From a virus, in the IMG/VR virus record IMGVR_UViG_3300031825_000379, positions 1 through 28,676 of that record: DNA of 28,676 nucleotides; one strand, given 5' to 3'. Numbering within the stretch: the stretch's first letter is position 1; each line of letters starts with the position of its first letter. The notes below the pieces were generated by a model. That model did not search any database and had not been told where the DNA came from. It was given only the letters and a program-made list of their open reading frames with translations. The position numbers were made by a program, and so were the translations under genes. Below are positions 1-28,676 of this stretch, piece after piece.

Positions 1-1296
1 CTACGAAGCGTCTGGCCTGGCCTTTTTTATTGTCGATGTACCGGAAACGTTCCGCTTTGACCCGGCAACCACCGCGTCCAGAGCATCCGCCACCACAGCA
101 TGCTGCCGGCCGCGTCCGAAGTACACATCCTGCGTCATCGACACCTGAGCGTGCCCCAGATGGTCCGCAGCCTGCCGCGCCGACAACCCTTCCTCGTCGA
201 TGATCGTGGCCACAGTCTTGCGGAACGTGTGACTGGTCACCCAGTCGAGCTCCAGGGCTACGCGCACCTGCCGCCACTGCCGCGACACCGTGTCCGGATC
301 GCGCAACGTGTCCACCGCCGACGGGAACACCATCAACCCGCGTTGCGGCCGCGCGCGCAGCATCTCCACCGCGAACCCCGGCAACGGCAACGTCCGCATG
401 CCGGCCGACGTCTTCGTCGTGTCCTCACGCACCAGCCCCACGCCGATCACACGCACCACCTTCCCGCAGATCCGCACCGTCCGCGCCTCGAGGTCCACAT
501 CCTTCCACCGGATGCCGAGCAACTCGCCGATGCGGCACCCGGTCGCGGCGAACAAGGTGATCACGTCGGCCAGGTCTGACGCTGCGCAGTACTGCGCCAC
601 CGTCGGAATCTGCCCTTCCCGCGACGTGGTCCGCAGCCCCTTGCGCTTCTGCTGCTCGGACAACACCACCGGACACGGCGCCGTCGAGTGACGCACATCG
701 TGGAGCACCTGGTTCAGCGTCTGCGCGTCCATGGCCTTGGCCGTCGCCTTCGCCTTCCGCTTGGTCGCCAGGTCCGACACCTCGCGCACCGGGTTGGCCT
801 GGATCGCGCCGAAGCGGACAGCCACCTTGAACATGCCCGACAGGATGGTGCGCACCTTCCTGGCCGTGGGCACGCCGTGCCGGTCGGCCATCTCCCGCAC
901 GAACCGGTCGATCCGCTGGGTGGTCGCCTCCCGGATGGTCTGGTTGCCCAGGCCCGCGACGATCCGAGCCGCCAGGCGGTCGTAGTCCTGCAGGGTGGCG
1001 GGGGAGCGGCCGCCGGCTTCGAGCTGGCGGCGGTACTCGGCCCACAGCACGTGCACCTTCGTCGTGGCGGTGATGTCGCCGTCCTGCGGTGTGGTGCGAT
1101 CGGTCAGTGCCTCGAGCAGGATCCGTTCGGCCACGGCGCCGGTCTTGTCCTTCGCGCCGAGGGGGGTGACGCGGTAGATCTTGCGGGTGACGCCGTCTGC
1201 GTCGCGGACGCGGCACGAGGCGCGCCAGCGCCCGTCGGGCAGCTGGGTGCGTTTGATGTTCCCGTGCGCCCCGATGGGCAGCGAGGGTCTGACCAT
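1..1296 (-). CDS. int: Tyrosine-type phage integrase
   Basis: A 431-residue site-specific recombinase that would insert and excise the phage at attP/attB. An N-terminal AP2-like/SAM-like arm-binding part (about residues 1-180) is followed by the catalytic domain. The full catalytic set is visible: R255 in ATGCRIGELLG, K295 in the beta-hairpin TTKTSAGMRTL, H356-x-x-R359 in SHTFRKT, H382 in DHLGHAQ and nucleophile Y392 in DVYFGR. The ATG at 1296 is chosen because GGAAGGAG lies just upstream; the reading frame stays open further upstream, but that stretch has no family-like sequence and would run back into the metalloprotease gene. It lies 25 bases after the metalloprotease gene on the same strand. 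The stop codon is the first three bases of the window, so the gene is complete. Length and motifs fit actinophage integrases well. Confidence 0.96.
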   Translation of the reverse strand: MVRPSLPIGAHGNIKRTQLPDGRWRASCRVRDADGVTRKIYRVTPLGAKDKTGAVAERILLEALTDRTTPQDGDITATTKVHVLWAEYRRQLEAGGRSPATLQDYDRLAARIVAGLGNQTIREATTQRIDRFVREMADRHGVPTARKVRTILSGMFKVAVRFGAIQANPVREVSDLATKRKAKATAKAMDAQTLNQVLHDVRHSTAPCPVVLSEQQKRKGLRTTSREGQIPTVAQYCAASDLADVITLFAATGCRIGELLGIRWKDVDLEARTVRICGKVVRVIGVGLVREDTTKTSAGMRTLPLPGFAVEMLRARPQRGLMVFPSAVDTLRDPDTVSRQWRQVRVALELDWVTSHTFRKTVATIIDEEGLSARQAADHLGHAQVSMTQDVYFGRGRQHAVVADALDAVVAGSKRNVSGTSTIKKARPDAS

Positions 1297-1321
1297 GGTT
1301 CTCCTTCCGGTTGGTGCGGCG

Positions 1322-1798
1322 TCAGGGCTGACGCCGCGTGATCTCCCGCTCGACGTAGTCGCGTTCGCGGGGCGTGAGGTGCTGGATGCGGGTCTCGAGC
1401 ACCTCCAGGTCGACCCAGAGTTCCTCGGCGGTGTCGTCGTTGACGCGTCCACGCGTCCACAGCAACGCGTCGACGAGGTGATCGAGTTCGATCAGCTGAC
1501 GCGCCGTGAGGCGCTCGACGACGCGCTCCTCCCGCGGCCCGAAGTACGGATGATCGGGCACTGGGCCGCGCTCGTAGTGTGTGAGCTCGTGGGTGAGGGT
1601 GCTTCGGCGCTCGGCCTGATTGCAGGTCTTGTCGATCTCGATGCCGCGTCGGGTGACGTGGCCGGCTGATCCTTCGGCGGGGTCGACGAAGTGCACCCGC
1701 AAGTGGGGGTGATGGTCCCGGATGTACCGCCATGGATGCCATTTCGATGACTTCACCATGGCGGTATTAGAACACCAGTTCGATGGATAATCTTTCAC
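1322..1798 (-). CDS. ImmA/IrrE-like HExxH metalloprotease
   Basis: A 158-residue predicted zinc peptidase. The motif HELTH at residues 70-74 gives the two zinc-binding histidines and the catalytic glutamate; acidic residues in REERVVERL (about 89-97) could give the third ligand. Small proteases of this kind sit beside integrase and repressor genes in many actinophages. In ICEBs1 the related ImmA cleaves the repressor ImmR. By analogy (inference) it may destroy the repressor encoded at 3539-4159. The start is uncertain: the GTG at 1798 has a weak GGGGG upstream, while the ATG at 1759 (MVKSSKWHPW) has no visible ribosome site but begins where the family-like sequence begins. It is separated from the upstream lysogeny genes by 88 bases and so may have its own promoter. 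Confidence 0.85.
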   Translation of the reverse strand: MKDYPSNWCSNTAMVKSSKWHPWRYIRDHHPHLRVHFVDPAEGSAGHVTRRGIEIDKTCNQAERRSTLTHELTHYERGPVPDHPYFGPREERVVERLTARQLIELDHLVDALLWTRGRVNDDTAEELWVDLEVLETRIQHLTPRERDYVEREITRRQP

Positions 1799-1853
1799 TA
1801 ACCCCCAAATTCACCCAAAAGGGACCACGAAACCCCACGTCAACGCATGGGTG

Positions 1854-1876
1854 ACTCGCGACACGCCGACTCGCGA
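1854..1876. repeat. Direct repeat of ACTCGCGA in the gap upstream of the metalloprotease
   Basis: ACTCGCGA occurs at 1854-1861 and again at 1869-1876, a 15-base period, in the 88-base gap between the 380-aa gene and the metalloprotease. Each copy contains the palindrome TCGCGA. It may be a protein-binding site in the metalloprotease promoter. On the minus strand a TTGACG lies in the same gap but no good -10 follows it. Function is unknown. Confidence 0.3.
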
Positions 1877-1886
1877 AGGTGAGTGA

Positions 1887-3029
1887 CTATCCAGGCAGTC
1901 TCAGCGGTCCGAAACCCACCGGGTTATCAACGCGTAGGTGGCTCCCAGCCCGCGTCACGACGCCTTGGAGTTGGACTGTCTCAGAGTCGGTCATCCATTT
2001 GGTTACGAGATCGAGCGGTGTATTGGTCAAGCGAGCTTCCACAGCGCACAGACGCCCATGGCGGGTGGTGTGAATAGTCGCGTAGACGACAGGGTTATCG
2101 GGGAACTTTGTCACCGTCACGATGGGACCCGTCATGATGTTGAACTCACGCTTCGAGGCGCTCTTGAGTCGCCGGGATGTCTCCACAAGCTTGCTCTTGG
2201 CGTCGGCCGGCACGCTGACAGCAGTAGGCGCGCTTGCCGGTGGAGAACATGCTGGGGCCCACTCGAAGCGGGTCTCGAATTCACTTACGGCATCGTCGTC
2301 GAGGACGCGGGTCACTGCTGACACAAACTCCCTCGTGACACCAGCAGATACCAACTCCATCACCTGGTCGCCACGAGGCAGTGGCTCGGGGGTGAGGACG
2401 TGCGTGTGTAGCGCCAACATCGCTTCCGCGAAGGTTCGGGTCATACGACGCTCTGCAGATTCGGGCCGACCGAGAGTCTGGAGCTCCATCCCCTCGAAGG
2501 GGCCTTCGAAGTCGCTGGGTTGTTCGGGTTCGCTCAGCCGCACATACACCGGGATCATGTACGAGCCACGTTCCGTATGACCCATGCGGACACTCTCGGC
2601 AACAGCGTCACCGATTCTGGAGTACGAGCCTGCGATCTCTGATCGGAGCTTAACGGCGGCTGTGGCTGCGCTTCGAAACATCAGACGAGCGGATTCCAGC
2701 ATCGCTGCGCCGGCATTCAGCGGGATGGTGTCGACGATAACGAAATCGTTCGCAGCCCGAAGGACAGTGACGTCGGTATCCCACAGACGAAGCGCACGAT
2801 CGATCGCGGACTCGGCCTGTTGATGCGCCTCTGCGAGGCGTCGCACAACACCTGAGTAGGCGGTCTCGTCATCCTCTAGCGTGCGCACGAGCGCGAGCCG
2901 ACGGCTATCGCCTTCGCTAGAATCATCGAGCTGCCACATCCACCCCGCGGATCCTTCGGACACCTGGCGCCATCCATGGAGGCGCATCCATGCCTTGGCG
3001 TGGTCGACGAGTGAACTCGTTTCCGTCAT
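1887..3029 (-). CDS. Conserved-type hypothetical protein, 380 aa, coupled to a DUF4365 gene
   Basis: No known function recognised. The 380-residue protein has no membrane segment or signal peptide and looks cytosolic. Its N-terminal third is mixed alpha/beta with a conserved-looking W-rich start (HGWRQ, GWMWQL). A central block (about 90-170) contains FVIVDTIPLNAG, then SARLMFRSAATAAVKLRSEI and GHTERGSYMIPVYV. The C-terminal part (about 275-380) is beta-rich and ends in FGPLRLPG. Its ATG overlaps the stop of the upstream DUF4365 gene (ATGA, bases 3026-3029), so the two are translated together. Base composition is noticeably less GC-rich than the replication and virion genes, which suggests separate acquisition. 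Expression together with the repressor implies a role in the lysogen, for example defence against other phages or exclusion, but this is inference. Confidence 0.85.
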   Translation of the reverse strand: MTETSSLVDHAKAWMRLHGWRQVSEGSAGWMWQLDDSSEGDSRRLALVRTLEDDETAYSGVVRRLAEAHQQAESAIDRALRLWDTDVTVLRAANDFVIVDTIPLNAGAAMLESARLMFRSAATAAVKLRSEIAGSYSRIGDAVAESVRMGHTERGSYMIPVYVRLSEPEQPSDFEGPFEGMELQTLGRPESAERRMTRTFAEAMLALHTHVLTPEPLPRGDQVMELVSAGVTREFVSAVTRVLDDDAVSEFETRFEWAPACSPPASAPTAVSVPADAKSKLVETSRRLKSASKREFNIMTGPIVTVTKFPDNPVVYATIHTTRHGRLCAVEARLTNTPLDLVTKWMTDSETVQLQGVVTRAGSHLRVDNPVGFGPLRLPG

Positions 3030-3538
3030 GACGCAACCTCCTCTCCGAAGGCACCAAACTCGCTCGACAGGTCAGCATGCCACTTCTCCAGGGTGGCGGA
3101 CTGAAATCGATTGCCGATGGGGATATGAATCGACTTCGCGGTGGAGGTTTTGTCGAATCGCTCCCAGTATGCGTGAGTGTTGTGGACGGTGTCTTGCGTC
3201 CGGTAGTCCACCCATCCACTTCGCAACTTCGGGACTACGACGAGGACTACGTAGACCGGAATGTGGCAGCGCTGCCACTTCCTTATCCACGAGTCCTCAA
3301 GGGACACAGTGAATCCTGACTTTGTGGACTTGGGGCTCTCGGTGCACTTGAGTTGCACGCGCACGTCTGCTTCCTCGAACTCGACGGTCGCATCGATTGC
3401 ATGCACGTCGGAGTCCTGTTCGGTGGCCTTCACTGCGCAGCCTGCATGGGCGCACAGGGAGTACAGGTACGAGAGGCTGTATCGAGACTTGGATTGGTCG
3501 ATGCCCAGACCAAAGTCACTCACCGGATGCAGGTTCAT
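3026..3538 (-). CDS. DUF4365-like protein with PD-(D/E)XK-type nuclease signature
   Basis: A 170-residue protein with the layout of the DUF4365 family: an N-terminal helix (YSLSYLYSLCAHAGC), then an acidic strand (DVHAIDATVEF, D49) and VRVQLKCTESP, giving Q62-x-K64. The D...QxK arrangement is the usual active-site pattern of this PD-(D/E)XK-related family, so nuclease activity is plausible but not shown. DUF4365 domains turn up repeatedly in predicted defence genes. The ATG at 3538 directly follows the TAG of the repressor (3539-3541), and the gene's own stop overlaps the start of the 380-aa gene, so the three read as one coupled unit. No independent ribosome site is needed, because the upstream coding end is adjacent. 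Family assignment is by pattern, not by search. Confidence 0.75.
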   Translation of the reverse strand: MNLHPVSDFGLGIDQSKSRYSLSYLYSLCAHAGCAVKATEQDSDVHAIDATVEFEEADVRVQLKCTESPKSTKSGFTVSLEDSWIRKWQRCHIPVYVVLVVVPKLRSGWVDYRTQDTVHNTHAYWERFDKTSTAKSIHIPIGNRFQSATLEKWHADLSSEFGAFGEEVAS

Positions 3539-4159
3539 CTATGCCCCGTTCTCGGGGCCGTCAGGATCGGGATGTTCACCAGGTTCCGTCTCGACCTGTC
3601 GTCGCCGACGCTCCCTCGTCACGTATGCGCGAGAGGCGAGGGGCTCCTGGGTCTCATTCTTCCTACCTTCTTCGTAGACAGTAGATGGTTTGCTCGTTGA
3701 AACAGCCGCGTCGTCTTCCTCCTCCCTGCGGAGCTCGACAACGTTGAAGCCTTGATCCGGCGAATCCAAGTCCTCAGCCTTGCCCTGCTCCTCCAGTTGA
3801 TCGATGCGCTGCTGCTGGGCCACCAATGTCCGTAAGAGCGCAATTGCTACCCGCCGTTCGTCAAGGCCCAACTCATCAACCCCTGGTGGAAGGTCATCGG
3901 CGAACGGGCGGCCCTTCGGCTTGCGTCCCGCTGCTTCCAGCGCCACCCGTTCCGGTACGCCGGCAAGCCATGCCAGCGCGCGGAGGGTGCGTAGTGATGG
4001 ATTCGACTTGTAGGTCCCATTGCGGATCTGGTTGATCGTGGTGTGCACGATCTTGTGGCCGCCCCTGCGTGCGATGTCCTCGAGCTCGCGACCGCTGGCC
4101 CCATCATGTCGCTCGACCGCCAGGTCTATCAGCTCGTTTAACGACTGTGGTTTCTTCAC
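3539..4159 (-). CDS. HTH immunity repressor (putative)
   Basis: A 206-residue protein with an N-terminal helix-turn-helix domain (about residues 5-75: SGRELEDIARRGGHKIVHTT, then INQIRNGTYKSNPSLRTLRA) and a long charged, proline- and glutamate-rich C-terminal half with a coiled-coil stretch (LLRTLVAQQQRIDQLEEQGK). Position (first gene of the leftward block, divergent from a Cro-like gene, with repeated operator half-sites between) makes it the likely lysogeny repressor. The GTG at 4159 is the only reasonable start: an in-frame TAG lies two codons upstream and the protein contains no internal methionine. GGAGGGG lies about 14 bases upstream, slightly far. The unstructured C-terminal tail replaces the peptidase domain of lambda CI, so inactivation may instead use the nearby metalloprotease. 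Confidence 0.8.
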   Translation of the reverse strand: MKKPQSLNELIDLAVERHDGASGRELEDIARRGGHKIVHTTINQIRNGTYKSNPSLRTLRALAWLAGVPERVALEAAGRKPKGRPFADDLPPGVDELGLDERRVAIALLRTLVAQQQRIDQLEEQGKAEDLDSPDQGFNVVELRREEEDDAAVSTSKPSTVYEEGRKNETQEPLASRAYVTRERRRRQVETEPGEHPDPDGPENGA

Positions 4160-4216
4160 GACCTAGACAGTCCCCTCCGGTCATCTGCTCGTACCAGAAC
4201 GCGCAGCGAATTTCGT

Positions 4217-4310
4217 GACAAGTAGTGGATTCATCATTGCAGCACGATGCATGCAGCTTGCACTTGTCGTGTTGACAAGTAGGTGATGTGCGATGTTAAA
4301 TCCACTTGTC
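4217..4310. promoter_or_regulatory. Repressor operator cluster (four GACAAGT half-sites)
   Basis: The gap between the divergent repressor and Cro-like genes has four copies of one 7-mer: GACAAGT at 4217-4223 and 4274-4280, and its complement ACTTGTC at 4262-4268 and 4304-4310. The inner two form a perfect palindrome with a 5-base spacer (4262-4280). The outer copies extend to GTGACAAGT on their respective strands. The inner palindrome covers the -35 of the rightward promoter, and the last site sits at its start point, so binding would block early transcription. Which protein binds (repressor, Cro-like protein or both) is not visible. Confidence 0.75.
4272..4301 (+). promoter_or_regulatory. 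Rightward early promoter
   Basis: A consensus TTGACA (4272-4277) is followed after 18 bases by TTAAAT (4296-4301), a reasonable sigma-70 type -10. The start point would be near 4307. The -35 lies inside the inner operator palindrome. It would drive the Cro-like gene and the long coupled early operon. Confidence 0.6.
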
Positions 4311-4374
4311 ACAGCGAAGAGTGGAGGGCAGGATGGGACGAGCAAGGCCACCGAAGATCCGGAGGGAAGTCTGG

Positions 4375-4641
4375 ATGAAAGTGAAAGACCCAGGTCAGAT
4401 CCGACGCTGGCGTAAGCAGAGGCACTACACGCAGCGTGAGCTCGCCTACCTGGTCCGTCGCACCCAGGCCACAATCTGGCAGATCGAAGCGGGGCGTCTG
4501 ACCAACATCAGCGAAGACCTCGCCGTAGCTATCGCGGCCCGCCTCGATGTGCCATGGGAGGACCTTTTCACCGCACATGAGTCCGTTCTCGTGCCCACGA
4601 TGGAAAGCGCTGTTAACTCCGAACACCGAGTGCCGGCATGA
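4375..4641 (+). CDS. Small Xre-family HTH regulator (Cro-like)
   Basis: An 88-residue Xre/Cro-type DNA-binding protein. The helix-turn-helix is clear: RRWRKQRHYTQRELAYLVRR, TQATIWQIEAGR, then SEDLAVAIAARLDVPWEDLF. It is the first gene right of the operator region and divergent from the repressor, the classic position of Cro. The ATG at 4375 is preferred because GGAGG lies 9 bases upstream. An ATG at 4333 with GGAGGG only 4 bases away would add 14 residues (MGRARPPKIRREVW), which are basic and could be genuine. The stop overlaps an ATG at 4638 (ATGA), but the next gene probably starts further on. Confidence 0.85.
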   Translation: MKVKDPGQIRRWRKQRHYTQRELAYLVRRTQATIWQIEAGRLTNISEDLAVAIAARLDVPWEDLFTAHESVLVPTMESAVNSEHRVPA

Positions 4642-4653
4642 GCGCACAAAAAA

Positions 4654-4680
4654 GGACCGCCCCGGTGCAACGAGGCGGCC
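4654..4680 (+). other. Leader hairpin before the first early genes
   Basis: GG-CCGCC (4654-4661, with a bulged A at 4656) can pair with GGCGG-CC (4674-4680), leaving a 12-base loop. It lies between the Cro-like stop and the ATG at 4710. There is no T tract after it, so it looks more like a messenger-stability or translation element than a terminator. If translation began at the ATG at 4638 it would be inside coding sequence. Confidence 0.35.
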
Positions 4681-4709
4681 CAGCACCCACCAACCGGAAG
4701 GAAAAGCAG

Positions 4710-5000
4710 ATGCAGACCAAGACTAACAGCGACGACCTCGCCACCACCATCGGAGACCTCGTCAACTTCTTCGGCCTCCACGTCGTCAACGCCATGTACT
4801 TCGCCGCCACCAGCGCATGGAGCGTCACCATCCACGTCGACGACCGCTTCAGCCACGGCCTCACCGAGGTGCACGGCGACATCCGCGTCATTCGCGCCGA
4901 CGGCGAAACCCTCCGCGAGGCACTGGACATGGCGCACAGCATCTTCCGCGCCGCCAGCCCCAACCACGAAGCCACCACGGCGGTCCGCGATGCGTCGTAA
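4710..5000 (+). CDS. Hypothetical protein, 96 aa
   Basis: Not recognised. An alpha/beta protein with a helical start (DDLATTIGDLVNFFGLHVVN), a strand pair (WSVTIHVDDRF) and a C-terminal helix (LREALDMAHSIFRAA). The ATG at 4710 is chosen because ACCGGAAGGA lies 7 bases upstream. The in-frame ATG at 4638, which overlaps the previous stop, would add a basic, proline-rich 24-residue tail without obvious structure and would put the hairpin at 4654-4680 inside the gene. It heads the early operon. Confidence 0.7.
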   Translation: MQTKTNSDDLATTIGDLVNFFGLHVVNAMYFAATSAWSVTIHVDDRFSHGLTEVHGDIRVIRADGETLREALDMAHSIFRAASPNHEATTAVRDAS

Positions 5001-5151
5001 CTGCACCTGCGCCGGACCGGCACCCGGATGGCCCCAGCACGAACCCTTCTGCGGGCAGCCGGAAGACGACGACACCTACAGCTACCGCGGCGACCGCGAG
5101 CACCACTCCGAACTTCTCGCCGATGCCGACCGAGAGGAAGTCACCCGATGA
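4990..5151 (+). CDS. Small cysteine-containing protein, 53 aa
   Basis: A short gene overlapping the previous one by 11 bases and sharing ATGA with the next (5148-5151). The product begins MRRNCTCAGPAPGW and continues QHEPFCG, so it has C-x-C, a histidine and a third cysteine within 20 residues: a possible small metal-binding knuckle. The C-terminal half is acidic and polar (EDDDTYSYRGDREHH). Tight coupling on both sides supports it being real. Function is unknown. Confidence 0.65.
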   Translation: MRRNCTCAGPAPGWPQHEPFCGQPEDDDTYSYRGDREHHSELLADADREEVTR

Positions 5152-5384
5152 CGCTACAGCCCAACGTGATCGCACGCCTCGACCAGCTCGGCGGCAAGTA
5201 CCGAATCCGCCACGTCAACCACATCCCCAATCCTGCGCCCGCCGGAGACCATTGGGCAGTTCACGCTGTCTTCACCACCACCGTCGGTGTCAACGACTTC
5301 CTGCTCGACACGTTCGCCACACACGGCGATGCCATCGACTTCGTAGTCGCCAAGCTCGGCGAGCTGGAGGTGCTGGCCTCGTGA
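5148..5384 (+). CDS. Hypothetical protein, 78 aa
   Basis: Not recognised. A small alpha/beta protein (MTLQPNVIARLDQLGGKYRI, then WAVHAVFTTTVGVNDFLLD, then GDAIDFVVAKLGELEVLAS) with no cysteines or membrane segment. It starts at an ATGA overlap with the 53-aa gene and ends in a GTGA overlap with the exonuclease gene, so it is translated as part of that unit. Its place just before the RecE-like nuclease suggests a recombination or early-metabolism accessory role, but nothing in the sequence shows this. Confidence 0.7.
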   Translation: MTLQPNVIARLDQLGGKYRIRHVNHIPNPAPAGDHWAVHAVFTTTVGVNDFLLDTFATHGDAIDFVVAKLGELEVLAS

Positions 5385-6268
5385 CCGCCACCCTGACCAT
5401 CGTCAAGCCGGGCCTCTACGACGGACTGCAGTCCGACGCCTACCACGCCGACCCTGTACCCGCCGGCTCTCTGTCCTCCACAGGCGCACGCAAACTGCTC
5501 GCCCCGTCCTGCCCAGCCCTGTTCAAGTACGAGCGCGACCACCCCCAGCCTCCGAAGAAGACCTTCGACTTCGGGCACGCCGCACACCAGCTCGTCCTCG
5601 GCGAGGGTCCGGAACTGCGCGAGATCCCCGATACGCTGCTCGCCACCAACGGAGCAGTCAGCACGAAGGACGCCAAGGCCTTCGTCGCCGAAGCACGCGC
5701 CAACGGCGCGGTGCCGCTCAAGCCCGATGACTACCAAGTCGTCCACGACATGGCTGCCGAGCTGCGCGCGCATCCGGTCGCCGGGCGCCTGTTCCGGCCC
5801 GGCGCCGGCAAGGCCGAGCAGTCCGGCTTCTGGCAGGACGAGAAGACCGGCATCTGGCGTCGGGTCCGCTTCGACTGGATCGTCAACCCACGCGACGGCC
5901 GTCGCCTGATCATCGCCGACTACAAGACCGCTCGCAGCGCCGAACCGAGCGAGTTCGCCCGCGCCGCCATCGACCACGGCTACCACCAGCAACACGCCTG
6001 GTACCTCGACGCCGCGCGCGCACTACGACTCGGCACCGACCCGCAGTTCGTGTTCGTCGTCCAGGAGAAGACACCGCCATACGTGGTGTCGGTGATCCAG
6101 CTCGACGAGACGTTCCGCCGCATCGGGGACTACCTGAACCGGCAGGCCCTCGACATCTACGAGCAGTGCACCCGCACCGACGTCTGGCCCGGCTACGCCG
6201 ACGACGTCGCCCTCACCCCACCGCCCGTCTGGTACGAGCGCAGCTTCGAAGAGGAGATCGCAGCGTGA
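5381..6268 (+). CDS. RecE-like PD-(D/E)XK exonuclease
   Basis: A 295-residue predicted 5'-3' dsDNA exonuclease of the RecE/DUF3799-like PD-(D/E)XK class. Visible motifs: TFDFGHAAHQLVLGE (about 61-75), an acidic residue in AEQSGFW (E146), D165 in RVRFDWIV, then D180-Y-K182 in LIIADYKTA, and the helix HGYHQQHAWYLDA (about 199-211) that carries the conserved glutamine. The GTG at 5381 overlaps the previous stop (GTGA). The next gene is a likely annealing protein and begins within this gene's stop, which is the standard exonuclease/annealase pairing for phage homologous recombination. The last 30 residues are proline- and glutamate-rich and probably not catalytic. Confidence 0.88.
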   Translation: MTATLTIVKPGLYDGLQSDAYHADPVPAGSLSSTGARKLLAPSCPALFKYERDHPQPPKKTFDFGHAAHQLVLGEGPELREIPDTLLATNGAVSTKDAKAFVAEARANGAVPLKPDDYQVVHDMAAELRAHPVAGRLFRPGAGKAEQSGFWQDEKTGIWRRVRFDWIVNPRDGRRLIIADYKTARSAEPSEFARAAIDHGYHQQHAWYLDAARALRLGTDPQFVFVVQEKTPPYVVSVIQLDETFRRIGDYLNRQALDIYEQCTRTDVWPGYADDVALTPPPVWYERSFEEEIAA

Positions 6269-7170
6269 CACAACGCATCGACATCGACCACCCAACGCCC
6301 GTGCCGGCACCCCGCGCCGAGTTCGTCGGCCAGGCAACCGCCATCGAACAGGCACGCGCGGTCGCCGAGGTCCAGGCCGCCATCGTCGTGGCCCAGCAGT
6401 GCCCCCGCAACGTCCATCAGGCCGTGGCCGCCATGCGCGAGTCCTGCTCCCAGCGCGGTCTGGCGGAGCGCGCGTTCTTCCGCTTTCCGCGCGCCGGGGG
6501 AGCGGTAACCGGCCCATCGATCCACCTCGCCCGCGAACTCGCCCGCTGCTGGGGAAACATCCAGTACGGCATCGCCGAGCTGCGTCGCGACGACGACGCA
6601 GGGCTGAGTGAGATGCAGGCCTACGCGTGGGATGTGCAGACGAACACCAGGTCGGCGCAGATCTTCATCGTCCCGCACAAGCGGGACACGAAGGACGGCG
6701 TCAAGAAGCTGACCGATATGCGGGATGTATACGAGAACAACGCCAACAACGGTGCTCGCCGCGTCCGTGAGGCGATCTTCGCGGTACTGCCGACATGGTT
6801 CACCGAGGAGGCGAAGGACCTGTGTTCGCAGACGCTCAAGGATGGCGGCGGTAAGCCGCTGTCGACGCGCATCGCGGACGCGGTGCGCCTATTCGGCGCG
6901 CTGGGGATCTCGCAGGACCAGCTCGAGCAGAAAGTCGGACGGCCCACTGAGAAGTGGACCGAGCATGACGTCGCGCAGATCGGTGTGACGTTCAAGTCGC
7001 TGCAGCGTGGCGAGGTCACCCGCGACGAGGAGTTCCCACCGCAGCGCGTGACTGCTGCGGAGCTGGTTGGTGAGGACGAGCCGCCGGCGCCGGAGCCGGC
7101 GCCTGAGCCTGACGCAGATGTCGATCGTTCGGATGAGGTCGCGGATCTGTTCGGGGGTGAGCAGGAATGA
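6265..7170 (+). CDS. Probable single-strand annealing recombinase partner
   Basis: A 301-residue protein that resembles a phage family always found beside RecE-like nucleases, with helical QARAVAEVQAAIVVAQQCPR, then SCSQRGLAERAFFRFPRAGG, TGPSIHLARELARCWGN and YENNANNGARRVREAIFAVL. It lacks the ordinary RecT signature as far as can be seen, so it may be a separate (Erf/Rad52-type or orphan) annealing lineage. The role is inferred mainly from synteny. The C-terminal 35 residues are an acidic, proline-rich tail (PPAPEPAPEPDADVD) ending in ADLFGGEQE, a short acidic-hydrophobic end such as is often used for protein contacts. The GTG start overlaps the nuclease stop (GTGA at 6265-6268). Confidence 0.7.
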   Translation: MTQRIDIDHPTPVPAPRAEFVGQATAIEQARAVAEVQAAIVVAQQCPRNVHQAVAAMRESCSQRGLAERAFFRFPRAGGAVTGPSIHLARELARCWGNIQYGIAELRRDDDAGLSEMQAYAWDVQTNTRSAQIFIVPHKRDTKDGVKKLTDMRDVYENNANNGARRVREAIFAVLPTWFTEEAKDLCSQTLKDGGGKPLSTRIADAVRLFGALGISQDQLEQKVGRPTEKWTEHDVAQIGVTFKSLQRGEVTRDEEFPPQRVTAAELVGEDEPPAPEPAPEPDADVDRSDEVADLFGGEQE

Positions 7171-7832
7171 CGCTCTGGACTGATATGCCGCTTGCCTACC
7201 TCGATCTGGAAACCACGTCGGTGAATCCGCATGAGGCTCGGATCGTCACGGCCTGCGTCGGCCGTGTCGACGTCGAGCGGATCATGTTCCTCGCGGACCC
7301 TGGTATCGAGATCCCCGCCCAGGCCACCGCGGTTCACGGCATCACGACCGATCAGGCACGGAACGGCATGCCGCACGAGAAGGTTGTCGCATCGCTTGTC
7401 GGCGAGGTGCGATCCGCGTGGGACGCCGGGTACATCGTGGCCGCGTTCAATGCCTGCTACGACCTGACGGTCCTGCACACGCAGAGTGGCGGGGAGTTCA
7501 CTGTCGACGGTCCTGTGGTTGATCCGTTCGTGATCGACCGCGCGCTGGACCCGTACCGGCGCGGCTCCCGCAAGCTGGCGGACGTCTGCGCGCACTACGG
7601 GGTGCGTTTCGATGCCGCCCACGAGGCAGCTTCCGATGCGTTGGCCGCGGCGCGCCTGGCGTGGAAGGTGGGCCGCCGCTTCGCGGAGTTGGCTGTGACG
7701 GCCGATGAGTTGATGGAGCTGCAGCAGAGCTGGCACAGGGCTCGTCAGGACTCGTACATCGATTACCTGCTCCGGCAGGGCAAGTCGGCTGACGACGTCA
7801 ATCGCGACTGGCCTTTGCAGTCCGCCGCCTGA
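7167..7832 (+). CDS. DnaQ-like DEDDh 3'-5' exonuclease
   Basis: A 221-residue exonuclease of the DnaQ/RNase T superfamily. All active-site residues are present: D13 and E15 in YLDLETT, D99 in AAFNACYDL, and H152 with D157 in AHEAASDAL. No polymerase or helicase domain is attached, so it is a stand-alone proofreading-like or end-trimming nuclease. It is coupled by ATGA to the annealing protein, making a three-gene DNA-processing set (5' exonuclease, annealase, 3' exonuclease). The C-terminal helix-rich 45 residues may be a substrate or partner contact. It could act in recombination-end processing or in nucleotide recycling. Confidence 0.9.
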   Translation: MTLWTDMPLAYLDLETTSVNPHEARIVTACVGRVDVERIMFLADPGIEIPAQATAVHGITTDQARNGMPHEKVVASLVGEVRSAWDAGYIVAAFNACYDLTVLHTQSGGEFTVDGPVVDPFVIDRALDPYRRGSRKLADVCAHYGVRFDAAHEAASDALAAARLAWKVGRRFAELAVTADELMELQQSWHRARQDSYIDYLLRQGKSADDVNRDWPLQSAA

Positions 7833-7870
7833 TCTCGCTTTTCTCGAATATCCGAAAGGAGTTCTGTCGC

Positions 7871-8038
7871 ATGTTTTCTCGTAGGCGAACAGTGGTTGCG
7901 TTGCTCAGCTTGCTGGCAGGTGCCGCGTTGGTGGCGGGTTTCGATTCGCGCGAGTCGGAGCCGGTGGTGATCGGTGAGTACCCGGCCAAGCCTGCCGTCT
8001 CGTTGGCTGGCGTCCCGGAATTGGTGGTGCCGCGATGA
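7871..8038 (+). CDS. Small membrane or secreted protein, 55 aa
   Basis: A short gene with a good ribosome site (AAAGGAG 9 bases before the ATG at 7871). The product starts MFSRRRTVVALLSLLAGAAL, i.e. positively charged N-end then a hydrophobic segment of about 17 residues, which reads as a signal anchor or uncleaved signal peptide. A polar 30-residue tail follows. Its stop overlaps the next start (ATGA, 8035-8038). Function is unknown. An envelope role in the host, for example exclusion, is possible. Confidence 0.65.
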   Translation: MFSRRRTVVALLSLLAGAALVAGFDSRESEPVVIGEYPAKPAVSLAGVPELVVPR

Positions 8039-8265
8039 GAAAGAGCGTGAATCCGGCATACATGACGATGGCCGAGGTTGCCGAGGCGCTGGCGTTGCGG
8101 CCGGCGACCGTCAAGAAGCGGCGGATGAACCGGGAGTGCCATCCGTTCTTCCGGAAGGCATTCAAGACGGGCCCGAGCGCGAATTCGCCGCTGCTGTGGC
8201 ACCGCGCGGACGTCGACGAGTACGTGCGTGAGCTGACCGGCCGCGGGCTGGGCGGTGCAGCATGA
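8035..8265 (+). CDS. Small HTH protein, excisionase-like
   Basis: A 76-residue protein with a MerR/HTH_17-type winged helix (MTMAEVAEALALRPATVKKR, then LLWHRADVDEYV). This layout, with HTH at the start and a WxRxDVDxY wing, is typical of phage excisionases and recombination directionality factors and of small DNA-binding accessory proteins. It is a candidate partner for the integrase at 1-1296, although it lies 7 kb away in the early operon. It overlaps both neighbours by ATGA. Confidence 0.7.
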   Translation: MRKSVNPAYMTMAEVAEALALRPATVKKRRMNRECHPFFRKAFKTGPSANSPLLWHRADVDEYVRELTGRGLGGAA

Positions 8266-8609
8266 CCACCCTTCATGACCTTGACCGTCAGGAAGAACGC
8301 CGCCGCCAACGCGAAGAGCGGCGGTCTGCCAGGACATCGGTCCCTGCGTTTCGGATTGTCGACGAGCTGCCAGTAGCGCGGACGGGGCGTCGCATCCCGG
8401 AGCAGCGGCAGCAGCTGATCGAGTTCGCCAAGCAGAACCCCGGAAGGTGGATCGAGTACCGCTCGACCGACGCCGACCCGTTCGCCAAGTCCTACAGCTT
8501 CGCGAACACTGTGCGCAAGGGCGTAGCTGGGTTCGGTCCGAAAGGCGCGTTCGAGGCCCGCTCGACCGGAGACCTGGTGTATCTGCGCTACGTCGGCGGT
8601 GCGCAGTGA
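8262..8609 (+). CDS. Hypothetical protein, 115 aa
   Basis: Not recognised. It has a strongly charged helical N-terminus (LDRQEERRRQREERRSAR), then a compact domain containing LIEFAKQNPGRWIEYRS and AKSYSFANTVRKGV with a final strand GDLVYLRYVGG. The pattern suggests a small nucleic-acid-contacting domain, but nothing diagnostic is visible. The ATG overlaps the excisionase-like gene and its stop overlaps the next GTG. Confidence 0.75.
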   Translation: MTTLHDLDRQEERRRQREERRSARTSVPAFRIVDELPVARTGRRIPEQRQQLIEFAKQNPGRWIEYRSTDADPFAKSYSFANTVRKGVAGFGPKGAFEARSTGDLVYLRYVGGAQ

Positions 8610-8842
8610 GCGGCTGGAACGATCCGGGCGCCGACCCTGCCGACGCGTGGACTGTGACGACACCGCCACCAATCACCATCCACGACGACCGACTCATCTG
8701 GCGCTTGCGCACCGGAACCCACATCCGAGAAGAATCCGGCCGCACCTTCGCCGTCACCGTCAACGGCCACCTCATCAACACCAGCACCGGCGTCTGGTGC
8801 GCCATTGCCGATCTCGAACTCCCCGTGGAGGTCCTCCCATGA
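8606..8842 (+). CDS. Hypothetical protein, 78 aa
   Basis: Not recognised. A mostly beta protein (ITIHDDRLIWRLRTGTHIRE, then TFAVTVNGHLINTSTGVW) with no cysteine pairs. The GTG at 8606 is selected because it shares GTGA with the previous stop; the gene ends in ATGA with the next. It is a small early gene of unknown role. Confidence 0.7.
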   Translation: MSGWNDPGADPADAWTVTTPPPITIHDDRLIWRLRTGTHIREESGRTFAVTVNGHLINTSTGVWCAIADLELPVEVLP

Positions 8843-9147
8843 TCCGAACCCGTGTCCACCGCACCGAGATCCCCATCGCCGACGAGACGGTGCAGCAACT
8901 CCGCGGCTACCTGCGAGCCATCGCTGTCGCCCCCAGCCGGCGAGCACCCACCGAGTGTCTCGAGGTCTGGTACGAGTGCGCCGACATCGACGAGGACATG
9001 ACCGTCCGATTCCACGTGCACGGCACCGGCCACCCGTTCACCCACAGCCAGGTCAACGCCCCGCACGTCGGCACGGTGTTCACGCACGACAGCCAGCTGG
9101 TGTGGCACGTCTACGCCGAATACCCGGTATCCGAGGCTCTGCAGTGA
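8839..9147 (+). CDS. Small GTGHP/VWHxY-family phage protein, copy 1
   Basis: A 102-residue beta-rich protein. It resembles small phage proteins grouped as DUF7352-like, with the markers LEVWYE, VHGTGHPFTH, VGTVF and LVWHVYAEY in order. A second copy lies at 9640-9930 with the same markers (IDIWYET, VEGTGHPIAE, IGTVV, LVWHLYLDN), so the pair looks like an old duplication. Function is unknown. It is ATGA/GTGA-coupled on both sides. Confidence 0.78.
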   Translation: MIRTRVHRTEIPIADETVQQLRGYLRAIAVAPSRRAPTECLEVWYECADIDEDMTVRFHVHGTGHPFTHSQVNAPHVGTVFTHDSQLVWHVYAEYPVSEALQ

Positions 9148-9260
9148 AGCGCCTCGCCATCGCTGCTGAGGCGATCGGTCTCACCGCCGCCGGTCTCCTC
9201 ACTGCCGGCGCCTTGATCATCACCATCCTCACCCCCACCGGAAGGGGACTCATCCCATGA
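9144..9260 (+). CDS. Tiny single-span membrane protein, 38 aa
   Basis: A 38-residue product that is almost entirely one hydrophobic helix (AIGLTAAGLLTAGALIITIL) with a basic N-end (VKRLA) and a short polar tail. The GTG at 9144 overlaps the previous stop and the stop overlaps the next ATG (ATGA at 9257-9260), which is the main reason to accept so short a gene. The next gene's ribosome site (ACCGGAAGG, 9237-9245) lies inside its end. Function is unknown. Confidence 0.55.
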   Translation: MKRLAIAAEAIGLTAAGLLTAGALIITILTPTGRGLIP

Positions 9261-9643
9261 GCCTCGGACTCGAGAAGGCCCGCGCCGCGGCCGGCGGCTA
9301 CGGCATCGCCGCTGCCTGCGACGACATCGACACCGTCCTCGCGGAACGTGACGCCCTCCGCAAGGCCATCGCCCGCACGGACGCTGCCACCGCCGAAGCC
9401 GAACGCCTCGCCGGGCAACTCGGCACCGAACAGTTCCGCACCAAGGGCTGGCGCGACCGGGCCCTGGCCGCTGAGGAGACATCGCAACTGCGCGCCAAGG
9501 ACCTCGCTACGACCCGCGCCGACGTCATGCGTCTGACCGCTCTCGTCGAGCAGGGACTGGCGCTGGCCGAGCAGTGGACCGACGACCGCGGCGAGAGGCT
9601 GCGCCACGCGCTGACCGTGGCACCAGGGGAGGAGCCCCGATGA
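9257..9643 (+). CDS. Coiled-coil hypothetical protein, 128 aa
   Basis: An alanine- and glutamate-rich, helical protein (DIDTVLAERDALRKAIARTD, AEAERLAGQL, LVEQGLALAEQW) that probably forms a coiled coil. No enzymatic motif is seen. It has a good ribosome site (ACCGGAAGGGG) upstream and overlaps both neighbours by ATGA. It lies between the two GTGHP-family copies. Function is unknown. Confidence 0.72.
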   Translation: MSLGLEKARAAAGGYGIAAACDDIDTVLAERDALRKAIARTDAATAEAERLAGQLGTEQFRTKGWRDRALAAEETSQLRAKDLATTRADVMRLTALVEQGLALAEQWTDDRGERLRHALTVAPGEEPR

Positions 9644-9930
9644 CCCGCCGCGTCCTCCGCTGCACCATCGCGATCGACGACTACAACACCGTCACCCTCC
9701 CTGATGACGCGAAGATCGTGCACACCGCGCCGTGCCGAATCCAGCCGAACGAACGCATCGACATCTGGTACGAGACCAGCAGTCCCACTCAGCGACTGTG
9801 GACCCGTATCCACGTCGAAGGGACCGGCCACCCCATCGCTGAGTCCACCACCCACATCGGCACCGTGGTCTGCCCGAACGGCCTGGTGTGGCATCTGTAT
9901 CTCGACAACGACCCGGAGGAGTCCAGATGA
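9640..9930 (+). CDS. Small GTGHP/VWHxY-family phage protein, copy 2
   Basis: A 96-residue relative of the protein at 8839-9147, sharing the ordered markers IDIWYET, HVEGTGHPIAE, HIGTVV and LVWHLYLD. The N-terminal halves differ (TIAIDDYNTVTLPDDAKIVH here), so the copies have diverged or arrived separately. It may be a small early-phase accessory protein. Nothing shows its activity. Confidence 0.78.
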   Translation: MTRRVLRCTIAIDDYNTVTLPDDAKIVHTAPCRIQPNERIDIWYETSSPTQRLWTRIHVEGTGHPIAESTTHIGTVVCPNGLVWHLYLDNDPEESR

Positions 9931-10505
9931 CATCCGAGCAGATCGCGGAAGGCCGGCGCCTACTCGACGCACTCAGGGAGGAAGGGACGCCTGATGAATG
10001 GCTGATCGGAAACGAGAATGATGAGGACTGGATGCACCTCTACGCCCGGCACCGTCTCTACAACCCCGATGACGGTGCCTACGCCGAGTGGAGCGAGTAC
10101 GTGGCGCGGAGTGTGAAGCCAGCTGACGCCGCCTTGATCGTGTGGGCGCGGAACAACCTGCCCGCACTGCTCGACGCGCTCGACGATGCCGAATGTGAAT
10201 CCGAGCGTTTACGCTTAAGGCTGTCGAGGCTGCGCTCACCCAAGCGCGCGCGACAAACGCTCGACTCAACCGGCGATGCCAACAGGCAGAGAAGGCCGCA
10301 CGCGAGAACATCGACGCCTGCAAACGAGCCGGCGTGTCCTTCGCTCGAAGACCTCGAGCGCGCACGGGCGACCATCGATCGCGTCCTGAAGCTCATCGAC
10401 GATGCCGAACAGTCGCCATCGCGTGGTGTCCAGTTCGGCGGCACCCCATTCCCCGCGTCCGTCGGCACGGACCAGCTGCGCGCCGCCCTGGATGGTGACC
10501 AGTGA
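9927..10505 (+). CDS. Hypothetical protein, 192 aa, with a frame-swapped middle
   Basis: Not recognised. The N-terminal part (to about residue 95) is acidic and well behaved (GNENDEDWMHLYARHR, LPALLDALDDAECESERL). The end (SLEDLERARATIDRVLKLID) is helical. The middle 41 codons (10217-10340) read poorly in this frame, with basic and proline-rich text and AGG/AGA codons. In the -1 frame the same bases give a regular alanine-rich helix, KAVEAALTQARATNARLN, that would join both flanks smoothly. The gene may carry two compensating single-base changes. The frame as read has no stop. ATGA and GTGA overlaps with its neighbours support the ends. Confidence 0.65.
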   Translation: MTSEQIAEGRRLLDALREEGTPDEWLIGNENDEDWMHLYARHRLYNPDDGAYAEWSEYVARSVKPADAALIVWARNNLPALLDALDDAECESERLRLRLSRLRSPKRARQTLDSTGDANRQRRPHARTSTPANEPACPSLEDLERARATIDRVLKLIDDAEQSPSRGVQFGGTPFPASVGTDQLRAALDGDQ

Positions 10506-10831
10506 ACGCCACCGCCCGCCGTCTCCCTGTTGCGTGGGACGGTCACCCCGTCGAGTGGGGAGAGTTCACGGCAGACCCGTTCATGTGCCAAGTCAACATG
10601 GACGGCACCTCCGAACCACTTCCGCCGGGCATGTGCTGGCACTGCGGTGTCCGTGCCGAACACGTCACCACCGAGGGCCGCGTCGTCATCCCGAACTGGC
10701 CGTACCGGTTGGTCCTGCGCCGTTGCACCCGATGCGGTCACGACCGCGTGCGCAACCCGCTGACGGAACAGGAGTGGGAGCTCGACGAGAGCGACTACGG
10801 GCCGAGCGGGTCGTGGGAGTACGCATCATGA
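10502..10831 (+). CDS. Zinc-ribbon hypothetical protein, 109 aa
   Basis: It carries two cysteine knuckles, CWHCG and CTRCG, about 30 residues apart, forming a likely zinc ribbon in the middle of the protein, with an acidic C-terminus (EQEWELDESDYGP). The GTG at 10502 overlaps the previous stop. It could bind nucleic acid or serve as a structural zinc protein. No enzyme motif is visible. Confidence 0.75.
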   Translation: MNATARRLPVAWDGHPVEWGEFTADPFMCQVNMDGTSEPLPPGMCWHCGVRAEHVTTEGRVVIPNWPYRLVLRRCTRCGHDRVRNPLTEQEWELDESDYGPSGSWEYAS

Positions 10832-11232
10832 CCCCCGACCAACTACGGCTCCTCGCCGAACTCGCCGACTGGCAGGTCCTCGGACTCGCCGACAACCCCG
10901 GCTACTGGTGCGGCCACATCGGCGACATGCACGGCGGCGGCACACCCAGCGATGAGCAGTGGCGGGCCGCCGGCCTGTGGCGGTCCACGTACCGGTGGGG
11001 CATCGCCATGACCACCCACGGCGACTACACGAAACAGCGCAGCATCCGCGACCCGGAGCACACCGTCACCATCACCTGGCGCCAGATCATCGACTGGGTC
11101 GGACAGCTCCCAGCCGATCTCCGCGCCGACGCCCGCCGCACCCGCACAGCCGACGACGAGGAGAAGCAGCGTGTCATCGCACTGCTCCTCGCACCGGCAC
11201 CGACCGAACCGGAGGAGCTGGCGCTGTGGTGA
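10828..11232 (+). CDS. Hypothetical protein, 134 aa
   Basis: Not recognised. It begins MTPDQLRLLAELADWQVLGL and contains a tryptophan- and glycine-rich centre (YWCGHIGDMHGGG, WRSTYRWGIAMTTH), then a helix (ITWRQIIDWVGQLPADLR). It is not obviously metal-binding, as there is one cysteine. It overlaps the zinc-ribbon gene by ATGA and the next by GTGA. Confidence 0.7.
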   Translation: MTPDQLRLLAELADWQVLGLADNPGYWCGHIGDMHGGGTPSDEQWRAAGLWRSTYRWGIAMTTHGDYTKQRSIRDPEHTVTITWRQIIDWVGQLPADLRADARRTRTADDEEKQRVIALLLAPAPTEPEELALW

Positions 11233-11375
11233 ACCAGGACTATCACGTCACCGACAACGTGCCCGCTGCCCGCGTCGAGAAGCCGCCCACACCACCAGCC
11301 AGGTCGTGCAAGGTCTGTGGCGCTCCGGCCGCGCCCGGCGCCTACTGGTGCAGAGCCTGCAGGGGACTGCTGTGA
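11229..11375 (+). CDS. Mini zinc-ribbon protein, 48 aa
   Basis: A 48-residue protein whose C-terminal half is one zinc knuckle pair: CKVCGAPAAPGAYWCRACRG. This C-x2-C...C-x2-C ribbon is unmistakable, which supports the gene despite its size. The N-terminal half is proline-rich. GTG start and stop both overlap neighbours. Confidence 0.68.
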   Translation: MNQDYHVTDNVPAARVEKPPTPPARSCKVCGAPAAPGAYWCRACRGLL

Positions 11376-11608
11376 CCGCCCGATGCGCGTGCTGCCATCA
11401 ACCCCAGCCCAGCACCCGTGACGTGCTGGCCGGGATGCTCCTGCGCGTCATGCCGCGACGCATCCCTACCCGGTGGGACGCCCAAGACCTCGCCAGCGAA
11501 CCCATCGCGGTCCTGCGCGAGCTGGGATGGCAGCCACCGGACAGCCAAGACACTCGAGCGCGGCGCGCACTCGTGGATGCGCACCAAATGCTGAGAAGGC
11601 CGGCATGA
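11372..11608 (+). CDS. Hypothetical protein with N-terminal CxxC, 78 aa
   Basis: It begins VTARCACCHQPQPSTRD, with a C-x-C-C cluster at the extreme N-terminus, then a helical segment (DVLAGMLLRVMPRRIPTRWD, ALVDAHQMLRR). It may be a one-knuckle metal-binding protein. It is coupled by GTGA to the mini ribbon gene and by ATGA to the next. Function is unknown. Confidence 0.65.
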   Translation: MTARCACCHQPQPSTRDVLAGMLLRVMPRRIPTRWDAQDLASEPIAVLRELGWQPPDSQDTRARRALVDAHQMLRRPA

Positions 11609-11757
11609 CCGCCTGCTGCCCCGTCTGCCGACGCGACGTCCACCGCGTCTCTGAGACGACCGGACACGTACCGCGGCACAACGACACGGCCCGAAACCCG
11701 TGCCCCATGAGCGGCCGGCACATTCCCCCCGAGTGGATCGAAAGGAGAGCAGCCTAA
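11605..11757 (+). CDS. Small cysteine/histidine protein, 50 aa
   Basis: A 50-residue product beginning MTACCPVCRRDVHRV, with CCPVC plus several histidines and a later cysteine (NPCPMSGRH), so it may bind zinc. It ends immediately before the replication initiator ATG (TAA then ATG), and its last codons contain the AAAGGAGA ribosome site used by that gene. Function is unknown. Confidence 0.62.
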   Translation: MTACCPVCRRDVHRVSETTGHVPRHNDTARNPCPMSGRHIPPEWIERRAA

Positions 11758-12564
11758 ATGGAGCGCGTCTGGCTGTCGACCTCGTACTACCTCGACCCCG
11801 CAGTAATGAACCTCAGCCCCCAAGCCGAGGTCCTATTCCTGCGGTCGATCGCGTACTCGGGAGCCGCCGAAACGCGCGGATTTGTGCCGCGAAAAGTACT
11901 ACGAAACTTCGGAATTTCTGCGATTTCTCGACGAATCTCTGAGCTTTTGAGCGCCGGTTTGTGGGAAGAAATTGACGACGACGGATACCTCATCACCGGG
12001 TGGTCCAAGTGGCAGAAAAACGGGGATGCGCTGCTGGAACGCCGAAGGAAAGACAGGGAGCGTCAAGCCCGAAGACGAAAAAACGTCCGCGGACAGTCAC
12101 GTGACACGTCACGTGACGTCACGGGGGGAGAAGAGAGTAGAGAAGAAAAAGAAGGTACTTACGTACCTTCTTCATCTCACCAAAGCAACGCGCGCGAAAC
12201 CCACACACCGCGGCCAACAGGACCAGCCGTCGACGTCGACGGCTGGAAACTCGTCCGCGACGTCATCCCCCTCGAACACCCCCAAGCCACACGCACCGCC
12301 CTCGCCATCGAAGCCGGCACCCTCCTCAAATCCGGCAGCACCGAAACCGACATCCGCACCGCACTCACCCTCTGGCTCACCAAAGCCACCCTCGGACCAC
12401 GAACCCTCCCCAGCCTCGTCTCCGAAGTCATCCGCAGCCGAAACCAACCACCACGCGGAACCCCCACAACCGCAACCTCCACCACCGACCAACGAGTCGC
12501 CCAAGCCCAAGCCCTCAAATCACAACCAGCAATCCCACCACCCCGACCACTGGAACTGCCATGA
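11758..12564 (+). CDS. Replication initiator-like protein (winged helix)
   Basis: A 268-residue protein with an N-terminal winged-helix domain (about 1-85: VWLSTSYYLDPAVMNLSPQA, GFVPRKVLRNFGISAISRRI, GYLITGWSKWQ), a highly charged linker (about 90-150, RRRKDRERQARRRKN) and a C-terminal helical domain (about 155-235) of the kind found in DnaD-like/lambda-O-like phage replication proteins. It is followed by a helicase-loader-like gene. The linker coding region contains tandem palindromes and a hairpin (12096-12172) that look like an origin, as in lambda O. The first part of the gene is less GC-rich than its surroundings. Confidence 0.75.
   Translation: MERVWLSTSYYLDPAVMNLSPQAEVLFLRSIAYSGAAETRGFVPRKVLRNFGISAISRRISELLSAGLWEEIDDDGYLITGWSKWQKNGDALLERRRKDRERQARRRKNVRGQSRDTSRDVTGGEESREEKEGTYVPSSSHQSNARETHTPRPTGPAVDVDGWKLVRDVIPLEHPQATRTALAIEAGTLLKSGSTETDIRTALTLWLTKATLGPRTLPSLVSEVIRSRNQPPRGTPTTATSTTDQRVAQAQALKSQPAIPPPRPLELP
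12096..12172. other. Candidate replication origin inside the initiator gene
   Basis: GTCACGTGAC, a 10-base palindrome, occurs at 12096-12105 and 12108-12117, followed by a partial third copy GTCACG (12118-12123), a 12- then 10-base period. Next comes a purine-rich, A-rich stretch (12124-12150) and then a perfect 10-base inverted repeat, AAGAAGGTAC (12149-12158) and GTACCTTCTT (12163-12172), with a 4-base loop. Iterons, easily melted tract and hairpin within the linker of the initiator is the lambda-type origin layout. Confidence 0.55.
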
Positions 12565-13040
12565 CCCTCACCCGCAACGACGTCATCGACGTCCTCACCG
12601 CCTGCGCCTCCATCGACCAGCGCAAAGTCGGAGCAACCGACATCACCGCCTGGTGGACCACCCTGCGCCCCGACCTCGACCTGCAACTCGCCCTCGACGC
12701 AGTGCGCGTGCACTACGCGACCTCCACCGACCGCGCCCTACCCGGCCACATCAACCAACTCGCCGTCCAAATCCGCAAAGACCGAGCCGAACGCGAAGAC
12801 CACGAACAACGCGAAGCCAGACAGCTCGCCAACGACCAACGACACGGCATCGAAGTCGCCCAAGCCGGACTCGCCATCAACGCCGACGGCCCACCCGTTC
12901 CCGGCGCCTACCAGATCAACGACGCCGTCAACCGCGACTGCCCAAAATGCAAAGCCGAACCGTACGAACCCTGCACCAACCCAATCAACGGCCAACCCCG
13001 CCGCATACCCTGCCCCGCACGACTCAAGGAAACCGCCTAA
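12561..13040 (+). CDS. Helicase-loader-like protein with C-terminal zinc knuckle
   Basis: A 159-residue protein. The N-terminal helical domain (about 1-75: TRNDVIDVLTACASIDQRKV, DITAWWTTLRPDLDLQLALD, LPGHINQLAVQIRKDR) resembles phage DnaB-helicase loaders of the G39P type, in which a W-x-x-L core and a Pro-Gly-His turn recur. A charged coiled stretch follows, and the C-terminus has CPKCKAEPYEPCTNP then RRIPCPARL, a short Cys4-like knuckle common on small actinophage DNA-binding proteins. Overlap with the initiator (ATGA) supports a shared role in starting replication. Assignment is by pattern and position. Confidence 0.65.
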   Translation: MTLTRNDVIDVLTACASIDQRKVGATDITAWWTTLRPDLDLQLALDAVRVHYATSTDRALPGHINQLAVQIRKDRAEREDHEQREARQLANDQRHGIEVAQAGLAINADGPPVPGAYQINDAVNRDCPKCKAEPYEPCTNPINGQPRRIPCPARLKETA

Positions 13041-13411
13041 TGCCCCGCAACCGCGCATCCGCCAAATCCGCCGGCGCACGCTTCGAACGGCACATTGCCG
13101 ACTACCTCGCCCAGGCACTTGGCGATGACCGAATCGACCGGCGCGTCAAGACCGGAGCCAGAGACCGCGGCGACATCACCGGACTGCGCATCCACGGTCA
13201 ACGACTCGTCGCTGAGCTGAAGAACTGCCAGCGTCTCGACCTTCCCCGCTGGACCCGAGAAGCCGCCCTCGAGGCCGGAAACGACGACGCGCTCACGGGG
13301 GTCGTGATCCACAAGCGACACGGCGTCGGCGACCCTGCCCAGCAGTGGGTGACGATGACCGTCGAGCAGTTTGTCGCCCTGGTCAGCGGAGAAAAGCCGA
13401 CATTGACGTGA
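13040..13411 (+). CDS. PD-(D/E)XK resolvase-like endonuclease
   Basis: A 123-residue basic protein with the compact layout of Hjc/VRR-type Holliday-junction resolvases: helix AGARFERHIADYLAQAL (E16 region), then D45 in RDRGDITGL and E59-L-K61 in LVAELKN, giving the D...ExK active site. It would resolve branched DNA before packaging or during recombination. Its ATG shares a base with the stop of the previous gene (TAATG). The same frame stays open far upstream, but only from this ATG is the sequence protein-like. Confidence 0.8.
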   Translation: MPRNRASAKSAGARFERHIADYLAQALGDDRIDRRVKTGARDRGDITGLRIHGQRLVAELKNCQRLDLPRWTREAALEAGNDDALTGVVIHKRHGVGDPAQQWVTMTVEQFVALVSGEKPTLT

Positions 13412-13505
13412 GCGAAATGACAAGTGCGGTAAACACCATGCATCACTGCGCTATGCTCGCCATTACGCCTGGTGCAACAGGCCCGACACGACCGGAAGGA
13501 ACCCC

Positions 13506-13598
13506 ATGAACCCCACCCCGATCTATACCCAGCTCCTCGCCGAAACCCTCCACCACGGACCATTCGGATTCCTCGTCGACGACGAATCGACCAACTAA
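13506..13598 (+). CDS. Mini-ORF, 30 aa
   Basis: A 30-residue product (MNPTPIYTQLLAETLHHGPF then GFLVDDESTN). Evidence is the strong upstream site ACCGGAAGGA five bases before the ATG, identical to that before the 96-aa and integrase genes. No function can be read. It lies in the 375-base transition between the resolvase-like gene and the packaging block. Confidence 0.5.
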   Translation: MNPTPIYTQLLAETLHHGPFGFLVDDESTN

Positions 13599-13606
13599 CC
13601 CAACCA

Positions 13607-13637
13607 CCGGCCGCGCCCACCCCCAGAGTGCGGCCGG
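13607..13637 (+). terminator. GC-rich hairpin between the mini-ORFs
   Basis: CCGGCCGC (13607-13614) and GCGGCCGG (13630-13637) are perfect 8-base complements around a 15-base loop. There is no T tract. It may be an attenuator or messenger-processing hairpin closing the replication transcript rather than an intrinsic terminator. Confidence 0.35.
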
Positions 13638-13667
13638 ACCCCATCCCGGCGACGAAGGGAGCACACC

Positions 13668-13790
13668 ATGCCAGCGGCCCGCACCGACCCGATGACCAAA
13701 GCCATGCCCGTCATCCACCCCGCCGTCCATGGCGCCGCCGGCGAACTCTGGCTCGAAATCACCACCGCCACCGAAGAAGCACAAGCATGA
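13668..13790 (+). CDS. Mini-ORF, 40 aa
   Basis: A 40-residue product (MPAARTDPMTKAMPVIHPAV, then GELWLEITTATEEAQA) with GAAGGGAG upstream and an ATGA overlap with the next gene (13787-13790). The overlap and ribosome site are the support. Function is unknown. Confidence 0.55.
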   Translation: MPAARTDPMTKAMPVIHPAVHGAAGELWLEITTATEEAQA

Positions 13791-14635
13791 GCCAGCCCAC
13801 CGCCCTCAACGCCCGCAGCGTGCTCGCCATGCTCGACAAGCACTACAACGCACCCAACCGACCGAAGAGCTGGCTGTTCGCTCCCGAGATCCAGGCACCG
13901 CACTCCGACCGGCGGGCAGACCTGATCGTCGCCCCACTGTCGAGCACAGCAGGGGAGAAGATCATCGGCCACGAGATCAAAATCTCCCGCGCAGACGTCC
14001 TCGCCGAACTGGCGACGCCGATCAAGCACGACGACTGGGCCAAGTACTGCACGCAATGGTGGCTCGTCATCGCGGACCCGGCACTGATCGACGGCCTCGA
14101 CATCCCCGCGCACTGGGGCGTCATGGCACCGCCGTCCGGCCGACGCACACGCTCGATGACAATCCTGAAGCCAGCGCCCGAGCTGAACCCGCACAGTACC
14201 GAGGCAGCGTGGGCGAAGCTCGCCCGTTGGACCGCCTTCCGTGCCGAGGAGCGGGTCACCAAGCTGCAATACGAAGCGCAGTACGACCAGCGGAAGATCG
14301 AAAGCCTCAAGCAGAACGTCCGCGAGCTCCGGACGTCTGGTGCCGGTGGTCTGTCGCCTGCCTTGCGCCGAGCGCAGGAAATCGTCGACGAGGTCACACA
14401 GCGGTGCAACGACGAGGGCATCTGGTTCCGGCACGAGCCCGGCCTGGTCGCCGACGCCGTCGTCGATGTGCTCGCCACCCGTGAGGCAGCGCAGACCCAA
14501 CGCCGGGAGATCGAGAACATCGAGCACGCGCTACGCCCGAAGTTCAACGGGCTCGCCGACGACATCGCGAAGGCCAAACGTCTCGCCGCCGCTGTCAAAC
14601 CACAGCTCGTCAACCGAGGAGGCCCCCGTGGGTAG
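13787..14635 (+). CDS. MmcB-like PD-(D/E)XK nuclease
   Basis: A 282-residue protein. The N-terminal domain (about 8-125) matches the MmcB-type nuclease pattern: RRADLIVAP (D45), then GHEIKISRADVLAEL (E63-x-K65), KYCTQWWLVIAD and IPAHWGVMAP. MmcB in Caulobacter is linked to mutagenic DNA repair. The C-terminal half is a long coiled region (EERVTKLQYEAQYDQRKIES, then EIENIEHALRP). It ends by overlapping the terminase-small-subunit candidate by 8 bases. In phage such a nuclease might degrade host DNA, process branched DNA or act in packaging; the sequence does not tell which. Confidence 0.75.
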   Translation: MSQPTALNARSVLAMLDKHYNAPNRPKSWLFAPEIQAPHSDRRADLIVAPLSSTAGEKIIGHEIKISRADVLAELATPIKHDDWAKYCTQWWLVIADPALIDGLDIPAHWGVMAPPSGRRTRSMTILKPAPELNPHSTEAAWAKLARWTAFRAEERVTKLQYEAQYDQRKIESLKQNVRELRTSGAGGLSPALRRAQEIVDEVTQRCNDEGIWFRHEPGLVADAVVDVLATREAAQTQRREIENIEHALRPKFNGLADDIAKAKRLAAAVKPQLVNRGGPRG

Positions 14636-15155
14636 CACCAGCCCCACCGACCCCCAGAACTTGGACGCGTCGGAGAAGGCGCGTCAGGCGCTGGCTGCGC
14701 GCCGGGACGGGAAGCAGTGGGCAGAGATCGCTGACGAGCTCGGCTATGCGGATGCGTCGGGGGCGTACCGGGCAGCGAAGCGACTCCTCGACCGGACCGA
14801 GTTCGAAGCGGTGGAGGAGTACCGAGCGATCGAAGCGGACCGTCTGGACGAGGCGCACCGCATCCAATACGACCGGTTGAAGACGGCGGTGGATAGGGGA
14901 GCGGACTTGTCGGCGGTGGCGTCGGCGGTGTCAGCGATCGTCCGGATCTCCGACCGTCGCTCGAAGCTCCTCGGACTGGACGCCCCCACCCGCGTCGACG
15001 TGGCGCACAGCGGCGAGGACTTCGCTGCCACCGCCGCCAAGTTGATGAAGGAGATCGGTCTGGCCGTGCCCTCCGAGTTCACGCCCGACGAGGACAGCGC
15101 CGAGGCCGAAGACCAGGACGGCGAGCAGGACGGGGGCAACCCATGGGTGCGGTAG
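14628..15155 (+). CDS. Terminase small subunit (putative)
   Basis: A 175-residue helical protein with an N-terminal helix-turn-helix (SEKARQALAARRDGKQWAEI, ADELGYADASGAYRAAKRLL), a central helical hairpin (EEYRAIEADRLDEAHRIQYD, SAVASAVSAIVRISDRRSKL then LGLDAP) and a disordered acidic tail. This HTH, coiled middle and LGLDAPxR motif pattern is typical of actinophage small terminases that recognise packaging sites. The GTG at 14628 has GAGGAGG 5 bases upstream. The large subunit lies 1.5 kb downstream, with several small genes between, which is unusual but seen in actinophages. Confidence 0.78.
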   Translation: MGSTSPTDPQNLDASEKARQALAARRDGKQWAEIADELGYADASGAYRAAKRLLDRTEFEAVEEYRAIEADRLDEAHRIQYDRLKTAVDRGADLSAVASAVSAIVRISDRRSKLLGLDAPTRVDVAHSGEDFAATAAKLMKEIGLAVPSEFTPDEDSAEAEDQDGEQDGGNPWVR

Positions 15156-15337
15156 GGAACAGGCGCGTCAAGGCATACAAGACCTGCCCTATCGAGGGCT
15201 GTGACTGGCAGCTGATCACCGAATGGTTCGACGGATCCCCAGACCAGGTCGTCAAAGTGTCTCAGGCCGAGCAGGAGACCGCCGCCGGCCTCCACATGAG
15301 GTCGCACTACACCCCCGAAAGGACGTACTTCACGTGA
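15143..15337 (+). CDS. C2H2-like zinc-finger protein, 64 aa
   Basis: A 64-residue protein with CPIEGCDW and, 26 residues later, LHMRSHYT: the C-x4-C...H-x3-H order of a single zinc finger with a longer than usual spacing. The N-terminus is basic (MGAVGNRRVKAYK). It overlaps the preceding gene by 13 bases and the following by GTGA. It is likely a small DNA-binding or structural zinc protein. Confidence 0.68.
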   Translation: MGAVGNRRVKAYKTCPIEGCDWQLITEWFDGSPDQVVKVSQAEQETAAGLHMRSHYTPERTYFT

Positions 15338-15705
15338 CACTCGACATGGCCTGCCCCGTGTGTCATGCGGCGTTCATCCCGCCGGAGGACGCACCCGCCT
15401 ATCCGCCGGACGGTTCCGTGGCGGTGTGCGTCACCTGTGCCGACGTCGTGGTGTGGAACCAGACCCGTGGCTGGGAGCTCCCAGACGCGGACCACAAGGC
15501 GGAACTGCTGGAACTGCAGCCCGTGATCGACTCCCTGATGGAGATCCGACAGTGGCACGACCAGCACGAGAAGGACCGGGAGACGCTGCGCTCGCTGATC
15601 TCCCACGGGTACCTCGTCGGATCGAGCATCACCGACATCGTCGAGGCCATCCTCGACAACGGCTTCCACCGCCACCCGGACAACGCGGAGGACAACGATG
15701 CCTGA
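15334..15705 (+). CDS. Zinc-ribbon hypothetical protein, 123 aa
   Basis: The N-terminal 45 residues form a zinc ribbon (MACPVCHAAFIPPED ... VAVCVTCADVVVW), followed by a helical, acidic-basic region (LMEIRQWHDQHEKDRETLRS, SITDIVEAILDNGF). The GTG at 15334 overlaps the previous stop. Function is unknown. Small ribbon proteins like this are common between terminase genes in actinophages. Confidence 0.72.
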   Translation: MTLDMACPVCHAAFIPPEDAPAYPPDGSVAVCVTCADVVVWNQTRGWELPDADHKAELLELQPVIDSLMEIRQWHDQHEKDRETLRSLISHGYLVGSSITDIVEAILDNGFHRHPDNAEDNDA

Positions 15706-16210
15706 GGAACCAACCCTGTCCGACACCGACAACCCGGATACCGGCCGACAACGGGACGGCGGTGGACTTCGCCCGACACGTGGCCGTCCCGCATCCCCGC
15801 GCCGAGGAGACTGCCGAACAAACGCCTGGCAGCCCGACGACAACCTCATCACTGCCGCCCAGGCCGGCCAACTCCACATCCGCAACCTCAGCTGCGAAGA
15901 CCGATCCTGGGTGGTCGCCGGACTCACCGCCCGCGGTGTCACCGCCGAAGACACCGCCCACATGCTCCGCTGCTCACTCAGGTTGATCAAACAGATCCGG
16001 GCGAACCCGATGACCGCAGTCTCGCTCTATGCGCAAACCATCGCCGTCGAGGTCGAGACCGCCCGACTCCACGCGAAGACAGCGAAACGCGCACACGCCT
16101 ACGAGCTCGAGGATCTGCGGATGACCGCGGAACGGTACAAGAAGCAACGCGATGACCTGATCGACCAGCTCGCCGCCCAGGCACGCCGAGCGGAGAGGCA
16201 GGACGCATGA
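15698..16210 (+). CDS. Putative HTH DNA-binding protein, 170 aa
   Basis: An HTH segment (CEDRSWVVAGLTARGVTAED, TAHMLRCSLRLIKQIRANP) in the middle is followed by a long basic coiled coil (TARLHAKTAKRAHAYELEDL, QRDDLIDQLAAQARRAERQ). The N-terminal 45 residues are disordered and arginine-rich. Position next to the large terminase might make it a packaging-linked or late regulatory protein. It is a possible activator for the late motif downstream, but that is speculation. It overlaps the previous gene by 8 bases. Confidence 0.7.
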   Translation: MPEEPTLSDTDNPDTGRQRDGGGLRPTRGRPASPRRGDCRTNAWQPDDNLITAAQAGQLHIRNLSCEDRSWVVAGLTARGVTAEDTAHMLRCSLRLIKQIRANPMTAVSLYAQTIAVEVETARLHAKTAKRAHAYELEDLRMTAERYKKQRDDLIDQLAAQARRAERQDA

Positions 16211-16250
16211 ACGAAAACACCCCGTCCATTCAGTGAAAGGGCCTGTTGCG

Positions 16251-16625
16251 ATGTACCTCGGTGAAGAGCCCCGCACCACCCCAACACCCGCCGGCCACAT
16301 CGAACGACTCGAAACGAGTATTGCCCGCACCGTCCACGAGATCGACGAGCTCCGCGCCGAGAACACCCGGCTACGGGCCCTGCTGCCCGGCTTCGAGACC
16401 ACCACCCTGCACACCACCGACCACCTGAAGACAGTTCGCGAAGCATTGTGCGTCGCTCAGGCGGCGATCGGGAACTTCCCGAACCGACCCCTCAACTGGC
16501 CTCAGCACATCCCGCATTTGCAGCGACTGATCGACGACATCGACCGACAGCGACCGCTCGGACCGAACGGCAAGCACGGCAACCTCCACACACCCACCTG
16601 CCAATGCGAGGACAAGGCCGGGTAA
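16251..16625 (+). CDS. Leucine-zipper-like hypothetical protein, 124 aa
   Basis: A helical protein with a zipper-like stretch (IERLETSIARTVHEIDELRA, ENTRLRALLPGF) and a C-terminal tail ending in CQCEDKAG. The ATG at 16251 is chosen because GAAAGGG is 9 bases upstream; a GTG at 16233 in frame would add six residues. A nine-codon ORF (16207-16236) precedes it and may be only a spacer. Function is unknown. Confidence 0.68.
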   Translation: MYLGEEPRTTPTPAGHIERLETSIARTVHEIDELRAENTRLRALLPGFETTTLHTTDHLKTVREALCVAQAAIGNFPNRPLNWPQHIPHLQRLIDDIDRQRPLGPNGKHGNLHTPTCQCEDKAG

Positions 16626-16627
16626 CG

Positions 16628-18265
16628 ATGGACGAGGACCCCGTCGAGAAACTCCACGAACACACCCGCGGCTGGCCAGCCGAACGCAAAGATGCACTGA
16701 TGCTGTGGCTCCGGGCGCAGCACACCCGCCACGTCATCCAATCCCGATACCAACACCCTGCGGAGCTGGCAGCCGCCGTCGACTCGAACTTCGTGATCAC
16801 TCCTGCAGTCGACGTCATCTCCCGGACCGTGGAGCGTGTCATCCGCGAGCCGCAACGCAACCTTCTCGTGACGATGCCCCCGCAAGAAGGCAAGAGCTCC
16901 CTGTGCGCCATCTGGGCGCCACTCCGCGCCCTGCAGCTCAACCCAGACACCCGCATCATCGTCGCCGCCTACGGTGACGCCCTCGCCGAAGACCACTCCC
17001 GCGCCGCCCGCGGCTGGATCGAAACCGCCGGCACCGGCGCCGTCGACGCCATCACCGGACAACCCGTCGAAGACAAACTCGGCCTGCAACTCTCCCGCAC
17101 GTCCACATCCGTGTCGTCCTGGCAGGTCGCCGGAGGCAAAGGCGGATACAAAGCCGTCGGCCTCGGCTCATCCATCACCGGCCGCGCCGCCGACCTCCTC
17201 ATCGTCGACGACCCCTACAAGAACATGCAGGAAGCCGACAGCGTCGCACACCGCCGCAAAGTCTCGGAGTGGTTCAAATCCGTCGCGCTCACCCGACTCT
17301 CCCCGGACGCGTCGATCATCCTCATCCAAACCCGCTGGCACGCCGAAGACCTCTCCGGCGAAATCCTCGCCGCCGAGCAGGAACTCCCACCCCACCAACG
17401 CACGTGGCGGCACATCAACATCCCCGCCGTCTCCGAAGCCGGTATCCCCGACGAACTCGACCGGCCCCCAGGTGTCGCCATGACCTCCGCACGAGGCCGC
17501 ACCCCAGCACAGTTCGCCACCCGACGCCGCCAGGTAGGGGAGCGTGTCTGGTACGCCCTCTACCAAGGCACCCCCACACCAGCCGAAGGCGGCCTGTTCA
17601 CCCGCACATGGTTCGACACCCACAAGCTCGAGAAGCAGCCGGACCGCTCCACCATGCGCATCGTCGCCGTCGACCCCGCCGAAACCGGGGAAGGCGACGA
17701 GGCCGGCATCATCGCCGCAGCCCTCCTCCCCGACGGCACAGTCGCCCTGACTCACGACCGGTCCGAGCAGATGACCTCCGAGCAGTGGGGGCAGGCCGCC
17801 GTGAGACTCGCGATGGAAACCCACGCCAGCGAGATCGCCGTCGAAACCTACACCGCCGGCACCACCTACGTGAACGTCGTCAAACGGGCCATCAAGGCAT
17901 ACCGAGACAAACTCCGCGCCGGGTTTGACGGGGCAGACCGTGAGTCCGCCGCAGCCATCCGCCGCACCCACGACCTCAAGGTGTACCCGTGGCGGGGCAA
18001 GGGGGACGCGGTGGCACGGTCTGCCCTGTTGCGTCAGGCGGTGGAGGTCGGCACCTGCAGGACCGTCACATCCGAAATGACCACGCTGGTCGAGCAGGCC
18101 GTCACGTGGCAGCAAGGACAACATCAACCCGACCGAGTCGCCGCCGCGATCATCGCCCACGACCGACTGATCGCCCGCGGTGGGCGTACCTCGAGTCTCG
18201 GCAACCCCACCCGCCCGGCCACCACCGCGCCGGCCCCGAACTGGCTCACCCGCAAAATCGGATAG
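16628..18265 (+). CDS. Terminase large subunit
   Basis: A 545-residue DNA-packaging motor. The ATPase domain shows Walker A MPPQEGKSS (about 83-91) and Walker B LLIVDDP (190-196), with the coupling motif near ILIQTRWHAEDL. The nuclease domain has the first acidic residue in IVAVDPAETGEGDEAG, a second in IAVETYTAG and a third in PDRVAAAIIAHDR, the RNase-H-like set. Length is normal for siphovirus large terminases. The ATG at 16628 follows the previous stop by two bases. It would dock on the portal encoded at 18921-20810. Confidence 0.95.
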   Translation: MDEDPVEKLHEHTRGWPAERKDALMLWLRAQHTRHVIQSRYQHPAELAAAVDSNFVITPAVDVISRTVERVIREPQRNLLVTMPPQEGKSSLCAIWAPLRALQLNPDTRIIVAAYGDALAEDHSRAARGWIETAGTGAVDAITGQPVEDKLGLQLSRTSTSVSSWQVAGGKGGYKAVGLGSSITGRAADLLIVDDPYKNMQEADSVAHRRKVSEWFKSVALTRLSPDASIILIQTRWHAEDLSGEILAAEQELPPHQRTWRHINIPAVSEAGIPDELDRPPGVAMTSARGRTPAQFATRRRQVGERVWYALYQGTPTPAEGGLFTRTWFDTHKLEKQPDRSTMRIVAVDPAETGEGDEAGIIAAALLPDGTVALTHDRSEQMTSEQWGQAAVRLAMETHASEIAVETYTAGTTYVNVVKRAIKAYRDKLRAGFDGADRESAAAIRRTHDLKVYPWRGKGDAVARSALLRQAVEVGTCRTVTSEMTTLVEQAVTWQQGQHQPDRVAAAIIAHDRLIARGGRTSSLGNPTRPATTAPAPNWLTRKIG

Positions 18266-18269
18266 CCCC

Positions 18270-18290
18270 TGCACGGTGCGTCTTTACCGT
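18270..18290 (+). promoter_or_regulatory. Late promoter-like element, copy A
   Basis: TGCAC-N4-CGTC-N2-TACCGT, four bases after the terminase stop. It is one of four copies with identical spacing (TAC 15 bases after the T of TGCAC). The small membrane gene starts at 18299, nine bases after the hexamer and with no ribosome site, so TACCGT may be a -10 and the messenger leaderless. Confidence 0.6.
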
Positions 18291-18298
18291 TGCGCGCC

Positions 18299-18625
18299 AT
18301 GGACGGTCTCACACTCCTCGTACTCCTCCTCTACGTCCTCGCCGTCATGCGAGCCACCCGCCTCATCAACGCCGACACCATCCTCGACACCCCCCGCATC
18401 TGGCTACTCCGCCGCTTCGGCCCTGAGTCGACGCTCGCGTACTTCATCTCCTGCCCCTGGTGCGTGTCCATCTGGATCGCCGGCATCTCCGCCCCGTTCG
18501 TCCTGTGGGCCCTCGAACTCCCACTGTGGCTGTGGCCGCTCCTCGGACTCGCCGCCTCGCACCTGACCGGCCTGGCTGCGCAGCTCGACGGCGACGACCT
18601 CGAAATAGAAATCGAAGACGAGTAG
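18299..18625 (+). CDS. DUF1360-like membrane protein
   Basis: A 108-residue protein with about three hydrophobic segments (LTLLVLLLYVLAVM; CVSIWIAGISAPFVLWALEL; LWLWPLLGLAASHLTGL), the pattern MRATRLINADTILD near the start and CPWCVSIWIA in the middle. Both are typical of DUF1360-type membrane proteins common in actinophage late operons. The acidic tail (DGDDLEIEIEDE) faces the cytoplasm. The ATG at 18299 has no Shine-Dalgarno site, and the first bases follow promoter-like element A directly. Role in virion assembly or lysis is unknown. Confidence 0.78.
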   Translation: MDGLTLLVLLLYVLAVMRATRLINADTILDTPRIWLLRRFGPESTLAYFISCPWCVSIWIAGISAPFVLWALELPLWLWPLLGLAASHLTGLAAQLDGDDLEIEIEDE

Positions 18626-18629
18626 CCCC

Positions 18630-18851
18630 ATGGATACTGAGGACATCCAGAAGTTGATGGGAGCGGCCCTTCGCAAGCGCGCCGCACAGGGTGGCCGGCA
18701 CCTGCATCACCGCGATTGCATTCACAACCTGCCGCCCGAGGAGCAGATCGCGATTCGCGGCAAGACCGTTGAGTGGTGGATGGCGATGGTCGGCTCGATG
18801 CCTGAGCAGATCACGCCGGACCAATGGGAGACCGAACCGCTGAGTGGATAG
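18630..18851 (+). CDS. Hypothetical protein, 73 aa
   Basis: Not recognised. A small helical protein (MDTEDIQKLMGAALRKRAAQ, then PPEEQIAIRGKTVEWWMAMV) with HLHHRDCIH in the middle, which could hold a metal. It starts four bases after the previous stop and precedes the portal by a 69-base gap that carries element D. Codon use agrees with its neighbours. Confidence 0.65.
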   Translation: MDTEDIQKLMGAALRKRAAQGGRHLHHRDCIHNLPPEEQIAIRGKTVEWWMAMVGSMPEQITPDQWETEPLSG

Positions 18852-18893
18852 CCTGCTCGGCCGCAACGCGTGCTTTGCGACGCGGTCTGACCC

Positions 18894-18914
18894 TGCACCC
18901 TTCGCCTCTACCTT
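18894..18914 (+). promoter_or_regulatory. Late promoter-like element, copy D
   Basis: TGCAC-N4-CGCC-N2-TACCTT in the gap before the portal gene. The hexamer ends seven bases before the portal GTG (18921), where no ribosome site exists, again consistent with a leaderless start. A loose hairpin (GGCCGC with GCGGTC, 18859-18887) sits just upstream and may mark a terminator. Confidence 0.6.
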
Positions 18915-18920
18915 CTGGTC

Positions 18921-20810
18921 GTGGCCCGCAGAGTCAAGATCCGACGCACCCCCCGACACCGGGGAACGCTGACCGCTGCCGGTCAGAAGATCACCGACCC
19001 CTCGAAAACCTTCAAATCATCGATGGGATCCTCAGGCTCCAACTGGCAAGAACAAGCCTGGGAGTTCCTCGACAAGGTCGGCGAACTGCGCTACTACGTC
19101 GGCTGGCGCTCCGCGTCCGTCGCCCGATGCCAACTGATCGGCTCCGACCTCGACCCCGACACCGGCCGGCCCACCGGCTACACCGAGAACGCCACCGTCC
19201 GGAAGATCGTCCGCGACATCGCCGGCGGTGTCACCGGGCAGTCTCAGATCCTCAAGCGACTCACCACAGGACTCACCGTCCCCGGTGAAGGGTTCGTCGC
19301 GATGATCGTCCGTGACAGTGAATCCCACGACACCTACTCCGACGGATCGCCTCTCTCGCTCGAGGACCAGCAGCAGGGCGAGTTCCAGGAATGGATCGTG
19401 CTGTCCCGCGACGAAATCAAAGCCTCCGGATCGGACGGTCTTGAGTTCACCCTCGAAGACGACTCCAAGCACCTGTTCGACGAGGAACGGGACCTGCTGT
19501 TCCGGGTGTGGAACCCCCACCCCCGCAAAGCATCGGAAGCCGACTCCCCGGTCCGGGCCGCCGAGGACGCCCTCCTTGAGATCGTCCGCACCACCAAGTC
19601 GATCGACAACGCCGCCAAGTCCAGGCTCGTCGGTAACGGCATCGTGTTCGTCCCGCAGGAAATGTCACTGCCCGAGCAGAGCGCGCCCGGCGCCACCCCC
19701 ATGACAGGAGACGCCCCGGGCCCCGACTACGGGGTGCCGTACGCCGCACCCTCCGCATCCCAGCAGTTGCAGGACTTGCTGTACCAAGTCGGCACCACGG
19801 CCTACAAGGATCAGGAGTCGATGGCGGCGTTCATGCCGATCATCGCGTCGGTGCCGGGGGAGTGGACCGACAAGGTCAAGCACGTCACGTTTGACTCCCA
19901 GGTCGCCGAAACCAGCCTCAAGACTCGTGAGGCTGCGATCCGCCGGCTCGCCATGTCCCTCGACGTCGCACCCGAACGCCTCCTCGGACTCGGCTCCCAC
20001 AGCAACCACTGGTCCGCCTGGGCCATCGCCGAAGACGACGTGAAGGTCCACGTCGTCCCGGTGCTTGAGACCATCGTCGCGTCGCTCACCCAGTTCATCC
20101 TCCGGCCTCTGTTGGAGAAGGAAGGCATCGACCCGGACCAATACGTCATCTGGTACGACACGACACCTCTCACTCAGGACCCGGACAAGAAGGCCGAGGC
20201 GAAGGACGCGCATGACCGAGGTGGACTCACCACCAAGGCGCTGCGCAAGTACTCGGGGTTCGACGACTCCGACGGATACGACCTCACCACCGCCGAAGGC
20301 TGGCAGGAACTTGCCCGCGACAAGGCCGCCGCCGACGTGTCACTCATCCCCACGCTGGCGCCGCTGCTCGGCGGCGTAGCCACCCAGATCACCCCACCAC
20401 CGCAACAGCCCGCGATCGACGCTCCCACCGACACCACCCGGACCGCTCCGGAGTCGGAGACGCTGCCCGAGTCCGAACCCGTCACCCAACCCGACTCCAC
20501 CGACGAACCCGACACCGTGACAAGCGCAGCCGTCCTGGTGTTCGTCGAGACCTTCACTGCGCGGGCCCTCGAACTCGCCAACAAGCGCAGACGCAACCGA
20601 GCCAATGCGGCCCAGTTCCGCGACGTCCCGATTCACCTGGCACACCGCAACCTGCCCGCCGTCCCGGCCGCCGAAGTGCCGAAGCTGATCGAAGGATGGG
20701 ACACCTCGGTCCCCTGGGGCGCGGTCGAACGACTCGGGTTCACCCGCCGCACCATCGCCTCATGGGTGGAGCGCGACGCCATCGACGAACTCACCAAGGT
20801 GGCTGGCTGA
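18921..20810 (+). CDS. Portal protein
   Basis: A 629-residue portal, the dodecameric ring at the capsid vertex through which DNA enters. The core has portal-like features: VGWRSASVARCQLI, a clip/wing region with FRVWNPHPRKASEADSPVRA, then SKSRLV-like AAKSRLVGNGIVFVPQEMSL, and a long loop/wing with LDVAPERLLGLGSHSNHWSA, the common phage portal turn in the stem. The N-terminal 35 residues are very basic. The C-terminal 100 residues are acidic and threonine/proline-rich, then helical (VERLGFTRRTIASWVERDAI). The GTG start has no ribosome site. Gene order and length fit actinophage siphoviruses. Confidence 0.92.
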   Translation: MARRVKIRRTPRHRGTLTAAGQKITDPSKTFKSSMGSSGSNWQEQAWEFLDKVGELRYYVGWRSASVARCQLIGSDLDPDTGRPTGYTENATVRKIVRDIAGGVTGQSQILKRLTTGLTVPGEGFVAMIVRDSESHDTYSDGSPLSLEDQQQGEFQEWIVLSRDEIKASGSDGLEFTLEDDSKHLFDEERDLLFRVWNPHPRKASEADSPVRAAEDALLEIVRTTKSIDNAAKSRLVGNGIVFVPQEMSLPEQSAPGATPMTGDAPGPDYGVPYAAPSASQQLQDLLYQVGTTAYKDQESMAAFMPIIASVPGEWTDKVKHVTFDSQVAETSLKTREAAIRRLAMSLDVAPERLLGLGSHSNHWSAWAIAEDDVKVHVVPVLETIVASLTQFILRPLLEKEGIDPDQYVIWYDTTPLTQDPDKKAEAKDAHDRGGLTTKALRKYSGFDDSDGYDLTTAEGWQELARDKAAADVSLIPTLAPLLGGVATQITPPPQQPAIDAPTDTTRTAPESETLPESEPVTQPDSTDEPDTVTSAAVLVFVETFTARALELANKRRRNRANAAQFRDVPIHLAHRNLPAVPAAEVPKLIEGWDTSVPWGAVERLGFTRRTIASWVERDAIDELTKVAG

Positions 20811-23188
20811 TGTACCCCGACAACCTCGCCCGCGCCCTCTCCGCGCAGCTCGACGCCGAACGGGCCATCGAAGCGTTGACCATGGCTGCGTTCGAAGCGT
20901 GGCTACCCCACGTGAAAGCCGCAGTCCTCCCTTCGCTCACCGCATCCGTCGAGCTTCCCCCAGACCCGGACCAGGTCCCCGCAACCGCCGGATGGTGGGA
21001 GCTGGCCCTCGACCAGGCGATCCTGTACGGCATCGGCCTGGTCTACGGCCACGAACTACTCGCGGTGCTCTCCGGTGCCGGCGCCGCAGCCGCATCCTTG
21101 GAGACCACCGACCCCGACGACGAACTGTCGAACACAGCGCTCGCGCGCCAGGCCCGCAAGATCGTGGCGTCCTCACTCGGGGTACCGACATCCGAGATCA
21201 CAGCGCTCGACCGCAGACTCGCGTCGCTCCCGTCGGTTCGTACCATCCAGGCGGAGTATCTCGCGCAGGTCCGCAACCGAATGGTGAACACCCCAGAGGC
21301 GGTGTTCCGCGACATCACAGTCCAACTCGACCAGGCGATCACCGCCGGCGAGGGACCGGACGCGCAACGCAGGAGGGTCCAGCAGTTCCTGTCCCCGACG
21401 ACGGGAGACTGGACAGGCCGGGCAATGACCGTGGCCCGGACAGAGTCAGCGGGCGCGATGTCGCACGCCACCATCGAAGCCGCTGCGCTGCGCAACGAGG
21501 TGCTCGGTGAGGAACTCGAGCAGACGTGGATCTGCACCCTCGACTCGAAGACACGCCGGTCGCATTGGGCCGCCGACGGTCAACGAGTCCCACTGGGAAG
21601 CACCTTCAGCATCGGCCGCGCACAGCTCCGCTTCCCCGGCGACCCGCGAGGCCCGGTGGAAGAGGTCGCCAACTGCAGGTGCCGGGTCGCGGTACTCGCC
21701 GTCGACGAACCCCTGCCGACCGAGCAGGACCGGCACACCGAACGTGGACCCGGGAACTCCACGGTGATCAACCGCGCCGGCTCACAACAGGACGAGATCG
21801 AACGACGCGCCGAGGAAGGAAACATCCGGGCACGTGAGGACCCTGCCGGACTCGGTCGGGTGGCATCCATCAACACGGAGGACGACATGGCAGACGACGA
21901 GACCACAGAGGACACGGCAGTAACCTTCCGGACGTTCACCGACGCGGTGATCGCCGTGCTCGGCACCCCGACCGACGACCGCCGCATCCTCGCCGCGGAC
22001 ATGGACTTCCGGTTCCGCGAGTTCCCCCTGCCGGTGATGTGGACCAAGCAGTCATCCGGCGGGCACTTCGACGCATACACAGTCGGGGTCATGGAGTCCG
22101 CCCGCGTCGACGGATCGCAGATACTCGCGTCCGGGTACCTGCTCAACACCGACGAGGCCGACGAAGCAGCCGATCAACTCGCACACAAGGTCACCGGACC
22201 CTCAGTGGACCTCGGCGACGCCGAATGGACCTACACGAACGAGGCCGGTGACGAGATCACCGAAGAGATGTGGGAGGACGCCTACGACTCAGGTGAGGAA
22301 CTCAAGGTCTACGAGACCATCACCTCGGCGAAGCTCCTCGGTGTCACCCTCGTAGCGACCCCCGCATTCGGGCAAACCACAATGCAGCTCGACGCCGAAC
22401 GAGTATCCAAGGACATCGCGGTCGTGGCCTCCCTGGTCGCCGCCGCTGCACGCCCGATCGACGAAACCTACGACGCCACGCTGTTCGCCGACCCCCAGCT
22501 CGACGGACCAACCCCGGTCACCTATGACGCGAAGACCGGCCGGATCTACGGGCACCTCGCCTGCTTCGGGCAGTGCCACGTCGGGATCACCGATCAGTGC
22601 GTCGTCGCGCCCCGATCAAAGACGGACTACGCGCACTTCCACACATCCCCTCCAGTGCTCACCACCGACGGCCGGCTACCGGTGGGTCGCCTGACCGTGG
22701 GCACCGGGCACGCCGGCCCGCGCCTCGGCGCCCGGCCAGCAGCGGAGCACTACGACAACACCGGCACGTGCTTCGCCCTCGTGCGGGTGGGGGAGGACGA
22801 GCACGGCATCTGGTTCTCCGGCATACCGCACCCCACCGCCACCGAGGAGCAGATCCGGGCCGGCCTGTCCGCACCGCTGTCCGGGGACTGGCGCACCATC
22901 GGCGGCAACCTCGAGCTGGTCGCCGCGCTCGCGGTGAACACACCCGGATTCCCCGTCCTGGTCGCCGGAGCATCCGACGAGAACGACCGCCCCCGCACCC
23001 TCGTCGCCTCGCTCGGGCCCCGCGCCGAGTCCAAGCGCAGCGGGCGAGTGGACCCGAAGCGTTTGGCGCAGGAAGTGGTCCGCGAGATGCGGGCCCAGGA
23101 CCGCCGCAACGAGCAGGCCCGCGCGGTGCTCGCAGCAGCAGAACGTCGCCGCGAAGCACGCGCGATCATCGAGAAGGCAGGAGTCTGA
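20810..23188 (+). CDS. MuF-like head morphogenesis protein fused to capsid maturation protease
   Basis: A 792-residue fusion. Residues 1-300: head-morphogenesis (SPP1 gp7/MuF) part, with VARTESAGAMSHATIEAA (208-225), then TLDSKTRRSHWAADGQ and EEVANCRCRVAVL (284-296). About 360-560: protease-like part, with HFDAYTVGVMESARVDGSQI, AHKVTGPSVDLG and KLLGVTLVATPAFGQT. About 590-740: a conserved actinophage head domain (YGHLACFGQCHVGI, HYDNTGTCFALVRVGEDEHG then IWFSGI, SGDWRTIGGNLELVAAL). A basic coiled coil ends it. An in-frame ATG at 21887 with GGAGGA four bases upstream could yield the protease separately. It starts on the last base of the portal stop. Confidence 0.85.
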   Translation: MYPDNLARALSAQLDAERAIEALTMAAFEAWLPHVKAAVLPSLTASVELPPDPDQVPATAGWWELALDQAILYGIGLVYGHELLAVLSGAGAAAASLETTDPDDELSNTALARQARKIVASSLGVPTSEITALDRRLASLPSVRTIQAEYLAQVRNRMVNTPEAVFRDITVQLDQAITAGEGPDAQRRRVQQFLSPTTGDWTGRAMTVARTESAGAMSHATIEAAALRNEVLGEELEQTWICTLDSKTRRSHWAADGQRVPLGSTFSIGRAQLRFPGDPRGPVEEVANCRCRVAVLAVDEPLPTEQDRHTERGPGNSTVINRAGSQQDEIERRAEEGNIRAREDPAGLGRVASINTEDDMADDETTEDTAVTFRTFTDAVIAVLGTPTDDRRILAADMDFRFREFPLPVMWTKQSSGGHFDAYTVGVMESARVDGSQILASGYLLNTDEADEAADQLAHKVTGPSVDLGDAEWTYTNEAGDEITEEMWEDAYDSGEELKVYETITSAKLLGVTLVATPAFGQTTMQLDAERVSKDIAVVASLVAAAARPIDETYDATLFADPQLDGPTPVTYDAKTGRIYGHLACFGQCHVGITDQCVVAPRSKTDYAHFHTSPPVLTTDGRLPVGRLTVGTGHAGPRLGARPAAEHYDNTGTCFALVRVGEDEHGIWFSGIPHPTATEEQIRAGLSAPLSGDWRTIGGNLELVAALAVNTPGFPVLVAGASDENDRPRTLVASLGPRAESKRSGRVDPKRLAQEVVREMRAQDRRNEQARAVLAAAERRREARAIIEKAGV

Positions 23189-23189
23189 C

Positions 23190-23381
23190 ATGGGATGCGG
23201 TTGCGGACGTCGAGCCGGATCGACACTCGCCGGCAGCAGCACGGCGACGTCGTACACATACAAGGTGACTTTGCCGTCCGGTGAGGAAGCCACCTACCTC
23301 ACCCCGCTCGAAGCGAAGCGGGAAGTCCGGCGCGCGGGTGGCGGCACCATCGTCCGCGTCGCCGACACACCAACCTCCTGA
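23190..23381 (+). CDS. Small MGCGCG-type head-region protein, 63 aa
   Basis: A 63-residue protein starting MGCGCGRRAG, then a small beta domain (TSYTYKVTLPSGEEATYLTP then LEAKREVRRAGGGTIVRV). Proteins with this CGC start and a two-strand body are common between protease and capsid genes of actinophages. Function is unknown; it may be a minor head component. It follows the fusion gene by one base and is the last gene before a strong terminator. Confidence 0.75.
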   Translation: MGCGCGRRAGSTLAGSSTATSYTYKVTLPSGEEATYLTPLEAKREVRRAGGGTIVRVADTPTS

Positions 23382-23397
23382 CCCCGCTGCAGCAGCG

Positions 23398-23433
23398 AAC
23401 GGCCTCGGCACCCTCTCGGTGTCGGGCCGTTTT
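23398..23433 (+). terminator. Rho-independent terminator between protease and capsid blocks
   Basis: AACGGCC (23398-23404), a single bulged T, then CGGCACC (23406-23412) pair with GGTGTCG and GGCCGTT (23418-23431) around a 5-base loop, 14 pairs including one G-U. The 3' arm runs into TTTT (23430-23433). It is followed without a gap by promoter-like element B. Confidence 0.8.
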
Positions 23434-23453
23434 GCACGGTCCGTCTCTACTCT
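23433..23453 (+). promoter_or_regulatory. Late promoter-like element, copy B
   Basis: TGCAC-N4-CGTC-N2-TACTCT, starting on the last T of the terminator at 23398-23433. This placement implies it begins a fresh transcript for the capsid gene. The predicted leader (about 23460-23543) holds a hairpin, CCAG-ac-AACAG with CTGTT-CTGG (23460-23484), and a normal ribosome site. Confidence 0.65.
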
Positions 23454-23543
23454 CCCGAACCAGACAACAGGAGTCCTGTTCTGGCTGTGGGCCGGGGACC
23501 TCCAACGTCACGACTGATACAGGAAACGAGACGAGGAGTCCCC

Positions 23544-25286
23544 ATGGACCCGTTCGAACTGCCCGAGGAGATGCCAACCGACCTCGCAGGTCTGGCGGAG
23601 CTTCGCGCCCAGGCAGAGGCGTCGTTCAACGAACTGCGCGAGATCGTCAACAGCGGCGAGGACCTGACCGAAGAGCAGCTCGAGCAGCTGCGCTCCCTCG
23701 CACGGGACATCTCCACCATCGACACCGCCACCCAGGAGGCGGAGCAGGCCGAGGCCGAGCGCCGCGCCGAGGTCAACGACCTCATCTCGCAGGTCTCCGG
23801 GCAATCCGCCGAGAGCGACGAAGACAGCGACGACGGCGAGACCGACGAGACTGGAGACAACACCGGCGAGAACGTCGAGGGTGCCGACGAAGTGTCGCAG
23901 GACGACGTCGACGCCGTCGTCACCGAAGCCGAAACGACCGCAGCCGAGGCCGCCGAATCCGTCGCCGCATCCGGCCGCCGCCGCACCAACTTCTCCGGCG
24001 CCGGCAACGGTCGCAAGACCAAGATCCCCGCGCCGAAGAAGCCGGACATCGGCTGGCGCATGGACTCCAACGTGTTCGGCTTCAAGCCCGGAAAGGTCGG
24101 CTTCGCCGATCTCGCCGAAGCCGTCGAATCGGTCCGTCCCGGCAGCCGGGTACGCGCAGGCCGACCCGTCCGCGGCGGATTCACCGGCCAGACCCTCGGC
24201 CGCCTCGACCGCGACATGCCGCTCGTGGAAACCAGCCACGAACTCGTTGCCGCGATCGAGAAGGCCACCAACGAGAAGACACTGCCCGGCGGATCACTGA
24301 CCGCAGCCGGCGGCTGGTGCGCGCCGTCCGAGCAGCTCTACGACTTCTGCGAGGTCCCCCAAGCCACCGATCTGGTGTCCCTGCCGGAAATCGCCATCCG
24401 CCGAGGTGGTGTGCGCTGGCCCGTCGAACCGGACCTGTCCGCGATCTTCGACTCGTTCCAGTTCTTCTTCACCGAACCGCAGCTCGAAGCAGTCGACGTC
24501 GACGGCAACCCCACCGCCATCAAGGAATGCGTCGAGGTCCCGTGCCCCGACGAGTTCGAGGAACTGCGCCTCAACGCAGTCGGCTACTGCGTCGAAGCCG
24601 GAATCCTGCAGAACCAGGGCTGGCCGGAGCTGATCGAGTGGTTCATGCGCTCGCTCACTCAGGAGCACTTCCGGGCCCTGTCCAAGCGCACGGTCACCGA
24701 CATGGTCACCGGGTCCACGCCGCTGACCATCCCCGTCGATGCGCAGATCGCTGCCGGATCGTCGATTCTCAACAGCCTCGCGCTGATGGCGACGAACTTG
24801 CGTCTCGATCGTGGCCTGGGCCGTACCGCCACCATCGAAGGTGTCGCGCCGTCGTGGTTGCACGAGGTCATCCGCGCCGACCTGGCAAACCAGCAGGGCA
24901 CGGACACCAAGGCTGTCACCGACACGCAGATCAACAGCTGGCTGGCGGCCCGTAACATCGCCCTCCAGTTCGTCGGTGACTGGCAGACCCGCGGCGCCGG
25001 CCTGCCGGGCAACCTGCAGACAGTCGTCTATCCCGGCACCGTCGACGTCCTGCTCTACCCGGCAGGCACCTGGTTCCGGTCGCTGTCGAACGTGATCGAG
25101 CTGGGCGTGATGTACCCGAAGGAACAGCTCCAGGTGAACCGGTACACGCGCTTCTTCATCGAGGACGCGATCGCCGTCGGTAAGCGCTGCAACCAGTCAC
25201 TGAACGTGACCATCCCGATCTGCCCGTCCGGGGCTATCGGGGCACGTCAGACGGTTGCGTGCAACACCCCGGAAGTCACGCCCTAA
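23544..25286 (+). CDS. Major capsid protein with fused N-terminal scaffold domain
   Basis: A 580-residue protein. Residues 1-150 are an acidic, helical, coiled-coil delta/scaffold region (ELREIVNSGEDLTEEQLEQL; long runs of D, E and A), ending in a basic linker (ASGRRRTNFSGAGNGRKTK). From about 165 on it reads as an HK97-fold shell protein, with ETSHELVAAIEKATNEKTL, GGWCAPSEQLYDFCEVP, LPEIAIRRGGVRWPVEPDLS, VGYCVEAGILQN and FIEDAIAVGKRCNQSLNV. The scaffold part is probably removed by the protease encoded upstream. The ATG at 23544 has GAGGAG six bases upstream. It is followed by two hairpins. Confidence 0.88.
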   Translation: MDPFELPEEMPTDLAGLAELRAQAEASFNELREIVNSGEDLTEEQLEQLRSLARDISTIDTATQEAEQAEAERRAEVNDLISQVSGQSAESDEDSDDGETDETGDNTGENVEGADEVSQDDVDAVVTEAETTAAEAAESVAASGRRRTNFSGAGNGRKTKIPAPKKPDIGWRMDSNVFGFKPGKVGFADLAEAVESVRPGSRVRAGRPVRGGFTGQTLGRLDRDMPLVETSHELVAAIEKATNEKTLPGGSLTAAGGWCAPSEQLYDFCEVPQATDLVSLPEIAIRRGGVRWPVEPDLSAIFDSFQFFFTEPQLEAVDVDGNPTAIKECVEVPCPDEFEELRLNAVGYCVEAGILQNQGWPELIEWFMRSLTQEHFRALSKRTVTDMVTGSTPLTIPVDAQIAAGSSILNSLALMATNLRLDRGLGRTATIEGVAPSWLHEVIRADLANQQGTDTKAVTDTQINSWLAARNIALQFVGDWQTRGAGLPGNLQTVVYPGTVDVLLYPAGTWFRSLSNVIELGVMYPKEQLQVNRYTRFFIEDAIAVGKRCNQSLNVTIPICPSGAIGARQTVACNTPEVTP

Positions 25287-25294
25287 TCGGACTA

Positions 25295-25324
25295 CCCCGG
25301 GACGTCCCCTCGGGGCGTCCGGGG
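25295..25324 (+). terminator. Strong hairpin after the capsid gene (first)
   Basis: CCCCGG (25295-25300) and ACG (25302-25304) pair with CGT (25316-25318) and CCGGGG (25319-25324), and an inner CCC/GGG closes a CTCG tetraloop. Twelve pairs with two single-base bulges, eight bases after the stop. No T tract follows, so it may slow or process transcripts rather than end them. Confidence 0.55.
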
Positions 25325-25332
25325 TTGTGACT

Positions 25333-25374
25333 CGGAACGGGTGCGGCACGTGAGGCCGTCCCGCACCCGTTCCG
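25333..25374 (+). terminator. Strong hairpin after the capsid gene (second)
   Basis: CGGAACGGGTGCGG (25333-25346) is perfectly complementary to CCGCACCCGTTCCG (25361-25374), a 14-base stem around 14 loop bases. No T tract follows. Together with the preceding hairpin it could stabilise the capsid messenger and reduce read-through, giving more capsid than downstream protein. Confidence 0.55.
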
Positions 25375-25405
25375 GGAACCACCCGAACCTCACCAGGAGC
25401 CAGCT

Positions 25406-26182
25406 GTGACTGCACCGACCACCCTTCTCCCCGTCGACTACGACGCGCCTCCGGTCAACCCCATCGGGGTCGGGCTGTTCTCGGCGGCGAACCTGATCGA
25501 CTCCACGGGCCCGTCCCGGATCCTGCACGGGGTCGAAATCCGGCCGCGCAACTGTGCGACCGGCTGGGGCACCTGGGACGCCGATCCCTGTAAGGACCCC
25601 GAGCCCGGCACACTCAAGTCCGGTGACCGCCCCGTCGCCGGAGACCCGTTCGACGCCCTGGTCGTGTGGGGCTACGACGAGTGCGGCCCGCTGGAGGACT
25701 TCACCGAGTACGAGGCCCGCGCACTACAGAACGCCCGGCTGCACGAGCAGGCCCTCGCCGAGGCGCACTTCGGGGCGCGACTCGACGCCGACACCACCAC
25801 CCCAACCGCCGTCGCCGACCTGGTGGCCGCGGTGGCCGAGCTGGAGACAGAACTCGCCGCCTCCGCCGGGTTCTACGGCACGATCCACGCCTCGACCCGC
25901 TTCGCTGCGTACGCCGCGCAGGCCAACCTGATCGTCCGGTCCTCCGGATCTCCGGTCCTGCGCACCCCGCTCGGTCACACGTGGGTGTTCGGCGGGGGAT
26001 ACGACGACACCCTCGGCACCAAGATCGTCGCGACCGGTCCGGTGACCGTCTGGCGTGATGCATACACCACGCGTTCCACGCTCGACGAGCGGCACAACAT
26101 CAAGGCTGCCATCGCCGAACGCGCCGTCGTCGTCGGCTACGAGTGCCTGGTCGCCTCGGTCGACGTCACCCCGACCCCGTAG
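25406..26182 (+). CDS. Putative head structural protein, 258 aa
   Basis: Not matched to a named family. A 258-residue protein directly after the capsid gene, with GVGLFSAANLIDSTGPSRIL, a cysteine-bearing loop (RNCATGWGTWDADPCKD), a helix pair (RALQNARLHEQALAEAHFGA, VADLVAAVAELETELAA) and then beta-rich text (STRFAAYAAQANLIVRSS; LGHTWVFGGGYDDTLGTKIV). Position and size suggest a capsid-associated or head-completion protein. GTG start with AGGAG eight bases upstream. Confidence 0.72.
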   Translation: MTAPTTLLPVDYDAPPVNPIGVGLFSAANLIDSTGPSRILHGVEIRPRNCATGWGTWDADPCKDPEPGTLKSGDRPVAGDPFDALVVWGYDECGPLEDFTEYEARALQNARLHEQALAEAHFGARLDADTTTPTAVADLVAAVAELETELAASAGFYGTIHASTRFAAYAAQANLIVRSSGSPVLRTPLGHTWVFGGGYDDTLGTKIVATGPVTVWRDAYTTRSTLDERHNIKAAIAERAVVVGYECLVASVDVTPTP

Positions 26183-26193
26183 AAGGGACTGTC

Positions 26194-26562
26194 ATGCCTG
26201 CCGGAGTGGAAGTCATCGTCGAGGACGGCTTCGCGACCGTCACCCCCGAACCCGCCGAGCGCGGCCGGGTGCTGACCGCGCTGCTCGCTGCCGTCGACGA
26301 GCCCTCACAGATCCGCACCGACACGTCTGGGCGGCGCCGCGCGTATGTCGTGTTGGAGCAGGACGCTCGCAGGGCGGGTCTGCTCGATCAGCGGAAGCCT
26401 GCCGTGAAGAAGATGGCGGCGAAGAAAGCGGCGCCAAGGAAGGCCACGGAGAGGCCCGACGATGTGGGGAAGGCGGACACCAGTGAGGTGGACACGGACA
26501 CGGAGGCGGACGCAGCGCTGACCGACCCGCCGAACCTGCCGTCTACTCCGGTACAGCAGTAG
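26194..26562 (+). CDS. Putative head-tail region protein, 122 aa
   Basis: Not recognised. The N-terminal 70 residues are a small beta/alpha domain (MPAGVEVIVEDGFATVTPEP, RVLTALLAAVDEPSQIRTDT, AYVVLEQDARRAGLLD). The C-terminal 50 residues are low complexity: lysine/alanine-rich (VKKMAAKKAAPRKATERP), then acidic and proline-rich. A ribosome site GAAGGGA precedes the ATG. It may be a connector or capsid-decorating protein, but this is from position only. Confidence 0.65.
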   Translation: MPAGVEVIVEDGFATVTPEPAERGRVLTALLAAVDEPSQIRTDTSGRRRAYVVLEQDARRAGLLDQRKPAVKKMAAKKAAPRKATERPDDVGKADTSEVDTDTEADAALTDPPNLPSTPVQQ

Positions 26563-26577
26563 TCCAGGCAGTAGCCG

Positions 26578-26853
26578 ATGTTCGGGATCACCGCACAACA
26601 CCTGTCCCAGCCGACCACGATCCTTGGCCTGCTGATCGTGCTGATCATCATCGGCGGCCTCGTCCCGAGGTGGCTCTACACCTCCGTTCTGAAGATCAAG
26701 GACGACGTCATACGGGATCTGCGCGAAACCAATCGCGAGCAGGCCCGGCATATCGACCGGCTCATCACCGGCACATCCACGGGTGTGCGCGTGGCGGAGT
26801 CGATCCACGAAACCGTGCTCGAGGCAGACACAACTCAGGCGGGTGACAGGTGA
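26578..26853 (+). CDS. Single-span membrane protein with cytoplasmic coil (holin-like?)
   Basis: A 91-residue protein with one strong membrane segment near the N-terminus (TILGLLIVLIIIGGLVPRWL) and a charged helical tail (IKDDVIRDLRETNREQARHI). This form is seen in some actinophage holin-like proteins. It is the first of three small genes placed between head and major tail genes. The lytic role is a guess; no endolysin is in the window. Confidence 0.65.
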   Translation: MFGITAQHLSQPTTILGLLIVLIIIGGLVPRWLYTSVLKIKDDVIRDLRETNREQARHIDRLITGTSTGVRVAESIHETVLEADTTQAGDR

Positions 26854-27044
26854 TGTGGGGGTGGGCGGGACGGGTCAAGCAAGCCAGGATCGAACGCGCC
26901 GAAGCGGCCCGGGAACTGGAAGAGACACGCCGTCACGGCAGGGAAGTGGTCGATCCTCTCGTCGACCGAGCCGAGGCAGTCATCCGGCGTAACCACTTCG
27001 GCGAGGCAATCGAGAACGCCATGGGCAAGAGGAGACACGCATGA
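26853..27044 (+). CDS. Small charged helical protein, 63 aa
   Basis: A 63-residue, mostly helical, very basic and acidic protein (RVKQARIERAEAARELEETR, VDRAEAVIRRNHFGEAIENA). The ATG at 26853 shares a base with the previous stop (TGATG); a GTG at 26850 would add one residue. The stop overlaps the next start. It probably works with its two membrane neighbours, to which it is tightly coupled. Confidence 0.62.
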   Translation: MWGWAGRVKQARIERAEAARELEETRRHGREVVDPLVDRAEAVIRRNHFGEAIENAMGKRRHA

Positions 27045-27415
27045 TCAACGCGGCGCTCGCTGTCGCTGCCGCACTCGGTGGGCTCGTCATCCTGATCTTC
27101 CCTGCGGAGACAGAGGCGAAGATCTTGATCTTCACCATGACCGTCTTGGCGTGGACGTTCGTCGTCACGTACGCGCTGCGCTCACCGTGGCGATCAACGC
27201 AGGCCGGCCGGTCCGTGATGGCGACGACCATGTCGATTGCGCTGATCGGTACACAGCTCGCATCGGTGTGGTGGTTCGGCGACTACCCGGGTCGGTCCGA
27301 GGTCCGCTCGATGGTGATCCTCGCGCTGGTGCTGACGCTGCTGCATCGGCTGCTGGTGCTGCGGCGCATTCAGCACGCTGACGCAGACGACGGACCGGAT
27401 TCCACCGCCCTCTGA
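27041..27415 (+). CDS. Multi-span membrane protein, putative holin
   Basis: A 124-residue protein with about four membrane helices (INAALAVAAALGGLVILIF; ILIFTMTVLAWTFVVTYAL; MATTMSIALIGTQLASVWWF; VRSMVILALVLTLLHRLLVL). The markers ALRSPWRSTQAGRSVM and DYPGRSEVRSMV recur in actinophage membrane proteins that are often annotated as putative holins. A lysis role is not proven, as it lies far from any lysin visible here. ATGA overlap with the 63-aa gene. Confidence 0.68.
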   Translation: MINAALAVAAALGGLVILIFPAETEAKILIFTMTVLAWTFVVTYALRSPWRSTQAGRSVMATTMSIALIGTQLASVWWFGDYPGRSEVRSMVILALVLTLLHRLLVLRRIQHADADDGPDSTAL

Positions 27416-27417
27416 CG

Positions 27418-27438
27418 TGCACGCCTCGTCGCTACTGT
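27418..27438 (+). promoter_or_regulatory. Late promoter-like element, copy C
   Basis: TGCAC-N4-CGTC-N2-TACTGT, two bases after the stop of the holin-like gene. Predicted start point near 27445, giving about 45 bases of leader before the major tail protein, which has its own ribosome site. Confidence 0.6.
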
Positions 27439-27489
27439 GTCGACCGACGGCCTCACCGTTTCTGTCCCACGTACCTGAAGGAGCCCGTC

Positions 27490-28305
27490 GTGGCAGTGTT
27501 TCCGGTCGTCAAAGGCACACGCCTGAGGGCGACGAAGGTCAACTCGTGTGGTCTCCCGGTGTCCGGCAACGCGAACTATGCGGTGACGGAAGGCTGGGTG
27601 TCCCTCGCAATCTCGCCCGTGATGCAGGAGGCGGAGGAGCTGGAGCAGCGCAACGCGGAAGGCCGCGTCTGCGTCGCCGAGCGCACCCCGCCCGAGCGGA
27701 AGTACTACAACCTCACGCTGACGCTGTGCCAGGTGAACACCTGCCTGATCTCGCTGTTCAACGGCTGGGAGCAGGAACTCGACTGGGACGGCAACGCCGT
27801 CGGTCTGCGTGACCAGCGCAAGGTCGAGTCCGACTACGGTGTGGCCCTCGAAGTCTGGGCCGGTGGCAAGGCCGGGAACGACTGCCCGACGCCCGAGGAC
27901 GACTCGATCTTCTCCGGTGCCGGCACCGGTAAGTCCTACGGTTACTTCCTCACGTTCGGTACCGAGTTCACCCTCGGTGACATCGAGATCGCGGCGTCGG
28001 TCGCGAACTTCACGCTCACCGGCATCACGTTCGCCGGTCCGCAGTGGGGTCGTGGCCCGTGGAACGTGGTCGCCATCGATGCTGCGAATACGCCCGGTCG
28101 TTTGCTCGCCCCGGTCACCGATGAGCAGCATCTGGTTATTCAGCGCACGCCGATCGCGCCGCCGGAGCCGACTCCGGGTGAGGAATGCTGCCCGCTGGAC
28201 ATTGCGGGTGTGTTCGAGGCTCCGGACTACTACTTTGGTGGTCCGGCCTCCGAGCCCGCGGCGGACGTTGCTCCTCCGCAGGCTGCGTGCGTGCTCACCC
28301 CTTAG
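27490..28305 (+). CDS. Major tail protein (tail tube)
   Basis: A 271-residue protein resembling actinophage tail-tube subunits: VKGTRLRATKVNSCGLPVSG at the start, VTEGWVSLAISPVMQEAEEL, then NAEGRVCVAERTPPERKYYN, LCQVNTCLISLFNGW and LRDQRKVESDYGVALEVWAG, all in the expected order for this family. The end is proline/glycine-rich and disordered. GTG start with AAGGAG upstream. A single tube type suggests a long non-contractile tail. No tail-assembly chaperone follows in the window. Confidence 0.82.
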   Translation: MAVFPVVKGTRLRATKVNSCGLPVSGNANYAVTEGWVSLAISPVMQEAEELEQRNAEGRVCVAERTPPERKYYNLTLTLCQVNTCLISLFNGWEQELDWDGNAVGLRDQRKVESDYGVALEVWAGGKAGNDCPTPEDDSIFSGAGTGKSYGYFLTFGTEFTLGDIEIAASVANFTLTGITFAGPQWGRGPWNVVAIDAANTPGRLLAPVTDEQHLVIQRTPIAPPEPTPGEECCPLDIAGVFEAPDYYFGGPASEPAADVAPPQAACVLTP

Positions 28306-28312
28306 GTCCCTT

Positions 28313-28343
28313 GCTGCCGGGTGGGTCGTTCCTGCCCGGCAGC
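28313..28343 (+). terminator. Hairpin after the major tail protein
   Basis: GCTGCCGGG (28313-28321) and CCCGGCAGC (28335-28343) are perfect 9-base complements with a 13-base loop, eight bases after the tail-protein stop. The following bases are GC-rich rather than T-rich, so it resembles the actinobacterial T-less terminators. It would limit read-through after a highly expressed gene. Confidence 0.6.
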
Positions 28344-28421
28344 GGGGCCATCCCCTGATATAGGTCCTCCGGGGGAGGGTCATGCAGGGCTGCGAGGAGG
28401 ACATCGTGAGAGGAAGCTGCC

Positions 28422-28676
28422 ATGCCATTCGATGAGCGAACTGATTGGGTGGACACACCCTCGCCGCTGCCGCCTCCGGGGTCGACCCCGGTATATGCGG
28501 CGGATATTATGCGTTGGGAGCGGGGCATTGCGGAGGCTCACGAAGAGCTCGACGGTCGCCTGTCCGAAGCTGACCTGAATGCCACTTATGCCCCGGTGTC
28601 GGTAGCGTCGACGAAGCTCGACCGGACGGCACTGCGGTCGCTGCGTCCGCAGTCACCGATCCCCGGCGTGCCGATC
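28422..28676 (+). CDS. Tail-region protein (partial, N-terminus)
   Basis: The first 85 codons of a gene cut by the window end. The product starts MPFDERTDWVDTPSPLPPPG then YAADIMRWERGIAEAHEEL, a beginning typical of actinophage minor tail or fibre proteins: a proline-rich neck and a coiled segment with WERGI. GAGAGGAAG lies upstream. It may continue into a receptor-binding or hydrolase domain outside the window. Confidence 0.6.
   Translation, partial: MPFDERTDWVDTPSPLPPPGSTPVYAADIMRWERGIAEAHEELDGRLSEADLNATYAPVSVASTKLDRTALRSLRPQSPIPGVPI

What the first reader, a model, noticed from the sequence alone, without database searches (positions are those of the whole stretch)
1887..3538. DUF4365 nuclease-like gene plus an unknown 380-aa gene locked into the lysogeny operon
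Seen: the repressor stop TAG touches the DUF4365 ATG (3538/3539), and the DUF4365 stop overlaps the 380-aa start (ATGA 3026-3029). The pair is therefore made whenever the repressor is made. The region is less GC-rich than the rest. Known: DUF4365 proteins have a PD-(D/E)XK-like D...QxK site and are frequent in predicted defence loci; prophages often carry lysogen-expressed anti-phage cassettes next to the repressor. Inferred: this is a two-gene effector/sensor system protecting the lysogen. The 380-aa partner has no recognised fold.
Basis: partly seen in the sequence, partly recalled or inferred. Interest (0 to 1): 0.8.

Follow-up and report, generated by a model that had tools for sequence, protein, structure and literature searches.

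The report
Prophage-borne nuclease–sensor defence pair
A bacterial virus that lives inside its host carries, right behind its own off-switch gene, a two-gene cassette (a DNA-cutting enzyme and a probable nucleic-acid-binding partner) of a widespread but still untested family of suspected anti-virus systems, so the dormant virus probably guards its host against other viruses.

Summary
In detail: repressor, 170-aa DUF4365 gene and 380-aa gene form a gapless minus-strand run (TAG|ATG junction, then a 4-nt ATGA overlap). The 380-aa partner is not unknown to databases: the pair matches both halves of PADLOC's candidate defence system PDC-M02 (M02A 2e-21; M02B 1e-54, nearly full length). The genes are adjacent in 83 of 89 loci from several phyla, mostly with the same overlap; seven Streptomyces copies lie in Druantia-type loci. 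The predicted M02A fold is the DREN nuclease of SPARDA with invariant D49…Q62-x-K64. M02B models confidently: an unassigned N-terminal part plus a C-terminal OB fold (SSB/PriB-like). The phage resembles Gordonia/Mycobacterium phages, and the pair fills a variable slot between immunity repressor and IrrE-like metalloprotease; the same slot holds CarolAnn's proven two-gene defence. A second repressor–M02A–M02B run, with another repressor type, occurs in another viral contig. Best reading: a lysogen-expressed defence cassette in which M02B senses nucleic acid and unleashes a DREN nuclease. Defence is likely but undemonstrated; co-expression and trigger are inferred. New variant of a known kind (cI-rexAB, CarolAnn 43/44), not a new kind.

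The parts
3026..3538 (-). M02A: 170-aa DUF4365 protein, PD-(D/E)XK nuclease of the SPARDA-DREN type; D42, D49, Q62, K64
   Evidence: Pfam 1.8e-14; PADLOC PDC-M02A 2.3e-21; AF2 pLDDT 89.3; SPARDA DREN Foldseek 1.5e-6, VIA Z 14.0 over 140 aa, 3.6 A
1887..3029 (-). M02B: 380-aa partner; N-terminal alpha/beta part without a fold match (1-~290) plus C-terminal OB fold (~290-380)
   Evidence: PADLOC PDC-M02B 1.1e-54 over 6-366; AF2 pLDDT 89.5, pTM 0.81; OB fold VIA Z 9.6 to S. coelicolor SSB
3026..3029 (-). ATGA overlap joining M02A stop and M02B start
   Evidence: sequence; the same 4-nt overlap is possible in 63 of 89 related loci
3536..3541 (-). junction repressor TAG | M02A ATG
   Evidence: sequence
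3539..4159 (-). immunity repressor (HTH), related to Gordonia/Mycobacterium phage repressors
   Evidence: tblastn 66 phage records, best E 5e-28 among the rows listed; PHROG 6288/12831; Pfam HTH_3 0.0021, below cut-off
4324..4641 (+). divergent Cro-like HTH gene (start codon uncertain)
   Evidence: HTH_3 2.8e-8; position as in relatives
1322..1759 (-). IrrE/M78-like metalloprotease (HELTH motif), far border of the cargo slot
   Evidence: 46% to Bosnia gp43, 45% to CarolAnn gp42; Peptidase_M78 1.1e-3, below Pfam cut-off
1..1296 (-). tyrosine integrase (start codon uncertain)
   Evidence: Phage_integrase 6.7e-20 for 1-1290
1760..1886 (-). 127-nt gap between M02B and the metalloprotease, with a weak terminator-like hairpin at 1836-1821
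   Evidence: (5 such sites in 4,800 bases, 2.5 expected by chance)

Best explanation
A PDC-M02 system carried as cargo in the immunity operon of an actinobacterial temperate phage. In the lysogen the repressor promoter should also give M02A and M02B (inferred from the gapless layout). M02A is a DREN-type PD-(D/E)XK nuclease held idle; M02B holds it and senses infection, most likely through its OB-fold domain binding a nucleic acid or nucleic-acid-protein signal of phage replication. On sensing, M02A cuts DNA (phage, host or both) and the infection fails, so the prophage and its host population are protected. Shown by computation: family, folds, active-site conservation, pairing, slot. Inferred: co-expression, complex formation, which protein senses, trigger, substrate, and protection itself.
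For: PDC-M02A/B matches. Pair adjacent in 83 of 89 loci, 63 with a start giving the 4-nt overlap, and in 17 of 17 matches found by M02B alone in 397 genomes. A and B distances correlate, r 0.93 over 75 pairs, largest of 2000 permutations 0.20. D42, D49, Q62, K64 each 78 of 78. M02A fold = SPARDA DREN, whose D41/Q60/K62 are catalytic (PMC12205087, passages); a weak PADLOC match to an Argonaute-associated nuclease model, 1.4e-4. OB fold in M02B. Defence neighbours: DruA, DruE, GajA/B, AbiE, type II R-M against none as strong in a small control. Same slot holds CarolAnn 43/44, both required for defence. Second repressor-M02A-M02B run in L016.
Against: No phage assay of any PDC-M02 found. The defence label comes from embedding. 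prophi102-2 carries the pair far from its repressor. In 75 genome loci with the pair called, only 49 have the upstream gene on the same strand and 31 within 150 nt; some copies sit behind an ETF-like or leuC-like gene. M02B's OB match is modest by Foldseek (none at E 0.001 or better); an OB fold is common and also binds other ligands. No complex was modelled.
Confidence: 0.66

Rival explanations
1. Toxin-antitoxin (addiction) pair: M02A is a toxic nuclease, M02B its antidote, and the pair stabilises the prophage rather than fighting phages.
For: Two co-translated genes, one a nuclease; Xavia carries a DUF433 gene and a weakly PIN-like gene in the same slot.
Against: Partner is large (380 aa) with an OB fold, unlike most antitoxins (recalled); Streptomyces copies lie in Druantia-type loci. 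Many TA pairs also defend, so the two readings overlap.
Confidence: 0.15
2. Phage housekeeping: a Holliday-junction-resolvase-like nuclease plus ssDNA-binding protein for recombination or integration.
For: M02A also matches archaeal Hjc (VIA Z 9.9 to 8.2) and M02B matches SSB/PriB.
Against: SPARDA DREN scores clearly higher (Z 14.0 to 11.5); the pair lies in the repressor direction, not with the early lytic genes; M02B relatives occur in only 2 of 50,697 phage records by tblastn, so phages rarely need it.
Confidence: 0.08
3. Lysogeny-control accessory (as suggested for lambda RexA): the pair tunes the repressor switch.
For: Operon position as cI-rexA-rexB; a RexA-family gene (annotated) in the same slot of Sejanus.
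Against: M02B shows no profile match to three RexA-like proteins (hhalign probability 0.3 of 100); the slot is empty in BritBrat and Lucky10.
Confidence: 0.06
4. Neutral or decaying passenger gene pair.
For: Distant from all relatives found (23-44% identity over the matched segments of the 17 matches).
Against: Both frames are intact, active-site residues and the overlap are kept, both models are confident.
Confidence: 0.05

Closest known systems
PADLOC PDC-M02 (candidate phage-defence system, two genes M02A+M02B)
   Same: Both proteins match their family models; same order; same 4-nt overlap as most relatives; defence neighbours in several relatives
   Different: Here it is in a temperate phage's repressor operon; divergent member (best nearly full-length relative found 40% identical)
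Gordonia phage CarolAnn gp43/gp44 (and Mycobacterium phage Sbash gp30/gp31; lambda rexA/rexB as compared by the CarolAnn authors)
   Same: Two genes directly behind the immunity repressor, before the same metalloprotease-type gene; defence shown for CarolAnn (PMC6426606)
   Different: Unrelated proteins: no profile match of M02B to the gp44 family; M02A is a nuclease
SPARDA (short pAgo + DREN-APAZ)
   Same: M02A has the DREN (DUF4365) nuclease fold and the D...QxK site
   Different: No APAZ fusion and no Argonaute match; the partner is M02B with an OB fold
PDC-M30A (with DUF5131 in Easley) and PDC-M04A (DUF3800) cargo in related phages
   Same: Occupy the same repressor-metalloprotease slot (Easley, Bosnia, Dori)
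   Different: Different protein families

Membership tests
PDC-M02 (PADLOC) | M02A model match | tested here: met
   PDLC04291 2.3e-21, residues 8-152
PDC-M02 (PADLOC) | M02B model match over nearly the whole protein | tested here: met
   PDLC04311 1.1e-54, residues 6-366
PDC-M02 (PADLOC) | the two genes adjacent | tested here: met
   4-nt overlap; relatives 83 of 89
PDC-M02 (PADLOC) | anti-phage activity | not testable with these tools
   no assay found; library searches
DUF4365 / PD-(D/E)XK | Pfam score over cut-off | tested here: met
   54.4 bits, cut-off 24.3
DUF4365 / PD-(D/E)XK | nuclease core with catalytic D and QxK on neighbouring strands | tested here: met
   D49 in strand 47-53, Q62/K64 in strand 58-66 of the model; each 78 of 78; fold match
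SPARDA | nuclease fused to APAZ, with a short Argonaute partner | tested here: not met
   170-aa protein with a DUF4365 match only; the 380-aa partner has no Argonaute-domain match at E 1 or better
RexAB-type exclusion system | two genes cotranscribed behind the repressor | tested here: inconclusive
   layout met; transcription not measurable here
RexAB-type exclusion system | RexA-family protein | tested here: not met
   hhalign of 85 M02B against CarolAnn gp44, Sbash gp30 and Sejanus gp46: probability 0.3 of 100, E 0.22; lambda RexA itself was not compared
Repressor-metalloprotease cargo slot of Gordonia/Mycobacterium phages | related repressor on one side, IrrE-like metalloprotease on the other | tested here: met
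   repressor 49% over 138 aa to BritBrat gp40; metalloprotease 46% to Bosnia gp43
OB-fold proteins | OB fold in the C-terminal domain | tested here: met
   VIA Z 9.6, 87 aa, 3.1 A to 4dam; Foldseek best 2.1e-3
OB-fold proteins | binding of ssDNA or RNA | not testable with these tools
   needs a binding assay

The most novel reading that the evidence does not exclude
PDC-M02 is an Argonaute-free counterpart of SPARDA: M02B uses its OB fold to detect single-stranded DNA or a replication-protein complex of an incoming phage and assembles the DREN nuclease M02A into its active multimer. Temperate phages have repeatedly put this switch under their own repressor, as one of several exchangeable cassettes in a dedicated repressor-metalloprotease slot.
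Probability: 0.27. Interest if true: 0.7.

Novelty: new variant of a known kind. Interest (0 to 1): 0.5.

Why it matters
It turns an unexplained pair into a testable system with named active-site residues and a natural expression context. PDC-M02 is widespread (a relative in at least 16 of 397 genomes sampled from one actinobacterial order, and loci in several phyla), and I found no experiment on it in the library searched. The slot between repressor and metalloprotease in Gordonia/Mycobacterium phages looks like a ready-made place to find further lysogen-expressed defence cassettes: 13 of the 15 phages examined carry cargo there, and one cargo, CarolAnn's, is proven.

Tried and rejected
Tried without use: phage tblastn with the DUF4365 protein (no match); the search for related loci with the single 380-aa protein (no relative confirmed in viral or genome contigs); profile searches of PDB sequences (best E 0.88 and 0.5); a sigma-70 promoter scan (0 sites; other promoter types are not covered); three further viral scans that only returned contigs already in hand.

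Rejected: RexA homology of M02B. A natural M02A-M02B fusion (no ORF in L104-L136 hits both models). An early impression that the Streptomyces copies sit at a housekeeping gene: the large neighbour is DruE where tested and the 670-aa one DruA where tested. The N-terminal part of M02B gave no fold match; since the OB domain filled the PDB lists, this says little. A whole-length structural match, Leptospira phage LE1 protein Q6NE06 (Foldseek 1.2e-16), could not be followed to its neighbourhood.

Own error: the metalloprotease was first given out of frame (1322-1760 instead of 1322-1759); those negative results for it are void, and replace them. It was not rerun against PHROGs, PADLOC, NCBIfam or the phage records. 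In one search only four candidates a genome were scored in the rows shown, so 16 of 397 is a lower bound. In one search the M02B start nearest the M02A stop was taken, which favours short spacings; the 63 exact 4-nt overlaps are start codons that exist, not measured starts.

Full report
WHAT IS THERE. The window is a 28,676-bp viral record. On the minus strand, in order of transcription, lie a 206-aa repressor (3539-4159), a 170-aa DUF4365 protein (3026-3538), a 380-aa protein (1887-3029), a metalloprotease (1322-1759) and a tyrosine integrase (about 1-1296); a Cro-like HTH gene (4324-4641) is divergent. Repressor and DUF4365 gene abut without a base between them, and the DUF4365 and 380-aa genes overlap by 4 nt. 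GC of the three genes is 0.615, 0.571 and 0.609 against 0.664 downstream of the Cro-like gene. Parts of the structural genes match 138 phage records, mostly Mycobacterium and Gordonia, at 74.7-79.2% identity in the 15 rows listed (at most 11% of the query covered). The repressor matches 66 phage records, 56 of them Gordonia. The phage is thus of the Mycobacteriales type; the host is unknown.

WHAT THE PAIR IS. The 170-aa protein is over Pfam's DUF4365 cut-off and matches PADLOC PDC-M02A (2.3e-21); the 380-aa protein matches PDC-M02B (1.1e-54 over residues 6-366). PDC names denote candidate systems found by "guilt by embedding", most of the common ones without experimental validation (PMC12988326, passages). 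No paper in the library holds 'PDC-M02'; 10 hold 'DUF4365', four of them Argonaute papers by title (listing; passages of two of these). The original PDC source was not among the papers found, so I have not read it.

CONSERVED PAIRING. An M02B alignment found 80 loci in genome contigs (115 of 131 pattern matches confirmed, the best 80 kept), by record title in Actinomycetota, Pseudomonadota, Chloroflexota, Planctomycetota, Verrucomicrobiota, Bacteroidota and Gemmatimonadota among others, and five viral contigs. With one phage and three plasmid loci this makes 89 loci. In 83 an M02A-type ORF ends within 150 nt of an M02B start on the same strand, and in 63 of these a start codon gives exactly a 4-nt overlap; 5 have no M02A (L020, L026, L065, L087, L013; L020's M02B frame begins 178 bases from the end of the stretch held) and one, L082, has it 2.7 kb away. 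Five of the 89 loci gave seeds to the M02A model, so they match by construction; in five (L003, L042, L072, L080, L097) the M02A match is split over two frames. In a search with M02B alone of 397 genomes of one order, 16 genomes gave 17 matches, and all 17 have M02A beside them; L118 and L123 repeat loci of the first set. A and B distance matrices correlate at r = 0.93 over 75 pairs (largest of 2000 permutations 0.20): the two travel as a unit.

FOLDS. M02A: AF2 pLDDT 89.3. The best solved matches are the DREN domains of SPARDA (Foldseek 1.5e-6; VIA Z 14.0, 140 aligned, 3.6 A), ahead of the next group, archaeal Hjc resolvases (Z 9.9). D42, D49, Q62 and K64 are each conserved in 78 of 78 sequences with a residue there (79 aligned; loci with no or split M02A were left out). 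In NbaSPARDA, D41, Q60 and K62 are the catalytic residues, DREN alone shows no detectable activity and it works as a tetramer on the filament (PMC12205087, passages); Q62A/K64A is the inactive mutant made for TmuRE (PMC10810196, passages). D49 lies in strand 47-53 and Q62/K64 in strand 58-66 of the model, the same arrangement; that D49 rather than D42 is the metal ligand is inference. M02B: pLDDT 89.5, pTM 0.81. Residues 290-380 are an OB fold (Z 9.6, 87 aligned, 3.1 A to S. coelicolor SSB; PriB, RPA domains and other OB proteins, some that do not bind nucleic acid, follow); by Foldseek the best E-value is 2.1e-3 and none reaches 0.001. The N-terminal part has no assigned fold. D86, T152, G155, S156, R194, W257 and G356 are invariant in 85 sequences. 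One viral model, Leptospira phage LE1 Q6NE06, matches over the whole length (1.2e-16, TM 0.53).

CONTEXT OF RELATIVES. I took 113 genes (90-1199 aa, own gene calls) within 4 kb of 22 pairs, every third of 64 genome loci with enough flank. Of 251 PADLOC families matched at 1e-5, the 25 shown include DruA (2 genes, best 5.6e-296), GajA, GajB, REase_II, MTase_II, DrmMII, AbiEi, AbiEii, a DRT reverse transcriptase and DruM, each with a best E below 1e-48, and MzaB (2 genes, 5e-22). Three genes match Phage_integrase, while many others are ordinary metabolic or regulatory genes. A control of 67 genes from 7 arbitrary stretches of the sampled order gave 22 families, best mad3 at 2.9e-39 and IetA at 1.1e-29. 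The calls list families rather than genes and the two samples differ in size and taxonomic spread, so this is a contrast and not a rate. I looked closely at seven of the ten Streptomyces loci: in all seven the pair lies 76-273 nt behind an 1860-1868-aa gene, and six have a convergent 670-aa gene near by. Two of the large genes (L047, L063) are DruE1 and one of the 670-aa genes (L062) is DruA1. Other copies sit behind an ETF-like gene (Nocardia L044, L050, L051, L059) or a leuC-like gene (L088, L094) (these names rest partly, partly on recall). So not every copy is in a defence island.

THE SLOT. I looked at 15 phages: 13 of those among the 66 records whose repressor matches the window's, plus CarolAnn and Sejanus. 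In each, a variable stretch lies between the repressor and an IrrE-like metalloprotease-type gene (by annotation or position, and by alignment for nine of them). It is empty in BritBrat and Lucky10 and holds one to three genes in 13. In 11 of these 13 the first cargo gene overlaps the repressor stop or begins within 3 nt of it, much as in the window; Xavia (89 nt) and Sejanus (197 nt) differ. Cargo scanned: PDC-M30A (Easley 3.1e-44, Bosnia 1e-20), DUF5131 (Easley), DUF3800/PDC-M04A (Dori), DUF433 plus a PIN-like match below cut-off (Xavia); proteins from Sahara, Wrigley, Suerte, Vasanti and CarolAnn gp44 gave no match over a Pfam cut-off and no PADLOC match at 0.001 (Suerte's and one Wrigley protein against Pfam only). 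Cargo of Matteo, Ebert and Mask was not scanned; Sejanus carries an annotated RexA-family gene. CarolAnn gp42 is 94-96% identical to the metalloproteases of Bosnia, Vasanti and Easley, although its repressor shares only a short stretch (25-33 aa) with those of Vasanti and Bosnia, so repressor and cargo look exchanged against a kept border. The window's metalloprotease is 33-46% identical to these nine. [quoted passage not shown] passages, section 8 in full). Variability of this genome centre was already noted by those authors, who also report that not all such defence genes are coexpressed with the repressor.

SECOND REPRESSOR OPERON. In viral contig L016 (59 kb) a CI-type repressor with HTH and S24 domains over Pfam's cut-offs overlaps by 7 nt the M02A frame as called, which overlaps M02B by 4 nt; a divergent gene beside it looks Cro-like by eye (not scanned). 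The window's repressor gave no S24 match, so the two repressors are of different types and M02 seems to have been coupled to a repressor at least twice. Of six intact pairs in phage or viral records with the surroundings seen (window, L012, L014, L015, L016, prophi102-2), two are in a repressor operon; the others were judged by eye except prophi102-2, which has the pair as genes 1-2 at the prophage end and its annotated repressor as gene 18.

MECHANISM AND VERDICT. Best reading: a lysogen-expressed sensor-effector pair, with M02A the nuclease and M02B the regulator that detects infection through nucleic acid. Family, folds, active site, pairing and slot are shown by computation; co-expression, complex, trigger and protection are inferred. 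Compared with known systems it works like cI-rexAB and CarolAnn 43/44 in placement and like SPARDA in its nuclease, but is neither of these by its second protein; it is a member of PDC-M02 as far as sequence can tell. I score interest 0.5: well-grounded and testable, but the family was already listed as a defence candidate and the placement has a proven precedent.

Noticed in passing
L006-L011, L138-L145, L147 (repressor-metalloprotease stretch): The slot between immunity repressor and IrrE-like metalloprotease in Gordonia/Mycobacterium phages holds exchangeable cargo (13 of 15 phages examined), in 11 directly coupled to the repressor; several cargo proteins match no family.
   Followed up: partly
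L047, L054, L055, L058, L062, L063, L064: In these seven Streptomyces loci the M02 pair lies directly behind a DruE-sized gene (DruE1 in the two tested) and, in six, opposite a DruA-sized gene (DruA1 in the one tested by name): M02 within Druantia-type loci.
   Followed up: yes
L016 6408-9077: A second Cro-like / repressor-M02A-M02B arrangement with an S24-type repressor in another viral contig.
   Followed up: partly
L003 4362-4906: The DUF4365 gene upstream of M02B on an Ornithinimicrobium plasmid is split over two frames, decay or a sequencing error.
   Followed up: no
Leptospira phage LE1 protein Q6NE06 (fold library): A 381-aa protein of a spirochaete phage matches the M02B model over its whole length; whether a DUF4365 gene sits beside it was not seen.
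   Followed up: no
L012 3338-4276: A 312-aa gene that by eye resembles abortive-infection C-terminal proteins lies next to the M02 pair in the closest viral relative; it was not scanned.
   Followed up: no

Follow-up and report, generated by a model that had tools for sequence, protein, structure and literature searches.

A spacing-locked TGCAC-N10-TAnnnT element before actinophage late genes, a probable class of phage-specific late promoters

We describe a short DNA element, TGCAC-N10-TAnnnT, that precedes late genes in a family of actinophages. Comparison of sequences makes it very probable that its sites form a class of late promoters peculiar to this phage family, and it gives good support to the element being spacing-locked, strand-locked, late-gene-specific and phage-specific. 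We found no earlier description of the element in the open-access literature that we searched; one may exist elsewhere.

Four copies in an IMG/VR proviral record

The element was noticed in a viral record of 28676 bases from IMG/VR (the whole stretch analyzed, hereafter "the window"). The portal protein encoded there is 45-48% identical to those of Gordonia phage Sour, Mycobacterium phage Obutu (kin of cluster B), Tsukamurella phage TPA2 and Nocardia phage NTR1. The nearest relatives are other IMG/VR proviral records, one of which is a prophage in Rhodococcus sp. SMB37. The features of the window that concern us are as follows.

1-1452, minus strand: integrase
Between integrase and packaging module: repressor-like helix-turn-helix (HTH) gene and early region
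15698-16210, plus strand: gene A (phrog_25770/phrog_928, function unassigned), HTH followed by one long helix; candidate late activator
16508 onward: packaging and structural module (terL, DUF1360, portal, MuF/protease fusion, major capsid, holin-like, major tail)
16508-18265, plus strand: large terminase gene (terL), 5' of the first motif copy
18270-18290, plus strand: site 1, TGCAC (18270-18274), N10, TACCGT (18285-18290); predicted leaderless promoter of the DUF1360 gene (ATG at 18299)
18299-18625, plus strand: DUF1360/phrog_781 small protein gene, a membrane protein in annotated relatives
18894-18914, plus strand: site 2, TGCAC-N10-TACCTT (hexamer 18909-18914); predicted leaderless promoter of the portal gene (GTG at 18921)
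18921-20810, plus strand: portal gene (phrog_776, cluster-B type)
23433-23453, plus strand: site 3, TGCAC-N10-TACTCT (hexamer 23448-23453); predicted capsid promoter, leader of about 84 nt
23544-25286, plus strand: major capsid gene (phrog_777)
27418-27438, plus strand: site 4, TGCAC-N10-TACTGT (hexamer 27433-27438); predicted major tail promoter, leader of about 45 nt
27490-28305, plus strand: major tail protein gene (phrog_792)

A preliminary description of the window had reported four copies with the same spacing, starting at 18270, 18894, 23433 and 27418, each ending in six bases that fit TAnnnT and each in a gap before the small membrane, portal, capsid or major tail gene. We found all four to be exact and on the same strand, with the hexamers and downstream genes as described, the small gene being the DUF1360 gene. 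The late region spans 11798 bases, of which only 488 are intergenic, and all four copies lie inside those 488; of the five late gaps that reach 33 bases or more, four contain a copy. The early region, where no copy had been noticed, had none in a mismatch scan of the window. That scan returned zero further copies with 1 or 2 mismatches to the full original pattern, which also included a CGYC block. The next-best matches in a scan allowing up to 3 mismatches all had exactly 3 and resembled chance, so that nothing fell between the exact copies and these. The full pattern appeared 0 times in Markov simulations (orders 1-4, 200 per order), and the core TGCAC-N10-TAnnnT had a mean of 0.07-0.16 occurrences versus 4 observed. 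A reversed-pattern control found 0 copies in the window. An Rfam scan over the whole window gave no match, and hence no known RNA element.

Two other features of the late gaps were seen. The sole gap of comparable size without the motif (25287-25405), which separates the capsid gene from the one after it, bears a GC-rich inverted-repeat-like stretch. About 30 bases past the predicted capsid promoter lies a leader element, CTGG[CT]-N5-GCCGGG (window 23477-23500), in which a short hairpin is possible and for which there was no Rfam match. Further copies precede capsid, tail and tape-measure genes in NTR1 and in the motif-free phages VanDeWege, TurkishDelight and Gaea (L043, which is NTR1, at 19815-19838 and 24066-24089; L050 at 12607, 15911 and 20159; seven places in L051).

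Conservation, spacing and start-codon geometry

The preliminary description held that absence of the motif from the same places in close relatives would speak against a promoter; we found that close prophages and more than 10 remote lineages keep it before equivalent genes. In near relatives the copies differ from the original pattern by at most 3 changes and leave TGCAC-N10-TAnnnT intact. Site 1 is retained by 6 of 6 near relatives and departs there from the full original pattern at 0-2 bases; one of the near relatives (L009) is a fragment that stops before the fourth place. The longer prophages among them carry eight sites per genome, the extra ones belonging to the adaptor gene, a 154-aa gene just 5' of the tape measure, the tape measure itself, and the lysis region (one site).

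Motif carriers comprise Rhodococcus prophages, cluster B mycobacteriophages, and Gordonia, Nocardia, Tsukamurella and M. abscessus phages. Capsid and major tail sites were present in Manad (B1), Laurie (B2), Obutu, ChrisnMich (B4), Taptic, the M. abscessus prophage GD43-6, Dori, harman and Imvubu; these sites are orthologous between phages and partly reflect shared ancestry, so that such counts overstate independence. NTR1 has the element before its major tail gene and a TGCAT variant at the capsid site. In Sour and TPA2 the TGCAC before the major tail gene is followed by N10 and then TTCGAT, not TAnnnT. In cluster B, late promoters often carry a weaker form of the element (AGCAC, AACAC or CGCAC), and in some of them none could be recognized. 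Six phages with remote portals (VanDeWege, TurkishDelight, OneinaGillian, Wilde, Kozie and Gaea) had no N10 site in the 20-30 kb inspected of each.

The CGYC block fared differently from the rest of the proposed pattern. It is present in the window copies and near relatives, but remote phages keep only TGCAC-N10-TAnnnT, and CGYC is therefore local. We rejected it both as a part of the general element and as an ECF-sigma -10, as it is not conserved outside near relatives.

As a held-out test we fetched the first 30 kb of Rhodococcus phage ReqiPine5, in which a structure search had named a relative of gene A. It holds four N10 sites, all forward, at the portal, capsid, adaptor and tape-measure genes, the last two 7 bases before an ATG; there were 0 sites at spacings 6-9 and 11-15, and 0 in reverse. 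The major tail gene and gp21 of this phage have TGCAT-N10-TAnnnT variants.

Across 21 phage sequences, TGCAC-Nx-TAnnnT at x = 10 occurred 65 times forward and 2 times in reverse. Among the other spacings from 0 to 30, the most frequent was x = 18 (8 in total, all in NTR1), and the rest had at most 5 each. Many of the 65 matches come from near-identical prophages, and 54 sites from 17 sequences were reduced to 41 by similarity removal. In these 41 sites, 0.6 bit was surpassed at only two further positions, -8 and -1 relative to the hexamer, both occupied by pyrimidines. Information stayed at or below 0.13 bit throughout -29 to -21, in agreement with the earlier remark that a conserved -35 is lacking, and a sigma-70 promoter scan of the late region was at chance level. 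A canonical -35 hexamer 16-18 bases 5' of the -10 was rejected on both counts, as was an extended -10 (TGn next to the -10), with T at -3 in 6 of 41 sites and G at -2 in 5 of 41. The eight N18 copies of NTR1 (6 forward, 2 reverse), found only there among the sequences scanned, are perhaps early promoters with a TGCAC-type -35.

The hexamer is an ordinary actinobacterial -10, and we considered whether TGCAC-N10-TAnnnT might be a host promoter class, or a promoter of a host alternative sigma, that the phage uses. The Rhodococcus lysogen genome has 28 N10 matches, of which 9 are in the prophage. On the chromosome outside the prophage, N10 stood at 19 versus 14 for N9 and 20 for N11, which is background. 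This lack of an N10 excess bears out the label "phage-specific" of the preliminary description and led us to reject the host class. A spacing of 10 bases also misfits the usual two-element sigma promoter, and we regard a host origin as very improbable.

The distance to start codons is likewise informative. In the Rhodococcus prophages, 5 of 8 sites lie 6-8 bases 5' of a start codon, as if the hexamer behaved as the -10 of leaderless mRNAs. This geometry matches M. smegmatis, where SigA prefers TAnnnT as its -10 and leaderless mRNAs make up 24% of the total (PMC6448022). The phage element resembles those SigA promoters in its TAnnnT hexamer, a predicted -10, and in a start codon 6-8 bases downstream of several sites, and differs from them in its fixed TGCAC at -27 to -23 and in having no enrichment in the host chromosome. 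We then aligned late genes of 12 phages only on a TAnnnT lying 4-9 nt before the start, using a set hand-picked from the major late genes and hence illustrative. The slot in that alignment came out nGCAC-like (G 25/40, C 36/40, A 23/40, C 23/40, with 36/40 being C at -13 from the hexamer). Early genes had such a TAnnnT in 17 of 274 cases and CAC in the slot in 0 of 274. In the sequences compared, the element sits before late genes and is absent from early genes, as a phage late promoter dependent on a phage activator would be.

Cluster K start-associated sequences are short directional intergenic elements as well, of another sequence and not tied to a -10 at a fixed distance. Cluster A stoperators, too, are multiple short, directional intergenic elements of actinophages (PMC3029335), and the one-directional intergenic repeats seen here resemble them. 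We therefore weighed whether the sites could be repressor or silencer sites of this kind, or chance repeats. Stoperators have another sequence and no fixed distance to a -10, unlike the TGCAC element, whose coupling to TAnnnT is fixed, whose start codons lie at 6-8 bases and which is found at late genes only. Cluster B phages also retain the motif, and the portions of them that were inspected carry no repressor or integrase annotation. We regard silencing or chance as very improbable.

Gene A, a candidate activator

We asked which protein might read TGCAC. Gene A, just 5' of terL on the early side, with its conserved part downstream of 15818, is among the few proteins common to the early side of the window and to remote motif-positive phages; it has matches in Sour, NTR1, TPA2, GD43-6, Taptic, G007 and Manad. 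A tblastn search found it in 496 phage records (467 Mycobacterium, 20 Gordonia, 3 Rhodococcus, 2 Mycolicibacterium, 2 Tsukamurella, 1 Nocardia and 1 Skermania), none of them named Microbacterium, Streptomyces or Arthrobacter. A portal search likewise found 467 Mycobacterium records, together with 129 Microbacterium, 18 Arthrobacter and 17 Streptomyces; the equal Mycobacterium counts suggest, short of proof, that these are identical records. Contigs fetched by gene A alone held the motif in 21 of 24 cases, with 69 N10 matches versus 9 at N9, and the three without it are fragments of less than 20 kb. Gene A is present in all motif-positive phages whose full length was checked, and no match to it turned up in motif-free relatives. 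Because it accompanies the motif in this way, gene A is the best candidate activator of the late promoters, a role to which we give about even odds.

The gene A family has a strongly conserved CSLRLVR helix, and its structural model (pLDDT 85) consists of an HTH and a 66-residue helix. There are weak matches to sigma-region-4 and homeodomain-like HTHs. In most relatives a zinc-finger-like C-terminus follows, which the Rhodococcus prophage and NTR1 proteins lack. A PDB sequence search did not identify gene A, a PDB fold search had no match with E under 0.001, and neither a MotA/AsiA match nor a small-terminase family match was found for the family in Pfam, NCBIfam or PHROGs. Relatives in Sour and prophi79-1 are annotated as HNH endonucleases (L053 6864-7400 and L069 15920-16540), and their conserved part is the HTH.

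Gene A could instead be a small terminase subunit, or another packaging or recombination protein, that co-occurs with the motif through common descent. A protein with an HTH and a coiled coil, encoded beside terL as it is in the window, Taptic and Dori, would be consistent with a small terminase subunit; the one weak fold match is to a phage protein, 2ao9 (E 1.7); and gene A is distantly similar to phrog_645, members of which precede terL in Gaea and TurkishDelight. However, gene A and terL are widely separated in Sour and the lytic phages of cluster B, where other small genes surround gene A; the motif-positive phages checked end to end retain it without exception, as noted above; and phrog_645 is the more general small-terminase candidate. 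We consider a packaging role rather unlikely. The phrog_645 protein of the window (14577-15155; PHROG 645 is labeled RNase E) is an HTH protein, with relatives directly 5' of terL in Gaea and TurkishDelight, and is more likely a small terminase or a regulator. Manad gp1 (L044 10-567) is annotated as a small terminase subunit, a name that PHROG 800 also carries; Pfam assigns its entire length to a P-loop nucleotide kinase.

It is also possible, though somewhat unlikely, that the sites are late promoters whose TGCAC is read by a different phage DNA-binding protein or by a modified host polymerase. Three proteins come into question: (i) phrog_645 proteins, which have sigma-region-4-like HTHs and are also common to these phages; (ii) a 73-aa DNA-binding protein common to cluster B, Nocardia, Tsukamurella and G006 phages; and (iii) WhiB proteins, encoded by Taptic and GD43-6. 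Yet phrog_645 occurs also in the motif-free VanDeWege, TurkishDelight and Gaea, which makes it less likely as the specific activator, G001, GD43-6 and Taptic gave no match to the 73-aa protein, and WhiB genes are annotated in only two of the phages inspected. Among the DNA-binding genes examined, only gene A tracked the distribution of the motif.

Proposed mechanism and relation to known systems

The preliminary description proposed a phage-specific late promoter or activator site. Comparison upholds the spacing, placement and specificity in that proposal and not its CGYC part; the role in initiation and the activator are what we infer. We propose that host RNA polymerase with the housekeeping sigma (SigA) reads TAnnnT as a -10, and that TGCAC, at about -27 to -23, stands in for the missing -35 as the binding site of a phage-encoded activator. 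Transcripts would start 6-8 bases past the hexamer. The DUF1360 and portal mRNAs, and in relatives those of the adaptor, tape measure and lysin, would then be leaderless, and the capsid and major tail mRNAs would have leaders of about 45-90 bases. After induction a phage protein, most likely that of gene A, would bind TGCAC, recruit or position polymerase and do the work of sigma region 4. The gene A product should be absent in the lysogen, leaving the late genes off.

T4 middle promoters are alike in having a housekeeping -10, no -35 and a phage element at a fixed short distance 5' of the -10, and they need a phage activator, which was shown there and is proposed here (PMC2988021). The MotA box, (a/t)(a/t)(a/t)TGCTTtA, is centered at -30, 12 +/- 1 bp from the -10 (PMC2988021). 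It is AT-rich, in contrast to the TGCAC found here exactly 10 bp from the hexamer, before late genes and in phages of GC-rich hosts. Membership in the T4-type family of sigma appropriation was rejected on the spacing (10, not 12 +/- 1 bp) and on a sequence unlike the consensus (PMC2988021). Mycobacteriophage early SigA-like promoters use the host polymerase and a -10 hexamer, as proposed here for the late element, and unlike it have a recognizable -35 and repressor operators (PMC9262239).

Characterized late promoters of mycobacteriophages are few, and their high activity makes them worth study (PMC9262239, a 2022 review). TGCAC-N10-TAnnnT is a precise signature of probable late promoters that can be read from genomes. 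It covers cluster B, among the largest mycobacteriophage clusters, and reaches Rhodococcus, Gordonia, Nocardia and Tsukamurella phages and M. abscessus prophages. The comparison also names one candidate activator of previously unassigned function, gene A, so that late control becomes directly testable. With slightly less than even confidence, we suggest that about 500 sequenced actinophages may have one late-transcription system, in which a phrog_928 protein (a stand-alone sigma-region-4-like HTH with a long coiled coil) binds TGCAC within the would-be -35/-10 spacer, replaces sigma region 4 and drives strong, often leaderless late promoters. Such a system would be an independently evolved actinobacterial equivalent of sigma appropriation. 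If true, it would explain the timing of capsid and tail genes in these phages, provide a promoter/activator pair for actinobacterial genetics, and add a new example of polymerase redirected without a -35.
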